Assembly (NCBI RefSeq): GCF_946151065.1
Contig: NZ_CAMGZA010000001.1
Coordinates: forward strand, 558,001-622,000
Length of the DNA: 64,000 nucleotides
Source of the DNA: Microbacterium sp. Marseille-Q6965
GTDB lineage: Bacteria; Actinomycetota; Actinomycetes; Actinomycetales; Microbacteriaceae
Reading direction: 5' to 3'
Shown: positions 1-64,000 of the stretch, piece by piece
Layout: the number at the start of each line of letters is the position of its first letter
Position numbering within the stretch: position 1 is the first letter of the stretch
Translations under genes and position numbers: made by a program
Notes under the pieces: model-generated
What the model saw: only the letters and a program-made list of their open reading frames with translations
Database searches by the model: none
Told to the model about the DNA's origin: nothing

Positions 1-432
1 GTTCACGATCGCCTGACCGCGCTCGCTCTCCGCCGGCGGCAGGTTGCGCTGCAGGATGTCGACGAGGGCCGGCGAGGCCAGCCCCGCACCCGCCGAGGAG
101 AGGACCGCGCACGCGGCGAACAGCGGAAGCGAGCCCGCCGCCGCCATGCCGACCGCGCCCGCGCCCGCGCTCAGCCCCGCGGCGATCGCGAGCAGCGACG
201 CGCGGCGATGCGCGAGCAGGAAGCCCGCCGCCGCCCCGGCGCCGTACACCACCGAGCCGCCCGCCGAGATGGCGCCCGCGGCGCCGGCCCCGAACCCCAG
301 CTCCGCCTGCACGTCGGGCAGGAACAAACCGTAGGCGAAGCGGACAAGACCGTAGGTCGCCGCGATCAGCGCCGTTCCCGCCACGAGCAGACCCGGCCGT
401 GCCGCTCCAGCAAACGAAAACGGGCGTTTCAC
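1..432 (-). CDS. MFS transporter, N-terminal part (cut by window edge)
   Basis: First 144 codons of a major facilitator superfamily permease; the rest lies outside the window. Four hydrophobic segments are visible (about residues 14-34, 48-74, 79-99 and 101-121). The first helix carries TYGLVRFAYGLFLP, a pattern typical of the YbfB/CynX-like MFS branch, and the HRR turn near residue 75 sits where MFS motif A lies. No ATG fits, so GTG at 432 is taken as the start; the upstream sequence has no clear ribosome binding site. The gene is divergent from the TetR gene at 456 across only 23 bases, so it is probably that regulator's target. Substrate unknown. Confidence 0.8.
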   Translation of the reverse strand, partial: MKRPFSFAGAARPGLLVAGTALIAATYGLVRFAYGLFLPDVQAELGFGAGAAGAISAGGSVVYGAGAAAGFLLAHRRASLLAIAAGLSAGAGAVGMAAAGSLPLFAACAVLSSAGAGLASPALVDILQRNLPPAESERGQAIVN

Positions 433-438
433 TTTGCC

Positions 439-450
439 CACTCTAGAGTG
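439..450. promoter_or_regulatory. 12-bp palindrome, likely TetR operator over the tetR -10 box
   Basis: CACTCTAGAGTG is its own reverse complement and sits between the divergent MFS and TetR starts. The TAGAGT inside it lies exactly six bases before the TetR ATG, where a -10 box of a leaderless transcript belongs, so a bound regulator would block its own promoter and also cover the MFS start region. Palindrome and spacing are seen; operator function is inferred. Confidence 0.6.
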
Positions 451-455
451 CCGTC

Positions 456-1016
456 ATGGGAATCCGCGCGACCACCGAGACGAAGTTGCTCGACGCTGCC
501 GACGCCCTGCTGTTCTCACGGGGCGTCGTCGCCACGCCGATCGACGCCATCACCGAGCGCGCCGGCGTCTCGGCGGCGACCCTGTATCGGGGCTATCCGA
601 GCAAGGAGGCGCTGCTCGCGGCCGCGCTCCGGCGTCGCGAGCGGGCGTGGCGCGAGACGTGGGAGCACGCGGTGGCACGCGCAGCGTCACCGCGCGAGAG
701 GCTGCTGGCCGTCTTCACCGCACTCGACGAGTTCCGGCACCGCCCGGGCGCCGCCCGATGGTGCGCGTTCCTCGGGACCGCCGCCGAGTTGCCCGATCCT
801 CCCGCCGACGTCGCCGCCGCGATCCGAGACGACACCGACGGCTTCCGGCGCCGACTGACGGAGCTCGCCGAGCCGATCGCCGGCGACGAGGCCGCGGAGC
901 TCGCCGAAGAGATCCTGCTCGTCGTCACCGGCGAGCTGGCCATGCGGCTGCGCTCCCCCGGGCGCGACGGCATGACCGCGCGTCGCGTCGCGGAGGCGCT
1001 CATCGACCGGCGCTGA
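456..1016 (+). CDS. TetR/AcrR family transcriptional regulator
   Basis: A 186-residue protein of usual TetR length. Residues 8-55 form the N-terminal three-helix DNA-binding domain, including the classic ITERAGVSAATLYRGYPSKEALL helix-turn-helix at about 30-53. The rest is an all-helical ligand-binding and dimer domain with no recognisable specificity. The ATG at 456 has no Shine-Dalgarno sequence but follows a TAGAGT box by six bases, consistent with leaderless expression. It probably represses itself and the divergent MFS permease; the inducer cannot be read from the sequence. Confidence 0.9.
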   Translation: MGIRATTETKLLDAADALLFSRGVVATPIDAITERAGVSAATLYRGYPSKEALLAAALRRRERAWRETWEHAVARAASPRERLLAVFTALDEFRHRPGAARWCAFLGTAAELPDPPADVAAAIRDDTDGFRRRLTELAEPIAGDEAAELAEEILLVVTGELAMRLRSPGRDGMTARRVAEALIDRR

Positions 1017-1052
1017 CCCGCCCGCGGGCCGAGCGGGGATCGGGAGCCGACC

Positions 1053-2966
1053 TCAGGCGTTGGCGTCCTGGCGCTTGCGGCGCGACGCCTCGCGCCCGCG
1101 GACGGTGGCGTCGAGGATCACCTTGCGGATGCGCACGGCCTCGGGCGTGACCTCGACGCACTCGTCCTCGGCCGCGAACTCGAGCGACTCCTCGAGCGAG
1201 AGGATGCGCGGCGGGGTCATGGACTCGAACGTGTCGGCCGTGGAGGAGCGCATGTTCGTGAGCTTCTTCTCCTTGGTGATGTTCACGTCCATGTCGTCGG
1301 CGCGCGAGTTCTCGCCGACCACCATGCCCTCGTAGACCTCGTCGGTCGGGTTCACGAAGAACGTCATGCGCTCCTGCAGCGCGATCATCGCGAACGGCGT
1401 GGCCACGCCGGCCCGGTCGGCGACGATCGAGCCGTTCTGGCGCGCGACGATCTGACCCGCCCAGTCGCCGTAGCCGTGCGCGATCGCGTTGGCGATGCCC
1501 GTGCCGCGCGTGATCGACAGGAACTGCGTACGGAAGCCGATGAGGCCGCGCGACGGCACGATGAACTCCATGCGGATCCATCCCGTGCCGTTGTTGACCA
1601 TGTTCTCCATGCGGCCCTTGCGTGCCGCCAGGAGCTGGGTCACGGCGCCGAGGTGCTCCTCGGGCACGTCGATCGTGAGGTGCTCGTAGGGCTCCTGGAC
1701 CTTGCCGTCCGGGCCCTTGCGCGTGACGACCTGCGGCTTGCCGACGGTGAGCTCGAAGCCCTCGCGGCGCATGTTCTCGACGAGGATCGCGAGCTGCAGC
1801 TCACCGCGGCCCTGCACCTCCCACGCGTCGGGGCGACCGATGTCCTTCACACGGATCGACACGTTACCGATGAGCTCACGGTCCAGGCGGTCCTTGACCA
1901 TGCGCGCCGTGAGCTTGTGGCCCTTCACCTTGCCGACCAGCGGCGAGGTGTTGGTGCCGATCGTCATCGAGATCGACGGCTCGTCGACCGTGATCTGCGG
2001 CAGGGGGCGGACGTCGTTGGGGTCGGCGATCGTCTCGCCGATCATGATGTCCTCGAAGCCGGCGATCACGGCGATGTCGCCGGGGCCGGCCTTCTCGGCC
2101 GGGTAGCGGTCCAGCGCCTTCGTCATGAGCAGCTCGGTGATGCGCGCGCTCTGCGTCGTGCCGTCCTGACGGACCCACGCGACCGTCTGGCCCTTCTTCA
2201 GCTCGCCGTTGAAGATGCGCAGCAGCGCGAGGCGACCGAGGAACGCGCTCGAGTCGAGGTTGGTGACCCAGGCCTGCAGCGGCGCCTCGTCGTCGTACTC
2301 GGGGGCGGGCACGTGCTCGAGGATGGCCTGGAACAGCGGCTCGAGGTCGTCGTTGTCGGGCAGGGAGCCGTCGGCCGGGCGGTTGCGCGAGGCGGCGCCC
2401 GCGCGACCCGAGGCGTACACGACGGGAACCTCGAGCAGCGCGTCGACGTCGAGGTCGGGCACCGTGTCGACGAGGTCGCTCGCCAGGCCGAGCAGCAGAT
2501 CCTGGGCCTCGCCCTCGACCTCCTGGATGCGCGCGTCGGGCCGGTCGGTCTTGTTCACGAGCAGGATCACCGGCAGCTTCGCCTCGAGCGCCTTGCGCAG
2601 CACGAAGCGGGTCTGCGGCAGCGGGCCCTCGGAGGCGTCCACGAGCAGCACGACACCATCGACCATCGACAGTCCGCGCTCGACCTCACCGCCGAAGTCG
2701 GCGTGGCCGGGGGTGTCGATCACGTTGATCGTGATCGGGATGTCGGTGTGCGCGCCGTTGTAGGTGATCGCCGTGTTCTTGGCGAGGATCGTGATGCCCT
2801 TTTCGCGCTCGAGGTCGTTCGAGTCCATCGCGCGTTCCTCGACGTGCGCGTGCTCGCCGAACGAGCCGGTCTGACGCAGCATGGCGTCGACGAGCGTCGT
2901 CTTGCCGTGGTCGACGTGCGCGACGATCGCGACGTTGCGGAGGTCCGGACGGAGGGCGCGCGCCAT
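1053..2966 (-). CDS. typA: translational GTPase TypA/BipA
   Basis: A 637-residue ribosome-associated GTPase of the TypA/BipA family, linked in other bacteria to stress and low-temperature growth and 50S assembly. The G domain opens with AHVDHGKTT (P-loop, residues 16-24), followed by DTPGHADFG (G3) and NKTD (G4). Behind it are the domain II beta barrel, an EF-G-like region and the TypA-specific C-terminus with GTGWIRMEF and [16 protein letters not shown] at 2966 is preceded by AAGGA at good spacing; upstream in-frame codons lack this site and family homology. It is convergent with the TetR gene. Confidence 0.97.
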
Positions 2967-3073
2967 GAAAGGGATCCTTGCGTTCTGTGGGAGGTGCCCC
3001 GGAGGCGGGGCATCCCATCCTATCGCGGCCCACCTGGGCGGACGGCGCGGAACGGAGGATCGCTCGCGCGCGC

Positions 3074-3637
3074 TCAGGTCGTGACGCCGACCGCGATCGC
3101 GCCCCAGACGGCGATCACCACGAGCGAGGCGATGCCGAGCAGGTCCCACGACCGGGTCACGCCGGCGCCCGATGGGGAGGCGTCGGCGTTGACCTTCATC
3201 TCGCGCAGGATCTCGGCCTCGAGGTCGGCGGGCTGATCCCGCACCCGTCCCCGCGGCCGGCGCGCGGGAGCGCCCCACGCCTGGATGGTGCGCCCGCCCG
3301 CCTCGCGCGTGAGGCGGACCTCGAGCTGCCACCGCATCGCGATGTCCTCGATCGCGCCCCACGGCACGCGCGTGATCCGCAGGATGTTGTGCACCGTCAC
3401 GCCCGCCTCGTCCGCCACCACGTGGGGTGCGTAGACGAAGACGTAGATGAACCACAGCAGGGCGAGCGGCCACGGCGCGATGAGCGCCGCCTGCAGCCAG
3501 CCGCCGCGGATCACCGCATCGCCGAGCAGGCTGACCACGAGCACGGCGGTGAGGATCAGCCAGACCCGCCCCGAGGTGGGGCGTATCTCGCGTCTGAGCT
3601 CATCGCCGGGCTCGTAGTCGGCGGCTGCGTGCGACAC
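3074..3637 (-). CDS. PH-domain membrane protein
   Basis: A 187-residue protein with two hydrophobic helices near the N-terminus (about 27-46 and 52-73), a bacterial PH-like fold in the middle (ADEAGVTVHNILRITRVPW onward), a charged Arg/Pro stretch and a last hydrophobic segment at the C-terminus. Such proteins are common in actinobacteria and have no settled function. GTG at 3637 begins two bases after the stop of the upstream ATPase gene, so the two are probably co-transcribed and translationally coupled, although no role in peptide transport is evident. Confidence 0.8.
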   Translation of the reverse strand: MSHAAADYEPGDELRREIRPTSGRVWLILTAVLVVSLLGDAVIRGGWLQAALIAPWPLALLWFIYVFVYAPHVVADEAGVTVHNILRITRVPWGAIEDIAMRWQLEVRLTREAGGRTIQAWGAPARRPRGRVRDQPADLEAEILREMKVNADASPSGAGVTRSWDLLGIASLVVIAVWGAIAVGVTT

Positions 3638-3639
3638 GG

Positions 3640-5292
3640 TCAGCGCGCTCCGAGGGGAAGCGACGCCCCGGGGATCGCATCGAGCAGGCGGCGCGTGTAC
3701 GCCTCCTGTGGGTTGGCGAAGATCTCGTCCACGGTGCCCTGCTCGACGACCCTGCCTCGCTCCATGACGCACACCATGTCGGCCGCGACGCGCACCACCG
3801 CAAGGTCGTGCGTGATGAAGAGGTAGGTGAGTCCGAGCTCGGCCTGCAGCTCCGCGAGCAGCGTGAGGATCTGATCCTGCACGAGCACGTCGAGGGCCGA
3901 GACCGCCTCGTCGAGCACGACGATGTCGGGCTTGAGGGCGAGGGCGCGTGCGATCGCGACGCGCTGGCGCTGACCGCCCGACAGCTCGTTCGGGTACCGC
4001 AGGGCCAGCTCGCGCGGCAGCGCGACCTGGTCGAGCAGCTCGAGCACGCGCTCCCGACGCGATGCCGCATCGCCCACCCCGTGCACGCGCAGCGGCTCCG
4101 CGATGAGGGTGCCGATCGAGCGCAGCGGGTCGAGCGATCCGTACGGGTCCTGGAAGACCGGCTGCATGCGGCGGCGCAGACCGAACACGTCGCGCGGGCG
4201 CAGCGTGGACGTCTGCACGCCATCGATGAGCACGTCTCCGCTCGTGGGCGCCTCGAGCTGGAGGACCATCTTGGCGACGGTGGACTTCCCCGAGCCGGAC
4301 TCCCCCACCAGCGCCAGCGTCTTGCCGCGCGGGATCTGGAACGACACCCCGTCGACCGCGCGGAACGGCTCGCTCGAGAAGCCGCCCTTGCGGATGCGGT
4401 ACTCCTTGACGAGATCGCGCACCTCGACGACGGGCGCCGCCTCCGCGAGCATCTCGGTCTCGGTGGTGACGTGCTGCACGCTCGCCTGGATGCGCTGCGA
4501 CGCCAGGCTCGGCGCCGCCGCGACGAGCCGCTGGGTGTACGGGTGCTGCGGGTCCTCGAGGATCTCGCGGCTCGGCCCCGACTCGACGACCTCGCCCTGG
4601 TTCATCACGACGATGCGGTCGGCGCGCTCGGCGGCCAGGCCCAGGTCGTGCGTGATGAGCAGCACCGAGGTGCCCTTCTCGCGCGTGAGCGAGGCGAGGT
4701 GATCCAGGATCACCCGCTGCACGGTCACGTCGAGCGCGCTCGTCGGCTCATCCGCGATGAGCAGCTTCGGGTCGGCGGCGAGGCCGATACCGATGAGCGC
4801 GCGCTGTCGCATGCCGCCCGAGAACTGGTGCGGGAACTGGTGCAGGCGCCGCTCGGCGTCGGCCAGGCCGGCCTGCTGCAGCACCTCGATCGCGCGGCGC
4901 TCGACCTCCTTGCGGCCGGAGGCGAGCCCGTTCGCGCGGATCGCCTCCTTGACCTGGAAGCCGATCGACCACACGGGGTTGAGGTTCGACATCGGGTCCT
5001 GCGGCACGTAGCCGATCTCACGCCCGCGCAGCCGCTCCATCTCGCGACGGCTGGCGGTGGTGAGCTCGCGCCCCTCGAGGGAGATCGTGCCCGCGGTGAT
5101 CGAGCCGGTGCCGGGAAGCAGGTCGATCACGGCCGAGGCCGTCGTCGACTTGCCCGAGCCCGACTCGCCGACGATCGCGACCGTCTCGCCGGGGAAGACG
5201 TCGAGGTCGACGCCGTGCAGCACCTCACGCTGCTTCGCGCCCGTCCCGAAGGCCACCTTGAGGCCACGGATCTGGAGCAGTGCATCCGTCAT
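3640..5292 (-). CDS. peptide ABC transporter, double ATPase subunit (DppD-DppF fusion type)
   Basis: A 550-residue cytoplasmic protein with two complete ABC ATPase domains. The first has Walker A GESGSGKST at residues 42-50, signature FSGGMRQRA and Walker B LLIADEPTSALD. The second repeats GESGSGKST near residue 312, with LSGGQRQRVAIARA and VVLDEAVSALD. Each half ends in the oligopeptide-family C-terminal extension (NPQEAYTRRLL, DPQHPYTQRLV). It powers the importer formed with the two upstream permeases. ATG at 5292 has GAAGGA in front; an ATG at 5310 overlapping the permease stop as ATGA is the alternative and would add six residues. Confidence 0.95.
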   Translation of the reverse strand: MTDALLQIRGLKVAFGTGAKQREVLHGVDLDVFPGETVAIVGESGSGKSTTASAVIDLLPGTGSITAGTISLEGRELTTASRREMERLRGREIGYVPQDPMSNLNPVWSIGFQVKEAIRANGLASGRKEVERRAIEVLQQAGLADAERRLHQFPHQFSGGMRQRALIGIGLAADPKLLIADEPTSALDVTVQRVILDHLASLTREKGTSVLLITHDLGLAAERADRIVVMNQGEVVESGPSREILEDPQHPYTQRLVAAAPSLASQRIQASVQHVTTETEMLAEAAPVVEVRDLVKEYRIRKGGFSSEPFRAVDGVSFQIPRGKTLALVGESGSGKSTVAKMVLQLEAPTSGDVLIDGVQTSTLRPRDVFGLRRRMQPVFQDPYGSLDPLRSIGTLIAEPLRVHGVGDAASRRERVLELLDQVALPRELALRYPNELSGGQRQRVAIARALALKPDIVVLDEAVSALDVLVQDQILTLLAELQAELGLTYLFITHDLAVVRVAADMVCVMERGRVVEQGTVDEIFANPQEAYTRRLLDAIPGASLPLGAR

Positions 5293-5306
5293 GGGGATTC
5301 CTTCAC

Positions 5307-6245
5307 TCATCGCTGCGCCCGCGCCTTCGGGTCGAGGGCGTCACGCAGCATCTCGCCGAGCGTGATGAACGCGAGCACCGCGATCGTCAGCGCCAGCGAG
5401 GGCCAGAACAGCGCCATGGGCGCGGTGCGGATGGTCGCCTGCGCCTGGCTGATGTCGGCGCCCCACGAGACCGTGTTGCCGCCGAGACCGACGCCGAGGA
5501 ACGACAGCGTCGATTCCGCCACGATGGCGTGTCCGAGGCTGATGGTCGCCACGACGATGACCGGCGCCATCGCGTTGGGCAGCACGTGCACGAGCAGCGT
5601 CTTGAAGCGCGACAGACCGAGGGCGATCGACGCCATCACGTAGTCGGACTGCTTCACGCGCAGCACCTCCGCGCGCACGATGCGCGCCGTCGAGGCCCAC
5701 GAGAACCCGCCGATCGCGAAGGCGAGCGTCAGCTCGTTCCGCGCGCTCGAGAGGACCGTCATCACCACGATCGCCGCGACGATGTAGGGGATCGTGAAGA
5801 AGATGTCGCCGATGCGCGAGAGCAGCGAGTCCAGCCACCCGCCGTAGAACCCGGCCAGCGCGCCCATGATGAGGCCGATGAGCGTGCCGATGATGGTGGC
5901 GAGCAGGCCGACCGTCATCGACGTGCGGGTGCCCCACACCAGACGCGACCAGATGTCGCACCCCTGGCGGTTGAAGCCCAGCGGGTGGTCCGCGGCCGGG
6001 CCGCCGTTGCTGTTGCCGAGCTGGCAGGCGCCGCCGGCCGGAGCCACCTGGGTGAACAGGCCCGGCGCGATCGCCATGATGATCACGATCACCGCGAACA
6101 CCATCGAGATCCAGAACAGCGGGCGCTTGCGCACGTCGCGCCACGCGTCGAGCCAGAGGTTGCTCTTGCGGGTGCTCAGATGCACCTGGTCGACCTGGAC
6201 CTGCGCCTCCTTCACGGGCGCCACGAAATGCGTACTACTTGACAT
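5307..6245 (-). CDS. peptide ABC transporter permease (DppC/OppC type)
   Basis: A 312-residue inner-membrane permease. A cytoplasmic N-terminus with the OppC-N motif (SNLWLDAWRDVRKRPLFWISM, residues about 29-48) precedes the first helix, followed by a periplasmic loop with one cysteine pair and five helices of the BPD_transp_1 domain. The EAA coupling motif appears as ASIALGLSRFKTLLVHVLPN. It pairs with the DppB-type permease, whose 3' end it overlaps by 11 bases, and hands over to the ATPase gene through an ATGA junction at 5307-5310. Confidence 0.95.
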   Translation of the reverse strand: MSSSTHFVAPVKEAQVQVDQVHLSTRKSNLWLDAWRDVRKRPLFWISMVFAVIVIIMAIAPGLFTQVAPAGGACQLGNSNGGPAADHPLGFNRQGCDIWSRLVWGTRTSMTVGLLATIIGTLIGLIMGALAGFYGGWLDSLLSRIGDIFFTIPYIVAAIVVMTVLSSARNELTLAFAIGGFSWASTARIVRAEVLRVKQSDYVMASIALGLSRFKTLLVHVLPNAMAPVIVVATISLGHAIVAESTLSFLGVGLGGNTVSWGADISQAQATIRTAPMALFWPSLALTIAVLAFITLGEMLRDALDPKARAQR

Positions 6246-7164
6246 AGCGGATCCTCGGGTCGAGCAGACCGTAGAGCAGGTCGACGAGCAGGTTGATGAG
6301 CACGTAGACGACGACGAAGATCGTCACGAACGACACCACGGTCGGCGTCTCGTGCTTGATGATCGCGGAGTACAGCTGGTTTCCGACGCCGGGCACGTTG
6401 AAGATGCCCTCCGTCACGGTCGCGCCGACCATGAGGATGCCGAACTGCGAGGCGGTGTCGGTGACCATGGGGATCATCGAGTTGCGCAGCACGTGCACGG
6501 GGATGACGCGCGAGCGCGACAGGCCCTTGCCGTAGGCGGTGCGCACCCAGTCCTGCTGCAGCGTCTCGATCGTCGATGCGCGCGTGAGGCGCATCATCGT
6601 GGCGTAGATGCTGAAGGCGAGGACGATCGCCGGAAGCCAGAGCCCGCCCCAGTCGTTGTCCGCGCCCACGGTCGGCTTGAACCAGCCCAGCTGCACGCCG
6701 AGGAAGAACTGCGCGGCGAAGGCCACCACGAAGACCGGCACGGCCACGAACAGCAGCGCGACGACGAGCATGAGGTGGTCGTACACCGTGCCCTTGAGGA
6801 GGGCCGAGGTCACGCCGACGACGATCGCCAGCACGAACGCCAGCACGACGGCCATGATCGCCAGGCGCAGCGTCACGGGGAACGTGCGCGCGAGGGTCTC
6901 GATCACCGGCTGGCCGTTGAAGCCCACGCCGAAGTCGAGGCGCAGGATGCCGCCCAGGTAGTTCAGGTACTGGACGATGAACGGCTGGTCGAGCAGGTAG
7001 CGCGCGCGGATCTGCTCGAGCAGCTGCGGCGGCGGCTGCTTGTCGCCGAACAGCGCGGCGATCGGGTCGCCGGGCATGGCGAAGACCATGAAGTAGATCA
7101 GCAGAGTCGCCCCGAGGAACACGGGGATCACCTGCAGCATGCGTCTGAGGATGTAAGTGGCCAC
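6235..7164 (-). CDS. peptide ABC transporter permease (DppB/OppB type)
   Basis: A 309-residue permease that begins with the family hallmark MATYILRRMLQVIPVFLGAT, a first transmembrane helix with the PGDP motif of OppB/DppB shortly after it (FAMPGDPIAALFG, residues 28-40). The EAA coupling loop reads VRTAYGKGLSRSRVIPVHVLRN. Length and layout are normal for the family. It is the first gene behind the terminator hairpin that follows the binding-protein gene, so it is likely transcribed by read-through from that gene or from a weak promoter in the 214-base gap. Confidence 0.95.
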   Translation of the reverse strand: MATYILRRMLQVIPVFLGATLLIYFMVFAMPGDPIAALFGDKQPPPQLLEQIRARYLLDQPFIVQYLNYLGGILRLDFGVGFNGQPVIETLARTFPVTLRLAIMAVVLAFVLAIVVGVTSALLKGTVYDHLMLVVALLFVAVPVFVVAFAAQFFLGVQLGWFKPTVGADNDWGGLWLPAIVLAFSIYATMMRLTRASTIETLQQDWVRTAYGKGLSRSRVIPVHVLRNSMIPMVTDTASQFGILMVGATVTEGIFNVPGVGNQLYSAIIKHETPTVVSFVTIFVVVYVLINLLVDLLYGLLDPRIRYVK

Positions 7165-7325
7165 CCTCGTGCCTCCCTTCTGGGGATGACGAGGTCACAC
7201 GACACGGAAGGACCTCGACCCGCGGGTCGGGACGAGGGGAACAGGAGAAAGCGGGCCCATCGGGTGGACCCGCCCGCACATCCTCCGCCTCCCTAACTGG
7301 GAGAACGGTGTGCCGCGCGACATGA

Positions 7326-7359
7326 TGCGAGGCGGTGGCGCGTACGCCACCGCCTCGCA
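7326..7359 (-). terminator. 15-bp hairpin between binding-protein and permease genes
   Basis: Positions 7326-7340 and 7345-7359 pair perfectly over 15 bp around a four-base loop, 20 bases past the stop of the binding-protein gene on the minus strand. No U-tract follows, as is common in high-GC genomes. Its place suggests partial termination or mRNA protection that leaves more binding protein than permease. Confidence 0.7.
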
Positions 7360-7378
7360 GCGGATCATCTCGGGCCGA

Positions 7379-9004
7379 TCAGCCCTTGGTGATGTTGTAG
7401 TGCAGCGGCACCGAGTTCCAGCCGAACTCGACGTTGTCGACCGTGTCGGCCCAACCGCCGGTCACGTTCGAGTACCACAGCGGGGTGGCGGGCAGATCCT
7501 GGAGCAGGATCTCCTGCGCCTGCTGGAACAGCTCGTTCGCGGCGTCGGGGTCGGTCGAGCTGATGCCCTGCGAGAGCAGCTCGTCGAACTCGGGGTTCGA
7601 GTAGTCACCGTCGTTCGACCCGGCGTTGGTCGCGTAGAGCGGGCCGAGGAAGTTGTACAGGCCCGGGTAGTCGGCCTGCCAGCCGGTGCGGAACGCCGTC
7701 GTGATGGTGCGGTTGGTGACCTCTTCGCGCAGACCGGCGAAGTCGGGGTACGGGGCGCCCGACGCGTCGATGCCGAGCGTGCCGGCGATCGAGTTCGCGA
7801 CGGCGTCGACCCAGCCCTGGTGACCGCCGTCCGAGTTGTAGGCGATCTGGAAGGAGCCCTCCCACGGGCTGATGGCGTCGGCCTGAGCCCACAGCTCCTG
7901 CGCGGTCTCGGGGTCGTAGTCCAGGACCTCGCTGCCCTCGAGCTCCTCGCTCCAGCCGTCGATCACCGGCGAGGTGAAGTCGCTGGCCGGGGTGCGGGTG
8001 CCCTGGAAGATCACGTCGGTGATCTCCTCACGGTTGATGGCCATCGAGATGGCCTGACGGCGGAGCTGGCCCTCCTCGCCCGCGAAGTGCGGGAGGTACT
8101 CGGGGATCGTGAACGACTGGAAGATCGCGGCGGGCTGGTTGACCCAGTTCTCGCCGAGCTCGTCCTGGTAGGTCTCGAGCGCCGCCTCGGGGATCTGGTC
8201 GAGCACGTCGAGCTCGCCCGAGAGCAGGTCGGCGTACGCCGCGTCCTGCGACGCGTAGAAGCGGATCTCCAGGCCGTCGTTCTGCGGCTCGCGCGGACCC
8301 TCGTAGTCCTCGTTCACGACGAGCGAGATGCCCTCATCGTGGACCCAGGCGTCCTCGCTGGCCAGCTTGTACGGACCGTTGCCGATGGGCGACTCGCCGA
8401 AGGCCTCCATGTCCTCGAACGCCACGTCGGGGAGCGGGTAGAACGCCGAGTAGCCGAGGCGCTGCGCGAAGTCGGTGGCCGGCTTGTTGAGCGTGATGGT
8501 GAACGTGTAGTCGTCCACCTGCTGCAGGCCCGACAGCTCCTCGACGTTCTCGTCCCAGCTGAAGCCCTCGATGTCCTCGAAGAAGTAGCTCGAGAGCTGC
8601 TGGTTGTCGAGGGCGGCGCCGTAGTTCCACGCCTTGATGAAGTTGTCGGCCGTGACCTCTTCACCGTCGGTGAAGGTCAGCCCTTCCTTGATCTTCACCG
8701 TGAGCTGCGTCGGCGAGTCGACCGTGATCGACTCGGCGACCTCGTTCTCGACCTCGCCGTTGGCGTTGTACGAGATCAGGCCCGAGAAGATGCTGTCGAG
8801 GATCTTGCCGCCGCCGACCTCGTTGGTGTTGGTCGGGATCAGCGGGTTCTGCGGCTCGGTGCCGTTGGTGGTGATGACCGCGTCGCCGGCGGCACCGCTG
8901 CCGCCGTCGCCGTTGCCACCGTCGCCGCTCGCGCAGCCGGCGAGCAGGATGCCGCCGAGGCCGAGCAGCGCGACGCCCGAAAGGGCGACCTTGTTGCGCT
9001 TCAT
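7379..9004 (-). CDS. peptide ABC transporter substrate-binding lipoprotein
   Basis: A 541-residue lipoprotein of solute-binding protein family 5 (DppA/OppA). The signal peptide starts MKRNK, has a hydrophobic core and the lipobox LLAGC with the lipidated cysteine at residue 24, followed by a Gly/Asp/Ser linker. The mature part has family features such as the opening PQNPLIPTNTNEVGGGKI and the GNGPYKL segment; binding-pocket specificity cannot be read. ATG at 9004 has GGAGG seven bases before it. It delivers peptides to the two permeases encoded downstream and is the first gene of the operon. Confidence 0.95.
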   Translation of the reverse strand: MKRNKVALSGVALLGLGGILLAGCASGDGGNGDGGSGAAGDAVITTNGTEPQNPLIPTNTNEVGGGKILDSIFSGLISYNANGEVENEVAESITVDSPTQLTVKIKEGLTFTDGEEVTADNFIKAWNYGAALDNQQLSSYFFEDIEGFSWDENVEELSGLQQVDDYTFTITLNKPATDFAQRLGYSAFYPLPDVAFEDMEAFGESPIGNGPYKLASEDAWVHDEGISLVVNEDYEGPREPQNDGLEIRFYASQDAAYADLLSGELDVLDQIPEAALETYQDELGENWVNQPAAIFQSFTIPEYLPHFAGEEGQLRRQAISMAINREEITDVIFQGTRTPASDFTSPVIDGWSEELEGSEVLDYDPETAQELWAQADAISPWEGSFQIAYNSDGGHQGWVDAVANSIAGTLGIDASGAPYPDFAGLREEVTNRTITTAFRTGWQADYPGLYNFLGPLYATNAGSNDGDYSNPEFDELLSQGISSTDPDAANELFQQAQEILLQDLPATPLWYSNVTGGWADTVDNVEFGWNSVPLHYNITKG

Positions 9005-9062
9005 GGGGTTTCCTCCAGGGAAGGGTTGAGCCTGCCCACTCGGGGTGCAGGCGATAGCGATG

Positions 9063-9091
9063 ACGATAAGCACGCGAGGACGACCGCACAA
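9063..9091 (-). promoter_or_regulatory. candidate promoter of the peptide importer operon
   Basis: On the minus strand TTGTGC (9091-9086) and TATCGT (9068-9063) are separated by 17 bases, a fair housekeeping-type -35/-10 pair about 60 bases before the lipoprotein start. A nearby inverted pair, GTTAC at 9108-9112 and GTAAC at 9119-9123, lies just upstream and could bind a regulator. Confidence 0.45.
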
Positions 9092-9183
9092 ACTCGCATC
9101 GCGAACTGTTACATCGCCGTAACGCGCGCCTGGGAGCCCTCCGTCACGCCGTTCCCGCCGACAGCCTGTGGCACGCTGACGGA

Positions 9184-9918
9184 ATGGCGCGCGCACGGCT
9201 GTGGTGGGAGATCGGCATCGTCCTGGCACTCTCGCTCGGGCAGTCGGCCCTCTACTCCGTGCTGTCGCTGGTGCGCGCGCTGACGCGGGCACCGCTCGCC
9301 GACCAGTCGGCGGCCCTCAACCCCTCGCGCGCCGACGACGCGCTCTGGGACGCCCTCTACCGCGTGCTCGACGTGTTCTTCGATCTCGCTCTCGTGGCGC
9401 TCGTCGTCTACCTCCTGTGGGAGCCCGGCCGCAGCGCGCTGCGGCGGATGGGACTGGACTTTGCACGCGTCGGCCGCGACCTCGGGCTCGCCGTCGCGCT
9501 GCTGGCCGTCATCGGCGTGCCCGGCCTCGCCCTGTACGCCGGCTCGCGTGCGCTGGGACTCACCGTGCAGGTGCAGGCGTCCGAGCTCGACGCGGCATGG
9601 TGGACGATCCCCCTCCTGCTGCTGTCGGCCGTGCGCGCCGGCCTGCTCGAGGAGGTCATCCTCAACGGCTACCTCGGCGAGCGCCTGCGCGAGCTGGGGT
9701 GGCGGCCGTGGGCGACGATCGCGGCGATCGCCCTGCTGCGCGGCGCCTACCACGCGTATCAGGGTCCGGCCATGGCACTCGGGAACGTGGCGATGGGGGT
9801 CGTCTTCGCGTGGGTGTACCTGCGATGGCGCCGCGTCATGCCCCTCGTGATCGCGCACACCCTGATCGACACGATCGCCTTCGTCGGCTACCCCCTCGCG
9901 GCCCCGTATCTGCCCTGA
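9184..9918 (+). CDS. CPBP family intramembrane metalloprotease
   Basis: A 244-residue polytopic membrane protein. Motif 1 of the CPBP (CAAX/Abi) family is LLEEVILNGYL with the two catalytic glutamates near residues 156-157; motif 2 is RGAYHAYQGP, and motif 3 the histidine helix IAHTLIDTIAF near the C-terminus, so the active site looks complete. Usual roles of bacterial members include prenyl-protein-type cleavage and peptide immunity; the substrate here is unknown. ATG at 9184 follows CACGCT by six bases and has no Shine-Dalgarno site, so it may be leaderless. It is divergent from the peptide-importer operon. Confidence 0.92.
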   Translation: MARARLWWEIGIVLALSLGQSALYSVLSLVRALTRAPLADQSAALNPSRADDALWDALYRVLDVFFDLALVALVVYLLWEPGRSALRRMGLDFARVGRDLGLAVALLAVIGVPGLALYAGSRALGLTVQVQASELDAAWWTIPLLLLSAVRAGLLEEVILNGYLGERLRELGWRPWATIAAIALLRGAYHAYQGPAMALGNVAMGVVFAWVYLRWRRVMPLVIAHTLIDTIAFVGYPLAAPYLP

Positions 9919-10023
9919 TCCCCCGAGGGGGCGAGAGGGCCGCCGAGGAATACGACCGCGGGACCATGCGGATCAGCCCCGCGGCCGACGCGTGCGCGGC
10001 GCGCGGGCCGCGAGGGTGGAGGC

Positions 10024-10782
10024 ATGGATGTCACACGTCACGACGATCGGCCCGTGCCCCTGCTCAGCGGCAGCGGGCTCTTCAAGAGCTATGGCCCGAC
10101 GCAGGCGCTCGCGGGGGTCGACCTCTCCGTGCGGCCGGGCGAGGCCGTCGCGATCATGGGGGCCTCGGGATCCGGGAAGACGACGCTGCTGCACGTGCTC
10201 GCGGGCATCGTGCCCGCCGACGCGGGCACCGTCGCGCTGCAGACACGCTCCGGGGTAGTGCGGGTCGACCAGCTCGGCGAGGCCGCCCGCTCCCGGCTGC
10301 GACGGGAGGAGCTCGGCTTCGTCTTCCAGCAGGGCCTGCTCGTGCCCGAGCTGACGGCGGTCGAGAACGTCGCCCTGCCGCTCATGCTCGCGGGGCACGA
10401 CCGGCGCGCGGCCGAGGCGCACGCGGCCGGGTGGCTCGCGGCGCTCGGGCTGGCGGGCATGGAGCAGCGCCGCATCGGTCAGCTCTCGGGCGGGCAGGCG
10501 CAGCGCGTGGCGATCGCCCGTGCGCAGGCGGGCGGCGCGCGCATCCTCTTCGCCGACGAGCCGACCGGCGCCCTCGATTCGGCCACGTCGGCCGAGGTCA
10601 TGACGGCGCTGCTGGACTCGACCCTGCGCCAGGGCCACGCCCTCGTCGTCGTCACGCACGACCCGCAGGTGGCGGCCCGCTGCACCCGCACGGTGCGCAT
10701 GCGCGACGGGCGGCTGGCGGACGACGGCGGCGCGGTGCCGGACGCGCCCGCGCCGATCGCGGCGCCGGGAGCCGCGCGATGA
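10024..10782 (+). CDS. ABC transporter ATPase (MacB/LolD type)
   Basis: A 252-residue ATPase with Walker A GASGSGKTT at about residue 46, signature LSGGQAQRVAIARA, Walker B ILFADEPTGALDS and the H-loop VVTHDPQV. The EPTGALDS sequence is typical of the lipoprotein/antimicrobial peptide exporter subgroup that works with FtsX-like permeases. ATG at 10024 has GGAGG five bases upstream. Its stop overlaps the permease start as ATGA, so the two are made together. No regulator or sensor kinase is adjacent, unlike the BceRS-BceAB arrangement. Confidence 0.95.
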   Translation: MDVTRHDDRPVPLLSGSGLFKSYGPTQALAGVDLSVRPGEAVAIMGASGSGKTTLLHVLAGIVPADAGTVALQTRSGVVRVDQLGEAARSRLRREELGFVFQQGLLVPELTAVENVALPLMLAGHDRRAAEAHAAGWLAALGLAGMEQRRIGQLSGGQAQRVAIARAQAGGARILFADEPTGALDSATSAEVMTALLDSTLRQGHALVVVTHDPQVAARCTRTVRMRDGRLADDGGAVPDAPAPIAAPGAAR

Positions 10783-12164
10783 CCGGCGCGACCGCCGTGA
10801 GGCAGGCGACCCCCGCGCCGCTCGCGCCCCCCTCCCGCGGACGGGCACCCGTCGCGCGCCTGACGTGGCTGCTGGGGAGACCGAGCGCGCAGTCCGCAGC
10901 GGCCATCGTCTTGCCCGCGGTGGCGTTCGCCGTGACCACCGCCCTCCTGCTCGTCGTGCTCGGGGGCACGCTGATGTTCTGGCGATGGACCGATCCCCTC
11001 GCCGACCTCTATCAGCTGCTCAGCGTCGTCGCGCTGGCGCTCATGGCGATGCCCCTGCTCGCGCTCGGCGGGGCCGCGGCACGGCTGTCGGCGCGGCGAC
11101 GCGACGACCGGCTCGCCACCCTCCGGCTGCTGGGCGCGACGCCCGCCGTCGTCACCGCGATGACGATCATCGAATCGACGGCCGTCGCCCTCGCCGGCGC
11201 CCTGGCCGGGGTGGTGCTCTACCTCGCGCTCATGCCCCTCGTCGGGCTCGTCCCCTTCGGCGGCGCACCCATCGGGGCCGCCGCCCTGTGGGTGGGACCG
11301 ATCGCCCTCGCGGCGGTCGTGCTCGCCGTGGCGCTGCTTGCCGCCGCCAGCGCGGCCGTCGGCCTGCGCGCCGTCAATGTCTCGCCGCTGGGCGTGCGCA
11401 CGCGGCAGGATCCTCCCCGCCTGCGCGCCGTCCGCGTCGTCGCCGCCGTCACCGTCGTGGCAGCCGCGTACGTGATCCTGCAGGCCCTCGGCGCCATGCC
11501 CGGCATGGTGTTCATGGCCGTGGCGCTGGGTGGCACGTTCGCCGCCACGATCGCGGTGCTGAACGCCGCAGGCCCGTGGGCCGTGGGGGTCCTCGCCCGC
11601 ATGCAGGTGCGCAGCGCCAGGACCCCGGCCAAGCTCATCGCCGCCCGCGGCATCCTGGAATCGCCCAAGGCGGCATGGCGTCAGGTCAGCGGCATGGCGA
11701 TGACGAGCTTCGTCGCCGTCGTGGGCGGATCGGGCATGGCATTGGCCTCGTCCGTCGACCCCGCCACGGGCGCGGAGGCGCACCTGACCGCCGACATCAG
11801 CACGGGCATCCTCATCACCCTCGTCGTGTCGTTCCTCATGGTCGCCTGCTCGGTGGGCGTGAATCAGGCGGCGGCGATCCTCGACCGTCGAGAGCTGTAC
11901 GTCGGCCTCGACCGCATCGGCATGCCGCGCCGGGTGATGGAGCGAGCACGGACGCGCACGACGATGGCGCCCCTGCTGTTCGTCGTGATCGCCTCGTCGG
12001 CCGCCGCCGGGGTGCTGCTGCTGCCGCTGACCGGCATGGCCCTCATCGTCGCGCCGCTCTCGCTCGCGGTCGTGGCCGGCTGCTTCGCCGTCGGCATCGC
12101 GCTGGTGTGGCTCGCCCTGCTCGCCACACGCCCGGTGCTCACGCGCGTCCTGCACGCGGCGTGA
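10779..12164 (+). CDS. FtsX-like permease of the ABC exporter
   Basis: A 461-residue membrane protein partnered with the ATPase just upstream. A long proline/alanine-rich N-terminal tail (about 30 residues) precedes the first helix; further helices cluster at about 40-100, 125-215, 225-270, 330-370 and 400-460. The segment ARRRDDRLATLRLLGATP is the coupling stretch seen in FtsX/MacB permeases. A large extracytoplasmic domain is lacking, so it resembles the simple actinobacterial two-gene exporters. Chosen start is the ATG overlapping the ATPase stop; the reading frame is open far upstream, but that stretch is the shadow of the ATPase and protease genes. Confidence 0.88.
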   Translation: MTGATAVRQATPAPLAPPSRGRAPVARLTWLLGRPSAQSAAAIVLPAVAFAVTTALLLVVLGGTLMFWRWTDPLADLYQLLSVVALALMAMPLLALGGAAARLSARRRDDRLATLRLLGATPAVVTAMTIIESTAVALAGALAGVVLYLALMPLVGLVPFGGAPIGAAALWVGPIALAAVVLAVALLAAASAAVGLRAVNVSPLGVRTRQDPPRLRAVRVVAAVTVVAAAYVILQALGAMPGMVFMAVALGGTFAATIAVLNAAGPWAVGVLARMQVRSARTPAKLIAARGILESPKAAWRQVSGMAMTSFVAVVGGSGMALASSVDPATGAEAHLTADISTGILITLVVSFLMVACSVGVNQAAAILDRRELYVGLDRIGMPRRVMERARTRTTMAPLLFVVIASSAAAGVLLLPLTGMALIVAPLSLAVVAGCFAVGIALVWLALLATRPVLTRVLHAA

Positions 12165-12189
12165 GGCGCGGCGCCGGGCTGCGGGGCCG

Positions 12190-12792
12190 TCAGCGCGCGG
12201 CGCGCGCCTCCAGGCGGGCCTCGAGGCCGCGGCGCACCTGAGGCCATTCCGAGGCGAGGATCGAGTACACCACGGTGTCGCGCCAGTGCCCGTCGGGCAT
12301 GCGCGTGTGGCTGCGCAGCACGCCGTCGAGCTTGGCCCCCAGCCGCTCGATCGCCGCCCGCGAGCGCTGATTGTGCCAGTGGGTGCAGAACTCGACCCGC
12401 ACGCATCCCAGATCGTCGAAGGCGCGCGTGAGGAGCAGCAGCTTGGCGGCGGCGTTGATGCCGGTGCCCTGCGCGTCGGCGCGGAGCCAGGTGTAGCCGA
12501 TCTCCGCCCGCCGGTCGTGGGGTGAGACGCCGCAGATCGAGGTCATGCCGATCGCACGCCCGGTGCGTGCATCGACGATCGCCCACGGCGCCATCTCGCC
12601 CGCCGCCTGGCGTGCGAGCCGCTTCTCGATCTCGGCGGGCACGTCCTCGGGGGCCGGCAGGCGCGAGAACCACGCGCGGCGCCACAGGTTGTCGAACGCG
12701 ACGGCCTCCGCGAGGTCCGTGGCATGCGCGGGATCCAGCGGCTCCAGCCGCACGACGTCGTTGCGGAGGACGGGGGTGTCGACGAAGCTCAC
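12190..12792 (-). CDS. GNAT family N-acetyltransferase (RimJ/RimL type)
   Basis: A 200-residue acetyltransferase. It opens with the RimJ/RimL-like beta strand VLRNDVVRLEPLDPAHATDL and later has the region of acetyl-CoA binding (ADAQGTGINAAAKLLLLTRAF) and the strand-helix NQRSRAAIERLGAKLDGVL near the C-terminus. Acceptor unknown; relatives acetylate protein N-termini or small amines. GTG at 12792 is the only start that keeps the full fold and no other genes; no ribosome binding site precedes it. It is divergent from the Nudix pair. Confidence 0.88.
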   Translation of the reverse strand: MSFVDTPVLRNDVVRLEPLDPAHATDLAEAVAFDNLWRRAWFSRLPAPEDVPAEIEKRLARQAAGEMAPWAIVDARTGRAIGMTSICGVSPHDRRAEIGYTWLRADAQGTGINAAAKLLLLTRAFDDLGCVRVEFCTHWHNQRSRAAIERLGAKLDGVLRSHTRMPDGHWRDTVVYSILASEWPQVRRGLEARLEARAAR

Positions 12793-12861
12793 CGGTTCAG
12801 CGTATGACCCGCGCCCGAAGCCTCGCAGCAGGGGCGCCGAGAAGGGACGACCCACGGCTCG

Positions 12862-12867
12862 TAGGCT
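12862..12867 (+). promoter_or_regulatory. -10 box of a leaderless Nudix transcript
   Basis: TAGGCT is followed by exactly six bases and then the ATG at 12874, with no Shine-Dalgarno sequence between. The same spacing recurs at many starts in the window. Confidence 0.5.
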
Positions 12868-12873
12868 GGGGGC

Positions 12874-13380
12874 ATGGCGACGCCCGATTTCATCCTGCGA
12901 CTGCGCGAAAGAGTCGGCCACGAGCTGCTCTGGCTCACCGGCGTGACGGCCGTCGTGGTGAAGGACGACGCCGTTCTGCTGGTCGAGCGCGCCGACAACG
13001 GCAGCGTCACCCCCGTCACCGGAATCGTCGACCCGGGCGAGCAGCCCGCCGTGGCGGCGGTGCGCGAGACGCTCGAGGAGGCGGGCGTCGTCGCCGAGCC
13101 GGAGGCCGTGGTGTGGGTGCACGCGCTTCCCCCGATGCGGTACCCGAACGGCGACCTGGCGCAGTACCTCGACATCACCGTCCGGTGCCGCTGGACCGAG
13201 GGCGACCCGCACCCCGCCGACGGCGAGAACGCCCGCGCGTGGTGGTGCCCCATCGACCGGCTCGCGGAGGAGCGGATGAGCGACGACATGCGCGAGCGCA
13301 TCCTCGTGGCCCTCACGCACGAGGGGTCGGCGCGGTTCGAGACCACCACCGGGCTCGAGGCCGCGGCGGAGACCGCGTGA
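12874..13380 (+). CDS. Nudix hydrolase (first of a coupled pair)
   Basis: A 168-residue pyrophosphohydrolase. The Nudix box reads G-x5-E-x7-RETLEEAGV at about residues 50-72, keeping the catalytic REx2EE core, so it should be active on a nucleoside diphosphate-X substrate. The N-terminal 20 residues (LRLRERVGHELLW) are a short helix seen in many actinobacterial Nudix proteins before the VTAVVVKDDAVLLVERAD strand. Substrate unknown. The stop overlaps the start of a second Nudix gene as GTGA. Confidence 0.93.
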   Translation: MATPDFILRLRERVGHELLWLTGVTAVVVKDDAVLLVERADNGSVTPVTGIVDPGEQPAVAAVRETLEEAGVVAEPEAVVWVHALPPMRYPNGDLAQYLDITVRCRWTEGDPHPADGENARAWWCPIDRLAEERMSDDMRERILVALTHEGSARFETTTGLEAAAETA

Positions 13381-13811
13381 GCGCGCACTACGCGCTCGAC
13401 CACGCCGCCCGCGTGGTGACCGTCAGCGCGGTCGTGCTGCGGCACCCCGAGTCGGGCCACATCCTCGCCGTGCGCAAGCGCGGCACGACGACGTTCATGC
13501 AGCCCGGCGGCAAGCCGGAGCCGGGCGAGTCGGCACTCGACGCCGCCGTGCGCGAGCTGCGCGAAGAGCTGCAGGTGGAGCTCGATCCGTCGCGCATGAC
13601 CCTGCTGGGCACCTTCGACGCCCCCGCCGCGAACGAGTCGGGATGGACGGTGCGCGGCACGGTGTTCGTGCACCCGCCGATCGGAGACATCCGCCCGGCC
13701 GCCGAGATCGAGGAGATCCGCTGGGTGCCCGACACGGCGGAGCCGGCAGGAGACCTCGCCCCGCTCATGATGACGAGGATCCTGCCGGCTCTGCGCGAGG
13801 CCGGTCTCTAG
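13377..13811 (+). CDS. Nudix hydrolase (second of a coupled pair)
   Basis: A 144-residue Nudix protein with an intact box: GGKPEPGESALDAAVRELREELQ, holding the REx2EE metal-binding core. The fold starts at VVTVSAVVLRHPESGHILAVRKRG, and the FMQPGGK turn resembles NTP-pyrophosphatase-like Nudix enzymes. GTG at 13377 overlaps the preceding Nudix stop, so the two are translationally coupled and may work on related substrates. It ends four bases before the convergent gcvP stop, with no clear terminator in between. Confidence 0.93.
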   Translation: MSAHYALDHAARVVTVSAVVLRHPESGHILAVRKRGTTTFMQPGGKPEPGESALDAAVRELREELQVELDPSRMTLLGTFDAPAANESGWTVRGTVFVHPPIGDIRPAAEIEEIRWVPDTAEPAGDLAPLMMTRILPALREAGL

Positions 13812-13815
13812 CCGG

Positions 13816-16707
13816 TCAGGCGAACGCCTCGATCGGCGGGCAGGCGCATACGAGGTTGCGGTCGCCGTAGGCCTGATCGATGCGGCGCACCGGCGGCCAG
13901 TACTTGGCGGCCGTGATGCCCGCCGGGAAGACCGCCTCCTCGCGGGAGTAGGCGTGGTCCCACTCCGCCACGAGCGTCGCGGCGGTGTGCGGCGCGTTGA
14001 CGAGCGGGTTGTCGTCGGCGGGCCACTCCCCCGCGGCGACGCGCTCGGCCTCCGCCTTGATGCGGATCATGGCGTCGACGAACCGGTCCAGCTCGGCGCG
14101 GTCCTCCGACTCCGTGGGCTCCACCATGAGCGTGCCCGCCACGGGGAACGACATGGTGGGCGCGTGGAAGCCGTAGTCGATGAGCCGCTTGGCGACGTCG
14201 TCGTTCGAGATGCCCGTCTCCGCTTTCAGGGGGCGCAGGTCGAGGATGCACTCGTGCGCCACGCGCCCCTCGGCGCCCGCGTAGAGCACCGGGTAGTGCT
14301 CCGCCAGGCGCGCGGCGATGTAGTTGGCGCCGAGCACCGCGGCGTCGGTCGCCTCCGTGAGGCCCTCGAGGCCCATCATCCGGATGTAGGCCCACGAGAT
14401 CGGCAGGATGCTGGCCGATCCGTACGGCGCGGCGGAGACGGGACCGATCCCCTCCGTGGCGTCCTGCGCGAGCGGGTGGTTCGGCAGGAACGGGGCGAGA
14501 TGCGCCTTCGCCGCGACGGGGCCGACGCCCGGGCCGCCGCCGCCGTGCGGGATGGCGAACGTCTTGTGCAGGTTCAGGTGCGACACATCGCCGCCCAGGT
14601 CGCCGAAGCGGGCATGGCCGAGCAGCGCGTTGAGGTTCGCGCCGTCGATGTACACCTGGCCGCCGGCCTCGTGCACGGCCGCGGTGATCTCGAGCACGTC
14701 GGCCTCGTACACGCCGTGCGTCGAGGGGTACGTGATCATGAGCGCGGCGATCGCGTCGGCGTGCTCGGCGATCTTCGCGCGCAGGTCGCTGAGGTCGACG
14801 TTGCCCAGCTCGTCGCACGCGACGACGACCACCCGCATGCCCGCCAGCACGGCGGACGCGGCGTTCGTGCCGTGTGCCGACGACGGGATGAGGCACACGT
14901 CGCGATGCTCGTCCCCGCGCGAGCGGTGATAGCCGCGGATGGCGAGCAGGCCCGCGAGCTCGCCCTGAGACCCCGCATTCGGCTGCAGCGAGACGGCGTC
15001 GTAGCCGGTGAGGTCGGCGAGCCAGCCCTCGAGCTGGTGGATGAGCTCGAGCGAACCGGCCACATCCTCGCGCGGCGCGAACGGGTGGATGCGCGAGAAC
15101 TCCGGCCATGACACCGCCGCCATCGCCGTGGCGGCGTTGAGCTTCATGGTGCACGAGCCGAGCGGAATCATGCCGCGGTCGAGCGCGTAGTCGCTGTCGG
15201 CCAGGCGCTTGAGGTAACGCATCATCGCCGTCTCCGAGCGATGCGTGCGGAAGACCGGGTGCGTGAGGATGTCGTCGCGACGGAGAAGCTCGCGCGGAAT
15301 GCCCGCGTCGCGCATCGACACCATCCGCGCCGCACCACCGAGGTCTCGCCCGAACGGCGCGTCGGCGGCGACGCCGAACGCGTCGCGCACGGCCGCGACG
15401 TCGGCGTCCGTCGTCGCTTCGCCGACCGAGACGCCCACCGTGTCCTCGTCGACGAGGTGCAGCAGGACGCCGCGCTCGCGCGCCGTCGCCACGATCGCCC
15501 CGGCGCGGCCGGGCACGCGCGCCCGGACGGTGTCGAAGAAGTCGTCGTGGAGGATCTCGACGCCGCCGGCGCGGAGCTGCTGCGCCAGGACGCCCGTGCG
15601 CACCGCGATCGTCGAGGCGATGCTCCGCAGCCCGTCCGGGCCGTGATAGACCGCGTACATGGCGGCCATGACGGCGAGCAGCACCTGCGCGGTGCAGATG
15701 TTGCTCGTCGCCTTCTCACGGCGGATGTGCTGCTCGCGGGTCTGCAGGGCGAGCCGGTACGCGGGAGCCCCGTCGGCATCGACCGAGACGCCCACGAGGC
15801 GCCCGGGCAGCTGACGCTCGAGGCCCTGCCGCACCGCCATGTAACCGGCGTGCGGACCGCCGAAGCCGAGCGGCACGCCGAAGCGCTGCGTCGAACCCAC
15901 CACGATGTCGGCGCCCAGCGACCCGGGCGAGCGCAGCAGCACGAGCGCCATGACGTCGGCGGCGACGACCACCTGGCCGCCCGCGACGTGCGCCGCATCG
16001 ATGACGCCGGTCGGATCCCATACCCTCCCGGAGGCACCCGGGTACTGGATCAGCGCCCCGAAGAGCGCGGGCGGCAGGGTCTCGCCTGCGGCGAAGTCCA
16101 CCTCCACCAGCTCGATGCCCACGGCCTCGGCACGCACGGCGAGCACGGCCTTCGTCTGCGGCAGGGCGTCGGCGTCGACGGCGAACACGTTCGACCCGCC
16201 GCGGACGGCGCGGCGCGCCAGCAGCATGCCCTCCGCGACCGCGGTCGACTCATCGAGCATCGACGCGTTCGCGACCGGCAGGCCGGCGAGGTCTCCCACC
16301 ATCGTCTGGAAGTTGAGCAGCGCCTCCAGCCGGCCCTGCGAGATCTCGGGCTGGTACGGCGTGTACGCCGTGTACCAGGACGGGTTCTCGAACACGTTGC
16401 GCTGGATGACGCTCGGCGTGATCGTGTCGCTGTACCCCAGCCCGATCATCGGCGCGAGCACGCGGTTCTTGGCCGCGAGAGCGCGCAGCTCGGCCAGCGC
16501 CTCGGCCTCGCTCGCGCCGCGAACGGGGATGGCGCCGGAGGTCGCGCCGTCCGCGCGGATGGCGGCGGGAATCGCCTGGGCGACGAGCGGCTCGGTCGTC
16601 TGCCGGTCGGAGGCCTCCGCGTTCACCTCGAGGCCGAGCGCCTCGACCATCGCGCGGCGATCGGCGCCCGAGGTGCCGATGTGCCGGGCGACGTAGTCCG
16701 AGGTCAC
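13816..16707 (-). CDS. gcvP: glycine dehydrogenase (aminomethyl-transferring), P protein
   Basis: A 963-residue pyridoxal-phosphate enzyme, the decarboxylating subunit of the glycine cleavage system; it releases CO2 from glycine and passes the aminomethyl group to GcvH. N- and C-terminal halves are fused in one chain, as in E. coli. The PLP-lysine motif [16 protein letters not shown] lies in the C-terminal half, and GSCTMKLN and the N-terminal [20 protein letters not shown] stretch are typical. GTG at 16707 overlaps the gcvH stop (GTGA). Third and last gene of the gcvT-gcvH-gcvP operon. Confidence 0.98.
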
Positions 16708-17087
16708 TTGTCGCCGCCCGTGAGCTGCTCGTAGGCCGCGCGGTCCATGAGACCCGTCAGCGGCTGTCCCGAAAGCCGCACGCGCACGAGCCAGCCCTTG
16801 CCGTAGGGGTCCTGGTTCACCAGCGAGGGATCGGCGTCGACCTCGCCGTTCAGCGCGATCACCTCGCCGTCGACGGGCGCGTACAGCTCGGAGACCGACT
16901 TGGTCGACTCGATCTCGCCCATCACCTGGCCGGCCGTGAGCGTGGCGTTGGCCGCGGGAAGGTCGACGTAGACGACGTCGCCCAGTTGCTCGGCGGCGTA
17001 GTCGGTGATGCCGATCGTGGCGATGTCGCCGTCGACGGCGACCCACTCGTGCTCGGCGGTGTACGTGAGGGCGGCGAGGTCGGTCAT
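16704..17087 (-). CDS. gcvH: glycine cleavage system H protein
   Basis: A 127-residue lipoyl carrier that shuttles the aminomethyl group between GcvP, GcvT and dihydrolipoyl dehydrogenase. The lipoylated lysine is K63 in the conserved [12 protein letters not shown] motif, and the N-terminal EHEWV segment is standard. Length is normal. ATG at 17087 overlaps the gcvT stop as ATGA. The lipoamide dehydrogenase partner (L protein) is not in the window and is usually encoded elsewhere. Confidence 0.98.
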
Positions 17088-18220
17088 GAGTTCCTCCGGT
17101 AGAAGGGCAGGGCGGCAGCGACGGCGGGGACGCGCGTGCCGCGGACGTCGATGGTCAGGTCGGTGGCGGAGGCGGCGTCCGGCCGGACGTACGCCAGGGC
17201 GATGGGGTGGCCGAGGGTGGGGCTGAGGGCACCGCTCGTGAGCTCGCCGACGCGCTCGTCGCCGCGGTGCACGGCGTAGCCGGCGCGCCCGGCGCGGCGG
17301 CCCTCCATGGTGAGACCGACGAGCACGGGCGCCTCGGGGCGCGGGTCCTTCGCGGCCTCGCCGACGAAGCCGGTCTTGTCGGTCGGGATGACGCGGCCGA
17401 GCCCGGCCTGGGCCGGCACGACGTCGCGGGTGAGCTCGTGACCGTACAGCGGCATGCCCGCCTCGAGGCGCAGGGTGTCGCGCGCGGCGAGGCCGGCGGG
17501 CACCAGGCCGTGCCGCTCGCCCGCGGCCCGCAGCGCCTTCCACAGAGCGGCGGCACGGCCGACGGGGATCATCAGCTCGAAGCCGTCCTCGCCCGTGTAG
17601 CCCGTGCGCGCGATCAGCAGCGGCGCGCCGTCGAAGGAGGCGTCGGTCCACGCGTAGTACCGCTGCTGCCCCCACGGCGTGCCGAGCTCGGCGATGCCCG
17701 GGGTGGCCTCCAGGATCGCCTGGGCCGCCGGGCCCTGCACCGCGACAAGCGCGTACTGGTCGGAGACGTCCTCCACCGTGACGGCGGAGGACGCCGAAAA
17801 CGCGCCGACCCGCTCCTGAAGCGTGTCGGCGACGACCTCACGGTTGCCGGCATTGGCGACGACGAGGAACCTGTCGTCCGCGAGTCGGTAGACGATGAGG
17901 TCGTCGACGATCCCGCCGTCCTCGGCGAGGATCATCGTGTACTTCGCACGCCCGACCGCAAGCGTCGAGAGCCGGCCGGCGAGCGCGAGATCGAGGAGAG
18001 CGCCGGCCCGCGGACCGGCCACCACGATCTCCCCCATGTGCGAGATGTCGAACAGTCCGGCGGCGGTGCGGACCGCGTGGTGCTCGGCGAGGTCCGACCC
18101 GTACCGCACCGGCATCATCCAGCCGCCGAAGTCGGTGAAGCTCGCCCCGAGCGCTTCGTGCTCGGCACGCAGCGGGCTCTCGCGCGGGGGTACAGCCGGT
18201 GGTGCCGCGGAATCGTCCAT
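17084..18220 (-). CDS. gcvT: aminomethyltransferase, glycine cleavage T protein
   Basis: A 378-residue folate-dependent enzyme that moves the methylene group from GcvH to tetrahydrofolate and releases ammonia. Family motifs include [29 protein letters not shown] and the C-terminal [22 protein letters not shown] at 18220 is preceded by GGGAG six bases away. An in-frame ATG at 18280 lies inside the last part of the glycine riboswitch and is not the start. First gene of the operon; expression should rise when glycine binds the leader. Confidence 0.97.
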
Positions 18221-18266
18221 CGGGGGCTCCCTGAGTCCGGCACGCGCCGGTCGGCGGCGTGCGAAC

Positions 18267-18438
18267 TCCCCCTCTGTCATCGGCCTGAGAGTTTCGACGG
18301 GCGCGCCCGTCTTTCACCGTCGGCGGGAGCATGGGCTCCGCTTTCCAGAGTGGCCCGGCCTGCGCGGTACGCGTACCTGAGAGATTGGCGGGGAGGCTTG
18401 CTCCTTCGGTGCCCGGTGCATGACCGGAGCTCTCCCGC
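18267..18438 (-). promoter_or_regulatory. tandem glycine riboswitch upstream of gcvT
   Basis: Read on the minus strand, the leader holds two glycine aptamers in a row. Aptamer 1 has GGGAGAG at its 5' end, CACCGAAGGAGCAA and CAATCTCTCAGGTA. Aptamer 2 has CTCTGGAAAG, GCCGACGGTGAAAG, AACTCTCAGG and GATGACAGAGGGG. These are the conserved cores of the glycine (gcvT) riboswitch class, in the usual two-domain order. The aptamers end about 50 bases before the gcvT start, leaving room for a short expression platform. The remaining 147 bases up to the divergent IclR gene should contain the operon promoter. Confidence 0.95.
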
Positions 18439-18585
18439 GACAGGTCGTGGGGCCCGTGTTCGGTTGTGGCTCCATGCTAGCGGCACGAAGGTTTCGAGGA
18501 GATGACGCCGGGCCGCACACCGCCGCGGGGGCGCTGCGCGGGCCGGCGCGGTCGCGGAAGGGTCGCCGCGCGGCAGGATGGGACC

Positions 18586-19365
18586 ATGACGACCCCGGAG
18601 CCGCGCGGTCAGCACCTGCTCGTGCTGACGAAGATCACCGCCATCCTCGACGCCTTCGGTCTCGCCGAGCCGGAGCTCACGCTGGCGCAGATCCGCGAGC
18701 GGACGGGCCTTCCCGCCTCGACCGCTCAGCGGCTCGTGGCGAACCTCGTCGACCAGGGCTTCCTGGACCGCACGGCCGGCGGCTACCGCGTCGGCGTGCG
18801 CATGTCGTACTGGGCCGCTCCCGCGACGCAGGGCATCGACGCCATCGAGATCATGCGTCCCGTGCTCACCGAGATGCGCGACGAGATCGGCGAGACGGTC
18901 GGGGTGTTCCGCGAGTCGCAGGGTCACCGCGTGTGCGTGGCGCTCGCGGAGACCCGCGAGATCGTCCGGCGCGCGATGCGCGTCGGCCAGGTGATGCCGC
19001 TGCACGCCGGCTCGGCGGGGCGCGTGCTGCTGGCCTTCACGCCCGGCCTCGTGGACGAGGCGCTGCGGCGGGGACTCGAGCCGCTGACGAGCGACACCAT
19101 CACCGATCCCGACGAGCTCCTGCGGGTCGTGCGGGAGACGCTCGACCAGGGTTACGCCATGACGACGGGCGAGCGACAGTCCGGTTCCAGCGGGCTGTCG
19201 GCCCCCATCTTCACGGCGCAGGGCGACCTCTTCGGCGCCCTCACGATCATGGGTCCCACGGCCCGCATGGGCCGGGAGGTGCTGGAGGACTGGGTGCCCT
19301 ACCTGCTCGAGCACGCGGAGCGGCTCACCCGCACCATGGGAGGCCGCCACCCCGACGAGCGCTGA
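18586..19365 (+). CDS. IclR family transcriptional regulator
   Basis: A 259-residue regulator. Residues about 10-70 are the winged helix (TLAQIRERTGLPASTAQRLVANLVDQGFL), followed by the IclR effector-binding domain with the usual MPLHAGSAGRVLLAF and TGERQSGSSGLSAPIF motifs. ATG at 18586 follows CAGGAT by six bases without a ribosome binding site, suggesting leaderless translation. It is convergent with the lyase/CoA-transferase/permease operon, whose compounds are the likely effectors. A palindrome in that operon's promoter is a candidate binding site. Confidence 0.93.
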   Translation: MTTPEPRGQHLLVLTKITAILDAFGLAEPELTLAQIRERTGLPASTAQRLVANLVDQGFLDRTAGGYRVGVRMSYWAAPATQGIDAIEIMRPVLTEMRDEIGETVGVFRESQGHRVCVALAETREIVRRAMRVGQVMPLHAGSAGRVLLAFTPGLVDEALRRGLEPLTSDTITDPDELLRVVRETLDQGYAMTTGERQSGSSGLSAPIFTAQGDLFGALTIMGPTARMGREVLEDWVPYLLEHAERLTRTMGGRHPDER

Positions 19366-19372
19366 GGCGGCC

Positions 19373-20287
19373 TCAGTCGGGGATCACCCACTCGAACGCC
19401 TTCGCCGTCGACCGCGCACCGGCGGCCGAGCGCGACGTGCTGCGCTCCCCGAGCGCGCTGGTCACCCGCTCCCCCAGCGCGACGATGTCGCCGAAGCGCT
19501 CGGGGGTGAGCCAGTCGGGCTTCAGGGCGAACAGGATGTCCTCGGTCGAGGTGTTGCCGGCCGCGCCGGGGGCGAACGGGCAGCCGCCGAGCCCGCCGAG
19601 CGCGCCGTCGACCATCGTGGCTCCCGCGTCGATCGCCGCCAGCGTGTTCGCCACGCCCAGTCCCCACGTGTCGTGGCCGTGATACACGACCCCGTGCCCG
19701 GGGCGTGCGGCGGCGGCGGCCGCGACGAGCTCCGACACCGTGCGCGGATCGGCCTGACCCAGCGTGTCGCAGATCACCGTGTCGGTGCAGCGCTCGGCGC
19801 GCGGGTCACGCACGAGCGCCAGCGTGCGCTCGGGGTCCACCGCGCCCTCGAACGGGCAGGTGAACGACGTGGCGAGGCACAGCTGCAGCTCCGCCCCGGC
19901 GGCGCCGGCGATGTCCAGCGCCTCCGGCAGCGCCGCCATGGACTGCTCCGTGGTGCGCCCGACGTTCGCCGTGTTGTGCGCGTCCGAGACCGAGAGGCAG
20001 TACTGCATGCGGGTGACGCCCGCGTCCACCGCCCGCTGCACGTTACGTGGCGTGGCCACCCACACCCAACAGCGCTCCCGTTCCTCCGGCGTGAGCTGAG
20101 CGACCACCTCGAGGGTGTTCGCCAGGGGTGGGACGAGATCGGGACGCGCCATCGATCCGACCTCGATGTCGCTGATGCCGGCCGCGAAGAGCTCACGGAC
20201 GAGACGGACCTTCTCGTCCGTCGGCATCATGCCTCCCGTCAGCTGCAGGCCGTCGCGCAGCGTCACGTCCCGCAACCGCACGGTCAT
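19373..20287 (-). CDS. HMG-CoA-lyase-like enzyme
   Basis: A 304-residue TIM-barrel aldolase of the HMGL-like family. Expected reaction: cleavage of a 3-hydroxy-3-methylglutaryl-CoA-like thioester to acetyl-CoA and an oxoacid. Visible motifs are VTLRDGLQ at residues 8-15 (metal and substrate residues), HGHDTWGLG with the metal-binding histidines, and the lyase signature GLGGCPFAPGAAGN with the catalytic cysteine. ATG at 20287 overlaps the stop of the CoA-transferase gene as ATGA. The exact acyl-CoA cannot be proved from sequence; a citramalyl-CoA-type substrate is the alternative. Confidence 0.9.
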   Translation of the reverse strand: MTVRLRDVTLRDGLQLTGGMMPTDEKVRLVRELFAAGISDIEVGSMARPDLVPPLANTLEVVAQLTPEERERCWVWVATPRNVQRAVDAGVTRMQYCLSVSDAHNTANVGRTTEQSMAALPEALDIAGAAGAELQLCLATSFTCPFEGAVDPERTLALVRDPRAERCTDTVICDTLGQADPRTVSELVAAAAAARPGHGVVYHGHDTWGLGVANTLAAIDAGATMVDGALGGLGGCPFAPGAAGNTSTEDILFALKPDWLTPERFGDIVALGERVTSALGERSTSRSAAGARSTAKAFEWVIPD

Positions 20288-21501
20288 CGCGCCACCCCCG
20301 CCACGCGCTCGGCCTCTCGCTCCGACTCCAGCCACGCCAGCACCTCGTCCGTGTGCTCGCCGAGGTCCGGTCCCAGGTGAGCGATCTCCACCGGTCCGTC
20401 GCCGAGCACCGGCGTGACGCCGGGAAAGTCGACATCGGGGATCACCTCGTCGCCCGTGGAGACGTCGAACGACTGGAGCATGCGACGCGAGCGCAGTTGC
20501 TCGTCGGCGACGAGGTCCTCGGCGGTGTAGATCGGTCCGGCCGGCACGCCCGCCGCCTCGAGGACCTCGAGCGCCTGCGCGGCCGGACGCTGCGCGCACC
20601 ACCGTCCGATCGCGTCGTCGAGCTCGTCGCGCGCCTCCCAGCGCCCGGCGTTGCTGCGCAGGTCGGGTCGTTCGGCCAGGTCCTCGCGCCCGATGGCCCG
20701 CATGTACCGGGCGAAGATGCCGTCGCCGTTGCCGGCGATCACGACCGACTTGCCGTCGCCGCAGGTGTATGCGTTCGACGGGGCGATGCCCTGCATCCGG
20801 CCGCCCGTGCGCGTGCGCAGGTCGCCGAACGCCGAATAGTCGGGCACGAGCGATTCCATCACCGAGAACATCGCCTCGTTCAGCGCCACGTCGACGGTGC
20901 GCCTCGCGATGCCCCCGTCACGGCCGCGCTGGCGCGCGAAGAGCATCATGCACGCACCGAACGCCGCCTGCATTCCGGCGATGGAGTCGCCGATGGAGAC
21001 GCCCACGCGCACGGGCGGACGATCCGGGTCGCCCACGAGCTCGCGGAAGCCGCCGTACGCCTCGGCGACGGCGGCGAAGCCGGGGCGCGACGACATCGGG
21101 CCGGTCTGCCCGAACGCCGAGATCCGGACCAGGACGAGGTCGGGGTTCGCCTGCTCGAGCACGTCGGGCCCGATCCCCCACTTCTCGAGCGTCCCGGGCC
21201 GGAAGTTCTCGAGCACGATGTCGCTGCGGCGCACGAGTTCCAGCACGGCCTCGCGCCCGTCCTCGGAGCGCAGGTCGAGCACGACGGACTTCTTGTTGCG
21301 GTTGATCGTGCGGTACAGCATGGACGTCGTGCCGCGGTGGAGCCGCCAGTTGCGCAGCTCGTCGCCCGTGCCGGGGCGTTCGATCTTGATGACCTCCGCG
21401 CCGAAGTCGGCGAGCATGCGGCCCGCGGTGGGTGCGGCGATGTAGTTGCCGAGCTCGACGACGCGGACGCCGGCGAGAGGCAGGTCGGTGCGATCGGTCA
21501 T
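20284..21501 (-). CDS. CaiB/BaiF class III CoA transferase
   Basis: A 405-residue family III CoA transferase. Motifs include VRVVELGNYIAAPTAGRMLADFGAEVIKIERPG at the N-terminus, NRNKKSVVLDLRSEDGR, and an aspartate in the expected catalytic region (GVSIGDSIAGMQAA). The C-terminal half has GVPAGPIYTAEDLVADEQL, standard for the fold. It probably activates the imported dicarboxylate with CoA taken from succinyl-CoA or acetyl-CoA before cleavage by the downstream lyase. ATG at 21501 has AAGGA upstream; the gene sits 11 bases after the permease stop and overlaps the lyase start. Confidence 0.93.
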   Translation of the reverse strand: MTDRTDLPLAGVRVVELGNYIAAPTAGRMLADFGAEVIKIERPGTGDELRNWRLHRGTTSMLYRTINRNKKSVVLDLRSEDGREAVLELVRRSDIVLENFRPGTLEKWGIGPDVLEQANPDLVLVRISAFGQTGPMSSRPGFAAVAEAYGGFRELVGDPDRPPVRVGVSIGDSIAGMQAAFGACMMLFARQRGRDGGIARRTVDVALNEAMFSVMESLVPDYSAFGDLRTRTGGRMQGIAPSNAYTCGDGKSVVIAGNGDGIFARYMRAIGREDLAERPDLRSNAGRWEARDELDDAIGRWCAQRPAAQALEVLEAAGVPAGPIYTAEDLVADEQLRSRRMLQSFDVSTGDEVIPDVDFPGVTPVLGDGPVEIAHLGPDLGEHTDEVLAWLESEREAERVAGVAR

Positions 21502-21512
21502 GATCCGTCCTT

Positions 21513-22967
21513 CTAGATGAAGATGCCGAGGATGAGCGTGAAGACGAGGGCGTAGACGCTCGCGACGGAGACGCCGATGGAACACGTCTTGAACGTGCCG
21601 GCGGTCGTCTGGCCGAGCATCGACTGCAGCAGCCAGAACGTGTTCGACGTCACGTGCACGAGGAACAGCGACCCGGCCCCGGCCGCCAGCGCGATGAGCA
21701 CGGGGTTGAGGCCGATCTGGCCTGCGATCGGGGCGAGGATACCGGCGGCCGTGATGGCCGAGATCGAGACCGACCCGACCGCGACGTGCAGCACGGCCGC
21801 CACGGCCCACACCACGATGAGCGGCGCCACCGTCGAGGCGGTGAAGTACCGGCCGAGCAGGTCGCCCATGCCCGACGTGCCCACGATGGCGGCAAGCGAT
21901 CCCCCGGCGCCGGTGAGCAGCAGGATCTGGCCCGACTCACGGAAACCGGTGGCCAGCCCCTTCTCCACCCGCTCGCCGCCGACCGTGTAGCGGGCGACCA
22001 CGCTCGTGCCGAGCAGACCGATGAGCAGCGCGATCACCGGCGCGGAAAGGAACTCCACGACGGGGTGCACGACGCCGGCCATCTCGAGCAGGGCTCCGCC
22101 CGCGATGAGGACGAGCGACAACAGCATGGGCGCGAACAGGAGGACGAGCGGGGCCTCGCCGTCCCGCTGGCGCCGCACGCCGGCTCGCGGCAGCATGCCG
22201 ACCTTGGTGAGCTGGCTGACCCCGCCGGTGCTCGTGGCGATCGGGAGGGGGCGGCTGCCGTTGGCCGAGGCCGGCTCTGCGCCCGCCTCGGCGAGCGCCT
22301 CGTCCTGCCCGTCGTCGTCGCGGGGCTGCTCGTCCTTCTCGGGCTTCCAGAAGCCGCGGTCGAAGAGCACGTTCATCGTGAAGATGGCCGCGAGGATCGT
22401 CGGGACGATGACGAGCAGGCCGCACAGCAGCATGATGCCGAGCGGCACCTTGAGCAGCCCGGCGAGCGAGACGGCCGCCACGCCGGGCACCATGAGCACG
22501 ATGCCGCACTCCAGGCCGATGGCCATCGCGGCGGAGAGCTTGCCGACGCCGTTGCGGCCGAGACGCGGCGCGATGCGCTTGGCGAGGGGCGCGCTCATGA
22601 CGAGCAGCACGTCGAGGAAGATCGACTGCAGGGCGGTGCCGAGCGTGACGCCGAAGGCGTACGGCACGCCGCGCTTGCCGAACGCGCGGAACAGCACGGC
22701 CACGAGCCGCTGGATCGCGCCCATCTCGTTCAGCAGCGCGCCCATCAGCACGCCCCAGCCGATGAGCAGGCCGACCTCGAAGAGGATGTCGCCGAAGCCG
22801 TGCATGACGGTGTCGATGGTGTCGGTCACGCCCAGCCCCGACATCAGGCCGAGGCCCGCGGCGCCGAGTACGAGCGCGACCACGGGGTTCACGCGGAGTT
22901 TCACGATCAGGAGCACGACCGCGAGGATCGCGACGGCCGTCACGGTGAGGATCTGCCAATCAGCCAT
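21513..22967 (-). CDS. GntP family permease
   Basis: A 484-residue membrane protein with about 12-14 hydrophobic helices and the GntP layout: N-terminal VNPVVALVLGAAGLGLMSGL, a LIGWGVLMGALLNEMGAIQRL helix pair and the SVSISAITAAGILAPI segment. A hydrophilic cytoplasmic loop of about 60 residues (roughly 205-265) with many Asp/Glu splits the two halves. GntP proteins import gluconate-like hydroxy acids with protons; here the neighbours suggest a hydroxy-dicarboxylate. First gene of the operon; ATG at 22967 with AAGGA upstream. Confidence 0.88.
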   Translation of the reverse strand: MADWQILTVTAVAILAVVLLIVKLRVNPVVALVLGAAGLGLMSGLGVTDTIDTVMHGFGDILFEVGLLIGWGVLMGALLNEMGAIQRLVAVLFRAFGKRGVPYAFGVTLGTALQSIFLDVLLVMSAPLAKRIAPRLGRNGVGKLSAAMAIGLECGIVLMVPGVAAVSLAGLLKVPLGIMLLCGLLVIVPTILAAIFTMNVLFDRGFWKPEKDEQPRDDDGQDEALAEAGAEPASANGSRPLPIATSTGGVSQLTKVGMLPRAGVRRQRDGEAPLVLLFAPMLLSLVLIAGGALLEMAGVVHPVVEFLSAPVIALLIGLLGTSVVARYTVGGERVEKGLATGFRESGQILLLTGAGGSLAAIVGTSGMGDLLGRYFTASTVAPLIVVWAVAAVLHVAVGSVSISAITAAGILAPIAGQIGLNPVLIALAAGAGSLFLVHVTSNTFWLLQSMLGQTTAGTFKTCSIGVSVASVYALVFTLILGIFI

Positions 22968-23003
22968 GTCTCTCGTCCTTGAGATGAGGGTGCGTTTCGC
23001 CCC

Positions 23004-23031
23004 ATCCTACATACCGGGTTGGCACCCGCAA
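23004..23031 (-). promoter_or_regulatory. promoter and operator-like palindrome of the GntP/CoA-transferase/lyase operon
   Basis: On the minus strand TTGCGG (23031-23026) and TAGGAT (23009-23004) are separated by 16 bases. The palindrome CGGGT-TGGC-ACCCG (23015-23028) lies in the spacer and touches the -35 box, a place where a bound regulator would block polymerase. A second CGGGT half-site follows at 23034-23038. The IclR protein at 18586 is the natural candidate. Confidence 0.5.
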
Positions 23032-23161
23032 TACGGGTCGTTCTTGTCACAGAAGGTCACAGCGGTCCGGCCCACGCGGTGCATCCGTGAGAATGGAGGA
23101 CGGACGACACCACGGCGGTGCGGGGACGCCGCCGGCGTCGTCGCGCCGCCTGAACAGGCAC

Positions 23162-24133
23162 ATGATCACCATCTCCCACCTCGTCAAGAGCTACGGCCCC
23201 ACGCGCGCGCTCGATGACGTCTCGCTGACCGTCGAGCGCGGCGAGATCTTCGGCGTGGTCGGCACCTCCGGCGCCGGCAAGTCCACGCTCATCCGCGCCG
23301 TGAACGGCCTCGAGAGGCCCGATTCGGGTACGGTTCAGGTCGACGGCACCCCCATCACCGGCCTCAGCGGCGCCTCCCTGCGCGCGGCGCGGCACGGGAT
23401 CGGCATGATCTTCCAGCACTTCAACCTGCTCTCGCGCCGCACGGTGGCCGGCAACGTCTCGCTCGCGCTCGAGGCGCAGGGGCTGGGCCGGGCCGCGCGC
23501 CGGGCGCGCGTCGCCGAGATCCTCGATCTCGTGGGCCTGGCCGACCGCGCCGGCCACTACCCGGCGCAGCTGTCGGGCGGTCAGAAGCAGCGCGTGGGCA
23601 TCGCGCGCGCACTGGCGACGAACCCGAAGGTGCTGCTCAGCGATGAGGCCACCAGCGCGCTCGACCCCGAGACCACCGCGAGCATCCTCGCCCTGCTGCA
23701 GCGACTCAACCGCGAGCTGGGGCTGACGATCCTGCTCATCACGCACGAGATGGACGTCGTGAAGCAGATCTGCACGTCGGCGGCTCTCATGCAGCGCGGC
23801 CGCATCGTCGAGTCCGGCCAGCTGCGAGAGCTCCTGCGCACGCCCGGGTCGGTCATCGCGCGGCAGCTGTTCCCGCTCGGAGAGGCCCCCGTCACGCCCG
23901 GTTCGACGGTGCTGGACCTGACCTTCACCGAGCTCACCGCCCATGATCCGGTGATCGCGCGGCTCGCACGCGAACAGGGACTGGACATCGGTCTGCTGGG
24001 CGCGGCGATCGAGACGATCGGCGGCGTGCAGTCGGGGCGCACCCGCCTCGAGCTGCCCCAGGGCGCCGACGTGGCACGGGCGATCGCCTTGCTGCGCGAC
24101 CAGGGCATCGTCGTCGAGGAGGTCGCCGCGTGA
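23162..24133 (+). CDS. metN: methionine ABC transporter ATPase
   Basis: A 323-residue ATPase. Walker A is GTSGAGKST (residues about 36-44), signature [14 protein letters not shown], Walker [13 protein letters not shown]. The C-terminal 90 residues are the NIL (ACT-like) domain that binds methionine and inhibits transport in MetN of E. coli. ATG at 23162 has a weak AGG site. The gene overlaps metI as GTGA, and metQ follows. No S-box riboswitch is visible in the 195 bases upstream, so methionine control must come from elsewhere. Confidence 0.96.
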
Positions 24134-24873
24134 TCGATGTGACATCGCCGGACTTCTGGCCCACGCTGTTCGCCAACCTCTGGAAGGCGACGCTCGAGAC
24201 GCTCTACATGGTCGGCGCGACGATGGTGGTCACCTTCGTGCTCGGTCTCGTGCTGGGAGTGCTTCTCGTGACCACCGATCGTGGCGGCGTGCTCGAGCGG
24301 CCCTTCGGCAGCCGCGCACTCGGCCGGACCATCAACCTCGTGCTCTCGGTCGTCGTGAACATCACGCGCTCGATCCCGTTCCTCATCCTGATGATCGCGC
24401 TGATTCCGTTCACGTTCCTGCTGCTGGGGACGTCTTTCGGCTCGACGGCGGCCATCGTGCCGCTGTCGATCTCCGCCATCCCGTTCTTCGCGCGGCTGGC
24501 CGAGATCGCGCTGCGCGAGGTGCCGGATGGCCGCATCGAGGCGGCCGAGGCGCTGGGCTGCACCCGCTGGCAGATCCTGACCAAGGTGCTCGTTCCCGAG
24601 TCGCTGCCGGCGATGATCCGCGGCTTCGCCACGACCGTCGTCTCGATCATCAACTTCTCGGCGATCGCCGGCACCATCGGCGCCGGCGGGCTCGGCGACC
24701 TCGCCGTGCGCTACGGCCACCAGCGCTACAGCACCGAGTACATCATCTGCGTCGTCATCGTGCTCGTCGTGCTCGTGCAGGGGCTGCAGACGCTCGGCGA
24801 GTGGCTCGCCAAGCGCCTCGACCACGAGCGCTCCGCCGGTCGCGCCGCCGTCGCGGCGCAGGCCGCGTCCTGA
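24130..24873 (+). CDS. metI: methionine ABC transporter permease
   Basis: A 247-residue permease with the BPD_transp_1 domain, five to six helices and the coupling motif [24 protein letters not shown]. The conserved helix [27 protein letters not shown] is typical of MetI. GTG at 24130 overlaps the metN stop, so both are translated together. It forms the membrane channel of the D-/L-methionine importer with MetN and MetQ. Confidence 0.96.
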
Positions 24874-24905
24874 TCCTCCGTTCCCGCCCACCGAAAGGCA
24901 CCACC

Positions 24906-25718
24906 ATGTCCCGATTCATCCGTTCCGCGGGCGCCGTCGCCGGCGTCGCCGCACTCGCCCTGGGCCTGACGGCCTGCGGCGGATCCTCCGAGGCCGAGGG
25001 AGAGGGCCTCGGCAGCATCTCGGTCGGCGCGACCGCCGTGCCTGCCGGCGAGCTGCTGCAGTTCGTCGCCGACGAGCTGGCTCCCGCCGAGGGCCTCACG
25101 ATCGAGATCCAGGAGTACAGCGACTACAACACGCCGAACCCGGCGCTGTCGCAGGGCGCGAACGATGCCAACCTGTTCCAGCACGGGCCGTTCCTCGACC
25201 TCTACAACGAGGACGCCGGTGACGACCTCGTCAACGTCGGTCCCGTCTACCTGCCGCCGCTGGCGCTGTACTCGGAGACCTTCGAGTCGCTCGAGGACCT
25301 TCCCGAAGGGGCCACGATCGCGCTGCCGAATGACGCGTCGAACGAGTCGCGCGCGCTCCTGCTGCTCGCCTCGGCCGGCCTGATCGAGACCACCGATGCG
25401 CCGACGACGATCAGCGACATCACGGCGAACCCGAAGGGCTTCGAGTTCAGCGAGATCGACGCCGCCACCCTGCCCGCCGCGCTGCAGCAGATGGACGCTG
25501 CGGTGGTCAACTTCAACTTCGCCTCGGCAGCCGGCATCTCCAGCGACCTGCAGCTGCTGAGCGAGGGCCAGGACAGCGCGTACTTCAACATCCTCGCCAC
25601 CCGCCCGGAGCTGCAGGACGACCCGCGGGTCGAGAAGCTCTACGAGCTGCTCACCTCGGACGAGACGAAGGAGTGGATCGAGGAGACCTACGACGGTCTC
25701 GTCATCCCGGCGGAGTGA
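24906..25718 (+). CDS. metQ: methionine-binding lipoprotein
   Basis: A 270-residue lipoprotein of the NlpA/MetQ family. The signal peptide has the lipobox LTAC with the lipidated cysteine at residue 23, followed by a Gly/Ser/Glu linker and the NlpA domain (ISVGATAVPAGELLQFVADEL to the C-terminus). FEFSEIDAATLPAAL and the AAVVNFNFA segment match positions that line the methionine pocket in homologues. It delivers methionine to MetNI. ATG at 24906 follows metI by 32 bases with GAAAGG in front. Confidence 0.95.
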   Translation: MSRFIRSAGAVAGVAALALGLTACGGSSEAEGEGLGSISVGATAVPAGELLQFVADELAPAEGLTIEIQEYSDYNTPNPALSQGANDANLFQHGPFLDLYNEDAGDDLVNVGPVYLPPLALYSETFESLEDLPEGATIALPNDASNESRALLLLASAGLIETTDAPTTISDITANPKGFEFSEIDAATLPAALQQMDAAVVNFNFASAAGISSDLQLLSEGQDSAYFNILATRPELQDDPRVEKLYELLTSDETKEWIEETYDGLVIPAE

Positions 25719-25743
25719 TCCCGGGCCGTCCGGTCCGATTCGC

Positions 25744-25786
25744 CGACGCGGATACCCTCGTATCGTGAGTGAGGGTATCCGCGTCG
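25744..25786. promoter_or_regulatory. 16-bp perfect inverted repeat around the start of the NrtR-like gene
   Basis: Arms CGACGCGGATACCCTC (25744-25759) and its exact reverse complement (25771-25786) flank 11 bases that contain the GTG start at 25765. A smaller inverted pair GATAC/GTATC (25751-25755, 25760-25764) is nested in it. The left arm includes TACCCT (25753-25758), six bases before the GTG, which fits a -10 box of a leaderless mRNA. It could be an autoregulatory operator or an mRNA hairpin that hides the start. The repeat is certain; function is inferred. Confidence 0.6.
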
Positions 25787-26442
25787 CCGTCTCGACCGTG
25801 ATCTTCTCGCTGCGGTCGCGTCCCGACGCCCCCGATGCGCTCATGCTGCCGCTCGTGCGGCGCACGCGCGGCCCGTTCCTCAACCACTGGGCGGTTCCGG
25901 GCGGCTGGCTGCGCGAGGACGAGGGCCTCGACGACGCCGCCGCGCGCACGCTCGACGAGACCACCGGCCTCAGCGCGAGCTACCTCGAGCAGCTGTACGC
26001 GTTCGGCGAGGTCGACCGCTCCCCCACGCGCGTCGTCTCGATCGCGTACTGGGCCCTGCTGCGCCAGGACCTCGTGGATGCCCAGCTGTCCACGCGCCCG
26101 GCGCCCGAGAACGTCGCCTGGTTCGATGTGGACGACCTCCCGACGCTCGCGTTCGACCACGACCGGATCATCGCCTACGCCCTCTGGCGGCTGCGCAACA
26201 AGGTGGCGTACAGCCGCATCGCGGCGGGTCTGCTGCCCGACGAGTTCACGCTGAGCGAGCTGCGCGAGGTGTACGAGGCCGTGCTGGGGCGCCGGCTCGA
26301 CCCGTCCAACTTCCGCCGCCTCATCGAGGGCTCGGAGGCGCTCGTGCCCACCGAGTCGTTCCGGACCGGCAAGCACCGCCCCGCACGCCTGTTCCGCTAC
26401 AACGCCGAGGTGGCACTGGCCGAGACCGGTCCCCCGACGTGA
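25765..26442 (+). CDS. NrtR-like regulator (inactive Nudix domain plus winged helix)
   Basis: A 225-residue protein of two parts. Residues 1-145 are a Nudix domain, but the catalytic box reads GWLREDEGLDDAAARTLDETTGL: two glutamates of the REx2EE core are replaced by threonine, so hydrolysis is unlikely. Residues 150-220 form the winged helix seen in NrtR regulators (FTLSELREVYEAVLGRRLDPSNFRR and KHRPARLFRYN). NrtR proteins sense ADP-ribose-type ligands and control NAD or sugar genes. No NAD gene is adjacent; its own start lies in a large inverted repeat. GTGA overlap with the glycosyltransferase. Confidence 0.88.
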   Translation: MSEGIRVAVSTVIFSLRSRPDAPDALMLPLVRRTRGPFLNHWAVPGGWLREDEGLDDAAARTLDETTGLSASYLEQLYAFGEVDRSPTRVVSIAYWALLRQDLVDAQLSTRPAPENVAWFDVDDLPTLAFDHDRIIAYALWRLRNKVAYSRIAAGLLPDEFTLSELREVYEAVLGRRLDPSNFRRLIEGSEALVPTESFRTGKHRPARLFRYNAEVALAETGPPT

Positions 26443-27326
26443 GCCCGGTCGTCACCGTCATCGTGGCGGGCTGGAACGTCGCCCGGTACGCGGAGGAGGC
26501 GCTGACGTCGCTGCACGCCCAGACGCGCGAGGACTGGCGGGCGATCCTCGTCGACGACGGTTCGGACGACGGCACGGGCACCGTCTTCGACCGCTTCGCG
26601 GCGTGGGATACGCGCTTCACGGCCGTGCACCACACCTCGCGGCGCGGCTTGGGCGCGGCGCGCAACAGCGGCCTGGAACTCGTCGACACCCCGTACGTGG
26701 GCTTTCTGGACGCCGACGACGTCATGGAGCCCCGCGCCCTGGCCCTGCTGGTGGGATCGCTGGAGAACAGCGGCAGCGACCTCGCGGTGGGCGCCTACCG
26801 ACGGCTGCGGCCAGGCACCGAGGGCTACCTCCTCGGCGACGTACAGCCCTGGGTCGCCGCGTCGACGGCCCCGTCGCGCCGCCGCGTCACGCTCGAGCAG
26901 CATCCGGAGGTGGTCAACAACATCGTCGCGTGGTCGAAGGTGTCTCGATCGCAGATGTGGGGCGACGTGCGGTTCCCCGCGGGCCTGTACGAAGACCAGC
27001 TGATTGCCCAGGAGTTGTACACGAGCGCGCGGTGGATCGACACCGTCGCGGATCCCGTCGTCCAGTGGCGCGTGCGTGCCGACGGATCGTCGATCACGCA
27101 GGGCGAGGCACGCATCGACGTTCTGCGCGCCGTCCTGGCCGCGATGCGGACCGGGCTCGAGGTGCTTCGCCGTCGCGGCCCGCAGGCGGCCGTGCTCGCG
27201 CGTGCCCGCACGATCCTCACCATGGATGTGCCCCGCCTCGGCGGGCATGCGCTCGACCATCCCGACCCCGCGTACGCGGCCGAGCTGGAGGACTTCCGCC
27301 GCGAGGTGGCCTTGCTGCTGCCCTGA
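26439..27326 (+). CDS. family 2 glycosyltransferase
   Basis: A 295-residue GT-A fold enzyme without membrane helices. It starts VVTVIVAGWNVARYAEEALTSL, has VDDGSDDGT and the nucleotide-sugar/metal motif FLDADD (residues about 90-95), followed by a variable acceptor region. Donor and acceptor are unknown. GTG at 26439 overlaps the NrtR-like gene, an unusual partner for a glycosyltransferase; co-expression is therefore likely. It ends one base before the convergent ABC exporter gene. Confidence 0.88.
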   Translation: MSPVVTVIVAGWNVARYAEEALTSLHAQTREDWRAILVDDGSDDGTGTVFDRFAAWDTRFTAVHHTSRRGLGAARNSGLELVDTPYVGFLDADDVMEPRALALLVGSLENSGSDLAVGAYRRLRPGTEGYLLGDVQPWVAASTAPSRRRVTLEQHPEVVNNIVAWSKVSRSQMWGDVRFPAGLYEDQLIAQELYTSARWIDTVADPVVQWRVRADGSSITQGEARIDVLRAVLAAMRTGLEVLRRRGPQAAVLARARTILTMDVPRLGGHALDHPDPAYAAELEDFRREVALLLP

Positions 27327-29231
27327 TCAGGCCCGGCGGCCGTCGATCTCCTCCTCGGCCTCCAGCACCCGCGTGGAGGCGAGCTGCTCGGCGGCGAGCT
27401 CGGCGTAGAGACCGCCCCGCGCGAGCAGCTCCGAGTGCGTGCCGGATTCGACGATCCGGCCGCCCTCGACCACGTGGATGACGTCGGCGTCGATGACGGT
27501 GGACAGGCGGTGCGCGATCGACAGCGTGGTGCGGCCGCGGGCGGCGGCCTCGAGCGCCTCCTGCACGATCCGCTCCGACACCGTGTCGAGCGCGCTCGTG
27601 GCCTCGTCGAGCAGGAGCACGGGCGGGTCCTTCAGCAGCACGCGCGCGATGGCGATGCGCTGCTTCTCGCCGCCCGAGAGGCGGTAGCCGCGCTCGCCCA
27701 CCACCGTGTCGTAGCCTCGCTCGAATCCGGCGATGACGTGGTGGATGTTGGCCTGGCGGCACGCCTGCTCGATCTCGTCGTCCGTGGCGTCAGGTTTCGC
27801 GTACCTCAGGTTCTCGCGGATCGTCGCATGGAAGAGGTAGGTCTCCTGCGACACGATGCCGACGTGGTCGATGATCGACTCCTGGCGCAGCGTGCGCACG
27901 TCGGCCCCCGCGAACAGCACCGAGCCGGAGGACGCCTCGTACAGCCGCGGCGTCAGGTACAGCACGGTCGTCTTGCCGGCGCCGCTGGGGCCGACGAACG
28001 CGACCTGCTGGCCGGGCTCCGCCGTGAAGCTGACGCCGTCGAGCGTGGGTCGCGAGTCGCCGGCGGCGTCGGGGTAGCGGAACGTGACGTCCCGGAACTC
28101 GATCCGCCCCAGCGGACCGGGCGCCTGCGCCACCGAGATCGCGCCGGGGGCGTCGGTGATGGCGGGCTGCAGGTCGAGGTACTCGAAGATGCGGGCGAAC
28201 AGCGCGGCCGAGGTCTGCACATCGAGGGCGACGCGCATGAGGCTCGTGAGCGGCTGCAGCAGCCGCGCCTGCACGGTGGTGAACGCCACGACCGCGCCGG
28301 CGGTGATCGCCCCCGGGTCGCCGAGCATGATCACGCCCGCGACGAGGTAGATGACAGCCGGCACCGACGCCATGAGCACGTGCACGACCGCGAAGAAACC
28401 CTGACCGCTCATCGCCTGCCGCACCTGCAGCCGGATCTGGTTGGCGTTCTCGGTGGCGTACCGCGCCGATTCCGAACGCTGTCGATTGAACGACTTCGAC
28501 AGCAGGATGCCCGACACGCTCAGCGTCTCCTGCGTGATCGCCGTCAGCTCCGACAGCGACTGCTGCGTCTCCGAGGCGATCCGAGCACGCACCTGACCCA
28601 CTCGCCGCTGCACGATCACCAGCGGCGGCAGGATGACGAGCGCGATGAGCGTGAGGCGCCAGTCGATGAGGAGCATGGCCACGAGCGAGGCGATCACCGT
28701 GACGGTGTTGCCGAGGATGCTCGTGAACGTGCTGGTGAGCACGCCCGAGACGCCGCCCACGTCGTTCTGCAGGCGAGACTGGATGACGCCCGTCTTCGTA
28801 CGGGTGAAGAAGCCGAGCTCCATCGACTGCAGGTGCTCGAACATGCGCACCCGGAGGTCGCCCGTCACCCGGTTGCCCACGTTGGAGGTGAACCACGTCT
28901 GCACCACCCCGACCATGGCGCTCAGCACGTACAGGCCGATGATGAGCGCCACGAGCCGGCCGAGCAGGTCCATCTGCACGCCGCCCTGCGGCGGGAAGAG
29001 CGCCTCGTCGAACACGCGCTCGATGATCAGCGGCGGGACGACCCCGAGAGCCGCTCCCACCACCACGAGCAGCGCCGTGACGGCGATGCGGCCGCGATAC
29101 GGCGCGAACAGCGCCACCACCCGCCGGCCCAGGTCGGGCACCTTCGGCGCCTCGGCATTCTGCCGGCGCAGCGCCGCCTCGTCGACCCCGCGCATGCCGC
29201 GCGCGCCGCCCATGCCTCGTCCCATGCTCAC
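27327..29231 (-). CDS. ABC exporter, fused membrane and ATPase domains
   Basis: A 634-residue half-transporter of the lipid/drug exporter type. Six helices lie at about 45-335 (ABC_membrane domain with SRLQNDVGGVSGVLTS), then the ATPase with Walker A GPSGAGKTT, Q-loop SQETYLF, signature LSGGEKQRIAIARV and Walker [13 protein letters not shown]. It probably works as a homodimer in the inner membrane; cargo unknown. The N-terminus is rich in Gly/Arg/Met. GTG at 29231 is six bases after TAGTCT, fitting a leaderless start; ATG at 29225 is the alternative. Confidence 0.92.
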   Translation of the reverse strand: MSMGRGMGGARGMRGVDEAALRRQNAEAPKVPDLGRRVVALFAPYRGRIAVTALLVVVGAALGVVPPLIIERVFDEALFPPQGGVQMDLLGRLVALIIGLYVLSAMVGVVQTWFTSNVGNRVTGDLRVRMFEHLQSMELGFFTRTKTGVIQSRLQNDVGGVSGVLTSTFTSILGNTVTVIASLVAMLLIDWRLTLIALVILPPLVIVQRRVGQVRARIASETQQSLSELTAITQETLSVSGILLSKSFNRQRSESARYATENANQIRLQVRQAMSGQGFFAVVHVLMASVPAVIYLVAGVIMLGDPGAITAGAVVAFTTVQARLLQPLTSLMRVALDVQTSAALFARIFEYLDLQPAITDAPGAISVAQAPGPLGRIEFRDVTFRYPDAAGDSRPTLDGVSFTAEPGQQVAFVGPSGAGKTTVLYLTPRLYEASSGSVLFAGADVRTLRQESIIDHVGIVSQETYLFHATIRENLRYAKPDATDDEIEQACRQANIHHVIAGFERGYDTVVGERGYRLSGGEKQRIAIARVLLKDPPVLLLDEATSALDTVSERIVQEALEAAARGRTTLSIAHRLSTVIDADVIHVVEGGRIVESGTHSELLARGGLYAELAAEQLASTRVLEAEEEIDGRRA

Positions 29232-29426
29232 CCGCTCAGACTAGGGCCGGCGTGCGACGCCGTCGCTGAGTGCGACGGGGCCACCGAGTTGACGAGCACG
29301 TGAAATGTTCGCACAACGGGAATCGGGCGGATCGAGTCACCGTTAGGGTTGATCGTCGCCCGCGAGAGGACGAGTCTGGGATCCTCTGGCCCGGGGCGAC
29401 TTGTCTTCTTCAGCACGGAGTACTCC

Positions 29427-30905
29427 TTGACGACTGATACCGGAACCGTTCGCGCCGTTCAGGCGCCCGACACCATCGACCCGCGCGGGATGCGGGTGAT
29501 CTGGCTGCTGCTCGTCGCCGCCTTCGTCGCGATCCTCAACGAGACGACGATGGGCATCGCCATCCCCCACCTGAACGAGGACCTGGGCCTGCCGCCCGAG
29601 CTCGGCCAGTGGATGACGAGCGCCTTCATGCTCACCATGGCCGTCGTCATCCCCACGACGGGCTTCATGCTCGTGCGCTTCACCACGCGCCAGGTGTTCC
29701 TCGCGGCGATGATCTCGTTCACGCTCGGCACGCTCATCTGCCTCGTCACGCCGGGCTTCACCGTGCTCCTCATCGGTCGCGTCGTGCAGGCAGCCGGCAC
29801 CGGCGTGATGATGCCGCTGCTCATGACCACGATGATGAACGTCGTGCCGCCGCACTCCCGCGGCCGCATGATGGGCCGCGTCGGCCTCGTCATCTCGTTG
29901 GCGCCCGCCATCGGCCCCACCCTGTCGGGCGCGGTGCTCGAGACCCTCAGCTGGCGCTGGTTGTTCGCCATCGTGCTGCCGATCGCGATCATCGCCCTGG
30001 CGCTGGGCGCCAAGTGGATGCTCAACCTCGGCGAGACCACGCACGCGCCCATCGACGTGCTGTCGATCGTCCTGTCGGCGCTCGCCTTCGGCGGCATCGT
30101 CTTCGGCCTCAGCCAGTTCGGCGGCCACGGCGAGAGCGCGGCCGGTTCGGCGGCGATCGGCTGGGTCGTCATGGCGGTCGGCGCCGCGGCGCTGGCCGTG
30201 TTCGTGTGGCGTCAGCTGGTGCTGCAGCGCAAGGACGACGCGCTGCTCGACCTGAGGGTCTTCACGTCGCGCAACTTCGTGGTCGCCGTCGTGGTGATGG
30301 CCGTCGTCGCGTTCTCGATGTTCGGCACGTTCTCGCTGCTGCCGCTGTACCTGCAGAACGTGGCGGGGCTGGACTCGCTGCAGGCAGGCCTGGTGCTCCT
30401 GCCCGGCTCACTGCTGATGGGTCTGCTCGGCCCCCTCATGGGCCGGATCTACGACGCGCGGGGCCCGAAGACGCTGCTCGTCCCGGGCACCATCGCGATC
30501 GCCGTCGTGATGTTCGTGTACTCGACGCTCGGGGCCCACACGCCCGTGTGGGTGCTCATCGCGGTGCAGACGGCGATGTCGCTCGGTCTGGCGGCGTCCT
30601 TCACGCCGCTCTTCTCCGCGTCTCTCGGTTCGCTCGAGCGCCGGTTCTACTCGCACGGGTCCGCCGCGCTGAACACGCTGCAGCAGGTGGCCGGCGCCAC
30701 CGGCACCGCGCTGCTCATCTCGATCTACTCCACGGCGCTGCACGCCGGTGAGGCCGAGGGGCTGGACGCGGCCACCGCGGGCGCGCCGGGGGCCCGCGGG
30801 GCGTTCCTCGTGGCGGCGATCGTCGCGATCGTGGCCGTGGCGCTGTCGTTCCTCATCCGCAAGCCTGCGGATCAGGAGGGGCCGGCCGCACCCGCCGGGC
30901 ACTGA
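29427..30905 (+). CDS. MFS transporter of the DHA2 drug:H+ antiporter type
   Basis: A 492-residue permease with about 14 predicted helices, typical of DHA2 exporters such as EmrB/LfrA. Helix 1 contains FVAILNETTMGIAIPHLNEDL (family motif D-like) and the region GRVVQAAGTGVMMPLLMTTM carries the antiporter motif. TTG at 29427 is preferred because GGAG lies six bases before it; the frame is open for 26 more codons upstream without a better start. A leader of up to about 80 bases with a small hairpin precedes it. Substrate not predictable. Confidence 0.9.
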   Translation: MTTDTGTVRAVQAPDTIDPRGMRVIWLLLVAAFVAILNETTMGIAIPHLNEDLGLPPELGQWMTSAFMLTMAVVIPTTGFMLVRFTTRQVFLAAMISFTLGTLICLVTPGFTVLLIGRVVQAAGTGVMMPLLMTTMMNVVPPHSRGRMMGRVGLVISLAPAIGPTLSGAVLETLSWRWLFAIVLPIAIIALALGAKWMLNLGETTHAPIDVLSIVLSALAFGGIVFGLSQFGGHGESAAGSAAIGWVVMAVGAAALAVFVWRQLVLQRKDDALLDLRVFTSRNFVVAVVVMAVVAFSMFGTFSLLPLYLQNVAGLDSLQAGLVLLPGSLLMGLLGPLMGRIYDARGPKTLLVPGTIAIAVVMFVYSTLGAHTPVWVLIAVQTAMSLGLAASFTPLFSASLGSLERRFYSHGSAALNTLQQVAGATGTALLISIYSTALHAGEAEGLDAATAGAPGARGAFLVAAIVAIVAVALSFLIRKPADQEGPAAPAGH

Positions 30906-30916
30906 TCCCATCCGCA

Positions 30917-30955
30917 GATCCCCGGGGGCCGACTCTCGTCAGCCCTCGGGGATTT
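30917..30955 (+). terminator. rho-independent-type terminator after the DHA2 exporter gene
   Basis: Bases 30918-30929 pair with 30942-30953 over 12 bp with one G-T wobble, and TTT ends the second arm, 12 bases after the exporter stop. The second arm also encodes the last residues of the small protein on the minus strand, so the hairpin is shared by both convergent genes. Confidence 0.75.
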
Positions 30956-31103
30956 CGCATACCCCGTTCGCACACACGCCGGCGCCGCGGGAGCCGCCGA
31001 GCAGGGTGAGGGGCGCCGGAAGGACGGGCGTCTCGGGAGCCGTGTGGCGCCGCGCCGCGTAGGTCGCGTCGTCGTCGGCGCCGTGCTGGTGCTCGAATGC
31101 CAT
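30939..31103 (-). CDS. 54-residue protein with C-terminal CANGVC motif
   Basis: A small ORF of 54 codons whose third positions are about 89 percent G or C, as in real genes here. The product starts MAFEHQHGADDDATYAARR, has a proline-rich middle and a Gly-rich turn, and ends GVCANGVCEIPEG with two cysteines four residues apart (CX4C). ATG at 31103 is six bases after TAGCCT (31115-31110), the leaderless pattern. No signal peptide or membrane segment. I do not recognise a named family; the cysteine pair suggests metal binding, a redox role or peptide modification, none shown. Confidence 0.6.
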   Translation of the reverse strand: MAFEHQHGADDDATYAARRHTAPETPVLPAPLTLLGGSRGAGVCANGVCEIPEG

Positions 31104-31329
31104 CGCGCCAGGCTAGGCCAGTCGGCGCGGCACTCAGCCCCCACACGCGCCACTCAACGCCGGGAGCGGACGCTGGCACTCATCGTGGCGCCCACACCGC
31201 CGCCTCGGCGACGGCTGTTCGGCGGGCGCGAACTAGCGACGGTCGTGGGCGCACGCAACCCCCGTGACGCCGCGACGCCTCCTCCGTAACGTCGCCGGTG
31301 ACCCCATAACGACGATACGAGGAGGCACC

Positions 31330-31878
31330 ATGGCCGAACTCACCGGTAAGCGCGTCGCGTTCCTGCTGACCGACGGATACGAGGACAGCGAGCTGACCAG
31401 CCCGTGGGAGGCCGTCACCGAGAACGGCGCCGAGGCGGTGCTCGTCTCCCCCGCCGACGGCGAGATCAGCGGGAAGAACGGACACTCGCAGGCGGTCGAT
31501 CTGCCCGTCTCACAGGCATCGAGCGCCGACTTCGACGCCCTCGTGCTGCCCGGCGGCGTCGTGAACGCCGACCACCTGCGCATGGACGGCGCCTCGGTGG
31601 AGTTCGCACGATCCTTCTTCACCGAGCACAAGCCCGTGTCGGTCATCTGCCACGGCGCGTGGATCCTCGTGGAGGCCGACGTCGTGCGCGACCGCACGAT
31701 CACCAGCTACCCCAGCCTGCGCACCGACCTGCAGAACGCCGGTGCGAACTGGGTCGACGAGGAGGTCGTCGTCGACGCGGGTCTGGTCTCGAGCCGCACC
31801 CCCGATGATCTGCCTGCGTTCTGCGCCAAGACGGTCGAGGAGATCGCCGAGGGCAAGCACGCCGAGCAGCACGCCTGA
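31330..31878 (+). CDS. PfpI/DJ-1 type glutamine-amidotransferase-like protein
   Basis: A 182-residue protein of the DJ-1/PfpI superfamily, related to YhbO and general stress protein 18. The nucleophile cysteine lies in VICHGAWIL (about residue 104) with the acid residue in DSELTSPWEA near residue 20. These proteins are described as deglycases or proteases, with the activity disputed. ATG at 31330 has GGAGG five bases before it. A strong terminator hairpin follows the stop, so it is a single-gene unit. Confidence 0.92.
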   Translation: MAELTGKRVAFLLTDGYEDSELTSPWEAVTENGAEAVLVSPADGEISGKNGHSQAVDLPVSQASSADFDALVLPGGVVNADHLRMDGASVEFARSFFTEHKPVSVICHGAWILVEADVVRDRTITSYPSLRTDLQNAGANWVDEEVVVDAGLVSSRTPDDLPAFCAKTVEEIAEGKHAEQHA

Positions 31879-31887
31879 TGTGTCAAC

Positions 31888-31922
31888 GACGGCCGCCGAC
31901 TCCCCGTGAATCGGCGGCCGTC
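31888..31922 (+). terminator. 12-bp stem terminator after the PfpI-like gene
   Basis: GACGGCCGCCGA at 31888-31899 pairs perfectly with 31911-31922 around an 11-base loop, ten bases past the stop. A run of T is absent, as is usual in this genome. Confidence 0.75.
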
Positions 31923-32038
31923 GTCGCGCGTGCTGGCGTATCGTCGGCCACGAGCCCCGGCGCGTCCGGGCTCGCACACCCACCAGCGAGAGCACGAGCG
32001 GGCAGTGAGGGATGTGGTCCGCGGCGAAGGAGGCGCAG

Positions 32039-32452
32039 ATGATCATCACACTGAGCGAGCAGGCGAGCCTCGACCTGCTGTCGGTCGCGTCGGTCGGCCG
32101 GTTCGGCTTCCTGCACGACGACCAGATCCAGATCATTCCCGTCAACTACCAGCTGCACGGGAGCGACATCGTCGTGCGCACGACCGCAGACGGTGTCCTC
32201 AGCACGCTGCCCCATGCCGACGGTCCCGTGTCGTTCCAGGTGGATCACCAGGACGGCAACCGCGGCGTGGGCTGGAGCGTGCTCATGCACGGCTCGGTGG
32301 AGGCGATGGACCCCGACCAGGTGTCGGCCATCGAGGATCCGACGCGTGTCATCCCGTGGGCCGGCGGCACGCGAGAGCTGCACCTGCGCTTCCGACCGGC
32401 GAGCGTCTCGGGCCGGCGCGTGCGCCGCGAGCGCGACGACGCCGGCGACTGA
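32039..32452 (+). CDS. pyridoxamine 5'-phosphate oxidase-like flavin-binding protein
   Basis: A 137-residue split-barrel protein of the PNPOx-like group. The strand-turn LDLLSVASVGRFGFLHDDQIQIIPVNYQLHGSDIVVRT and the later VSFQVDHQDGNRGVGWSVLMHGSVEAM are typical of small actinobacterial members that bind FMN, F420 or heme. Catalytic residues for true pyridoxamine oxidation are not apparent. ATG at 32039 is preceded by AAGGAGG; an ATG at 32012 lacks such a site. Function in the cell is unknown. Confidence 0.85.
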   Translation: MIITLSEQASLDLLSVASVGRFGFLHDDQIQIIPVNYQLHGSDIVVRTTADGVLSTLPHADGPVSFQVDHQDGNRGVGWSVLMHGSVEAMDPDQVSAIEDPTRVIPWAGGTRELHLRFRPASVSGRRVRRERDDAGD

Positions 32453-32455
32453 CCC

Positions 32456-32686
32456 TCAGTCCGTGGGCGACTGGCGCATCACGTCGAGGTGACGGCGCGC
32501 CGCCTCGACGACCTCACCAAGACCGCGGGCCTCGCTGTCGTCGAGGCGCGCCTCCCCCATCGCGCCGGAGGACGCGTAGCGATGCACCAGCTCGACGAGG
32601 TCGAGCGTGAACTGCGCGCGTTCGGTCTCGTCCATGGCCTTGAGCTGCTGTTCGATGTCTGCCGCGAGCATGGTGTCCAGTGCCAT
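32456..32686 (-). CDS. small hypothetical protein, 76 residues
   Basis: An acidic, helical protein (LAADIEQQLKAMDETERAQFTLDLVELVHRYASS) with no signal peptide or membrane helix. I recognise no family. Coding character is supported by GC-rich third positions and by the leaderless signal TAGCGT six bases before the ATG at 32686. It is convergent with the flavin-binding protein gene, the stops lying four bases apart. Confidence 0.7.
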   Translation of the reverse strand: MALDTMLAADIEQQLKAMDETERAQFTLDLVELVHRYASSGAMGEARLDDSEARGLGEVVEAARRHLDVMRQSPTD

Positions 32687-32785
32687 GCCGCGACGCTACG
32701 CCCGTGGCACCGGGCGACGCCAGGGCTTGCAATCCGCCGCCGGGGTCGGTACCGGCCGCGCGTCTCGGCGCGGCCGGCACCGGAG

Positions 32786-34111
32786 TCAGGGGCGCGCGCC
32801 CGGAGCGATGGGCAGATCCGTGCCGCGCAGCGAGGCGTTCGCCGTCTCGCGTACGAAGATGAGGGCGATCAGTCCCACCGCGCAGGCGGCCATCATCGAG
32901 AAAGCGGGGATGAGCAGGTTGCCCGTCGCCTCGATGAGAGCCTCATTGAACAGCGGCGCCGTGCCGCCGAACAGGGCGGTGGAGACGTTGTAGGTGATCG
33001 CGAACCCGGCGTAACGCACCTGCGTGGGGAACATCGCCGGGAACGTCGCCGAGATGGTGCCGAGCTGCAGCACGTACAGCGCCCCGAGGGCGGCGAAGCC
33101 GATGAGCGCCCCGAGGAAGCCCGTTCCGATCAGCAAGTACAGCGGCACGGCCGCGACGAACAGGCCGGCCATCGAGATGGCCCACACCGGCTTGCGCCCG
33201 ATGCGGTCGGACAGCGTGCCGGCGAACGGGATGAGCACCATCATGAGCAGCTCCCCGACGAGGATGAGCCCGAGCGCCGCGTCGGCGTCCATCCCCAGCT
33301 GAGCTTCGAGATACGTGGGCGAGTAGCTGATGAGCGTGTAGTTGGCCACGTTCAGCGCGATCACGAGCCCGCCCATGGCGAGCAGCGGGCGCCAGTAGTG
33401 CAGGAGGTCACGGAACGTCGCCGCCGCGCTGTGCTCCTGCTCGTCGTTGTCGCTCAGCTCCTGGAAGACGGGGGTCTCCTCGAGCCGGCTGCGCAGGTAG
33501 AGGCCGACCAGCCCCAGCGGGCCGGCGATGAGGAACGGAATGCGCCATCCCCAGTCGTACATGGCGGCCTCGCCGAGCACGATCTGCAGGAGCAGCACGA
33601 GCGCCGTGCCGAGCACGAAGCCCAGCAGGGTGCCGAACTCCAGGAAGCTGCCGAAGAAGCCGCGCTGCCGGTCGGGCGAGTATTCGGCCATGAACGTCGC
33701 CGCGCCGCCGTACTCCCCTCCCGTCGAGAAGCCCTGCACCATCCGAAGGAAGATGAGCAGCGCCGGCGCCCACCAGCCGATCGCGTCGTACGTGGGAAGG
33801 ATGCCGATCGCGAAGGTGCCGGCGGCCATCAGCAGGATCGTCAGCGAGAGGATGCGCTTGCGGCCGAGCCGGTCGCCGAGGGGTCCCCAGACGAGGCCAC
33901 CGAGTGGGCGGACGAGGAACGAGATGGCGAACGTCGCGAGGGCCCACACCGTGCCGCCGGGGAAGAAGTTCGCCGTGATGTACGCCACGGAGACCGAGTA
34001 GATCCCGTAGTCGAACCACTCCGTGGCGTTTCCGACGCCGGATGCGGCGATCGCCTTCCGGATCGTCCGGCGTCCGGCGATCGTGCCGGTGTCGGGAGCG
34101 TCGTGACTCAT
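32786..34111 (-). CDS. MFS transporter, metabolite:H+ symporter (MHS) family
   Basis: A 441-residue, 12-helix permease of the ProP/ShiA/KgtP branch. The N-terminal GNATEWFDYGIYSVSVAYI is the MHS family mark; GPLGDRLGRKRILSLTI is MFS motif A, and MVQGFSTGGEYGGAATFMAEY is the conserved helix 4-5 stretch. Members import osmolytes, dicarboxylates or shikimate; the substrate here is open. ATG at 34111 has AAGGA six bases upstream and starts where family homology begins. The gene stands alone between a small protein gene and a 210-base gap. Confidence 0.92.
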   Translation of the reverse strand: MSHDAPDTGTIAGRRTIRKAIAASGVGNATEWFDYGIYSVSVAYITANFFPGGTVWALATFAISFLVRPLGGLVWGPLGDRLGRKRILSLTILLMAAGTFAIGILPTYDAIGWWAPALLIFLRMVQGFSTGGEYGGAATFMAEYSPDRQRGFFGSFLEFGTLLGFVLGTALVLLLQIVLGEAAMYDWGWRIPFLIAGPLGLVGLYLRSRLEETPVFQELSDNDEQEHSAAATFRDLLHYWRPLLAMGGLVIALNVANYTLISYSPTYLEAQLGMDADAALGLILVGELLMMVLIPFAGTLSDRIGRKPVWAISMAGLFVAAVPLYLLIGTGFLGALIGFAALGALYVLQLGTISATFPAMFPTQVRYAGFAITYNVSTALFGGTAPLFNEALIEATGNLLIPAFSMMAACAVGLIALIFVRETANASLRGTDLPIAPGARP

Positions 34112-34321
34112 TCGCGTCCTTCCGTAGATCGGCGGTCGTGCCCGCCGGCTTCGCGTCGCGTCGCGGGAGTGCACCGGGCACGACGACCATCAACGGCGGC
34201 CCACGATACGTCGCGCCCCGCGACCGCCGCATCCGGTTGACACCGCGGGCGACAACCGGCAGGGCGGCGGTGCCCGAGGGGGCGACGCGCCGGCGCGAAG
34301 ACGCGGTGGCGTGTCGTCGTC

Positions 34322-34765
34322 TCAGCCGCGGAGCTCGTCCAGCGCCTTCTGCACGCGGCGCTCGCGCGTCGCGTCCTGCTTGGCGTCGGCCACGGACCGG
34401 GCCAACTCCTTCCGACGGGAGTACGACAGCGCATCGAAGCGCCGCTGCAGGTCCGCGTCGGCGGCGAGCGCGGTGCGCAGCGCGTCCGGCACGTCCACGG
34501 TGCGCTCGGCCGTGTCGAGCTCGATGACGACCTCCACGGCGTCGCCGATCTCGACGTCCAGCTCCGCACGCGCGGCCTTGCTCAGACCGATGAGGTTGTC
34601 GACGCCCATCCTCGCGAGGCGCAGGCGGGCCGTGCGGTCGCCGATGGTGACGACGACCGGCGCGTTCCTCGCCCCGCCGAGGTGCGCGACCTGCTGGTCG
34701 GTGAGGATGATGGCGGCAGCCGGGCCGTAGGCTTCCAGCACGGTCGAGAAGGTGAGTGTCGTCAT
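34322..34765 (-). CDS. YdeI/OmdA-like protein with DUF1905 domain
   Basis: A 147-residue cytoplasmic protein. The first 90 residues form the DUF1905 barrel (FSTVLEAYGPAAAIILTDQQVAHLG, then RLRLARMGVDNLIGLSKAARAELDVEIGD), and the C-terminal part DALSYSRRKELARSVADAKQDATRERRVQKAL is the bacteriocin-protection YdeI/OmpD-associated helix pair. Molecular function is not known. ATG at 34765 lies seven bases after TAGCGT and lacks a Shine-Dalgarno site. Confidence 0.85.
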   Translation of the reverse strand: MTTLTFSTVLEAYGPAAAIILTDQQVAHLGGARNAPVVVTIGDRTARLRLARMGVDNLIGLSKAARAELDVEIGDAVEVVIELDTAERTVDVPDALRTALAADADLQRRFDALSYSRRKELARSVADAKQDATRERRVQKALDELRG

Positions 34766-34831
34766 GCCGCCGACGCTACGCAGGTGCTCGTCGCACGTTC
34801 AAGCGTCTTGAGCGACGTGACAGCGAGTCCC

Positions 34832-36031
34832 TCAGGCCGCGTGGCGGGGCGCGACGCTCTCGGTGCGCGCGGCGCGGTCGTACTCGTAGACGGTGCGCCC
34901 GTCGATCAGGACGCGCGCGGGCCGCGCCATGACGTCGAGCGGCTCGCCGTTCCACACCACGAGGTCCGCACGCTTACCCGGCTCGATCGATCCGACCTCC
35001 GCATCCACGCCGAGCACACGCGCCGGATTGATCGTGATCGCCTCGATCGCCGTGCGCTCGTCGAGCCCTTCGCGCACGGCGAGCGACGCCTGGTGCACGA
35101 GGAAGTTGATGGGGATGACCGGGTGGTCGGTGATGATCGAGATCTCGACACCCGCCTGGGCGAGCTTGCCGGGGTTCGCGATCGAGCGGCCACGCAGCTC
35201 CATCTTCGACTTCGTCGTGAAGAGCGGACCGATGAGCACGGGCACGCCCCGTTCGGCGAGGTAGTCGGCTACGACATGCGCCTCGGTGCCGTGGTCGATC
35301 ACGAGCCGGTAGCCGAACTCGTCGGCCAGCCGCACGGCCGTGACGATGTCGTCGGCCCGGTGGGCGTGCTGGCGCCACGGGATCTCGCCGCGCAGTACCG
35401 CGGCGAGCGCCTCGTGCGTGAGGTCGACCTCGGCGGGCTTGCCCTCCTCCGCGGCCTCGTGCTTGCGCATGTAGTTCTGGGCGGCGACGAACGCCTCGCG
35501 GATGATCTTGGCGTTGCCGAGGCGCGTGGAGGGCGTCTGCTTCTTCTCGCCGTAGACACGCTTCGGGTTCTCGCCGAGGGCGGACTTCACGCCGGCGGGC
35601 GCGCGCAGCACCATGCGGTCGACGATCCGCCCGTGGGTGCGCAGCACGGTGGCCTGGCCGCCGATCGGGTTGCCCGAACCGGGGTTCACGCCCACGGTGG
35701 TCACGCCGCCGGCGAGGGCGACGTCGAAGCCCTCGTCGAACGGATCGATCGCATCGATGGTGCGCACGGCCGCCTGGTTCGGGCCGGTCATCTCGTTCGT
35801 GTCGCTCGCGCCGGGGCCATCGCCCTCCGGGTGCACGCCGAGGTGCACGTGCGCGTCGACGAGCCCCGGCGTGACGGTCGCGCCACTCAGGTCGAGCACC
35901 TCCGCGCCCTCGGGGACCGCGACGTCCGCCCCCGCCGCGGCGATACGACCATCGTCACCCACCACGATCGTGCCGTCGTAGGGCTCCCCCACCACGGGGA
36001 TCACGTGCGCGTTCGTCAGGGCAAGGGTCAT
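34832..36031 (-). CDS. amidohydrolase (imidazolonepropionase-like)
   Basis: A 399-residue metal-dependent hydrolase of the amidohydrolase superfamily. The metal site is visible as VDAHVHLG (about residues 58-65), HAHRADDI, IDHGTEAH and the ITDHPVIP aspartate. Family relatives cleave cyclic amides such as imidazolonepropionate or act on peptides; the hut genes are not nearby, so the annotation stays general. ATG at 36031 has GGAGGA upstream. No signal peptide, so it is cytoplasmic. Confidence 0.92.
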   Translation of the reverse strand: MTLALTNAHVIPVVGEPYDGTIVVGDDGRIAAAGADVAVPEGAEVLDLSGATVTPGLVDAHVHLGVHPEGDGPGASDTNEMTGPNQAAVRTIDAIDPFDEGFDVALAGGVTTVGVNPGSGNPIGGQATVLRTHGRIVDRMVLRAPAGVKSALGENPKRVYGEKKQTPSTRLGNAKIIREAFVAAQNYMRKHEAAEEGKPAEVDLTHEALAAVLRGEIPWRQHAHRADDIVTAVRLADEFGYRLVIDHGTEAHVVADYLAERGVPVLIGPLFTTKSKMELRGRSIANPGKLAQAGVEISIITDHPVIPINFLVHQASLAVREGLDERTAIEAITINPARVLGVDAEVGSIEPGKRADLVVWNGEPLDVMARPARVLIDGRTVYEYDRAARTESVAPRHAA

Positions 36032-36161
36032 CGGATTCCTCCATCGACAGCGAGTGCGGGCGGGCAGCGAGTTTCGGGCCGCGGCGGCGACGCGCCGCGC
36101 CTGAGCGCCCCCGCCCATCCTGTCACCCGCGCCGCGGGCATCCCCGCCGCGTGGCCGCGCG

Positions 36162-37064
36162 TCAGCGCAGCCCGAGAGCGTCGGCGACTCGGATGACCTC
36201 CGCGAGATCCTCCCCGGACAGCCCACGGATCGGCAACGGAAGGCACCCGGGCGGCACGAGCCCCCGGTGCTCGGCGATCGCGGCGATCACCCGGAGGCTG
36301 CCGCCGTGCCTGCCGAACAGCTCCCACAGCGGCGCGAGCCGGTCGGACTCGGCGCGCGCCGCCTCCGCGTCGTCGCCCGCCGCGGCGTCGGAGATGCGCA
36401 GCGCCGCCTCGGGCAGGGTGCCGGCGATGACCGAGTACCAGGCGTCGCATCCGGCGAGCAGGCCGCCCGCGGCGGACGCGTCGCCCGAGACCCCGACCGT
36501 CACGTGCGGCGGGAGCACGGCCCGGATCGTCGCCACGTGCGCCCGCGCCGCGAACGGCTCCGTCGGCACGCCGGGGATCTTGATCGACGCGATCCCGGGC
36601 AGCTGCGCGATGCGCCCGTACAGCTCGTTCGTGAAGGTGAACCGAGTGGTGCTGGGATTGTCGTAGACGATGACGGGCAGCGTCGTGCGCTCGGAGACGG
36701 CGCGGAACAGCTCGAACACGTCGTCGTCCGTGAGGGGCAGGTACGTCATCGGCGCAAGCAACACGCCCGCCGCTCCGGCGTCCTCCGCCGCGGCGACGTT
36801 GCGCAGCACGTGCGAGGTCCGCAGCGCTCCGACGCCCACGAACACCGGCTTGTCCCCCGCCCGCTCCACGGCGATCCGTGCCGCGCGGGAACGCTCGTCC
36901 GTGTCGAGGTACGCGTACGCCCCGGTGGAGCCGAGCGCCGTGATGGAATCGACGTCGGATGCCGCGAGGCGCTCCACGAGCCCCGCGAAGGCGACCTCGT
37001 CCACGCGGTCGTCGCGCAACGGTGTGAGCGGGAACGCGCTGAGGCCGCGGAAGGGTCCGGTCAT
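36162..37064 (-). CDS. dihydrodipicolinate synthase family aldolase (DapA-like)
   Basis: A 300-residue class I aldolase of the DapA/NAL family. The Schiff-base lysine lies in IASIKIPGVP, the proton-relay tyrosine in LPVIVYDNPSTTRF, and the pyruvate-binding loop reads ALGSTGAYAYLDTDER, where DapA itself has GTTGE. This departure suggests a catabolic aldolase or lyase instead of lysine synthesis. ATG at 37064 has GGAGG upstream; a GTG at 37082 is possible but unsupported. It lies 130 bases downstream-facing from the amidohydrolase, same strand, and may be co-transcribed with it. Confidence 0.9.
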   Translation of the reverse strand: MTGPFRGLSAFPLTPLRDDRVDEVAFAGLVERLAASDVDSITALGSTGAYAYLDTDERSRAARIAVERAGDKPVFVGVGALRTSHVLRNVAAAEDAGAAGVLLAPMTYLPLTDDDVFELFRAVSERTTLPVIVYDNPSTTRFTFTNELYGRIAQLPGIASIKIPGVPTEPFAARAHVATIRAVLPPHVTVGVSGDASAAGGLLAGCDAWYSVIAGTLPEAALRISDAAAGDDAEAARAESDRLAPLWELFGRHGGSLRVIAAIAEHRGLVPPGCLPLPIRGLSGEDLAEVIRVADALGLR

Positions 37065-37188
37065 CCCCTCATCCTCCCGCACCCGTCGCGGATGCGCTCA
37101 GCCCGGGAGCCTCCACGTTCGCTCAGCGGAGCGAGGCGATCACCTGCGTTGCCGCCCGCGCCGATCCGTCGCTCGAGCGGCTCACCCC

Positions 37189-37216
37189 GACCCGGCGTCG
37201 TGGGTGCTGCCGGGTC
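37189..37216 (-). terminator. short GC-rich hairpin after the small membrane-protein gene
   Basis: GACCCGGC at 37189-37196 pairs with 37209-37216 around a 12-base loop, about 58 bases past the stop of the membrane protein gene on the minus strand and upstream of the DapA-like gene. A terminator is plausible; the stem is only 8 bp. Confidence 0.4.
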
Positions 37217-37273
37217 ACGGCGCCCCCTGGCGCGGGGCGTCCGCCGCCGCCGTGCGCCAGACCTGATCCGCCT

Positions 37274-37675
37274 TCAGCGCTTCCGGCGCCGGCGCACATC
37301 GCGGACGATGAGCACGACCGCGCCCGGCCCGAAGAATCCGAGAGCGAGGATGCCGGCGGGCAGCGCCATGCCGCCGCCGGGCTCGAGCAGGGGCGCGGCG
37401 GCAAGGTGCCCGACGATCAGCAGCAGCCCCGTCACGGCGAAGCAGATCGATCCGGCGATGCCCACCCAGGCGGGTAGCCCGGCCCCTGGCCGCACCGCCT
37501 GCGCGAACCCGACGAGCGCGCAGCCCCCGAACAGGACGACCGACATCAGGCCCAACAAGGTGTCGCCGCCGACCATCAGCAGGGCGCCCATGCCGACGAA
37601 GGCCAGCCCGATGACGGTCAGCAGGATCCCCTGCCGCCGCTCCCCGCGAAGGTTGTCATCCTGCGCGCCACTCAC
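37274..37675 (-). CDS. small membrane protein with four predicted helices
   Basis: A 133-residue protein with hydrophobic stretches at about 16-36, 40-62, 69-89 and 101-121, a charged N-terminus (DDNLRGERRQ) and an Arg/Lys-rich C-terminal tail that should face the cytoplasm. I recognise no family. GTG at 37675 is six bases after TAGCCT, the leaderless pattern, and no other start fits. It is a single gene between a possible terminator and the VOC-protein gene. Confidence 0.75.
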   Translation of the reverse strand: MSGAQDDNLRGERRQGILLTVIGLAFVGMGALLMVGGDTLLGLMSVVLFGGCALVGFAQAVRPGAGLPAWVGIAGSICFAVTGLLLIVGHLAAAPLLEPGGGMALPAGILALGFFGPGAVVLIVRDVRRRRKR

Positions 37676-37742
37676 GCCGCGAGGCTACAGCGTCGAGCGA
37701 GGCAGGAGCCCCGAGGCGCGCTCGGAGCTCCTGGCCGTCGCG

Positions 37743-38198
37743 TCAGGCGGCGCGACTCGAGGCGACGTCGACGCTCCAGGTGACGCCGAACGCGTCGGTC
37801 AGCATGCCGAAGCCCGCGCTCCACTCCGACGCCGCGAGCGGCTCGATGATCGTCGCGCCGTCCGCGAGCTTGTCCCAGTACCCGCGCGCCTCGTCGAGCG
37901 AGTCGGCGCGCACGGACAGGAAGAAGGGGGCCTCCGTGTGGGTCATCCCGTGCTCGCGGGTGGTGCGGCCGGCGAAGGGCTCCGAGCGGCCGGGGATGTC
38001 GTACGCCATCACGCGGAAGCCGTTGTCGGCCTGCACCGAGCCGAAGACGACCTTGCCGGCGTCGGGAGCGTCCTGCGGCATGCCGAGCTCGCCGTAGGTG
38101 GTGACGTGGATGTGCCCGCCGAAGACGCCCTGATAGAAGGTGAGCGCCTCGCGCGCCGTGCCGGGCAGGTTGAGGTGGGTGGTGGTGGAAAGGGACAT
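37743..38198 (-). CDS. VOC/PhnB-like metalloenzyme-fold protein
   Basis: A 151-residue protein of the glyoxalase/PhnB group (THLNLPGTAREALTFYQGVFGGHI at the start, GVTWSVDVAS at the end). PhnB-like proteins often lack a complete metal site and have no settled activity. ATG at 38198 has GAGGAG upstream. It is divergent from a WYL-domain regulator with a 9-bp inverted repeat between the two genes, an arrangement that suggests the regulator controls it. Confidence 0.88.
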   Translation of the reverse strand: MSLSTTTHLNLPGTAREALTFYQGVFGGHIHVTTYGELGMPQDAPDAGKVVFGSVQADNGFRVMAYDIPGRSEPFAGRTTREHGMTHTEAPFFLSVRADSLDEARGYWDKLADGATIIEPLAASEWSAGFGMLTDAFGVTWSVDVASSRAA

Positions 38199-38257
38199 GT
38201 GTGTCGCTCCTCGTGATCGGTCCGGCGCGTCTCGCCGTCCTCGCGATCATCGCGAAG

Positions 38258-38282
38258 GTAGAGGACAGCGGAAGTCCTCTAC
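38258..38282. promoter_or_regulatory. 9-bp inverted repeat between the VOC gene and the WYL regulator
   Basis: GTAGAGGAC (38258-38266) and GTCCTCTAC (38274-38282) are exact reverse complements around a seven-base spacer, 18 bases before the regulator's ATG. Arm length and spacing fit a dimeric helix-turn-helix protein, most likely the WYL regulator itself. Confidence 0.55.
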
Positions 38283-38299
38283 TGCGAGAGACTGGGGTC

Positions 38300-39256
38300 A
38301 TGGAGACCACCGCCCGCATGCTCACGCTGCTGTCGCTGCTCCAGGTGCCGCGCGACTGGCCGGGCCGGACGCTAGCCGACCGGCTGGGCGTCACGACGCG
38401 AACGGTGCGGCGGGACGTGGACCGGCTGCGCGAACTCGGCTACCGGATCCACGCGCTGAAGGGGCCGGACGGTGGCTACCGGCTGCAGGCCGGCGCCGAA
38501 CTGCCGCCGCTGCGCTTCGACGACGAGCAGGCCGTCGCCATCGCGATCGCGCTGCGCAGCGCCGCGGCGACCGGTGTCGGCATCGAGGAAGCCGCGCAGC
38601 GTGCCCTCGCCACCGTGCAGCAGGTCATGCCGTCGCACCTGCGGCACCGCATCGACGGCGTCCGCTTCGAGGACAACGCACCCCCGCCGTCGGTTGCCGC
38701 CGAGGTGCTCGAAGCGGTGAGCGAGGCCGTGCGGCGCGGCATGACCCTGCGCTTCGATTACGGCGAAGCGGACGGACCGCCGCGCCGCACCGAGCCGCAC
38801 GGACTCGTCGCCCAGGGCGGACGCTGGTACCTGGTCGCGTGGGACCTCGACCGGGAGGACTGGCGCATCTTCCGTCTGGATTGCCTCGCGCCGCGCCGCC
38901 CCATCGGACCCGCGTTCGCGTCGCGTCCGGTGCCGACGGGCGATCCGCGATCGTTCGTGTCCGCGCGCTTCAAGGGCGCGACGAACGCTGATGCGTGGCC
39001 GTGCGTGGGGACCGTGGAGATCGATCTGCCGGCGCGGCACGTAACCCCCTGGATCCACGACGGCGAGGTCGAGCCGATCGGTCCCGGCAGCACCCGCGTG
39101 AGGACCGGATCCTGGTCGTGGACGGGCCTGCTGGCCTCGATCCTGCGCTTCGACGCCGCCTTCCGCATCGTCGGCCCCGAGGAGCTCATCGTCGCGGCCC
39201 AGCGGATGGAGCGCCGCGTGCGCGAGGCCTCGCTGCCGGCGAGCGAGAGCCGCTGA
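38300..39256 (+). CDS. HTH and WYL-domain transcriptional regulator (YafY type)
   Basis: A 318-residue regulator. Residues 1-55 are the DeoR-like winged helix (TLADRLGVTTRTVRRDVDRLRELGYRI), and residues about 135-235 hold the WYL domain (RTEPHGLVAQGGRWYLVAWDLDREDWRIFRLDCL), followed by the WCX C-terminal extension. WYL domains bind nucleic-acid or nucleotide ligands in several regulators. ATG at 38300 begins the conserved fold; a longer open frame upstream covers the operator. Probably autoregulated and acting on the divergent VOC gene. Confidence 0.92.
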   Translation: METTARMLTLLSLLQVPRDWPGRTLADRLGVTTRTVRRDVDRLRELGYRIHALKGPDGGYRLQAGAELPPLRFDDEQAVAIAIALRSAAATGVGIEEAAQRALATVQQVMPSHLRHRIDGVRFEDNAPPPSVAAEVLEAVSEAVRRGMTLRFDYGEADGPPRRTEPHGLVAQGGRWYLVAWDLDREDWRIFRLDCLAPRRPIGPAFASRPVPTGDPRSFVSARFKGATNADAWPCVGTVEIDLPARHVTPWIHDGEVEPIGPGSTRVRTGSWSWTGLLASILRFDAAFRIVGPEELIVAAQRMERRVREASLPASESR

Positions 39257-39317
39257 GCACGCGCACCCCGCGGTTGCATGCGTGTGCGCGGCGGTAGCGG
39301 CCGATAGGGTCGGGACC

Positions 39318-39593
39318 ATGGCGAATGAGAAGCGCCCGGCACGGATGATCCCGGCCAAGGACGTGCTCGAGGGTCGCTGGACGGGCGACGGGTACCCGTT
39401 CCGCTATGTGGTCGTCTGGCACAGCAAGGAACTCGTGGCGCGGTACCGGAACCAGATGATGGATACCGTGCTGTCGGCCGTCGAGGTGCTGGAGGGTCGG
39501 GGCTGGGAACTCGTCAGCGTCGATGAGGCGGTGAGTCTCGCCTGTCTGCGGCGGATCACCCCCGGGGCGCGGCCGCCGCTCCCGCAGCGCTGA
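39318..39593 (+). CDS. hypothetical protein, 91 residues
   Basis: A small basic protein. The middle, FRYVVVWHSKELVARYRNQMMDTVLSAVEVLEGRGWELVSVDEAV, predicts a strand-helix-strand fold of the kind found in many short DUF4177-like proteins, but I cannot assign it with certainty. No membrane segment. ATG at 39318 follows TAGGGT by seven bases with no Shine-Dalgarno site. It is convergent with the YjaB-like gene and separated from it by 21 bases. Confidence 0.7.
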   Translation: MANEKRPARMIPAKDVLEGRWTGDGYPFRYVVVWHSKELVARYRNQMMDTVLSAVEVLEGRGWELVSVDEAVSLACLRRITPGARPPLPQR

Positions 39594-39614
39594 GGCCTCG
39601 GACGCTCTGCACGG

Positions 39615-40064
39615 TCATCCGTCGGCGCGACCGGTGAGACGCATGTGCAACAGGGGGTACGGCCAGCCTTCGCCGTCCACGGCGCTCCTGCCCGTCACGG
39701 CGAAGCCTGCATGGGCATAGAAGCCCACCGCCTGCTCGTTCTGTTCGTTGACGTCCACGGCGTTCACGCCGTTCTCCGCGATGACGTGCTTCAGCAGCAT
39801 CCGACCGATTCCCGCGCCGCGGCTCTGCGCGTGGACGAACAGCATCTCGAGCTTGCCCTCGTCCGTGCCGGCGAACCCCACCGGCGCCCCGTCACGCTCG
39901 GCGACCACCAGGCTCACGTGGGGCAGGTAGTCCTTCGCCAGGCGCCGCTCGATCGCCGCGAAGTGCTCCTTGGCGAGGAAATCATGGGTGGCGATGACGG
40001 CGCTTCGCCAGATCTCCACGAGCGCGGGGTACTCCTCTTCGCCGCGTGAGTGCCGGATCAGCAC
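39615..40064 (-). CDS. GNAT N-acetyltransferase, YjaB-like
   Basis: A 149-residue acetyltransferase closely patterned on E. coli YjaB: EIWRSAVIATHDFLAKEHF at the start and VDVNEQNEQAVGFYAHAGFAVTGRSAVDGEGWPYPLL at the end. The acetyl-CoA loop is SRGAGIGRM (R/Q-x2-G-x-G/A). The acceptor is not established. GTG at 40064 gives the family length and has AAGGA a few bases upstream; GTG at 40076 or 40082, seven bases or less after TAGCAT, would extend it by four or six residues. Confidence 0.88.
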   Translation of the reverse strand: MLIRHSRGEEEYPALVEIWRSAVIATHDFLAKEHFAAIERRLAKDYLPHVSLVVAERDGAPVGFAGTDEGKLEMLFVHAQSRGAGIGRMLLKHVIAENGVNAVDVNEQNEQAVGFYAHAGFAVTGRSAVDGEGWPYPLLHMRLTGRADG

Positions 40065-40125
40065 TTCGTCCTTCACTTGCACGATGCTACGAGGCGCACG
40101 AGGCTCCGGTGGGCCCGCATTAGGG

Positions 40126-41442
40126 TCACGAGACGCCGGGATCACCCTCGTGACGCTCGTTATCAAAGATCCTCGCGTACTCGGCGTTGGCCGCGTCCCG
40201 CCCCATGAAGCTGTCGGGGATGATGGCGGATCCTGTTTCCTCCTTCAGCAACGAGGAGAGGATCGCGGTCAGCAGAGTGCCTTCATCGCCTTCCGGCTGG
40301 AAGGCGGGTTCCGCGCTCAGCCATTCGAGCAGCACCGGCAGGCCGACCGCGGGGATGCCACCGGGATAGAAGATGTCCTCGATCGTTCCCAAGCCGTCAT
40401 CCTGCGGCATCATCACCACGACCGGCTTCACGTCGAGGCTCAGCCCCGACCGCTTCAAGCGCGTCGCGAATCGCTCCGCGGCCATCCGCATGTTGTGGCT
40501 CATCTCGCGAGCGCGGGGGCCGACATAGCCCCCGGTCTGCCGGTCGATGGCGCACAAGAACGGGGTTCCGTCCGCTTGGTGGTCCACCCTCCAGATGACG
40601 CCTCCTTGGCGGTAGTTCTTCACATCCACCAGCCAGAGCGTCGAGCCGGTCGCGAGGACGCAGTCGACGTCGGTCTGGAAGACCGCGCTCGCCCCGATCG
40701 CTTCGTCGGGCATGTGCACCGACCAGAACGAGGCGAAGCGCTCGTGCAGTCCGCGCATCTGGAGCGCCTTGGCGAGGTTCAGCTCCCCCTCCTGACCCCG
40801 CTTCACGCGCGCTTCCTCGAAGCCTGAGCCGCTCAGCCCCGCACCGGGCTCGCCGTGCATGTGCGCAGGTCGCACGAGCGTGATCGCTTCGAGGACTCGA
40901 GGCTCGTAGCCGGTCATCTCCCCCGGCGCACTCGCCCTCTCGGTCGCGTTCTTGAGGCGCTCGACCTCCGCGGCGTATGCGAGCTCCGCACGCCGCGCCC
41001 TCGTGACGGCCTCCTGCTCCGCCGCCGCGCGCTCGTGCATCAGCTGATCGGCATAGGCGTCCCAGCGCGCGTTCTCGCGCTGGCGCCGCTCGAGCGGCAC
41101 GACGACGAGCAGTGCCAGGCCGAGGGCAGCCCATACCCACTGCAGTGCGACCACAGTGCCCATGCCCGCCGCGGGGGTGCCGGCGACAATCCCCGCAAAC
41201 AGCAACGTCATGAGCACGTTGATGGCCACCAGGAGCAGATAGGGGACGAGGCTCCAGAGCAAAGGAGGCCCCACCAGGAGAAGCACGGTCGTGGCGGAGC
41301 CCACGATCACTCCGGGGACCGCCATGCCGTCCCCCGCCCTCATCCAGAGCTGGTCGAGGATCACCGTCGTCAGCGCGATCGCCGCGGACAGCGCGACTCG
41401 AAGGACGAGCACGAACGGACGGCGCCGGGTGCGGGGGGTCAT
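40126..41442 (-). CDS. membrane-anchored NERD-domain (nuclease-related) protein
   Basis: A 438-residue protein. Four hydrophobic helices fill residues 10-115, followed by a charged coiled coil (about 118-165, rich in Arg, Glu and Ala). The NERD domain begins at KRGQEGELNLAKAL and contains VFQTDVDCVLATGSTLWLVDVKNYRQG, where E, D and DxK match the PD-(D/E)xK-type catalytic set. The last 150 residues are unrecognised. Domain order suggests a nuclease held at the inner membrane. ATG at 41442 overlaps the stop of the small gene upstream (ATGA), forming a two-gene operon. Confidence 0.88.
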   Translation of the reverse strand: MTPRTRRRPFVLVLRVALSAAIALTTVILDQLWMRAGDGMAVPGVIVGSATTVLLLVGPPLLWSLVPYLLLVAINVLMTLLFAGIVAGTPAAGMGTVVALQWVWAALGLALLVVVPLERRQRENARWDAYADQLMHERAAAEQEAVTRARRAELAYAAEVERLKNATERASAPGEMTGYEPRVLEAITLVRPAHMHGEPGAGLSGSGFEEARVKRGQEGELNLAKALQMRGLHERFASFWSVHMPDEAIGASAVFQTDVDCVLATGSTLWLVDVKNYRQGGVIWRVDHQADGTPFLCAIDRQTGGYVGPRAREMSHNMRMAAERFATRLKRSGLSLDVKPVVVMMPQDDGLGTIEDIFYPGGIPAVGLPVLLEWLSAEPAFQPEGDEGTLLTAILSSLLKEETGSAIIPDSFMGRDAANAEYARIFDNERHEGDPGVS

Positions 41443-41804
41443 CGGGCCGTCTCAGCGGCATACCAGCGGTCGAAGACCTCCGCCGTGATCCGCGCGAGTT
41501 CGTCGAGGCCCTCCACGCCGACCTTCTCGGTCTTCGGCCCGATGGCCCAGCCGTCCGTATAACCCTTGGCGAGATAGGCGCCCTCGATGCCGACCCTGTA
41601 CGGGCTGGATCCTTCTCGGTCGAACTCCAGCTTCACATCGATGTTCTGTTCGGCCTCACAGGTCACCGTCTGCAGCCGCCCGAAGGTGGCCTCGCCGCTG
41701 CGAGCATAAAGAAGCTCGAGGAATCGCGAAGCGTCGTGGCGGATCTCGGCGGCGAGCGCGCGCGTCACCATGGGTTCGGTGGTGTAGATCGGTGAATGCT
41801 GCAT
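41439..41804 (-). CDS. hypothetical protein, first gene of the NERD operon
   Basis: A 121-residue soluble protein (TRALAAEIRHDASRFLELLYARSGEATFGRLQTVTCEAEQNIDVKLEF, then a Gly/Tyr stretch and a helical C-terminus ending FDRWYAAETAR). I recognise no family. One cysteine, no signal peptide. Its start codon lies inside the palindrome GAATGC-T-GCATTC (41794-41806). It is coupled to the NERD protein by ATGA and should act with it. Divergent from the HTH-ECF fusion gene. Confidence 0.75.
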   Translation of the reverse strand: MQHSPIYTTEPMVTRALAAEIRHDASRFLELLYARSGEATFGRLQTVTCEAEQNIDVKLEFDREGSSPYRVGIEGAYLAKGYTDGWAIGPKTEKVGVEGLDELARITAEVFDRWYAAETAR

Positions 41805-41806
41805 TC
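41794..41806. promoter_or_regulatory. palindrome over the start codon of the NERD operon
   Basis: GAATGC, a central T and GCATTC form a perfect 13-base palindrome that includes the start codon of the first NERD-operon gene. Binding or RNA folding here would control translation or transcription of the operon. Function is inferred. Confidence 0.4.
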
Positions 41807-41818
41807 CACCAATCGTGG

Positions 41819-41850
41819 CCGCCCGACGCGCCGAACCGCGCGTCGGGCGG
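41819..41850. promoter_or_regulatory. 13-bp inverted repeat between NERD operon and HTH-ECF gene
   Basis: Bases 41819-41831 pair perfectly with 41838-41850 around a six-base loop. Both flanking genes start away from this point, so it is not a terminator for either. It is a candidate operator for the DNA-binding domain encoded next to it, or a folded 5' leader. A TAGTCT box at 41899-41904 could be the -10 of the HTH-ECF gene. Confidence 0.5.
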
Positions 41851-41950
41851 TGGCCCTCCGCCGTTTTGGAACAACTCTGGACAGCGCGGCAGCTTCAGTA
41901 GTCTGAGCATCGCGATCAGACAGTGGGCGTGCCACCGATACGGGAGGGGA

Positions 41951-43021
41951 ATGATGACGCGCGAGAGGCAGCCCGGGACCGCTTCGGAGCTCATGTCCCC
42001 CGGCCCCTTCGATGAGATCGCCCGCGACCTGCAGACGCTCCGGGAGCAGGCCGGTCCGGTCTCCTACGCCGAACTCGTGCGTCGCATCACGGAACGCCGG
42101 CTGGAGCGCGGGATCCGCCCCGCAGCGGCCGCCCCGGCGCGCTCGACGGTGTACAACGCGTTCCGCACCGGCAGAGCGCGGCTCGACGCCGACCTGCTGC
42201 GCGACATCGTGCTCTGCCTGGGCGCGTCGGACGAGGAGGCGCAAGCGTGGGTGCGGCGCAGCCAGGCAGCGCGCAGGGCGGCTGAAGCCCACCGTCGAGG
42301 CGCCGGTGACGCCGCGACACAGCTGCCTTCCGCCCCCGACCTCGCCGATCGCGGCCCCGCGGCGCTCCCCTCCGCCGCCATGCTGCTGTTCCTGCTGTGC
42401 GCGGTGGCCGTGAACCTCCTCGGCCTCTTTGTCGCGGGGCTCTTTCGGCTCACCGTCTACCTCGACATGGTGGGCACGGCGATCGCCTCTCTCGTCCTCG
42501 GGCCCTGGCACGGCGCCGCGGTCGCCGTCGCGACGAACAGCCTGGGGTTTCTCACGGGAGATCTCCACACCCTCCCATTCACTCCCGTGAACGTGATCGG
42601 CGCTCTCGTGTGGGGCTACGCCGTCCGTCGCCTCGACCTGGGAGCCAGCCTCTCCCGCTTCGTCTCGCTGAACGTGCTCACGGCCCTCGCATGCTCTCTC
42701 GTCGCGGCCCCCATCGTCGTCGCGGCGTTCCACGGCGGGCACGGCCACGCGTCCGAGCAGGCGGTGCTTTCCCTGGAGGCGCTGCAGGTCCCGTTCGTGG
42801 CCTCGGTGTTTGCCGCCAACGTGGTCACGTCGATCGTGGACAAGCTCCTCTCGGGCTTCATCGCCCTTCTCGCGTTCACGCTGCTCCACGGCGTGCTGCG
42901 GGTACCGGCGGCGCACATGCCGCTGGTTCAGAGGCTCGCTGCCCTTCGGACGACGAGCAGCGATCGTCGCTGGCACCATCGGCCCCAAGCGGCACTCCGC
43001 GGCCTGCGCTCATCGGGTTGA
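41951..43021 (+). CDS. DNA-binding domain fused to ECF-transporter S-component-like membrane domain
   Basis: A 356-residue two-part protein. Residues 1-110 are soluble and helical: SYAELVRRITERRLERGI, then RSTVYNAFRTGRARLDADLLRDIVLCLGASDEEAQAWVRR, a helix-turn-helix layout common in streptomycete-type regulators. Residues 140-325 hold six hydrophobic helices with the pattern of ECF S components (YLDMVGTAIASLVLGPWHGAAVAV, then LPFTPVNVIGALVWGYAVRR). No ECF ATPase or T component is near. It looks like a membrane-tethered regulator that may sense a small molecule through the S domain. Start ATG 41951 or 41954, with GGGAGGGG upstream. Confidence 0.8.
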   Translation: MMTRERQPGTASELMSPGPFDEIARDLQTLREQAGPVSYAELVRRITERRLERGIRPAAAAPARSTVYNAFRTGRARLDADLLRDIVLCLGASDEEAQAWVRRSQAARRAAEAHRRGAGDAATQLPSAPDLADRGPAALPSAAMLLFLLCAVAVNLLGLFVAGLFRLTVYLDMVGTAIASLVLGPWHGAAVAVATNSLGFLTGDLHTLPFTPVNVIGALVWGYAVRRLDLGASLSRFVSLNVLTALACSLVAAPIVVAAFHGGHGHASEQAVLSLEALQVPFVASVFAANVVTSIVDKLLSGFIALLAFTLLHGVLRVPAAHMPLVQRLAALRTTSSDRRWHHRPQAALRGLRSSG

Positions 43022-43609
43022 TCGCGTCCGCCACGCGTCGGCTGCGGCCGGCGAGGTGTAGTGCGCGTAGATGGTGCCGTTGGCGAACACCCGGTGCTCG
43101 ACGAGGCGAAGATCCAGCTGCGCCCCCTCGGGCAGCGCGCTCACGCCCCCGCCGATCGTCTGCGGGACGATGAAGAACCGGTAGTCGTTGACCACGCCCG
43201 CCCGGATCGCGGCGGCGGCCGTCGTGGGTCCGAAGATCTCGACCTCGCCCGCGGCATCGTGCACGATCTGCTCCAGCTCGGCGAGTCCGAGCCGCCGGAC
43301 GAGGCGAGCGCCATCGGCGGCGACGGCGCCCTGCTCCAGCGTCGAGGACGCGGCCACCCGGTCCAGCCCTCTCCACCGCCGCGCGAACTCGTGCTCGTCG
43401 GGGCTCCACGACCCGTCGTCCGGATCGGTGAGCCAGTACCGCATCAGCTCGTAGGTGCGCCGGCCCAGCACCTCCGTCGACACCGCCGACATCCGCTCGA
43501 CGTGGAAGCGGAAGACCTCATCGCTCGGAGTCGACCACCCGAAGTCGCCGCTCGCGTCGGCCACGTAGCCGTCGAGCGAGACGGTCGCGGTGAAACTGAG
43601 GGTGCCCAT
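43010..43609 (-). CDS. dihydrofolate-reductase-like protein (RibD C-terminal family)
   Basis: A 199-residue protein of the RibD_C/YyaP-YwjB group. Landmarks are FTATVSLDGYVAD at the N-terminus, VLGRRTYELMRYW, and EIFGPTTAAAAIRAGVVNDYRFFIVPQTIGGG near the C-terminus. These proteins resemble NADPH-dependent reductases, but substrates are mostly unknown. ATG at 43609 starts the conserved first strand; a longer frame upstream lacks homology. Its last 12 bases overlap the end of the convergent HTH-ECF gene. Confidence 0.88.
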   Translation of the reverse strand: MGTLSFTATVSLDGYVADASGDFGWSTPSDEVFRFHVERMSAVSTEVLGRRTYELMRYWLTDPDDGSWSPDEHEFARRWRGLDRVAASSTLEQGAVAADGARLVRRLGLAELEQIVHDAAGEVEIFGPTTAAAAIRAGVVNDYRFFIVPQTIGGGVSALPEGAQLDLRLVEHRVFANGTIYAHYTSPAAADAWRTRSTR

Positions 43610-43676
43610 GAGCACATCGTGGCCGCGAACCCGCGGCGACACAACGGCCCGCGGTGCCGCTCGGTGCCGACGGCTG

Positions 43677-44336
43677 TCAGGACCGGCTCTCGAGCTCCGC
43701 GTCGATCCGGGGGTCGCGGAGCACCCACACCTCGCCCTCGGTCGCGCCGGCCGGCGGGTCGACGCGCTGCAGGCCGAGCTTCTCGATCAGCGTCAGGAGC
43801 GCCGCGCGATCCGCCCGCGGCTCCGCCAGCGTGTGACTGTCGAAGAACACGTAGTACCGATCGCTCGGGTCGATGTATCCAGCATCGTGCCAGATGGCGA
43901 GGACCTCGTCGAGCGCCTCGCGTTCGGTCGAGGCGGCGGCGGCGCGCCGCTCGCCGCGATCCTCCGGCGAGGCGTCGAGCTCCGCGGCCTCGGCGTACCA
44001 CTCCCCGAGGAACGACAGCCCGTCGAAGCCGCCCTCGAAGAACCGCATGGCGAAGGCGCCGAACCGGTTCGCTGGTTCCACACGCGAGTATTCGGTCCGC
44101 GCGTCCTCACCTCCGCGGATCCGCACGGCGACTCCGCTGCCGAGCATCAGCGCGAGCCCCTCCTCCGCGGCCGGATCCTCGATCGAGAGCATCGTCGCCC
44201 CGTCGGCCCGCAGCTCATCGAAGAAGGCACGGAAGGCGTCATACGCCTGCTGGGCGTCGTCGGCGGAGCACTGCTGCTCCCGGCCGCCGCCGTCGCCCAA
44301 GAGGAACTGCCTCGGACCCGGTTCGTATCGCCTCAT
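43677..44336 (-). CDS. hypothetical acidic protein, 219 residues
   Basis: A soluble protein with no signal peptide. Visible stretches are DAQQAYDAFRAFFDELRADGATMLSIED, a Gly-rich strand region (MLGSGVAVRIRGGEDARTEYSRVEPANRFGAFAMRFFEGGFDGLSFLGEWY) and a C-terminal helical part with DRYYVFFDSHTLAEPRADR. I do not recognise the family. ATG at 44336 is preferred over one at 44399 because it starts a compositionally normal protein. It is divergent from the response-regulator gene; 157 bases lie between the starts. Confidence 0.75.
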   Translation of the reverse strand: MRRYEPGPRQFLLGDGGGREQQCSADDAQQAYDAFRAFFDELRADGATMLSIEDPAAEEGLALMLGSGVAVRIRGGEDARTEYSRVEPANRFGAFAMRFFEGGFDGLSFLGEWYAEAAELDASPEDRGERRAAAASTEREALDEVLAIWHDAGYIDPSDRYYVFFDSHTLAEPRADRAALLTLIEKLGLQRVDPPAGATEGEVWVLRDPRIDAELESRS

Positions 44337-44453
44337 CACGTCGCCTCGCCTTCTCCTCGCCCCCGCCCGCCTGGGGACTGCGCGTTCGTATCGTCGCATT
44401 CGCGGCCCGCCGCGGTCACCCCCGCGCCGGATCCGCGCGACGCATCACACGTG

Positions 44454-44470
44454 CTTCAGCCCGGGTTCAG
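44454..44470 (+). promoter_or_regulatory. two TTCAG direct repeats before the response-regulator gene
   Basis: CTTCAG (44454-44459) and GTTCAG (44465-44470) are spaced by 11 bases, one helical turn, and lie just upstream of CACACT (44482-44487), a candidate -10 six bases before the ATG. OmpR-type regulators bind tandem repeats with this spacing. The same box recurs three times on the same strand in front of the PepSY-like gene, so this is a likely autoregulation site. Confidence 0.55.
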
Positions 44471-44493
44471 CGCTTCTCCGCCACACTGGGCGC

Positions 44494-45171
44494 ATGCGGA
44501 TCCTGGTGGTCGATGACGAGGAGCGTCTCGCGGAGGGCGTGCGGCGCGGTCTCGAGGCCGAGGGATTCGCCGTGGACGTCGCACACAACGGCGTGGATGG
44601 GCTGTGGCGCGCACGCGAGACGGCGTACGACGCGATCGCGCTCGATCTGATGATGCCGGGCATGAGCGGCTGGAAGGTCTGCGCGGCCCTGCGCGCCGAG
44701 GGCAATTGGACGCCCGTGCTCATGCTCACGGCGAAGGACGGCGAGTGGGATCAGCTGGAGGCGTTCGAGAACGGGGCCGACGACTACGTGACGAAGCCCT
44801 TCTCGTTCGCGGTGCTCGTCGCGCGGCTGCGCGCCCTGATCCGCCGCGGCGCGGTCGAGCGGCCCGTCGTACACGAGGCGGGCGACCTGCGCGTCGACCC
44901 CGCCTCTCATCGCGTCTGGCGCGGCGACACCGAGATCCCCGTCACGGCGCGCGAGTTCGCCGTGCTCGAGCACCTCATCCGGCATCGGGGCGACGTCGTG
45001 TCCAAGCGCGACCTGATCGCCGGGGTCTGGAACGACGACTTCGAGGGAGATCCGAACATCGTCGAGGTGTACGTGGGTCATCTGCGCCGCAAGCTCGACC
45101 GGCCCTTCGACCGGGCGGCGATCGAGACGATCCGCGGGGTCGGCTATCGTCTGGCGGCCGATGGCGGCTAA
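44494..45171 (+). CDS. OmpR/PhoB family response regulator
   Basis: A 225-residue two-domain regulator. The receiver domain (1-115) has the acidic pocket VVDDEE, the phospho-acceptor aspartate in LDLMMPGMSG (about residue 51) and the lysine in VTKPFS. The C-terminal winged helix (125-223) ends with VYVGHLRRKLDRPF and IETIRGVGYRLA. ATG at 44494 follows CACACT by six bases. It overlaps the histidine kinase gene by 11 bases and probably controls both itself and the secreted PepSY-like protein downstream of the kinase. Confidence 0.96.
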   Translation: MRILVVDDEERLAEGVRRGLEAEGFAVDVAHNGVDGLWRARETAYDAIALDLMMPGMSGWKVCAALRAEGNWTPVLMLTAKDGEWDQLEAFENGADDYVTKPFSFAVLVARLRALIRRGAVERPVVHEAGDLRVDPASHRVWRGDTEIPVTAREFAVLEHLIRHRGDVVSKRDLIAGVWNDDFEGDPNIVEVYVGHLRRKLDRPFDRAAIETIRGVGYRLAADGG

Positions 45172-46486
45172 ACGGGCATGGGGGTCGGTGCGCGCGCGAA
45201 CGACGCTCGGCGCGACGATCGTGGTGGCGGTGGCGCTGGCCGTGGGCGCGGTCGCGTTCTTCTTCGTCTTGCGTGGGAACGTGCTCGCGACGGCGGAGCG
45301 TGGCGCGGAGACCCGCGCCGAGCAGCTCGTCTCGGCGGTCGAGTCGGACGGCGTCGACGCAGTGTCGGGGCTGGACGACGAGCTCGTGCAGGTCGTGGAC
45401 GGTGCCGGCACCGTGCTCGCCGCCGCAGAAGACGCGCAAGGCCTGCGGCTGCCGCCGGTCGATGATCCCGCGGTCGTGATGCTCGACGACGACGCCGTGC
45501 TGCTCGTCTCCGAGAGCGTCGAGAGCGGGGGCGGCACGGGTGGCGCCGGCCACGTCGTCGTGGGCATTCCGATCGACGACGAACTCGAAACCCTCGCCAC
45601 GGTCGCGGTCATGCTCGCCGTCGCCGTGCCCGTCGTCGTCGCGCTCGTCGCCGCGACAACCTGGATCGTCACGGGGCGTGCGCTGCGCCCCGTCACGCGA
45701 ATCCGCCGCGAGGTCGACGGCATCACCGCCGAGCACCTGGAACGGCGGGTGCCCGTGCCCGAATCCTCCGACGAGATCGCGGCGCTCGCACGCACGATGA
45801 ACGCCATGCTGGATCGGCTGGACCGCTCCGCGCGGGCGCAGCGTGCCTTCGTCTCTGACGCCTCTCACGAGCTGCGTTCGCCGCTCGCGACGATCCGTCA
45901 GCACGCGGAGCTCGCCCAGGCGCACCCCGGGATCACGTCGGTGACCGAGCTGGCCGAGGTCGTGCACGAGGAGGGGCTGCGCCTGCAGGGCATCGTCGAC
46001 GCGCTGCTGCTGCTCGCCCGCCTCAGCGAGGGCGCCGAGGAGGCGGCGGAGACCGTCGATGTCGACGACCTGGCTCTCGCCGAGGCCGCGCGACTGCGCG
46101 CGCAGGGCCTTCACGTCGACGCGTCCGGCATCGGGGCGGCGCGCGTGACCGGGAGCGGGCGGCTGATGGCCCAGCTGCTGCGGAACCTCTGCGACAACGC
46201 CTCCCGGCACGCGGCGGGTCGCATCGCGATCTCGACCCGACAGCACGGCGGCCGGGTGGTGTTGACGGTGGAGGATGACGGATCGGGCATCCCGGCGGCC
46301 GAACGTGAGCGGGTGTTCGAGCGCTTCGTGCGCCTCGACGAGGCCCGCGCGCGCGATGCCGGCGGGAGCGGGCTCGGCCTCGCGATCGTGCAGGGGATCG
46401 CCACGGCACACGGCGGCACCGCGGCGGTGGACGAGTCCCGCTGGGGCGGCGCGCGTTTCACCATGACGCTCCCGGCGGCGTCCTGA
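45161..46486 (+). CDS. sensor histidine kinase
   Basis: A 441-residue EnvZ/CusS-like kinase. Helix 1 spans about 18-40, an extracytoplasmic acidic sensor domain (45-140) has many Asp/Glu/Gly residues, helix 2 spans about 145-170, followed by a HAMP domain (GRALRPVTRIRREVD), the H-box FVSDASHELRSPLATIR with the phosphorylated histidine, N-box LCDNASRHA and G-boxes DDGSGIP and GGSGLGLAIV. Complete and likely active. The acidic sensor region and the acidic PepSY-like partner suggest a cation or envelope signal, unproved. Confidence 0.95.
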   Translation: MAAKRAWGSVRARTTLGATIVVAVALAVGAVAFFFVLRGNVLATAERGAETRAEQLVSAVESDGVDAVSGLDDELVQVVDGAGTVLAAAEDAQGLRLPPVDDPAVVMLDDDAVLLVSESVESGGGTGGAGHVVVGIPIDDELETLATVAVMLAVAVPVVVALVAATTWIVTGRALRPVTRIRREVDGITAEHLERRVPVPESSDEIAALARTMNAMLDRLDRSARAQRAFVSDASHELRSPLATIRQHAELAQAHPGITSVTELAEVVHEEGLRLQGIVDALLLLARLSEGAEEAAETVDVDDLALAEAARLRAQGLHVDASGIGAARVTGSGRLMAQLLRNLCDNASRHAAGRIAISTRQHGGRVVLTVEDDGSGIPAAERERVFERFVRLDEARARDAGGSGLGLAIVQGIATAHGGTAAVDESRWGGARFTMTLPAAS

Positions 46487-46519
46487 AGAGGTCTTCAGGA
46501 CGCTTCAGACCCGCTTCAG
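46483..46519 (+). promoter_or_regulatory. cluster of four CTTCAG boxes before the PepSY-like gene
   Basis: CTTCAG occurs at 46493-46498, 46503-46508 and 46514-46519 on the plus strand with steps of 10 and 11 bases, and once inverted at 46483-46488. The inverted pair forms TCCTGAAG-AGGT-CTTCAGGA (46481-46500), which overlaps the kinase stop codon. The array lies 24 bases upstream of the next ATG. Likely high-affinity binding site of the adjacent response regulator. Confidence 0.6.
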
Positions 46520-46542
46520 CACCCTCGATGCACCATCGGATC

Positions 46543-47286
46543 ATGAGCGATCACGACAACACACCCCAGACTCACGCCAGCCCCGAGCCGGCCACTCCGG
46601 CGACGACCGAACCCGCCGTCGAGCGGGCTTCCGCACCGACGAAACCGCGCCGCAAGCGCGGCCTGTGGATCGCCGGCGGCGTGGTCGCCGCCGCGCTGCT
46701 CGCCGGCGGCGGCGTCGCGGCCGGCGCGGCGCTCGCCGACGTCGACGACGACGATGACGATCACGTGGCCAGCTCCTCGCAGGAGGGCGACGCGGGGTCG
46801 GCGGACGATGACCGCGACGGTGACGACCGCGACGGGGCCGACTCGAACGACTCCGCCGCGGCTGCGACGCCCTACGGCAGTGACACCGCGCCGGCGATCG
46901 TCGACATCGCCGAGGCGGCGCGTGCCGCAGCCGAGGGCGACGTCGTGAGCATCGACGCCGAGCGCGACGGCACGTGGGAGGTGCAGCTCGAGACCGCCGC
47001 GGGCGACGAGTCGGAGGTGCGCGTCACGCCCGACGGCACCGCCGAGGTCGTCGCCACGGAGGCGGCCGACGGCGACGACCGCACCCCCGAGCACGTGCTC
47101 GACGCCGACACGATCACCTCGCTCGTGGAGGCGGCGCTCGCCGACACGGAGGGCACGATCATCGAGCTCGGCAGCGACGACGGGCGCACGCCGTACGACG
47201 TCACCGTGCTCACGGGCGACGGCCGCACGGTCGAGCTCGACCTCACCACCGACTTCGCGATCGAGTCGCGCGACACCGACGACTGA
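46543..47286 (+). CDS. membrane-anchored acidic PepSY-like protein
   Basis: A 247-residue protein. A Pro/Thr-rich cytoplasmic N-terminus (1-40) ends in KPRRKRG, one transmembrane helix follows (about 44-66), then a run of Asp residues and an acidic Ser/Asp linker. The C-terminal 150 residues look like two PepSY-type repeats (EGDVVSIDAERDGTWEVQLETAAGDESEVRVTPDG and EGTIIELGSDDGRTPYDVTVLTGDGRTVEL). Topology places this part outside the cell. It is probably induced by the two-component system upstream through the CTTCAG boxes. An ATG at 46528 is the alternative start. Confidence 0.78.
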   Translation: MSDHDNTPQTHASPEPATPATTEPAVERASAPTKPRRKRGLWIAGGVVAAALLAGGGVAAGAALADVDDDDDDHVASSSQEGDAGSADDDRDGDDRDGADSNDSAAAATPYGSDTAPAIVDIAEAARAAAEGDVVSIDAERDGTWEVQLETAAGDESEVRVTPDGTAEVVATEAADGDDRTPEHVLDADTITSLVEAALADTEGTIIELGSDDGRTPYDVTVLTGDGRTVELDLTTDFAIESRDTDD

Positions 47287-47297
47287 TCCGCGGACAC

Positions 47298-47333
47298 GAC
47301 GAGGGGCTGGTGTCGTGGCACCGGCCCCTCGTC
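47298..47333 (+). terminator. long hairpin terminator after the PepSY-like gene
   Basis: GACGAGGGGC at 47298-47307 pairs perfectly with 47324-47333, and the inner bases continue the stem with wobble pairs to a four-base loop. It lies between convergent genes and can stop transcription of both. Confidence 0.75.
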
Positions 47334-47379
47334 TCGTTCAGCGCTCGTTCGCTGCTTCCCATCCCGGACCGTCAGGGGT

Positions 47380-48084
47380 TCAGCGACGCCGGCCCCCGGC
47401 GAGCGCGAAGTCGACCGCGGCGGCGGCGTGCAGGGTCGTCGAGGCGAAGACGGGGACGGACACGTCCTCCTCCCCGATCAGCAGCTCGATCTCGGTGCAC
47501 CCGAGGATGACGCCCTCGGCTCCCTCGGCGACGCCGTCCTCGATGATGCCGCGGAACGCCTGCCGAGACTCGTCGCTCACGACGCCGAGCACGAGCTCGT
47601 CGTAGATCACCCGGTTCACCGTCGCCCGCCCGTCTGCGTTGGGGACGATGGTCTGCACCGCGTTCGCGTCCATCCGCTCGCGGTAGAACGCCTCCTCCAT
47701 CGTGAAGCGGGTACCGAGCAGCAGGACCTTCGACAGCCCGGCCTCCAGGATCGCCTCCCCGGTGACGTCGACGAGATGGAGGAACGGGACGCCGACCGCG
47801 TTCTCGATGTGGCCCGACACCTTGTGCATCGTGTTCGTGCAGAGCACGATGAGCTCGGCGCCGGCCGCCTCCAACGAGCGCGCCTCTCGCGCGAGCAACT
47901 CTCCTGCGGCCGCCCATTCGCCCGCGGTCTGCATGCGCTCGATCTCGGCGAAGTCCACGGACCCCATGACGCAACGCGCCGAGTGCAGACCGCCGAGGCG
48001 ATCCCGCACGCCCTCGTTGATCAGTCGGTAGTAGAGAGCAGAGCTCTCCCAGCTCATCCCGCCGATGAGGCCGATCTTCTTCAC
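47380..48084 (-). CDS. aspartate/glutamate racemase family protein
   Basis: A 234-residue cofactor-free racemase with both catalytic cysteines: LCTNTMHK (about residue 82) and LGCTEIELL (about residue 194). The start KKIGLIGGMSWESSALYYRLIN is typical of the YgeA-like amino-acid racemases. Substrate may be aspartate, glutamate or a broad set. GTG at 48084 is six bases after TAGCGT, the leaderless pattern. The small acidic-protein gene lies just upstream on the same strand. Confidence 0.92.
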   Translation of the reverse strand: MKKIGLIGGMSWESSALYYRLINEGVRDRLGGLHSARCVMGSVDFAEIERMQTAGEWAAAGELLAREARSLEAAGAELIVLCTNTMHKVSGHIENAVGVPFLHLVDVTGEAILEAGLSKVLLLGTRFTMEEAFYRERMDANAVQTIVPNADGRATVNRVIYDELVLGVVSDESRQAFRGIIEDGVAEGAEGVILGCTEIELLIGEEDVSVPVFASTTLHAAAAVDFALAGGRRR

Positions 48085-48111
48085 GGCACGACGCTATCGC
48101 GCCCAAGCCCG

Positions 48112-48285
48112 CTAATCGGCGTCGGCGCCATCACCCGAATCGATCGCGCTCGGCTCGCGGTCCTCGACCACGGCGGCCGTCACCGTCTCCGTCGTCCCAC
48201 CGGCGCGCAGGTGCGCCTCGCGCAGCGCGCGCTCGATCGCAAGGTCGATCGGCGATCCCGGCTCAATGTGCTCTTCGCTCGACAT
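48112..48285 (-). CDS. small acidic protein, 57 residues
   Basis: A 57-codon ORF with strongly GC-biased third positions and a clear GGAGG site five bases before the ATG at 48285. The product is helical in the middle (SPIDLAIERALREAHLRAGGTTETVTAAVVED) and ends in an acidic tail. No cysteine, signal peptide or membrane segment. I recognise no family. It precedes the racemase gene by 27 bases on the same strand. Confidence 0.65.
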   Translation of the reverse strand: MSSEEHIEPGSPIDLAIERALREAHLRAGGTTETVTAAVVEDREPSAIDSGDGADAD

Positions 48286-48331
48286 GGCGCCTCCTGCGCC
48301 TCACGGTACTCTCACGCCCGCGAACTCGCCC

Positions 48332-48373
48332 GCCGAAGCGCTCGCGTCGCCCCTCCCCTTCCAGCGCTTCGGC
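48332..48373 (-). terminator. 11-bp stem after the SDR gene
   Basis: GCCGAAGCGCT at 48332-48342 pairs with 48363-48373 around a 20-base loop, about 50 bases past the stop of the SDR gene. It could stop SDR transcription before the small acidic gene; the loop is long for a terminator. Confidence 0.4.
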
Positions 48374-48424
48374 GCGTTCCGCGTGGGGTGCGCCATCCGA
48401 GCAGGGGCACGTTCGTCCGGGGCG

Positions 48425-49216
48425 TTACAGCATGGCGGTGAGGACACCGCCGTCCGCACGTATGGCCGCACCGTTGGTGGCGGATGCCCGGGGGCTCGCG
48501 AGGTATGTGACGAGGTGGGCCACCTCGTCGGGCTCGAGAAAGCGCTCGAGGAGCGTGGTCGCGTTCTGGCCGATGATCGCCGCCTTGATCGTCTCGACGG
48601 GGGCGGACTCCATGTCGGCGATCGACTCCACCGTGGCAGCGACGCCGTCGGAGTACGTCGGCCCACCCAGCACCGTGTTGACGGTGACACCCGTGCGTTT
48701 CGTGAGCTTCGAGAGGCCGTTGCCGAGGGCGATCATCGCCGCCTTCGTGACGCCGTAGTGCACCATATCGGCGGGGACGTTCACTCCCGACTCGCTGCTG
48801 ATGAACAGCACTCGACCCCATCCCCTCTCGAGCATCCCCGGGAGGATGCGGCGCGACAGGCGCACCCCGCTCATGAGGTTGACGTCGAGGTACCGTGCCC
48901 ACTCCTCGTCTGGGATCGCGTCGAAGTCCGCCAAGCCGAACAGGCCGACGTTGTTCACGAGAATGTCGACGGGTTCCAGGTCGTCGAGCAGACGGGCGAC
49001 GTCCTCGGGCCGCGCGAAGTCCGCCGCGAGACCGCCATGGTTGGCGAAGGGATGGGCCGCACGCAACCTCGCCACGGCCTCCTCCACTCGGTCCCGCGTG
49101 CGTCCGTTGACGATCACGCGCACTCCCTCCTTGGCGAGCGCCGAGGCGATCGCGAAGCCGATCCCCTGCGTCGACCCGCTCACGAATGCCGTCTTTCCTT
49201 CGAGCTGCAGATCCAT
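48425..49216 (-). CDS. short-chain dehydrogenase/reductase
   Basis: A 263-residue classical SDR. The NAD(P) motif reads SGSTQGIG (residues 14-21), NNVG is present, and the catalytic set is ISSES, then YGVTK (Tyr and Lys). Arg in NGRTRD after strand 2 suggests NADP. Substrate unknown. It is divergent from a MarR regulator with a perfect 18-bp palindrome in its promoter and is probably repressed by it. Confidence 0.93.
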   Translation of the reverse strand: MDLQLEGKTAFVSGSTQGIGFAIASALAKEGVRVIVNGRTRDRVEEAVARLRAAHPFANHGGLAADFARPEDVARLLDDLEPVDILVNNVGLFGLADFDAIPDEEWARYLDVNLMSGVRLSRRILPGMLERGWGRVLFISSESGVNVPADMVHYGVTKAAMIALGNGLSKLTKRTGVTVNTVLGGPTYSDGVAATVESIADMESAPVETIKAAIIGQNATTLLERFLEPDEVAHLVTYLASPRASATNGAAIRADGGVLTAML

Positions 49217-49251
49217 CTCGTCCGTTCCCGCGGCGGCGCCCCGCGTACCGA

Positions 49252-49269
49252 TACTTGCCTGGGCAAGTA
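49252..49269. promoter_or_regulatory. 18-bp palindrome, MarR operator 1
   Basis: TACTTGCCTGGGCAAGTA is perfectly symmetric apart from its two central bases. It lies 36 bases upstream of the SDR start, between a weak -35 and the TATCGG -10-like box of that gene read on the minus strand. Size and symmetry fit a MarR dimer. Confidence 0.7.
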
Positions 49270-49283
49270 ACCCTAGACCACGT

Positions 49284-49301
49284 TACTTTCCTGAGCAAGC
49301 A
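49284..49301. promoter_or_regulatory. imperfect copy of the palindrome, MarR operator 2
   Basis: TACTTTCCTGAGCAAGCA matches operator 1 at 15 of 18 positions, 32 bases (three helical turns) away. It overlaps TTACTT (49283-49288), the -35 that pairs over 17 bases with TACGAT (49306-49311), six bases before the marR ATG. Binding here would shut down the marR promoter. Confidence 0.65.
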
Positions 49302-49317
49302 ACGGTACGATCGACTC

Positions 49318-49824
49318 ATGACACACCCTTCGCTGCCTGCCGGCCTTGACGCCGCACGCCTGGAGGTGTGGGCGGCCGTCGCCACGCTCCTCGAACGGTT
49401 GCCTGCGGCCCTCGACGCCCAGCTGCAGCGTGACAGCGACCTGACCCACTTCGAGCACGGACTGTTGTTCGCCCTCGGTACGGCGCCCGACCGTACGCTG
49501 CGGATGAGCACGCTCGCCGGCTACGCGAACTGCACGCTCTCGCGTCTGTCCCGCGCGGTCACGCGCCTGGAGAAGAGGGGATTGGTGCGGCGCGAGGTCG
49601 ACCCTGACGATGGTCGCGTCTCGCTCGCCATACTCACCGACGACGGACACGATCTGCTGCAGCAGTCGACGCCTGCACACCACGCCCTCGTCGAGAGGCT
49701 CGTCTTCGAACCGCTCAGCGAGGCACAGGTCCGCCAGCTCGGTGCCATCAGCCGCGCGATCAACGCGGCGATCGACCCCACGGGAACGTGGACGCCGCCC
49801 GTCTCCTCGGGGGCGACGCGTTGA
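49318..49824 (+). CDS. MarR family transcriptional regulator
   Basis: A 168-residue regulator with the MarR winged helix at about 60-110 (MSTLAGYANCTLSRLSRAVTRLEKRGLVRREVDPDDGRVSLAILTDDG) and flanking dimer helices. ATG at 49318 is six bases after TACGAT without a ribosome binding site, so it is probably leaderless. It is expected to repress itself and the divergent SDR through two related operators; the inducing ligand is probably the SDR substrate. Confidence 0.93.
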   Translation: MTHPSLPAGLDAARLEVWAAVATLLERLPAALDAQLQRDSDLTHFEHGLLFALGTAPDRTLRMSTLAGYANCTLSRLSRAVTRLEKRGLVRREVDPDDGRVSLAILTDDGHDLLQQSTPAHHALVERLVFEPLSEAQVRQLGAISRAINAAIDPTGTWTPPVSSGATR

Positions 49825-49974
49825 AAAGACGGCAACCACGCCGCGTGGCCGACCACTCACCAGCCTCCCCCATCATCGCCCGCGCGCCGGAAGACGGAAA
49901 CCGGAAACCGTCCGGCCGGGGCGCCGCCGAGGCTCCTGGTCGATCACGGCGTGCCGAGCCGGTACGTTGAGCAC

Positions 49975-50640
49975 ATGCGCCCGTACGCACCGCTTCTCGT
50001 GGCCGCCGCGACTGTACTGACTGGTTGCGCTTCACTCGCACCGACCGACGCGGACGCGCCATCCACCGCCCACTCCCCGAACGTCACCACACCTCGCCCC
50101 GAGACCCCGACTCCGTCTTTTCCCGCGGCCGACGCCGAGTTGATCGTTTCACTCGACGTCATTCAATACGACGACGGGTCCTCCACGCGAGAGATCGGCT
50201 TCGAGGACGGCGCCGGCGTCGTCTCACTCTTCGAATCACTGACGGGTGCGAACCCGCAGGTGGAGGAAGTGAAGGAGCCCTACGGCGACGCCGTCTGGTA
50301 CAGGCTGTCGCACTTCGACGGCGTGAGCGTGGGCGTCGATGAGGCCGGCCATGCCTTCCTCTCCATCGACGAGGCCGCGGTGGGCGGGGTGCCGATCCGG
50401 ACGCGGGCCGGGCTCGCCGTCGGCGCGTCGCGACAGGAGGTGCTGGCCGCCGGCGGATGGGACCAGTGGGACGCGGACGGCGACGGCGTCTTTGACTACC
50501 TCGGCTCCGAGCCGCGCGACGTCGAGGGCACGCGGTCACTGACGCGACCGGGCGAGGTGGGGCGGGAGTACTTCCTCTTCACGCTCGACGGCGACATCGT
50601 CACAGAAATCCAGTGGGGCAACGACTTCTCCGACATCTGA
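49975..50640 (+). CDS. secreted lipoprotein of unknown function
   Basis: A 221-residue lipoprotein. The signal peptide has the lipobox LTGC with the cysteine at residue 18, followed by a Thr/Pro-rich linker (about 20-50) and a folded domain starting AELIVSLDVIQYDDGSSTREIGFEDG. DADGDGVFDYLG near residue 175 resembles a calcium-binding loop, and the GLAVGASRQEVLAAGG segment is common in actinobacterial lipoproteins. ATG at 49975 is six bases after TACGTT. No family name assigned. Confidence 0.82.
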   Translation: MRPYAPLLVAAATVLTGCASLAPTDADAPSTAHSPNVTTPRPETPTPSFPAADAELIVSLDVIQYDDGSSTREIGFEDGAGVVSLFESLTGANPQVEEVKEPYGDAVWYRLSHFDGVSVGVDEAGHAFLSIDEAAVGGVPIRTRAGLAVGASRQEVLAAGGWDQWDADGDGVFDYLGSEPRDVEGTRSLTRPGEVGREYFLFTLDGDIVTEIQWGNDFSDI

Positions 50641-50644
50641 CTGC

Positions 50645-51029
50645 GTGGTCGACTCGGGCTGGCAGACCAACCCGGAATCACTCCTTCCCGTCATCGACGA
50701 CATCGAGGGTTTCCGTGACGTCCACCGCGACGACGAGGCGCGCGACGCTTTGGAGGCCTTGCGGGGCGGCATCCGTGAGGCCGAGTCGCTCCTGCAGGCA
50801 TCGACACAGCCGGATTCGCCGCGCGCTTATGGCGGACGCCTCGCGCGAGCAAGGGCGCCACGAAGCCTCGATCCGCGCTTATCTGAAGCTCGTGAAGGAG
50901 GCCGCGGGACGCGTTACGAAGCCGTCGTGCAACAAGCCGTTCTTCGTCGCTGGACGCTACGCAGGCGCTCTGCAGTCATGCGAGGGCGCGGTCAGCCTCG
51001 GCCTGGCGACGGAGCGCCGCCCGACCTGA
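50645..51029 (+). pseudogene. frameshifted gene remnant behind the lipoprotein gene
   Basis: This fills the 452-base gap after the lipoprotein. From a GTG at 50645 the frame encodes VDSGWQTNPESLLPVIDDI and a helical stretch up to SLLQASTQPDSPRA (about 50825), then loses coding character. A second frame continues LMADASREQGRHEASIRAYL to a stop at 51029, with GC-rich third positions. The two halves join into one protein of about 128 residues if one shift near 50825 is assumed. No family recognised. Sequencing error or two small overlapping genes remain possible. Confidence 0.45.
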
Positions 51030-51092
51030 TCGCACCGTCCCGCCTCGCCGTCCGCCGCACCGCAACAACCGGTCGCCGACGACTGAGCCACC

Positions 51093-51641
51093 CTAGGACG
51101 GGACGGACGCGGACCCCACGGCCGCCTGAATCCGCTGGATCGTCGCCCCAAGGATGCCGCGGGAGAGCAGTCCCGCACCGAGCGGACCGGCACCATCCGC
51201 GCCCAGCGGCGGCAGCCGCCGCAGCACCTCGCGCTCCCCGTCCGACAGATCCGCCAGCTGCCAGCGGATCTCCGCCTGCACCGCCTCGGGCCTCCCCGGC
51301 TCCGCCAGCGAGACCGCCTTCGCCGCATAGGCAGCGGCGCCGAGGGCGTGCGCGCCCATGTGTGCGACGGCCGCGGCCTGCCCGGCGGCGCGCGCCGCAG
51401 CCGCCCCGGCGGGCGTCATCGCCGCACCGGCGGCCTTCACGCCGACCAGTCGTTTGCGGATCTCCTCGGCGGCCGTTCCGCGCCCCTCGCTGTACGCGCG
51501 GGTGCGAACGATCGCGTCCTCGAGCAGCGATCGCGCGTCGGCGTCGCCGTCGAAGAGCGGCAGCACGCGCTGCGCGCACGCGGCCGCCCAACGAGCGATC
51601 ACGCGGCGGTCTGAGTCGCTGAGGGTCTGGATCGAGGTCAC
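51093..51641 (-). CDS. putative immunity-type protein (Imm-5-like)
   Basis: A 182-residue helical protein. DRRVIARWAAACAQRVLPLFDG near the start and AAGQAAAVAHMGAHALGAAAYAAKAV in the middle match a group annotated in actinobacteria as putative immunity proteins of polymorphic toxin systems. No toxin gene is visible nearby, so this is either an orphan immunity gene or a misnamed family. GTG at 51641 begins the conserved part. Convergent with the frameshifted remnant and divergent from the BASS transporter gene. Confidence 0.65.
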   Translation of the reverse strand: MTSIQTLSDSDRRVIARWAAACAQRVLPLFDGDADARSLLEDAIVRTRAYSEGRGTAAEEIRKRLVGVKAAGAAMTPAGAAAARAAGQAAAVAHMGAHALGAAAYAAKAVSLAEPGRPEAVQAEIRWQLADLSDGEREVLRRLPPLGADGAGPLGAGLLSRGILGATIQRIQAAVGSASVPS

Positions 51642-51766
51642 GGGTCGATTCTCGCGGCGGCGGCGCTCGGCGCGCCACACTCGTGCGTTTCGCTCAACGA
51701 CAGCGCGACCGCGACGCGCGAAGTGTGCAGATTGCGCGTCGCGCGGCCGGGATCTGATAGTCATGA

Positions 51767-52738
51767 ATGATGAGCACCACCCGGAGCGTCCCGGACGTCG
51801 CCTCCCCCACTGCCGATCGCGCCGCACGGCTCGCCGTCACGGTCTTCCCCATTCTCGTGATCGTCGCCGGTGTCATCGGGTTCGTGCTGCCGGACGCCGT
51901 CGCTCCGCTGGGGCAGGCGGTGCCGTGGCTGCTCGGCGTGGTGATGTTCGGGATGGGCCTGACGCTCACCCTCCCCGACTTCACGCGAATCCTGAAGCGC
52001 CCGTGGATGGTGGCGATCGGCGTGGTGCTGCAGTACCTCATCATGCCCCTCACCGCGTGGCTCATCGCTCTCGCGCTTCAGCTCCCCGCCGAGCTCGCCG
52101 CCGGCGTGATCCTCGTCGGCTGCGCCCCGGGCGGCACGGCGTCGAACGTCGTCACGTACCTCTCGCGCGGCGACACCGCGCTGTCGGTGACGGTCACGAC
52201 CTGCTCGACGCTCCTCGCGCCCGTGCTCACGCCGCTGCTGACCCTGTGGCTGGCCGGGCAGTTCCTCGCCGTGCCGTTCGCGTCGATGATGATGTCGATC
52301 CTGCAGACCGTGCTGCTGCCGGTCGTCGCCGGCCTGGTGGTCCGGCTCCTGCTGCGCACCTGGGTCGAGCGCGCGCAGCCCGCGCTTCCGTGGCTGTCGA
52401 CGATCGCGATCGCCCTGATCGTGGCGGCCGTCGTCGCGGGCAGCGCCGACAAGATCGTCGAGGCGGGCCTGCTCGTCTTCCTCGCCGTGTTCCTGCACAA
52501 CGGCTTCGGCCTGCTGCTCGGCTACCTCGCCGCGTGGGGACTGCGCATGACCCAGCGCGAGCGACGGGCGATCAGCGTCGAGGTCGGCATGCAGAACTCG
52601 GGGCTCGCCGCCTCGCTGGCCGCCGCGCACTTCTCGCCGCTCGCGGCGCTGCCGGCCGCCGTGTTCTCGGTCTGGCACAACCTGTCCGGGGCGATCTTCG
52701 CCCTGATCATGGGACGCCGCCCCGTCACGGACGAGTGA
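51767..52738 (+). CDS. bile acid:sodium symporter (BASS) family transporter
   Basis: A 323-residue membrane protein with nine to ten helices. The BASS motifs are present: GVVMFGMGLTLTLPDF, VGCAPGGTASNVVTYLSRGDTALSV (crossover region with the ion-binding residues) and SVEVGMQNSGLAASLA. Bacterial members import organic acids, keto-pantoate or sulfur compounds with sodium; the substrate here is unknown. The two adjacent ATGs at 51767 and 51770 are equivalent starts; no clear ribosome binding site precedes them. Confidence 0.93.
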   Translation: MMSTTRSVPDVASPTADRAARLAVTVFPILVIVAGVIGFVLPDAVAPLGQAVPWLLGVVMFGMGLTLTLPDFTRILKRPWMVAIGVVLQYLIMPLTAWLIALALQLPAELAAGVILVGCAPGGTASNVVTYLSRGDTALSVTVTTCSTLLAPVLTPLLTLWLAGQFLAVPFASMMMSILQTVLLPVVAGLVVRLLLRTWVERAQPALPWLSTIAIALIVAAVVAGSADKIVEAGLLVFLAVFLHNGFGLLLGYLAAWGLRMTQRERRAISVEVGMQNSGLAASLAAAHFSPLAALPAAVFSVWHNLSGAIFALIMGRRPVTDE

Positions 52739-52885
52739 GCACGGCGGCCTCGATCTCGCCGGCCTCCTTCCGCAGAGAACCAACGTCACGATCACCTCGC
52801 CGTGCCGGGCTTGGGTGCGTCTCGTTATCCCGATGTGACGCCGTGTCCGGCCGCACCGTCTGGGCCGGCGAAGTACGGTCGCCAC

Positions 52886-53683
52886 ATGCGACTCTCAGAC
52901 GCACAGACCTGCATCGCAGCGGCAGAGGCAGGCGCTGCGGTCATTCGACGTGCGTACGGGCGCGAACCAGAACGGATCGCCAAGTCGGCGACGGACTTCG
53001 CTACTCGGGCCGACATCGATTCCGAGAAGGCGATTCGGGCCGTCCTGCACGCGCATCGGCCAAATGACGCTGTCCTGGGTGAGGAACTCGGGCACGCCGG
53101 AGCAGACGGTGCGGCTCGGCGGTGGCTTGTTGATCCGCTCTGCGGAACCCTTAATTTCGCCGCTTCAACCCCACTTGCCGCTGTGAACGTGGCACTCGTC
53201 GTCGACGACAGAACCTCCGTGGCAGCCTCCGCGGAACCCGTGTCGGGCGAGGTGTTTTGGACTGACGGAGGACGGGGCGCCTTTGTCCGACGAGACGGCG
53301 AGGACCATCCGCTCCATCCGACGGACACGTCACGATTGGTGGAAATCAACGCGGACCGGCCGCGCCACGAGCAATCGGTAAGCGCCCAGCTCGTGATCGA
53401 CCTTGCGTTCCGGTCCGAGTTCGCACCTCGCGTCCTGTCCTCGACGCTGGGCGTTGCGTGGGTGGCCGCCTGTCGCCGTGCCGCCTACGTCACCGATGGA
53501 CCGCTTCGCGATGACCTGCACTTCGCAGCGGGGATCGCCATCGCTGCGGCTGCCGGTTGTGTCATCACCGCGCTGAACGGGGAACCGCTGCACCTCGCCG
53601 ACGGCGCCGTGATCAGTGCCAATGAAGACGTGCACCGCTCCGTCCTGAAGCATCTCTCACCTCACATCGATCGGCTGCGCTGA
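52886..53683 (+). CDS. inositol monophosphatase family protein lacking one metal ligand
   Basis: A 265-residue protein with the IMPase fold: KSATDFATRADIDSEKAI (metal-site Asp), VLGEELG (metal-site Glu), WLVDPLCGTLNFA and DDLHFAAGIAIAAAAG. In the second motif the family sequence is DPxDGTxNF; here the second Asp is Cys, so one metal ligand is lost and phosphatase activity is doubtful. ATG at 52886 is six bases after TACGGT, the leaderless pattern. Base composition is lower in G+C than in the housekeeping neighbours, suggesting recent acquisition. Confidence 0.85.
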   Translation: MRLSDAQTCIAAAEAGAAVIRRAYGREPERIAKSATDFATRADIDSEKAIRAVLHAHRPNDAVLGEELGHAGADGAARRWLVDPLCGTLNFAASTPLAAVNVALVVDDRTSVAASAEPVSGEVFWTDGGRGAFVRRDGEDHPLHPTDTSRLVEINADRPRHEQSVSAQLVIDLAFRSEFAPRVLSSTLGVAWVAACRRAAYVTDGPLRDDLHFAAGIAIAAAAGCVITALNGEPLHLADGAVISANEDVHRSVLKHLSPHIDRLR

Positions 53684-53890
53684 TCGCTCCGTCATGCCGC
53701 CGACGCGCGCGGTCACGGTGTTCACGTCCATCCGACGGGGCGCACACTTCGACCACGCAACCGACAAGCGGCGCTCAGGCTGACTGCAGCGGCTTGATGT
53801 CCTCCAGCTGGTGCCGCAGGGCCCGCTTCTCGATACGAGAGCTCGTAGTGGCGCTAACCACTCGTCGGCACGGACACGCCGTTGCGGCGT

Positions 53891-54445
53891 TCAGGAAGGT
53901 CGCGGACGGAGCAGGCACTTCTTACTCGAGATGGCATTCGCCACAGCGCTTCTTGTCTCGGATGACGACTGCTCCGTCGTGTCGATGACGTGGCGCTCGT
54001 AGTCCCCGAGGTGCTCGAACTGCTTCCACATCGAGTCGATGGCCTCGGCATCGACCAACGCATCCGGCGCCGTCCGCCCCTGTGCCCGCCGAAGCGTCTC
54101 ATCGCGCCCCGGCCGAAGCACGACGTAGTGAACCGCCGGGATCTTTTGCCCGTTCGCAATCGGCACGAAGTAGTTGACCATCCACGGCCCCACGATGCCA
54201 TCGACGACGGTGACGAATCCGCCTTCGGCGTATGCGAATGCCGCGTCCCGGATCACTCGCATCACTGTGTGGTTCTGCTCTTCGGACTCCGGCAGGTAAG
54301 GAGGAATCGCGCCGGCTGCGATGTACCCCCAGAAGTCATCGGTATGCAGATGCACGGCACGGTCGTACTGGCGGGCAAGCTCGCGTGCAGTGGTCGACTT
54401 GCCTGCGCCCGGAGGACCAGTCAGAACGATGACATCGGCGACCAC
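53891..54445 (-). CDS. P-loop kinase/ATPase (AAA_33, zeta-like fold)
   Basis: A 184-residue single-domain P-loop protein. Walker A is LTGPPGAGKST (residues 8-18), HTDDFW follows strand 2 as in small-molecule kinases, and VVDGIVGPW is the Walker B-like strand; RPGRDETLRRAQGR provides a lid with arginines. Likely phosphorylates a small molecule such as an antibiotic, nucleoside or sugar, not identified. GTG at 54445 is six bases after TAGGGT. It belongs to the lower-GC accessory stretch before ychF. Confidence 0.88.
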   Translation of the reverse strand: MVADVIVLTGPPGAGKSTTARELARQYDRAVHLHTDDFWGYIAAGAIPPYLPESEEQNHTVMRVIRDAAFAYAEGGFVTVVDGIVGPWMVNYFVPIANGQKIPAVHYVVLRPGRDETLRRAQGRTAPDALVDAEAIDSMWKQFEHLGDYERHVIDTTEQSSSETRSAVANAISSKKCLLRPRPS

Positions 54446-54513
54446 GGTCTCACCCTACGGGGCCGAGCACCTCCTGCGTGCTGCGTTGCGAGCGCCTAGG
54501 ACAGACACGAATC

Positions 54514-54547
54514 ACACGTTGAAGCGGAACTCCACCACGTCGCGTCA
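54514..54547 (+). repeat. copy of the ychF 3' end (copy B)
   Basis: ACACGTTGAAGCGGAACTCC and the following CACCACGTCG match the last codons of ychF (complement of 55519-55548) with one substitution over about 29 bases and then one missing base. It stands outside any ychF gene, in the same orientation, between the P-loop kinase and hemerythrin genes. Confidence 0.75.
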
Positions 54548-54559
54548 CCAGATAACGTC

Positions 54560-55030
54560 TCAGAGTGGTCCCAGCACTAGGCCCGGATCGACATCGAGGG
54601 CGAGCGCCTCGAGCACGGCGAGCAGTTGCCGCTCTTCGTAGCGGAAATGGTTCTCCATGATCGCCGAAATGCCCTCGAGGTGCCGTGCAAGATCTTCTGG
54701 CGACGACCCGACATCGATCGCCATCTGCAGCGCGCCCACCAGGTGCGCGATCATCGAGTGATCCTGCTCCAGCTTCCGCAACGTCTCGCGCAGTTCCGGG
54801 TGCTCTGCAGCGATGGCAGGGAACAGCTCGCCATCTTCACCCACGTGATGCCCGGTGAGAGCGCTGCAGAAGCCATGGCAGAACAGCAACAGGTCTCGGC
54901 TCGCAGGCCGGGCGGGTGTGCCGCTTGCGACCGCTTCCTGCGTAACCACCAAGGCCTTGCGCAATCGCGCGTGCACGTGGCGCAACTCATCACTCCAGGC
55001 CATCAGCCTGGTCTTCTCGCCCTCAGTCAC
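54560..55030 (-). CDS. hemerythrin HHE-domain protein
   Basis: A 156-residue four-helix protein with metal-ligand candidates in the usual order: HVH near residue 18, LTGHHVGEDGELFP (His and Glu, about 60), EQDHSMIAHL (about 90) and MENHFRYEERQL (about 127). It should bind a di-iron centre and may sense or store O2 or NO. GTG at 55030 is used; no strong ribosome binding site is seen. It is bracketed by two stray copies of the ychF 3' end, which suggests that it was inserted as a unit. Confidence 0.88.
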   Translation of the reverse strand: MTEGEKTRLMAWSDELRHVHARLRKALVVTQEAVASGTPARPASRDLLLFCHGFCSALTGHHVGEDGELFPAIAAEHPELRETLRKLEQDHSMIAHLVGALQMAIDVGSSPEDLARHLEGISAIMENHFRYEERQLLAVLEALALDVDPGLVLGPL

Positions 55031-55168
55031 ACGAGAGCGAAGGAAGTGACGTCATCAACGTCAGTCTCCTTCGGGTCCCACGCCTCCATGCCTGACACGG
55101 ACTGCGACCGGCACGCGACGCTGAGACCAGCGTAGCGCGCTCACTCGGCCCAGCGAGAGCCTCGATTC

Positions 55169-55195
55169 ACACGTTGAGCGGAACTCCACGACGTT
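55169..55195 (+). repeat. copy of the ychF 3' end (copy C)
   Basis: ACACGTTGAGCGGAACTCCA followed by CGACGTT matches the ychF tail with one missing base and one or two substitutions. It lies between the hemerythrin gene and the small 72-residue gene, in the same orientation as the ychF original and copy B. Confidence 0.7.
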
Positions 55196-55251
55196 CCGGT
55201 ACCGAGCAACCTCTGGCGTTGCGATCGGTGCCGAGAGCGTAGGTTGCTTTC

Positions 55252-55470
55252 ATGACGAGCGAGCGTGAGGACTTCGGCGGGATGACCGTGAACGAGCGCC
55301 TTGCCGCCGCCAATCTGCTTGGCGCGTGGGACCAAGCGATCACAGCGGGCGATCGCGAGCGGGCAATCGCAGTCCTGAAGCGTGTGGCGCTGAACGACGA
55401 ACAGGCCATGTTCACGGTCGACACGGTTCTTGCCAATCCAGCGCGCTACGGGTTCACCCAAGCCGAGTGA
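55252..55470 (+). CDS. small hypothetical protein, 72 residues
   Basis: A small helical protein (MTVNERLAAANLLGAWDQAI, then RAIAVLKRVALNDEQAMFTVDTVLANPARYG), with no signal peptide or cysteine. I recognise no family. ATG at 55252 is six bases after TAGGTT, with no Shine-Dalgarno site, a good leaderless signal. It lies between copy C of the ychF tail and the genuine end of ychF, facing that gene. Confidence 0.75.
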   Translation: MTSEREDFGGMTVNERLAAANLLGAWDQAITAGDRERAIAVLKRVALNDEQAMFTVDTVLANPARYGFTQAE

Positions 55471-55507
55471 CTGGCTCTGTCAGGAAGCACGGCCGGCCCC
55501 AGATGTC

Positions 55508-55548
55508 GAACCGGAACTACACGTTGAACCGGAACTCCACCACGTCGC
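55508..55548 (+). repeat. ychF 3' end with an adjoining partial direct repeat (copy A)
   Basis: This holds the genuine ychF tail (55519 upward, read on the minus strand as VEFRFNV-stop) plus an extra GAACCGGAACT at 55508-55518 that repeats 55526-55536 directly. The additional partial copy sits immediately behind the stop codon, as expected if a unit joined here by recombination. Confidence 0.65.
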
Positions 55549-56590
55549 CGTCCTGCATGACGTAGTCCTTGCCCTCCATGCGGACGCGGCCGGCGGCCTT
55601 GGCCTCGTTCATCGAGCCGTAACGGTCGAGGTCGGCGAAGGAGACGATCTCGGCCTTGATGAAGCCGCGCTCGAAGTCGGTGTGGATAACGCCCGCGGCC
55701 TGCGGCGCGGTCCAGCCCTTGCGGATCGTCCAGGCGCGGGCCTCCTTGGGCCCGGCCGTGAGGTAGGTCTGCAGGCCCAGCGTCTCGAAGCCGACGCGGG
55801 CGAGCTGGTCGAGGCCCGACTCCTCCTGCCCGAGCGACTGGAGCAGCTCCAGCGCCTCGGCGGCGTCGAGGTCGATGAGCTCCGACTCCACCTTCGCGTC
55901 GAGGAAGACGGCCTTCGCCGGGGCCACGAGCGCGGCCAGCTCCGCCATCCGGTCGGCGTCGGTGAGCACGCCCTCGTCCACGTTGAAGACGAACAGGGTG
56001 GGCTTGGCGGTGAGCAGCCCCAGCTCCTTGATCGGCGTGACGTCGAAGCCCGCCTGGAACAGCGTCTTGCCCGCGTCAAGCACGTCCTTCGCGGCCTTGG
56101 CGGCGTCGAGCACCGACGCGTCGGTCTTCTTGCCCTTGACCTCCTTGTCGAGGCGCGGCAGGGCCTTCTCGAGGGTCTGCAGGTCGGCGAGGATCAGCTC
56201 GGTGTTGATCGTCTCCATGTCGCTGGCGGGGTCGACCTTGCCGTCGACATGCACGACATCCGAGTCGGAGAACCCGCGCACCACCTGGGCGATCGCGTCG
56301 GCCTCGCGGATGTTGGCGAGGAACTGGTTGCCCAGACCCTCGCCCTCGCTCGCGCCGCGGACGATGCCGGCGATGTCGACGAACGACACCGGCGCGGGCA
56401 GGATCTTCTGCGATCCGAAGATCTCGGCCAGACGGTCCAGGCGCGGATCGGGAAGCTCGACCACCCCGATGTTCGGCTCGATCGTCGCGAACGGGTAGTT
56501 CGCCGCGAGCACGGTGTTCTTGGTCAGGGCGTTGAAGAGCGTGGACTTGCCCACGTTGGGGAGTCCGACGATACCGATGGTGAGGGCCAC
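55517..56590 (-). CDS. ychF: redox-regulated ATPase YchF (OLA1 family)
   Basis: A 357-residue Obg-like P-loop NTPase that hydrolyses ATP, binds ribosomes and affects stress responses. The P-loop is GLPNVGKST (residues 8-16), switch II region [19 protein letters not shown], and the altered specificity motif FVFNVDE replaces NKxD. The C-terminal TGS-like domain ends [20 protein letters not shown], the invariant family terminus. GTG at 56590 gives the normal length. Its last 30 bases are repeated nearby at 54514 and 55169. Confidence 0.97.
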
Positions 56591-56701
56591 GGGAGTCCAG
56601 TCTAGGCGGGCGCGCCTGCAGCCCCGCCGCACGTGCGCGAGGGGCGAAACCCGCCCGGCAACCCCCTCGCGCATTCGGAACCGCGGTGGGACCATCGCGG
56701 C

Positions 56702-58255
<1,554 letters not shown>

Positions 58256-58288
58256 GCGCGCGTCACGGCCCGCGCGGCCGGATCCGGG

Positions 58289-58876
58289 TCAGGCCACGGG
58301 TTCGAGGACGGCCTCGAGCGTGCGCACGGTCACGCCGATGCGCACGGCGAGGTCGTCGAGGTCCGACGCCTCATGGCGGCGCGCGGCGTCGATGACGATG
58401 TGGGCGCAGGCGAGCGCGTCGGCCGCGGCATCGTGGTGCGTGAAGCCGGTGAAGCCGGCCGCCTCGGCGGCGAGCGGCAGCTTGTAGGACGGCAGGTCGT
58501 AGACCCGGCGCGCCACCTGCAGCGAGCACAGGTAGCGGTACTCCGGGCACGGGTCGCCGCAGACCGCGGTCGCCTTGCGCAGCACGCCCGTGTCGAAGCC
58601 CGCGTTGTGCGCGACGAGCACGTCATCACCGACGAAGTCGCACAGCTGCGGGAACTGCTCGCGCCATCCCCGCGCGTCGGCCACGTGATCGGCCGTGATG
58701 CCGTGGATGCGTGTGTTCCACACGTTGAACTCGTCGTGGCCGGAGACGGGGCGGATGAGCCACGAGGCCGTCTCGACCACGGCGCCGTCGCGCACGCGCG
58801 CCAGGCCGACCTGGCACGCCGACGCGGGCGAGGAGTTGGCCGTCTCGAAGTCGATCGCGCAGAAGTCCACACCCAC
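58289..58876 (-). CDS. DEDDh 3'-5' exonuclease (DnaQ epsilon-like)
   Basis: A 195-residue exonuclease domain protein. The catalytic residues are visible: D and E in CAIDFETANS (residues 8 and 10), D in VAHNAGFDTGVL, and H with D in FTHHDAAADALA (DEDDh type). This stand-alone form occurs widely in actinobacteria and may act in repair or RNA turnover. GTG at 58876 follows GAGAAT by six bases. Convergent with the peptide transporter gene. Confidence 0.92.
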   Translation of the reverse strand: MGVDFCAIDFETANSSPASACQVGLARVRDGAVVETASWLIRPVSGHDEFNVWNTRIHGITADHVADARGWREQFPQLCDFVGDDVLVAHNAGFDTGVLRKATAVCGDPCPEYRYLCSLQVARRVYDLPSYKLPLAAEAAGFTGFTHHDAAADALACAHIVIDAARRHEASDLDDLAVRIGVTVRTLEAVLEPVA

Positions 58877-59007
58877 GGCTCCATTCTCAGCGCGTCCCTC
58901 GCCCAGCCCCGGCGGCGCGCCGCGAGCGCGCGTGCCCCTCGGCGTGTCGCCGCCGCCGGCGGCTCGGCGGCACCGCGGTGTCGGTGGCCCCCTTCAGGAT
59001 GGGACGC

Positions 59008-60276
59008 ATGGATGCGACGACGGTGGTTCTCGTGGCGCTGGCCCTGCTCGCCGGGGCGGCCCTCGGCTGGCTCGCTCGCGCCGCCCGGGCGGGACACGCG
59101 GACGGCCGCGCGTCGGCCGCACTCGCGGCGAGGGACGCCGAGCTCGCCGGGCTGCGGCTGGCGCTGGAACGCGCGGAAGACCTGCGGCGCGACGCCGTCG
59201 AGCACGCCCGCGCGGAGCGGGCGCAGGAGGCCGAGCGGGCGCGGCAGGAGGCCGCCGTGCTGCGCGCGCTGTCGCCCGTGCAGGAGAGCCTGCGGCGCAT
59301 GCAGGAGCGCGTCGACGCCATGGAGAGCGCGCGTCAGGAGCAGTTCGGGCAGGTGGCCGAGCAGCTGCGGGCCGCGCAGGCCGCCGACGAGCAGCTGCGC
59401 GCGACGACCGAGTCGCTCGCCGGCGCGCTGCGCTCGACGACATCGCGCGGGGTGTGGGGCGAGACGCAGCTGCGTCGCATCGTCGAGGCCGCCGGCCTCC
59501 TGCACCGCGTCGACTTCGACCTGCAGGCGTCGATCACCTCCGACGCAGGGGCGGGCCGCCCCGACATGGTCGTGCGCCTGCCCGGTGGCACCTCGATCGC
59601 CGTGGATGCGAAGGCCCCGCTCGATGCCTTCCTCGACGCGGCGGCGATCCCGGACGCCGCCGCCGCCGACGAGCTCGCGCGACGCCAGGCGCTGCTGCAG
59701 AAGCACGTGCGGGCCGTGCGGGCCCACGTCGACGCCCTCGCGAAGAAGTCGTACTGGGCGGGCCTCGACGCCGGGCCCGAGTTCGTCGTGTGCTTCATCC
59801 CGTCCGAGGCGGTGCTGTCGGCCGCACTGTCGGAGGATCCGACGCTGCTGGAGTACGCGTTCGGCAAGCGCGTCGCGCTCGCCTCGCCGGTCAACCTCTG
59901 GGCGGTGCTCAAGACGGTCGCGTACTCGTGGACCCAGCAGGAGGTCTCGCAGGAGGCGCGCACGCTCTTCGAGCTCGGCAACCAGCTCTACGACCGCCTG
60001 GGGTCACTCGCGTCGCACGCGAACGGCATGCGCCGCGCGATCGAGCGCACCGTGGAGGCGTACAACCAGCTCGTCGGCTCACTCGAGAACCGCGTGCTCG
60101 TCACCGCGCGGCGCTTCCCCGGCATCGACGGCTCCAAACTCGGCCAGGCCGAGGCGCCGGCGCCGCTCGAGGCGACGCCGCGACCCCTCACGGCACCCGA
60201 GCTGCTCGACCTCGACGCGGATGTCGAGGCGGGCTCGATCGCCGCGGATCTCGGCGACGTGCGGGGGCGCCTCTAG
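59008..60276 (+). CDS. rmuC: DNA recombination protein RmuC
   Basis: A 422-residue protein. An N-terminal helix (about 5-25) could anchor it to the membrane, followed by a long Ala/Arg/Glu coiled coil (28-140) and the RmuC nuclease-like domain beginning TTSRGVWGETQLRRIVEAAGL. The core has GRPDMVVRLPGGTSIAVDAKAPLDAFLDA, with D and DxK of the PD-(D/E)xK fold, and KKSYWAGLDAGPEFVVCFIPSEAVLSAA. It limits recombination at inverted repeats in E. coli. ATG at 59008 has AGGA upstream. Confidence 0.95.
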   Translation: MDATTVVLVALALLAGAALGWLARAARAGHADGRASAALAARDAELAGLRLALERAEDLRRDAVEHARAERAQEAERARQEAAVLRALSPVQESLRRMQERVDAMESARQEQFGQVAEQLRAAQAADEQLRATTESLAGALRSTTSRGVWGETQLRRIVEAAGLLHRVDFDLQASITSDAGAGRPDMVVRLPGGTSIAVDAKAPLDAFLDAAAIPDAAAADELARRQALLQKHVRAVRAHVDALAKKSYWAGLDAGPEFVVCFIPSEAVLSAALSEDPTLLEYAFGKRVALASPVNLWAVLKTVAYSWTQQEVSQEARTLFELGNQLYDRLGSLASHANGMRRAIERTVEAYNQLVGSLENRVLVTARRFPGIDGSKLGQAEAPAPLEATPRPLTAPELLDLDADVEAGSIAADLGDVRGRL

Positions 60277-60312
60277 GGGCCCAGCGCCAGCGCGGATCCG
60301 CGACGGGCCGGC

Positions 60313-60510
60313 TCAGGGGATGAAGCTGAGCAGGCTCACCACGGCGACGGAGAACACAACGAAGGCCCCGATGTTCCACCACGGGCTGAGCTCCTCGCCC
60401 GGCTCGCGCCGGACCCGCAGCAGCACGTCGGGCCGACGTGCTGGGTCGACGGCGTCTTTCACGACCGCCTGAGCGCCCGTGACGGGACCTGATGAGTTCT
60501 GCGTCGCCAT
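60313..60510 (-). CDS. small membrane protein with C-terminal helix
   Basis: A 65-residue protein: a soluble N-terminal part (TQNSSGPVTGAQAVVKDAVD, then RPDVLLRVRREPGEELSPWW) and one hydrophobic helix at the C-terminus (NIGAFVVFSVAVVSLLSFIP). I know no function. ATG at 60510 is chosen; the frame is open back to a GTG at 60606, with weaker coding bias in that part. It is convergent with rmuC and lies just downstream of glpX territory on the same strand as glpX's opposite side. Confidence 0.6.
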   Translation of the reverse strand: MATQNSSGPVTGAQAVVKDAVDPARRPDVLLRVRREPGEELSPWWNIGAFVVFSVAVVSLLSFIP

Positions 60511-60652
60511 ATCCGTCTGCTCCCGGCGCTCGACATCGCGGACGCGATGCCCCTTCTCGACCGCCTCCTTCGATTGTGCCACGGTCGGAGGCGAGGGGGC
60601 CGTCACAGCCCCGTCACGATCGCCCGGCGCGCCGGCCCTGTGCGCCCGGCGC

Positions 60653-61636
60653 TCAGAGCCACTTCGAGACGAGGTGCTCCGACGAGACGCGACGCAGCGT
60701 GCCCGAGTGGCTGCGCAGCACCACGCTCTCGGTGTAGACGTAGTCGCCGCTGCGGCGCACCCCGGCGACGAGCTGGCCGTCGGTCACGCCGGTCGCGACG
60801 AAGAGCGTGTTGTTGCCACGGACGAGCTCGTCCGCCTCGTAGACGTGGTCCATCTTCAGACCCGCGTCGATGCCCTTCTGCCGCTCGTCATCATCGCGGG
60901 GCCACAGCCGGCCCTGGATGTGCCCGCCGAGCGCCTTGATGGCGCACGCCGTGACGATCCCCTCCGGGCTGCCGCCGATCCCCACGCACATGTCGGTGCG
61001 CGCGTTGTGGCGCGCCGCGTTGATGCCGCCGGCCACGTCGCCATCCGACATGAGCCGCGTGCCGGCGCCGGCCTCCCGGATCTCATCGATGAGCTTCTCG
61101 TGCCGCGGGCGGTTGAGTACCGAGACGACCATCTCGTCCACGGGCTTGTCGAGCGCCTTGGCCAGCCGCCGGATGTTCTCGCCGATCGGCAGCCGGATGT
61201 CGACGACACCCACCCCCGCGGGACCCGTGACGAGCTTGTCCATGTAGAAGACGCTCGACGCGTCGAGCATGGTGCCGCGGTCCGACAGCGCGATGACCGA
61301 GAGCGCGTTCTGACGCCCAGCGGCCGTCAGCGAGGTGCCGTCGATCGGATCGACCGCGATGTCGTAGGCGCGCCCCTCGCCCGTGCCCACGTGCTCGCCG
61401 TTGTAGAGCATGGGGGCGTTGTCCTTCTCGCCCTCGCCGATCACCACGACGCCGTCGAAGTCGACCGTCGCGAGGAACGCGCGCATGCCGTCGACCGCCG
61501 CGCCGTCGGCCGCCTCCTTGTCGCCGCGGCCGATGAAGGGCACGGAGCGGATCGCCGCGGCCTCGGTGGCGCGCACGAGCTCGAGGGCGATGTTGCGGTC
61601 GGGACGGAGCGGGATCATGTCGTCGGCGGTCTGCAT
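60653..61636 (-). CDS. glpX: class II fructose-1,6-bisphosphatase
   Basis: A 327-residue GlpX-type phosphatase for gluconeogenesis, the usual FBPase of actinobacteria. Metal and substrate motifs include VVIGEGEKDNAPMLYNGEHVG (Glu/Asp ligands), DIAVDPIDGTSL (the DPIDGT metal site) and IGGSPEGIVTACAIKALGG. ATG at 61636 is six bases after TAGGCT (61648-61643), the leaderless pattern. It is divergent from fbaA, the adjacent step of the same pathway, so the two may respond to common signals. Confidence 0.97.
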   Translation of the reverse strand: MQTADDMIPLRPDRNIALELVRATEAAAIRSVPFIGRGDKEAADGAAVDGMRAFLATVDFDGVVVIGEGEKDNAPMLYNGEHVGTGEGRAYDIAVDPIDGTSLTAAGRQNALSVIALSDRGTMLDASSVFYMDKLVTGPAGVGVVDIRLPIGENIRRLAKALDKPVDEMVVSVLNRPRHEKLIDEIREAGAGTRLMSDGDVAGGINAARHNARTDMCVGIGGSPEGIVTACAIKALGGHIQGRLWPRDDDERQKGIDAGLKMDHVYEADELVRGNNTLFVATGVTDGQLVAGVRRSGDYVYTESVVLRSHSGTLRRVSSEHLVSKWL

Positions 61637-61820
61637 GCTGCGAGCCTATGCGGACGCATGCGGCGACGACCGGAGCGGCGGGCGCGCGGCTCGCGAAGGA
61701 TCGTCGATTCTTTCGTTCCTGTCATGTCTCACGCCGCGCCCGGGCCTCACCGGCACGGTGTCTGGCGGGCCACCGCTGAGTAGAGTGAGACGCGACAGAC
61801 GTCGACCGGAGGAGCCAGAC

Positions 61821-62849
<1,029 letters not shown>

Positions 62850-62861
62850 TTCCACCCGACG

Positions 62862-62894
62862 AAAGCGCCCGGTGCCGGTGGCACCGGGCGCTTT
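62862..62894. terminator. perfect 15-bp terminator between fbaA and the DUF6264 gene
   Basis: AAAGCGCCCGGTGCC at 62862-62876 pairs perfectly with 62880-62894 around a three-base loop, 13 bases past the fbaA stop. The arms begin with AAA and end with TTT, so it can terminate transcription from both sides. Confidence 0.9.
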
Positions 62895-62908
62895 GTCGTG
62901 TGATGGCG

Positions 62909-63484
62909 CTACGGGGTGCCGGCGCGCATGATGGCATCGAGCACGGCGGGATCGTTCAGCAGCGGCACCGTCATCAGCAGGCCCGACGCCCCGAGGAACA
63001 CGACGGCGCCCACGATCGGGATCCAGAACGCCGTCCGCCCGGCGCGCAGGCGAAGGTACGACAGCGCCGCCGTGGCGAGCCAGCCGAGGCCCATCACGAG
63101 CGCCGCCGCCACACCCCATCCCCGCCCGCCGGCCGGATCGGAGAGCGTCGCGTCCACGCCCATCATCCCCAGCAGGTTCTCGGCGTACGTGACGTAGTCG
63201 GTGAGCTGCGGGATCGTCACGATCACGTTGAGCAGGCCGTAGACGAGCAGGGCGACGGTGACGACGCGGTCGATGAGGCGGCCCGTGCTCGCCCCGCTGC
63301 CGGCGACGGGGACGACGGGGGCCGGTTCCTCCGCCCCCGCGGCCGGTGCCGGCGTCGGCACCGGGAGGGGGTTGGCCTGGATGCGGCGCTGCTGCTCCTC
63401 GGGCGAGGCGTACTCGCCGAACTGCGGGCGCGGCGGCCGGGGCTGCTCGTCGCCGTGCGGGCGAGGGGGCAGCGCCTCACTCAC
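62909..63484 (-). CDS. DUF6264 family membrane protein
   Basis: A 191-residue protein. A Pro-rich cytoplasmic N-terminus ([20 protein letters not shown], typical of DUF6264) of about 70 residues is followed by helices at about 72-95, 122-142 and 150-172. Function unknown; the family is largely restricted to Microbacteriaceae and neighbours, which is one reason for the taxonomic call. GTG at 63484 overlaps the ispH stop (GTGA), so it is translated with ispH. Confidence 0.85.
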
Positions 63485-64000
63485 GCCGTGGCCCCGACCC
63501 GTCCGCCGCGAGGCTGGCCGTCGCCGCGGAGCTCCTTGGGCAGCGAGAAGATCAGATCCTCCTCGGCCGTCTTCACCTCTTCGACATCCACATAGCCCGC
63601 GTGGGCGAGCTCGCGCAGCAGCTCCTGCACGAGTACCTCGGGCACCGATGCGCCGCTCGTCACGCCGATCGTCTCGACGCCGTCGAGCCATTCCTGCTTG
63701 ACCTCGTCGGCGTAGTCGACGCGGTAGGCGGCCTTGGCCCCGTACTCCAGCGCCACCTCGACGAGGCGCACGCTGTTGGAGGAGTTCGCCGATCCGACGA
63801 CGATCACGAGGTCGGCGTCCTTCGCCACCTTCTTGATCGCCACCTGGCGATTCTGCGTCGCGTAGCAGATGTCGTCCGAGGGCGGATCCTGCAGCTGCGG
63901 GAAGCGGTCGCGCAGGCGGCGGACGGTCTCCATCGTCTCGTCCACCGACAGCGTGGTCTGCGACAGCCACACGAGCTTCGACGGATCGGCGACCTCGACG
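63481..64000 (-). CDS. ispH: 4-hydroxy-3-methylbut-2-enyl diphosphate reductase, C-terminal part (cut by window edge)
   Basis: The last 172 codons of IspH/LytB, the [4Fe-4S] enzyme that makes IPP and DMAPP in the MEP isoprenoid pathway. Visible motifs are [23 protein letters not shown] with an iron-sulfur cysteine, [16 protein letters not shown] (phosphate binding) and [14 protein letters not shown]. The N-terminus and the other cysteines lie outside the window. The gene overlaps the DUF6264 gene by four bases. Confidence 0.97.

Follow-up and report, generated by a model that had tools for sequence, protein, structure and literature searches.

A putative membrane-embedded transcription regulator joining an XRE-type helix-turn-helix domain to an ECF S-component fold

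Transmembrane transcription regulators, of which CadC is one, carry a DNA-binding domain and transmembrane helices in a single polypeptide. ToxR and BcrR are built in this way according to parts of a survey of such regulators (PMC10269533), in the main text of which the term 'ECF' is absent. The S-component fold links transporters with histidine-kinase receptors, the 5TMR-LYT kinases BtsS and YpdA, in which, as far as the available sections of the source go, it acts as a membrane receptor with a cytosolic output and without an ECF motor (PMC11109136). The main text of that paper uses none of the words HTH, helix-turn-helix, DNA-binding and transcription, and no description of an HTH version of an S-component receptor was found in the literature. 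The stand-alone S components of the CD3073 family (NCBIfam NF045596), a name absent from the literature among the matches listed, have a membrane domain homologous to that of the protein described here.

Within the window, the whole stretch of 64 kb that was analysed, one gene encodes a protein which is, by profile matches and predicted structure, an XRE-type helix-turn-helix (HTH) domain joined to an ECF S-component fold. A DNA-binding domain, recognised by fold and homology, and transmembrane helices are present in one chain. A sequence-only reading had proposed this combination, and profile and structure comparison bore it out. The features of the locus are listed in Table 1.

Table 1. Features of the regulator locus, in positions of the window.
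Feature	Position	Strand	Basis or remark
HTH/S-component fusion protein gene	41951..43021	+	356 aa; ORF; complete fusions also present in genera and families besides this one
XRE-type helix-turn-helix domain, residues 17-112	41999..42286	+	AlphaFold2 model, matched by VIA-align with XRE repressors
Six-helix ECF S-component fold, residues 140-318	42368..42904	+	NF045596 profile and structure matches
Candidate operator, tandem 10-bp direct repeat TTTTGGAACA ACTCTGGACA	41864..41883		Between regulator and NERD operon; weak
Perfect 13-bp inverted repeat with 6-bp loop (41819-41831/41838-41850)	41819..41850		Presumed 5' leader of NERD operon
121-aa protein, first gene of divergent operon	41439..41804	-	No Pfam match up to E 1; possible target
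Membrane-anchored NERD (nuclease-related domain) protein, second operon gene	40126..41442	-	PF08378; possible target

Residues 150-310 of the fusion protein matched the NCBIfam model of CD3073-family S components with an E-value of 2.6e-20. The score of 72.8 bits does not reach the curated cut-off of 180, which separates little, since the seven stand-alone actinobacterial relatives tested (89.5-114.2 bits) likewise remained under it. The Pfam model ECF_trnsprt was matched below its cut-off (E 0.017), and a profile match of the S domain to the FolT structure 5d0y had an E-value of 0.0022. The AlphaFold2 model had a mean pLDDT of 82 and a pTM of 0.56, so the mutual placement of HTH and S domain is not fixed by it. 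The structure comparison that had been suggested for both domains was performed, and the S domain matched TmRibU (Z 15.4, 3.0 Å over 157 residues), ThiT (Z 13.3), FolT (Z 12.6) and also BioY. A Foldseek search with the model returned nothing under an E-value of 0.001, the best match being TmRibU at 0.0052. The N-terminal domain matched XRE repressors with middling Z: 3f6w and C.BclI (both Z 7.1, with 74-80 residues aligned at 4.4-4.5 Å) and the lambda repressor (Z 6.8). The fusion protein had no match to a Pfam HTH model up to E 1, so its HTH is assigned from the predicted fold and from homologues. Among the latter, two NB-ARC relatives matched HTH_31, both below cut-off (L047 at 6.9e-5 and L087 at 3.2e-4).

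Full-length fusions were found in at least five actinobacterial families (f1, f6, f7, f12 and f45). Protein matches, not all of them checked for both domains, reached E 1e-25 or better in 40 of the 295 genomes from the window's genus, and E 1e-30 or better in 36 of the 147 from another genus. One fusion relative weakly matches the NsdA family (19.8 bits vs 75); the available portion of the NsdA paper PMC12243394 states no DNA motif. For comparison, a stand-alone set of 12 loci plus that of genome G272 was hand-picked from the S-domain-only rows of the genome search, and L046, whose gene is cut by a contig end, was left out of the protein alignment. Fused and stand-alone S domains are split by one tree branch with a support of 99/98. 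The stand-alone proteins (13/13) have a helix-1 proline six positions ahead of the invariant N155, which is found in 0/13 fused proteins; at N155-2, 8/13 of the latter carry a bulky side chain. The window protein itself retains small side chains in this helix, alanine occupying both N155-2 and N155-4, so that an AXXXA-type docking surface for EcfT may persist in it. An LD-x-x-GT motif, a DK pair and other conserved positions are common to both groups. Nucleoside hydrolases are encoded near the stand-alone relatives at 11 of 13 loci, hinting at a nucleoside-like ligand, where the sequence-only reading had proposed a vitamin or metal.

The relatives have a common DNA motif, found de novo, consisting of NYYCCGRACR twice in tandem. 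Its log-likelihood was 75.6, against a mean of 55.8 and a maximum of 61.8 in 100 dinucleotide shuffles, none of which reached the real value. Locus L041, close to L040, was kept out of motif discovery, its site being included in the resulting model R1, while the sites of L089 and L090 were excluded from the model. In the window, the motif corresponds to the candidate operator, 59 bp from the start of the 121-aa gene and 67 bp from that of the regulator, which took rank 2 among 127,962 positions when the 64 kb were scanned by leave-one-out. With model R1, to whose training set it belonged, the site scored 12.6 bits and the next best position 6.6. It is the lowest-scoring of the 11 training sites and comes second in its own genome (12.6 vs 13.0 bits), where the other candidate sites (12.5-13.0 bits) were at background level and were dropped. 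No published DNA motif like the repeat was found among the matches listed, as judged by title and abstract start.

Upon leave-one-out scoring of the related loci, the locus-best site was located at most 250 bp from the gene as called in 9/14 loci, the truncated L046 being counted as a miss. Of 48 loci unused in training, 21 contained a site of at least 12.5 bits and 27 did not. These sites were present in 14/24 loci of one genus (short matches L175, L177 and L178 and previously used loci excluded) and in 7/24 of the window's genus (L203-L206 and previously used loci excluded), each set with E 0.012 or less. Eighteen of the 21 sites were not alignable at the DNA level with training sites, the exceptions being L154, L191 and L193, and the eighteen form about 13 groups among themselves. 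L164 aligns with L174, and L165-L168 and L172 in part with each other. The two closest relatives, L179 and L180 (61 and 65% identical), had no site above 9.5 bits and nothing clear by eye, and no site was found in L181 and L183-L187 in the scan of window-genus loci. In control loci, the motif scored 8.7 bits at best around NERD genes elsewhere (five regions), and at best 9.0 bits in eight of the 13 fetched stand-alone S-component loci.

Some sites lie downstream of the fusion gene or far from it, and for several, such as those of L089 and L167, no gene start was called in the vicinity, which is a poor fit to simple autoregulation. On a genome scale, the best site was beside the gene or at an apparent operon head in 9/13 carrier genomes, the same nine sites having trained the model. 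Sites of at least 14.5 bits away from the regulator numbered six, in 4/13 carriers, and none was found in 13 non-carriers; between 14.0 and 14.5 bits there were four more in carriers and two in non-carriers (14.4 and 14.2). Outside the regulator locus, carriers and non-carriers have best scores in largely overlapping ranges. With few strong extra sites, a large regulon was rejected.

NB-ARC proteins carry the HTH domain as well, towards their N-terminus, with for example 45% (L008/L047) and 51% (L009/L048) identity. NB-ARC exceeded its Pfam cut-off in 13/15 loci with the same HTH. At these loci, unseen by the model, the repeat was recovered in three at E 0.00024-0.0023 and in a fourth at 0.011, and 11/15 were without it. 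Since the repeat also stands near some of the NB-ARC genes that encode this HTH, the domain is probably what reads it.

Across the 146 bp that separate it from the regulator gene, the divergent operon holds the 121-aa gene and the NERD gene, which overlap by 4 bp. Both had been predicted by the sequence-only reading, the NERD gene just outside the interval 41439-43021 which that reading covered, and one of the intergenic palindromes it mentioned was recovered as a perfect inverted repeat. No sigma-70 promoter or terminator was found in the intergenic region by consensus scan. The NERD protein exceeded the cut-off of PF08378 (E 2.2e-6, 28.6 bits vs 22.1) and has five hydrophobic 19-residue windows within its first 117 residues; relatives of the 121-aa protein occur on a Clavibacter and a Gordonia plasmid.

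Conservation of this three-gene locus had been put forward as a check on the proposed regulator-of-nuclease system, and it was not found: homologues of the NERD or 121-aa protein were present beside fusion relatives in 0/32 loci (0/12 and 0/20 in two sets, L031 of the former holding less than 1 kb on one side). Matches to the regulator and the NERD operon occurred together in the own genome only, among 297 sampled genomes, and a conserved regulator-NERD pair was rejected. What stood of that proposal is the recurring fusion and a candidate operator in the shared intergenic region. Neighbours of the fusion relatives were varied, a number of them with exported-protein starts. No conserved neighbour emerged: in the 12-locus set, close relatives aside, only common enzyme and ABC families recur across genera, and the clusters of the 20-locus set were close relatives, common superfamilies or exported proteins. 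A defensive role, also raised earlier, is unsupported, as PADLOC models gave no match up to E 1 with the three window proteins and the neighbours vary in other genomes. It is thus very unlikely that the protein is a ligand-gated regulator dedicated to the NERD nuclease operon, possibly defensive, even with the candidate operator between the divergent genes and a methylase gene with a restriction-type N-terminus downstream of relative L043; the motif is also missing near NERD genes elsewhere. Control of the NERD operon in the own genome is possible, on the evidence of one weak candidate site.

Two further explanations concern the membrane domain and the repeat. The protein could be a working ECF importer subunit that borrows a remote EcfA/EcfT module, its HTH being secondary and autoregulatory or vestigial, which we consider quite unlikely. 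Genes of the CbiQ/EcfT type occur somewhere in all nine tested genomes with the fusion, and the window protein keeps its helix-1 alanines as well as the LD-x-x-GT and DK positions common to stand-alone, presumably transporting, relatives. However, no ECF ATPase or T gene is among the ORFs around the fusion gene, as the sequence-only reading had noticed, and no ECF gene was noticed by eye near its relatives; of three CbiQ/EcfT matches in the own genome only one is on the window's contig, about 700 kb off. Two of these EcfT genes have S-like genes beside them, suggesting, by eye, dedicated modules. The helix-1 differences from stand-alone proteins argue in the same direction, and a vestigial HTH agrees poorly with the 34 invariant positions of nine aligned fusions, 16 of which fall in the HTH half. 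An unlikely alternative has some other regulator, such as an NB-ARC protein or a global factor, reading the repeat, with the fusion gene just one target. The repeats near NB-ARC genes and the sites remote from the fusion gene would suit it. Nevertheless, the repeat accompanies HTH genes of two otherwise unrelated architectures and is lacking in the tested controls without the HTH, and the genome-best sites, although nine of these had trained the model, tend to lie at the fusion locus.

Based on both folds, the recurring fusion and the repeat near many relatives and same-HTH genes, the protein is likely a membrane-embedded one-component transcription regulator with a former importer subunit, the S component, as receptor. 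In the scheme that we infer, which extends to DNA binding, ligand sensing, topology, direction of control and NERD regulation, the regulator would stay in the membrane with its HTH hanging in the cytosol, a topology taken from known S-component structures. The six helices of the S component turned receptor would hold a pocket for the substrate, expected close to the outer side, with no ECF motor genes adjoining. Several copies would align head to tail on the direct repeats, here on the candidate operator, and all on the same DNA face, the 10-bp spacing being one helical turn. Binding of a ligand, perhaps a nucleoside, by the S domain would alter the HTH assembly. The regulator would act on its own promoter and on adjoining genes, in the window plausibly on the 121-aa/NERD operon and in other genomes often on genes for exported proteins. 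A wider proposal is put forward tentatively: a new class of receptor-regulators in Actinomycetes may use a nucleoside-importer-type S component as sensor, with ligand-driven movement in the membrane setting HTHs head to tail on 10-bp tandem operators, and with an HTH-operator pair common to NB-ARC regulators.

The predicted operator can be tested at once. The family would make it possible to ask by experiment whether an S component signals without its motor, and offers a way to find the ligand of an orphan S-component family. The findings also suggest a single HTH-operator module common to a membrane receptor and NB-ARC regulators; if true, one DNA-reading module is coupled to two very different sensors.

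Compared with the 5TMR-LYT kinases, the family would represent a further, more direct step, in which an importer subunit, still recognisable as such, is coupled directly to DNA. Those proteins have a C-terminal kinase, cyclase or chemotaxis output according to the available sections of PMC11109136, whereas the fusion protein has an N-terminal HTH and no kinase domain among its Pfam matches, and its sequence resembles the CD3073 S-component model more than 5TMR-LYT (PF07694, 12.3 bits with a cut-off of 24.6). It differs from the stand-alone CD3073-family S components in its HTH, the lack of adjoining ECF genes, the lost helix-1 proline and its well-supported separate branch. From ToxR and BcrR it is set apart by a sensor with an S-component fold. 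The NB-ARC (STAND) regulators have a homologous HTH and, near 4/15 loci, the same tandem repeat, but in these proteins the HTH is followed by NB-ARC and often TPR parts, where the fusion protein carries a membrane S domain instead.

Residues 150-310 of the fusion protein gave a match of E 2.6e-20 to the CD3073-family ECF S-component model (72.8 bits, below the strict cut-off of 180 bits of this model), and a profile of nine family sequences found the FolT structure 5d0y (E 0.0022). An AlphaFold2 model (mean pLDDT 82, pTM 0.56) was used for the comparison with S components and XRE folds that the sequence-only reading had proposed. The S domain (residues ~140-318) aligned with TmRibU with a Z of 15.4 (3.0 Å, 157 residues), followed by ThiT (13.3), FolT (12.6) and BioY (12.4), and residues ~17-112 aligned with XRE-type repressors with a Z of about 7. 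Foldseek alone gave no match below E 0.001 for this model, the best being TmRibU at 0.0052. The profile and the model alignments bear out an HTH-like domain and an ECF S-component fold in one protein, a domain observation that is right and unusual. The downstream RibD_C-domain gene lies tail to tail with the fusion gene and overlaps its 3' end by 12 bp.

Features in and around the fusion gene of the window
Feature	Position	Strand	Basis or remark
HTH / S-component fusion gene	41951-43021	+	ORF, 356 residues
121-aa protein gene	41439-41804	-	neighbour of fusion gene
Membrane-anchored NERD protein gene	40126-41442	-	neighbour of fusion gene; PF08378 above cut-off
Candidate operator (tandem repeat)	41864-41883		R1 model
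Perfect 13-bp inverted repeat, 6-bp loop	41819-41850		between candidate operator and start of the 121-aa/NERD operon
RibD_C-domain gene	43010-43642	-

Some part of the fusion protein was matched in 40 of 297 genomes of the order. Besides the window, full-length fusions were present in G205, G289, G181, G218, G272 and G029 of this sample and on one Herbiconiux and one Nocardioides contig. At the level of the class, 12 of 197 genomes matched at E 1e-6, with fusions in G453, G386, G341 and G470. Denser sampling gave protein matches of at least E 1e-25 in 40/295 genomes from the genus of the window and of 1e-30 in 36/147 from a second genus, not every match being examined for both domains. Nine aligned fusions shared 34 invariant positions, 16 in the HTH half (including T66, F71, R72, G74, R75 and R77), while the membrane half held the other 18 (including N155, D172, G175, T176, D297 and K298). 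In an unrooted S-domain tree, with L044 on a long branch, 13 fusions were split from 13 stand-alone actinobacterial S components by one branch (99/98).

The locus of regulator and NERD operon, whose conservation the sequence-only reading had set as a check, was not found conserved. Apart from the regulator, the window genes at 33000-51000 had only two enzyme families in common with the genes around 12 relatives, and neither the NERD nor the 121-aa protein was matched in another 20 loci (12-13 kb) of the same genus. NERD relatives occurred in 5 of 297 genomes, with a fusion match alongside only in the window's own genome. Relatives of the 121-aa protein were found on one Clavibacter and one Gordonia plasmid, the former with no annotated NERD gene beside it. 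Since the fusion relatives have no fixed partner gene, the NERD operon seems to be an accessory neighbour; the nuclease link amounts to a coincidence at this locus, or to a local target at most. The inverted repeat ahead of this operon is possibly a hairpin in its leader. In genome G272, the fusion gene adjoins an N-6 DNA methylase gene with a restriction-type N-terminus (L043 5959-8454), in a low-GC3 stretch with resolvase-like genes.

On reading the upstream regions of the fusion genes, a recurring word CCGGACA was seen. Thirteen upstream regions of 385 bp, searched de novo, yielded a tandem direct repeat with a 10-bp period and the consensus NYYCCGRACR-NYYCCGRACR. Its log-likelihood of 75.6 was reached by none of 100 dinucleotide shuffles (mean 55.8, sd 2.7, maximum 61.8). 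When the motif was trained without a locus and that entire locus was scanned, 9 of 14 loci had their top site no more than 250 bp from the fusion gene as called, and the candidate operator of the window ranked second of 127,962 positions. The top site of L031 was ~0.8 kb upstream, ahead of a short lipoprotein-like ORF, and that of L041 3.4 kb upstream, at the head of an apparent four-gene operon ending in the regulator; the upstream site of L043 came in ninth place, and no site was present in the truncated L046. The L041 operon (5264-9516), headed by a strong tandem repeat, encodes a 625-aa TPR-like protein, DUF2510 and DUF349 proteins and then the regulator; the close relative L040 is without the three cargo genes and carries the repeat directly before the regulator.

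A sequence-only model of 11 sites, R1, gave the candidate operator as the best site of the 64 kb window (12.6 bits, next 6.6), this site being itself in the training set and the lowest-scoring of the 11. The loci of the two closest relatives of the window protein had no R1 site above 9.5 bits. Outside the training set, sites of at least 12.5 bits (E no higher than 0.012 for ~94 kb searched) were found in 14/24 loci of one genus and 7/24 of the window's genus. Three of these 21 loci (L154, L191, L193) were alignable with training sites at the DNA level across the repeat; the other 18 were not and formed about 13 groups by mutual DNA similarity. Except for that of L163 (~0.55 kb upstream), all sites lay within about 250 bp of the regulator match, on its upstream side at some loci and on its downstream side at others. 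The best R1 matches in control DNA were 8.7 bits around NERD genes elsewhere (76 kb) and 9.0 bits in eight stand-alone S-component loci (91.5 kb). Among the training loci as well as the new ones, the repeat was found in either orientation with respect to the gene, which argues against a mere promoter element.

The first ~110 residues of the fusion protein were also present in large proteins at 15 loci, none in R1 training. NB-ARC exceeded the Pfam cut-off in 13 of them, fell below it in L083 and was replaced by other STAND-type matches in L082. Strong R1 sites were found in L085 (1429-1450, 17.6 bits), about 54 bp ahead of the HTH, in L084 (1312-1333, 15.8 bits) and in L048 (9596-9618, 14.6 bits), there 92 bp ahead of a neighbouring gene whose start is of the exported-protein kind. 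L087 had a weaker site (12.5 bits); the other 11 had nothing above 9.0 bits. The repeat thus accompanies the HTH in both architectures, although only in a minority of the NB-ARC-type loci, and this is the best evidence that the HTH reads it. By eye, L047 also has a gene for a similar-looking exported protein beside its NB-ARC gene.

In a descriptive reading of our own ORF calls, the genes starting near the sites were that of the regulator and, at several loci (e.g. L163, L172, L168, L198, L182, L200, L043, L088 and L090), genes with signal-peptide-like or lipoprotein starts, many other neighbours having no such starts. Genome G181 carried eight extra R1 sites, the five strongest (17.1, 15.5, 15.4, 14.0 and 13.2 bits; L122-L125, L135) in gaps between predicted genes, apart from one located where an ORF, probably called too long, begins. 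Genes flanking three of the five encode a large exported protein that carries Ig-like and carboxypeptidase-regulatory-like repeats and has UDP-glucose dehydrogenase beside it, a glycosyltransferase, and a bacterial sugar transferase; these genes hint at a possible envelope regulon in G181. The window's own genome had no extra R1 site above the control-genome level. At a distance from the regulator gene, a single stretch of ~140 bp in L129 (G386 C1:996340-996482) holds three repeat copies.

The fusion protein could be a transporter component or a receptor. Stand-alone relatives match the same S-component model (E 1.9e-25 to 5.1e-33, seven tested); one, in G272, adjoins an EcfT gene by Pfam match and others seem to by eye. 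Near the fusion gene no ECF ATPase or T gene was seen, as had been noted from the sequence, and the three CbiQ/EcfT matches of the genome lie elsewhere. In ThiT, a helix-1 AXXXA motif holds EcfT, and the 5TMR histidine kinases described in the same paper are without it (PMC11109136). Counting back from N155, every one of the 13 stand-alone relatives has a small residue at the second position and a proline at the sixth; none of 13 fusions has this proline and 8/13 have a bulky residue at the second position, but the window protein keeps alanines in helix 1. With an HTH attached and no ECF genes beside it, the fusion protein is more likely a receptor than a transporter. As to the ligand, 11 of 13 fetched stand-alone loci (L065, L139-L145, L147-L149) have an inosine-uridine nucleoside hydrolase gene within about 4.5 kb by Pfam; in L138 and L146 none was seen by eye. 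These neighbours suggest nucleoside-type substrates for the stand-alone branch and so offer a clue to what an orphan ECF family may carry. Queuosine salvage also pairs ECF S components with nucleoside hydrolases (PMC11130926), which makes modified nucleosides candidates too. A nucleoside ligand of the fusion regulator itself is a guess and rather doubtful, because the fused branch is separate.

Of interest here is a receptor-regulator family that recurs, is apparently undescribed and has a predicted operator. In search listings of open-access papers, no HTH-S-component fusion was found. Partipilo and Slotboom showed a common fold for S components and 5TMR histidine kinases and catalogue many output domains (PMC11109136), the main text making no mention of HTH, DNA-binding or transcription. 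Transmembrane transcription regulators are common according to a survey whose main text does not mention ECF (PMC10269533). The fusion protein is not a 5TMR kinase and, by the features tested, is not placed among the ECF importers; its mode of working would resemble that of transmembrane transcription regulators and of receptors with the S-component fold.
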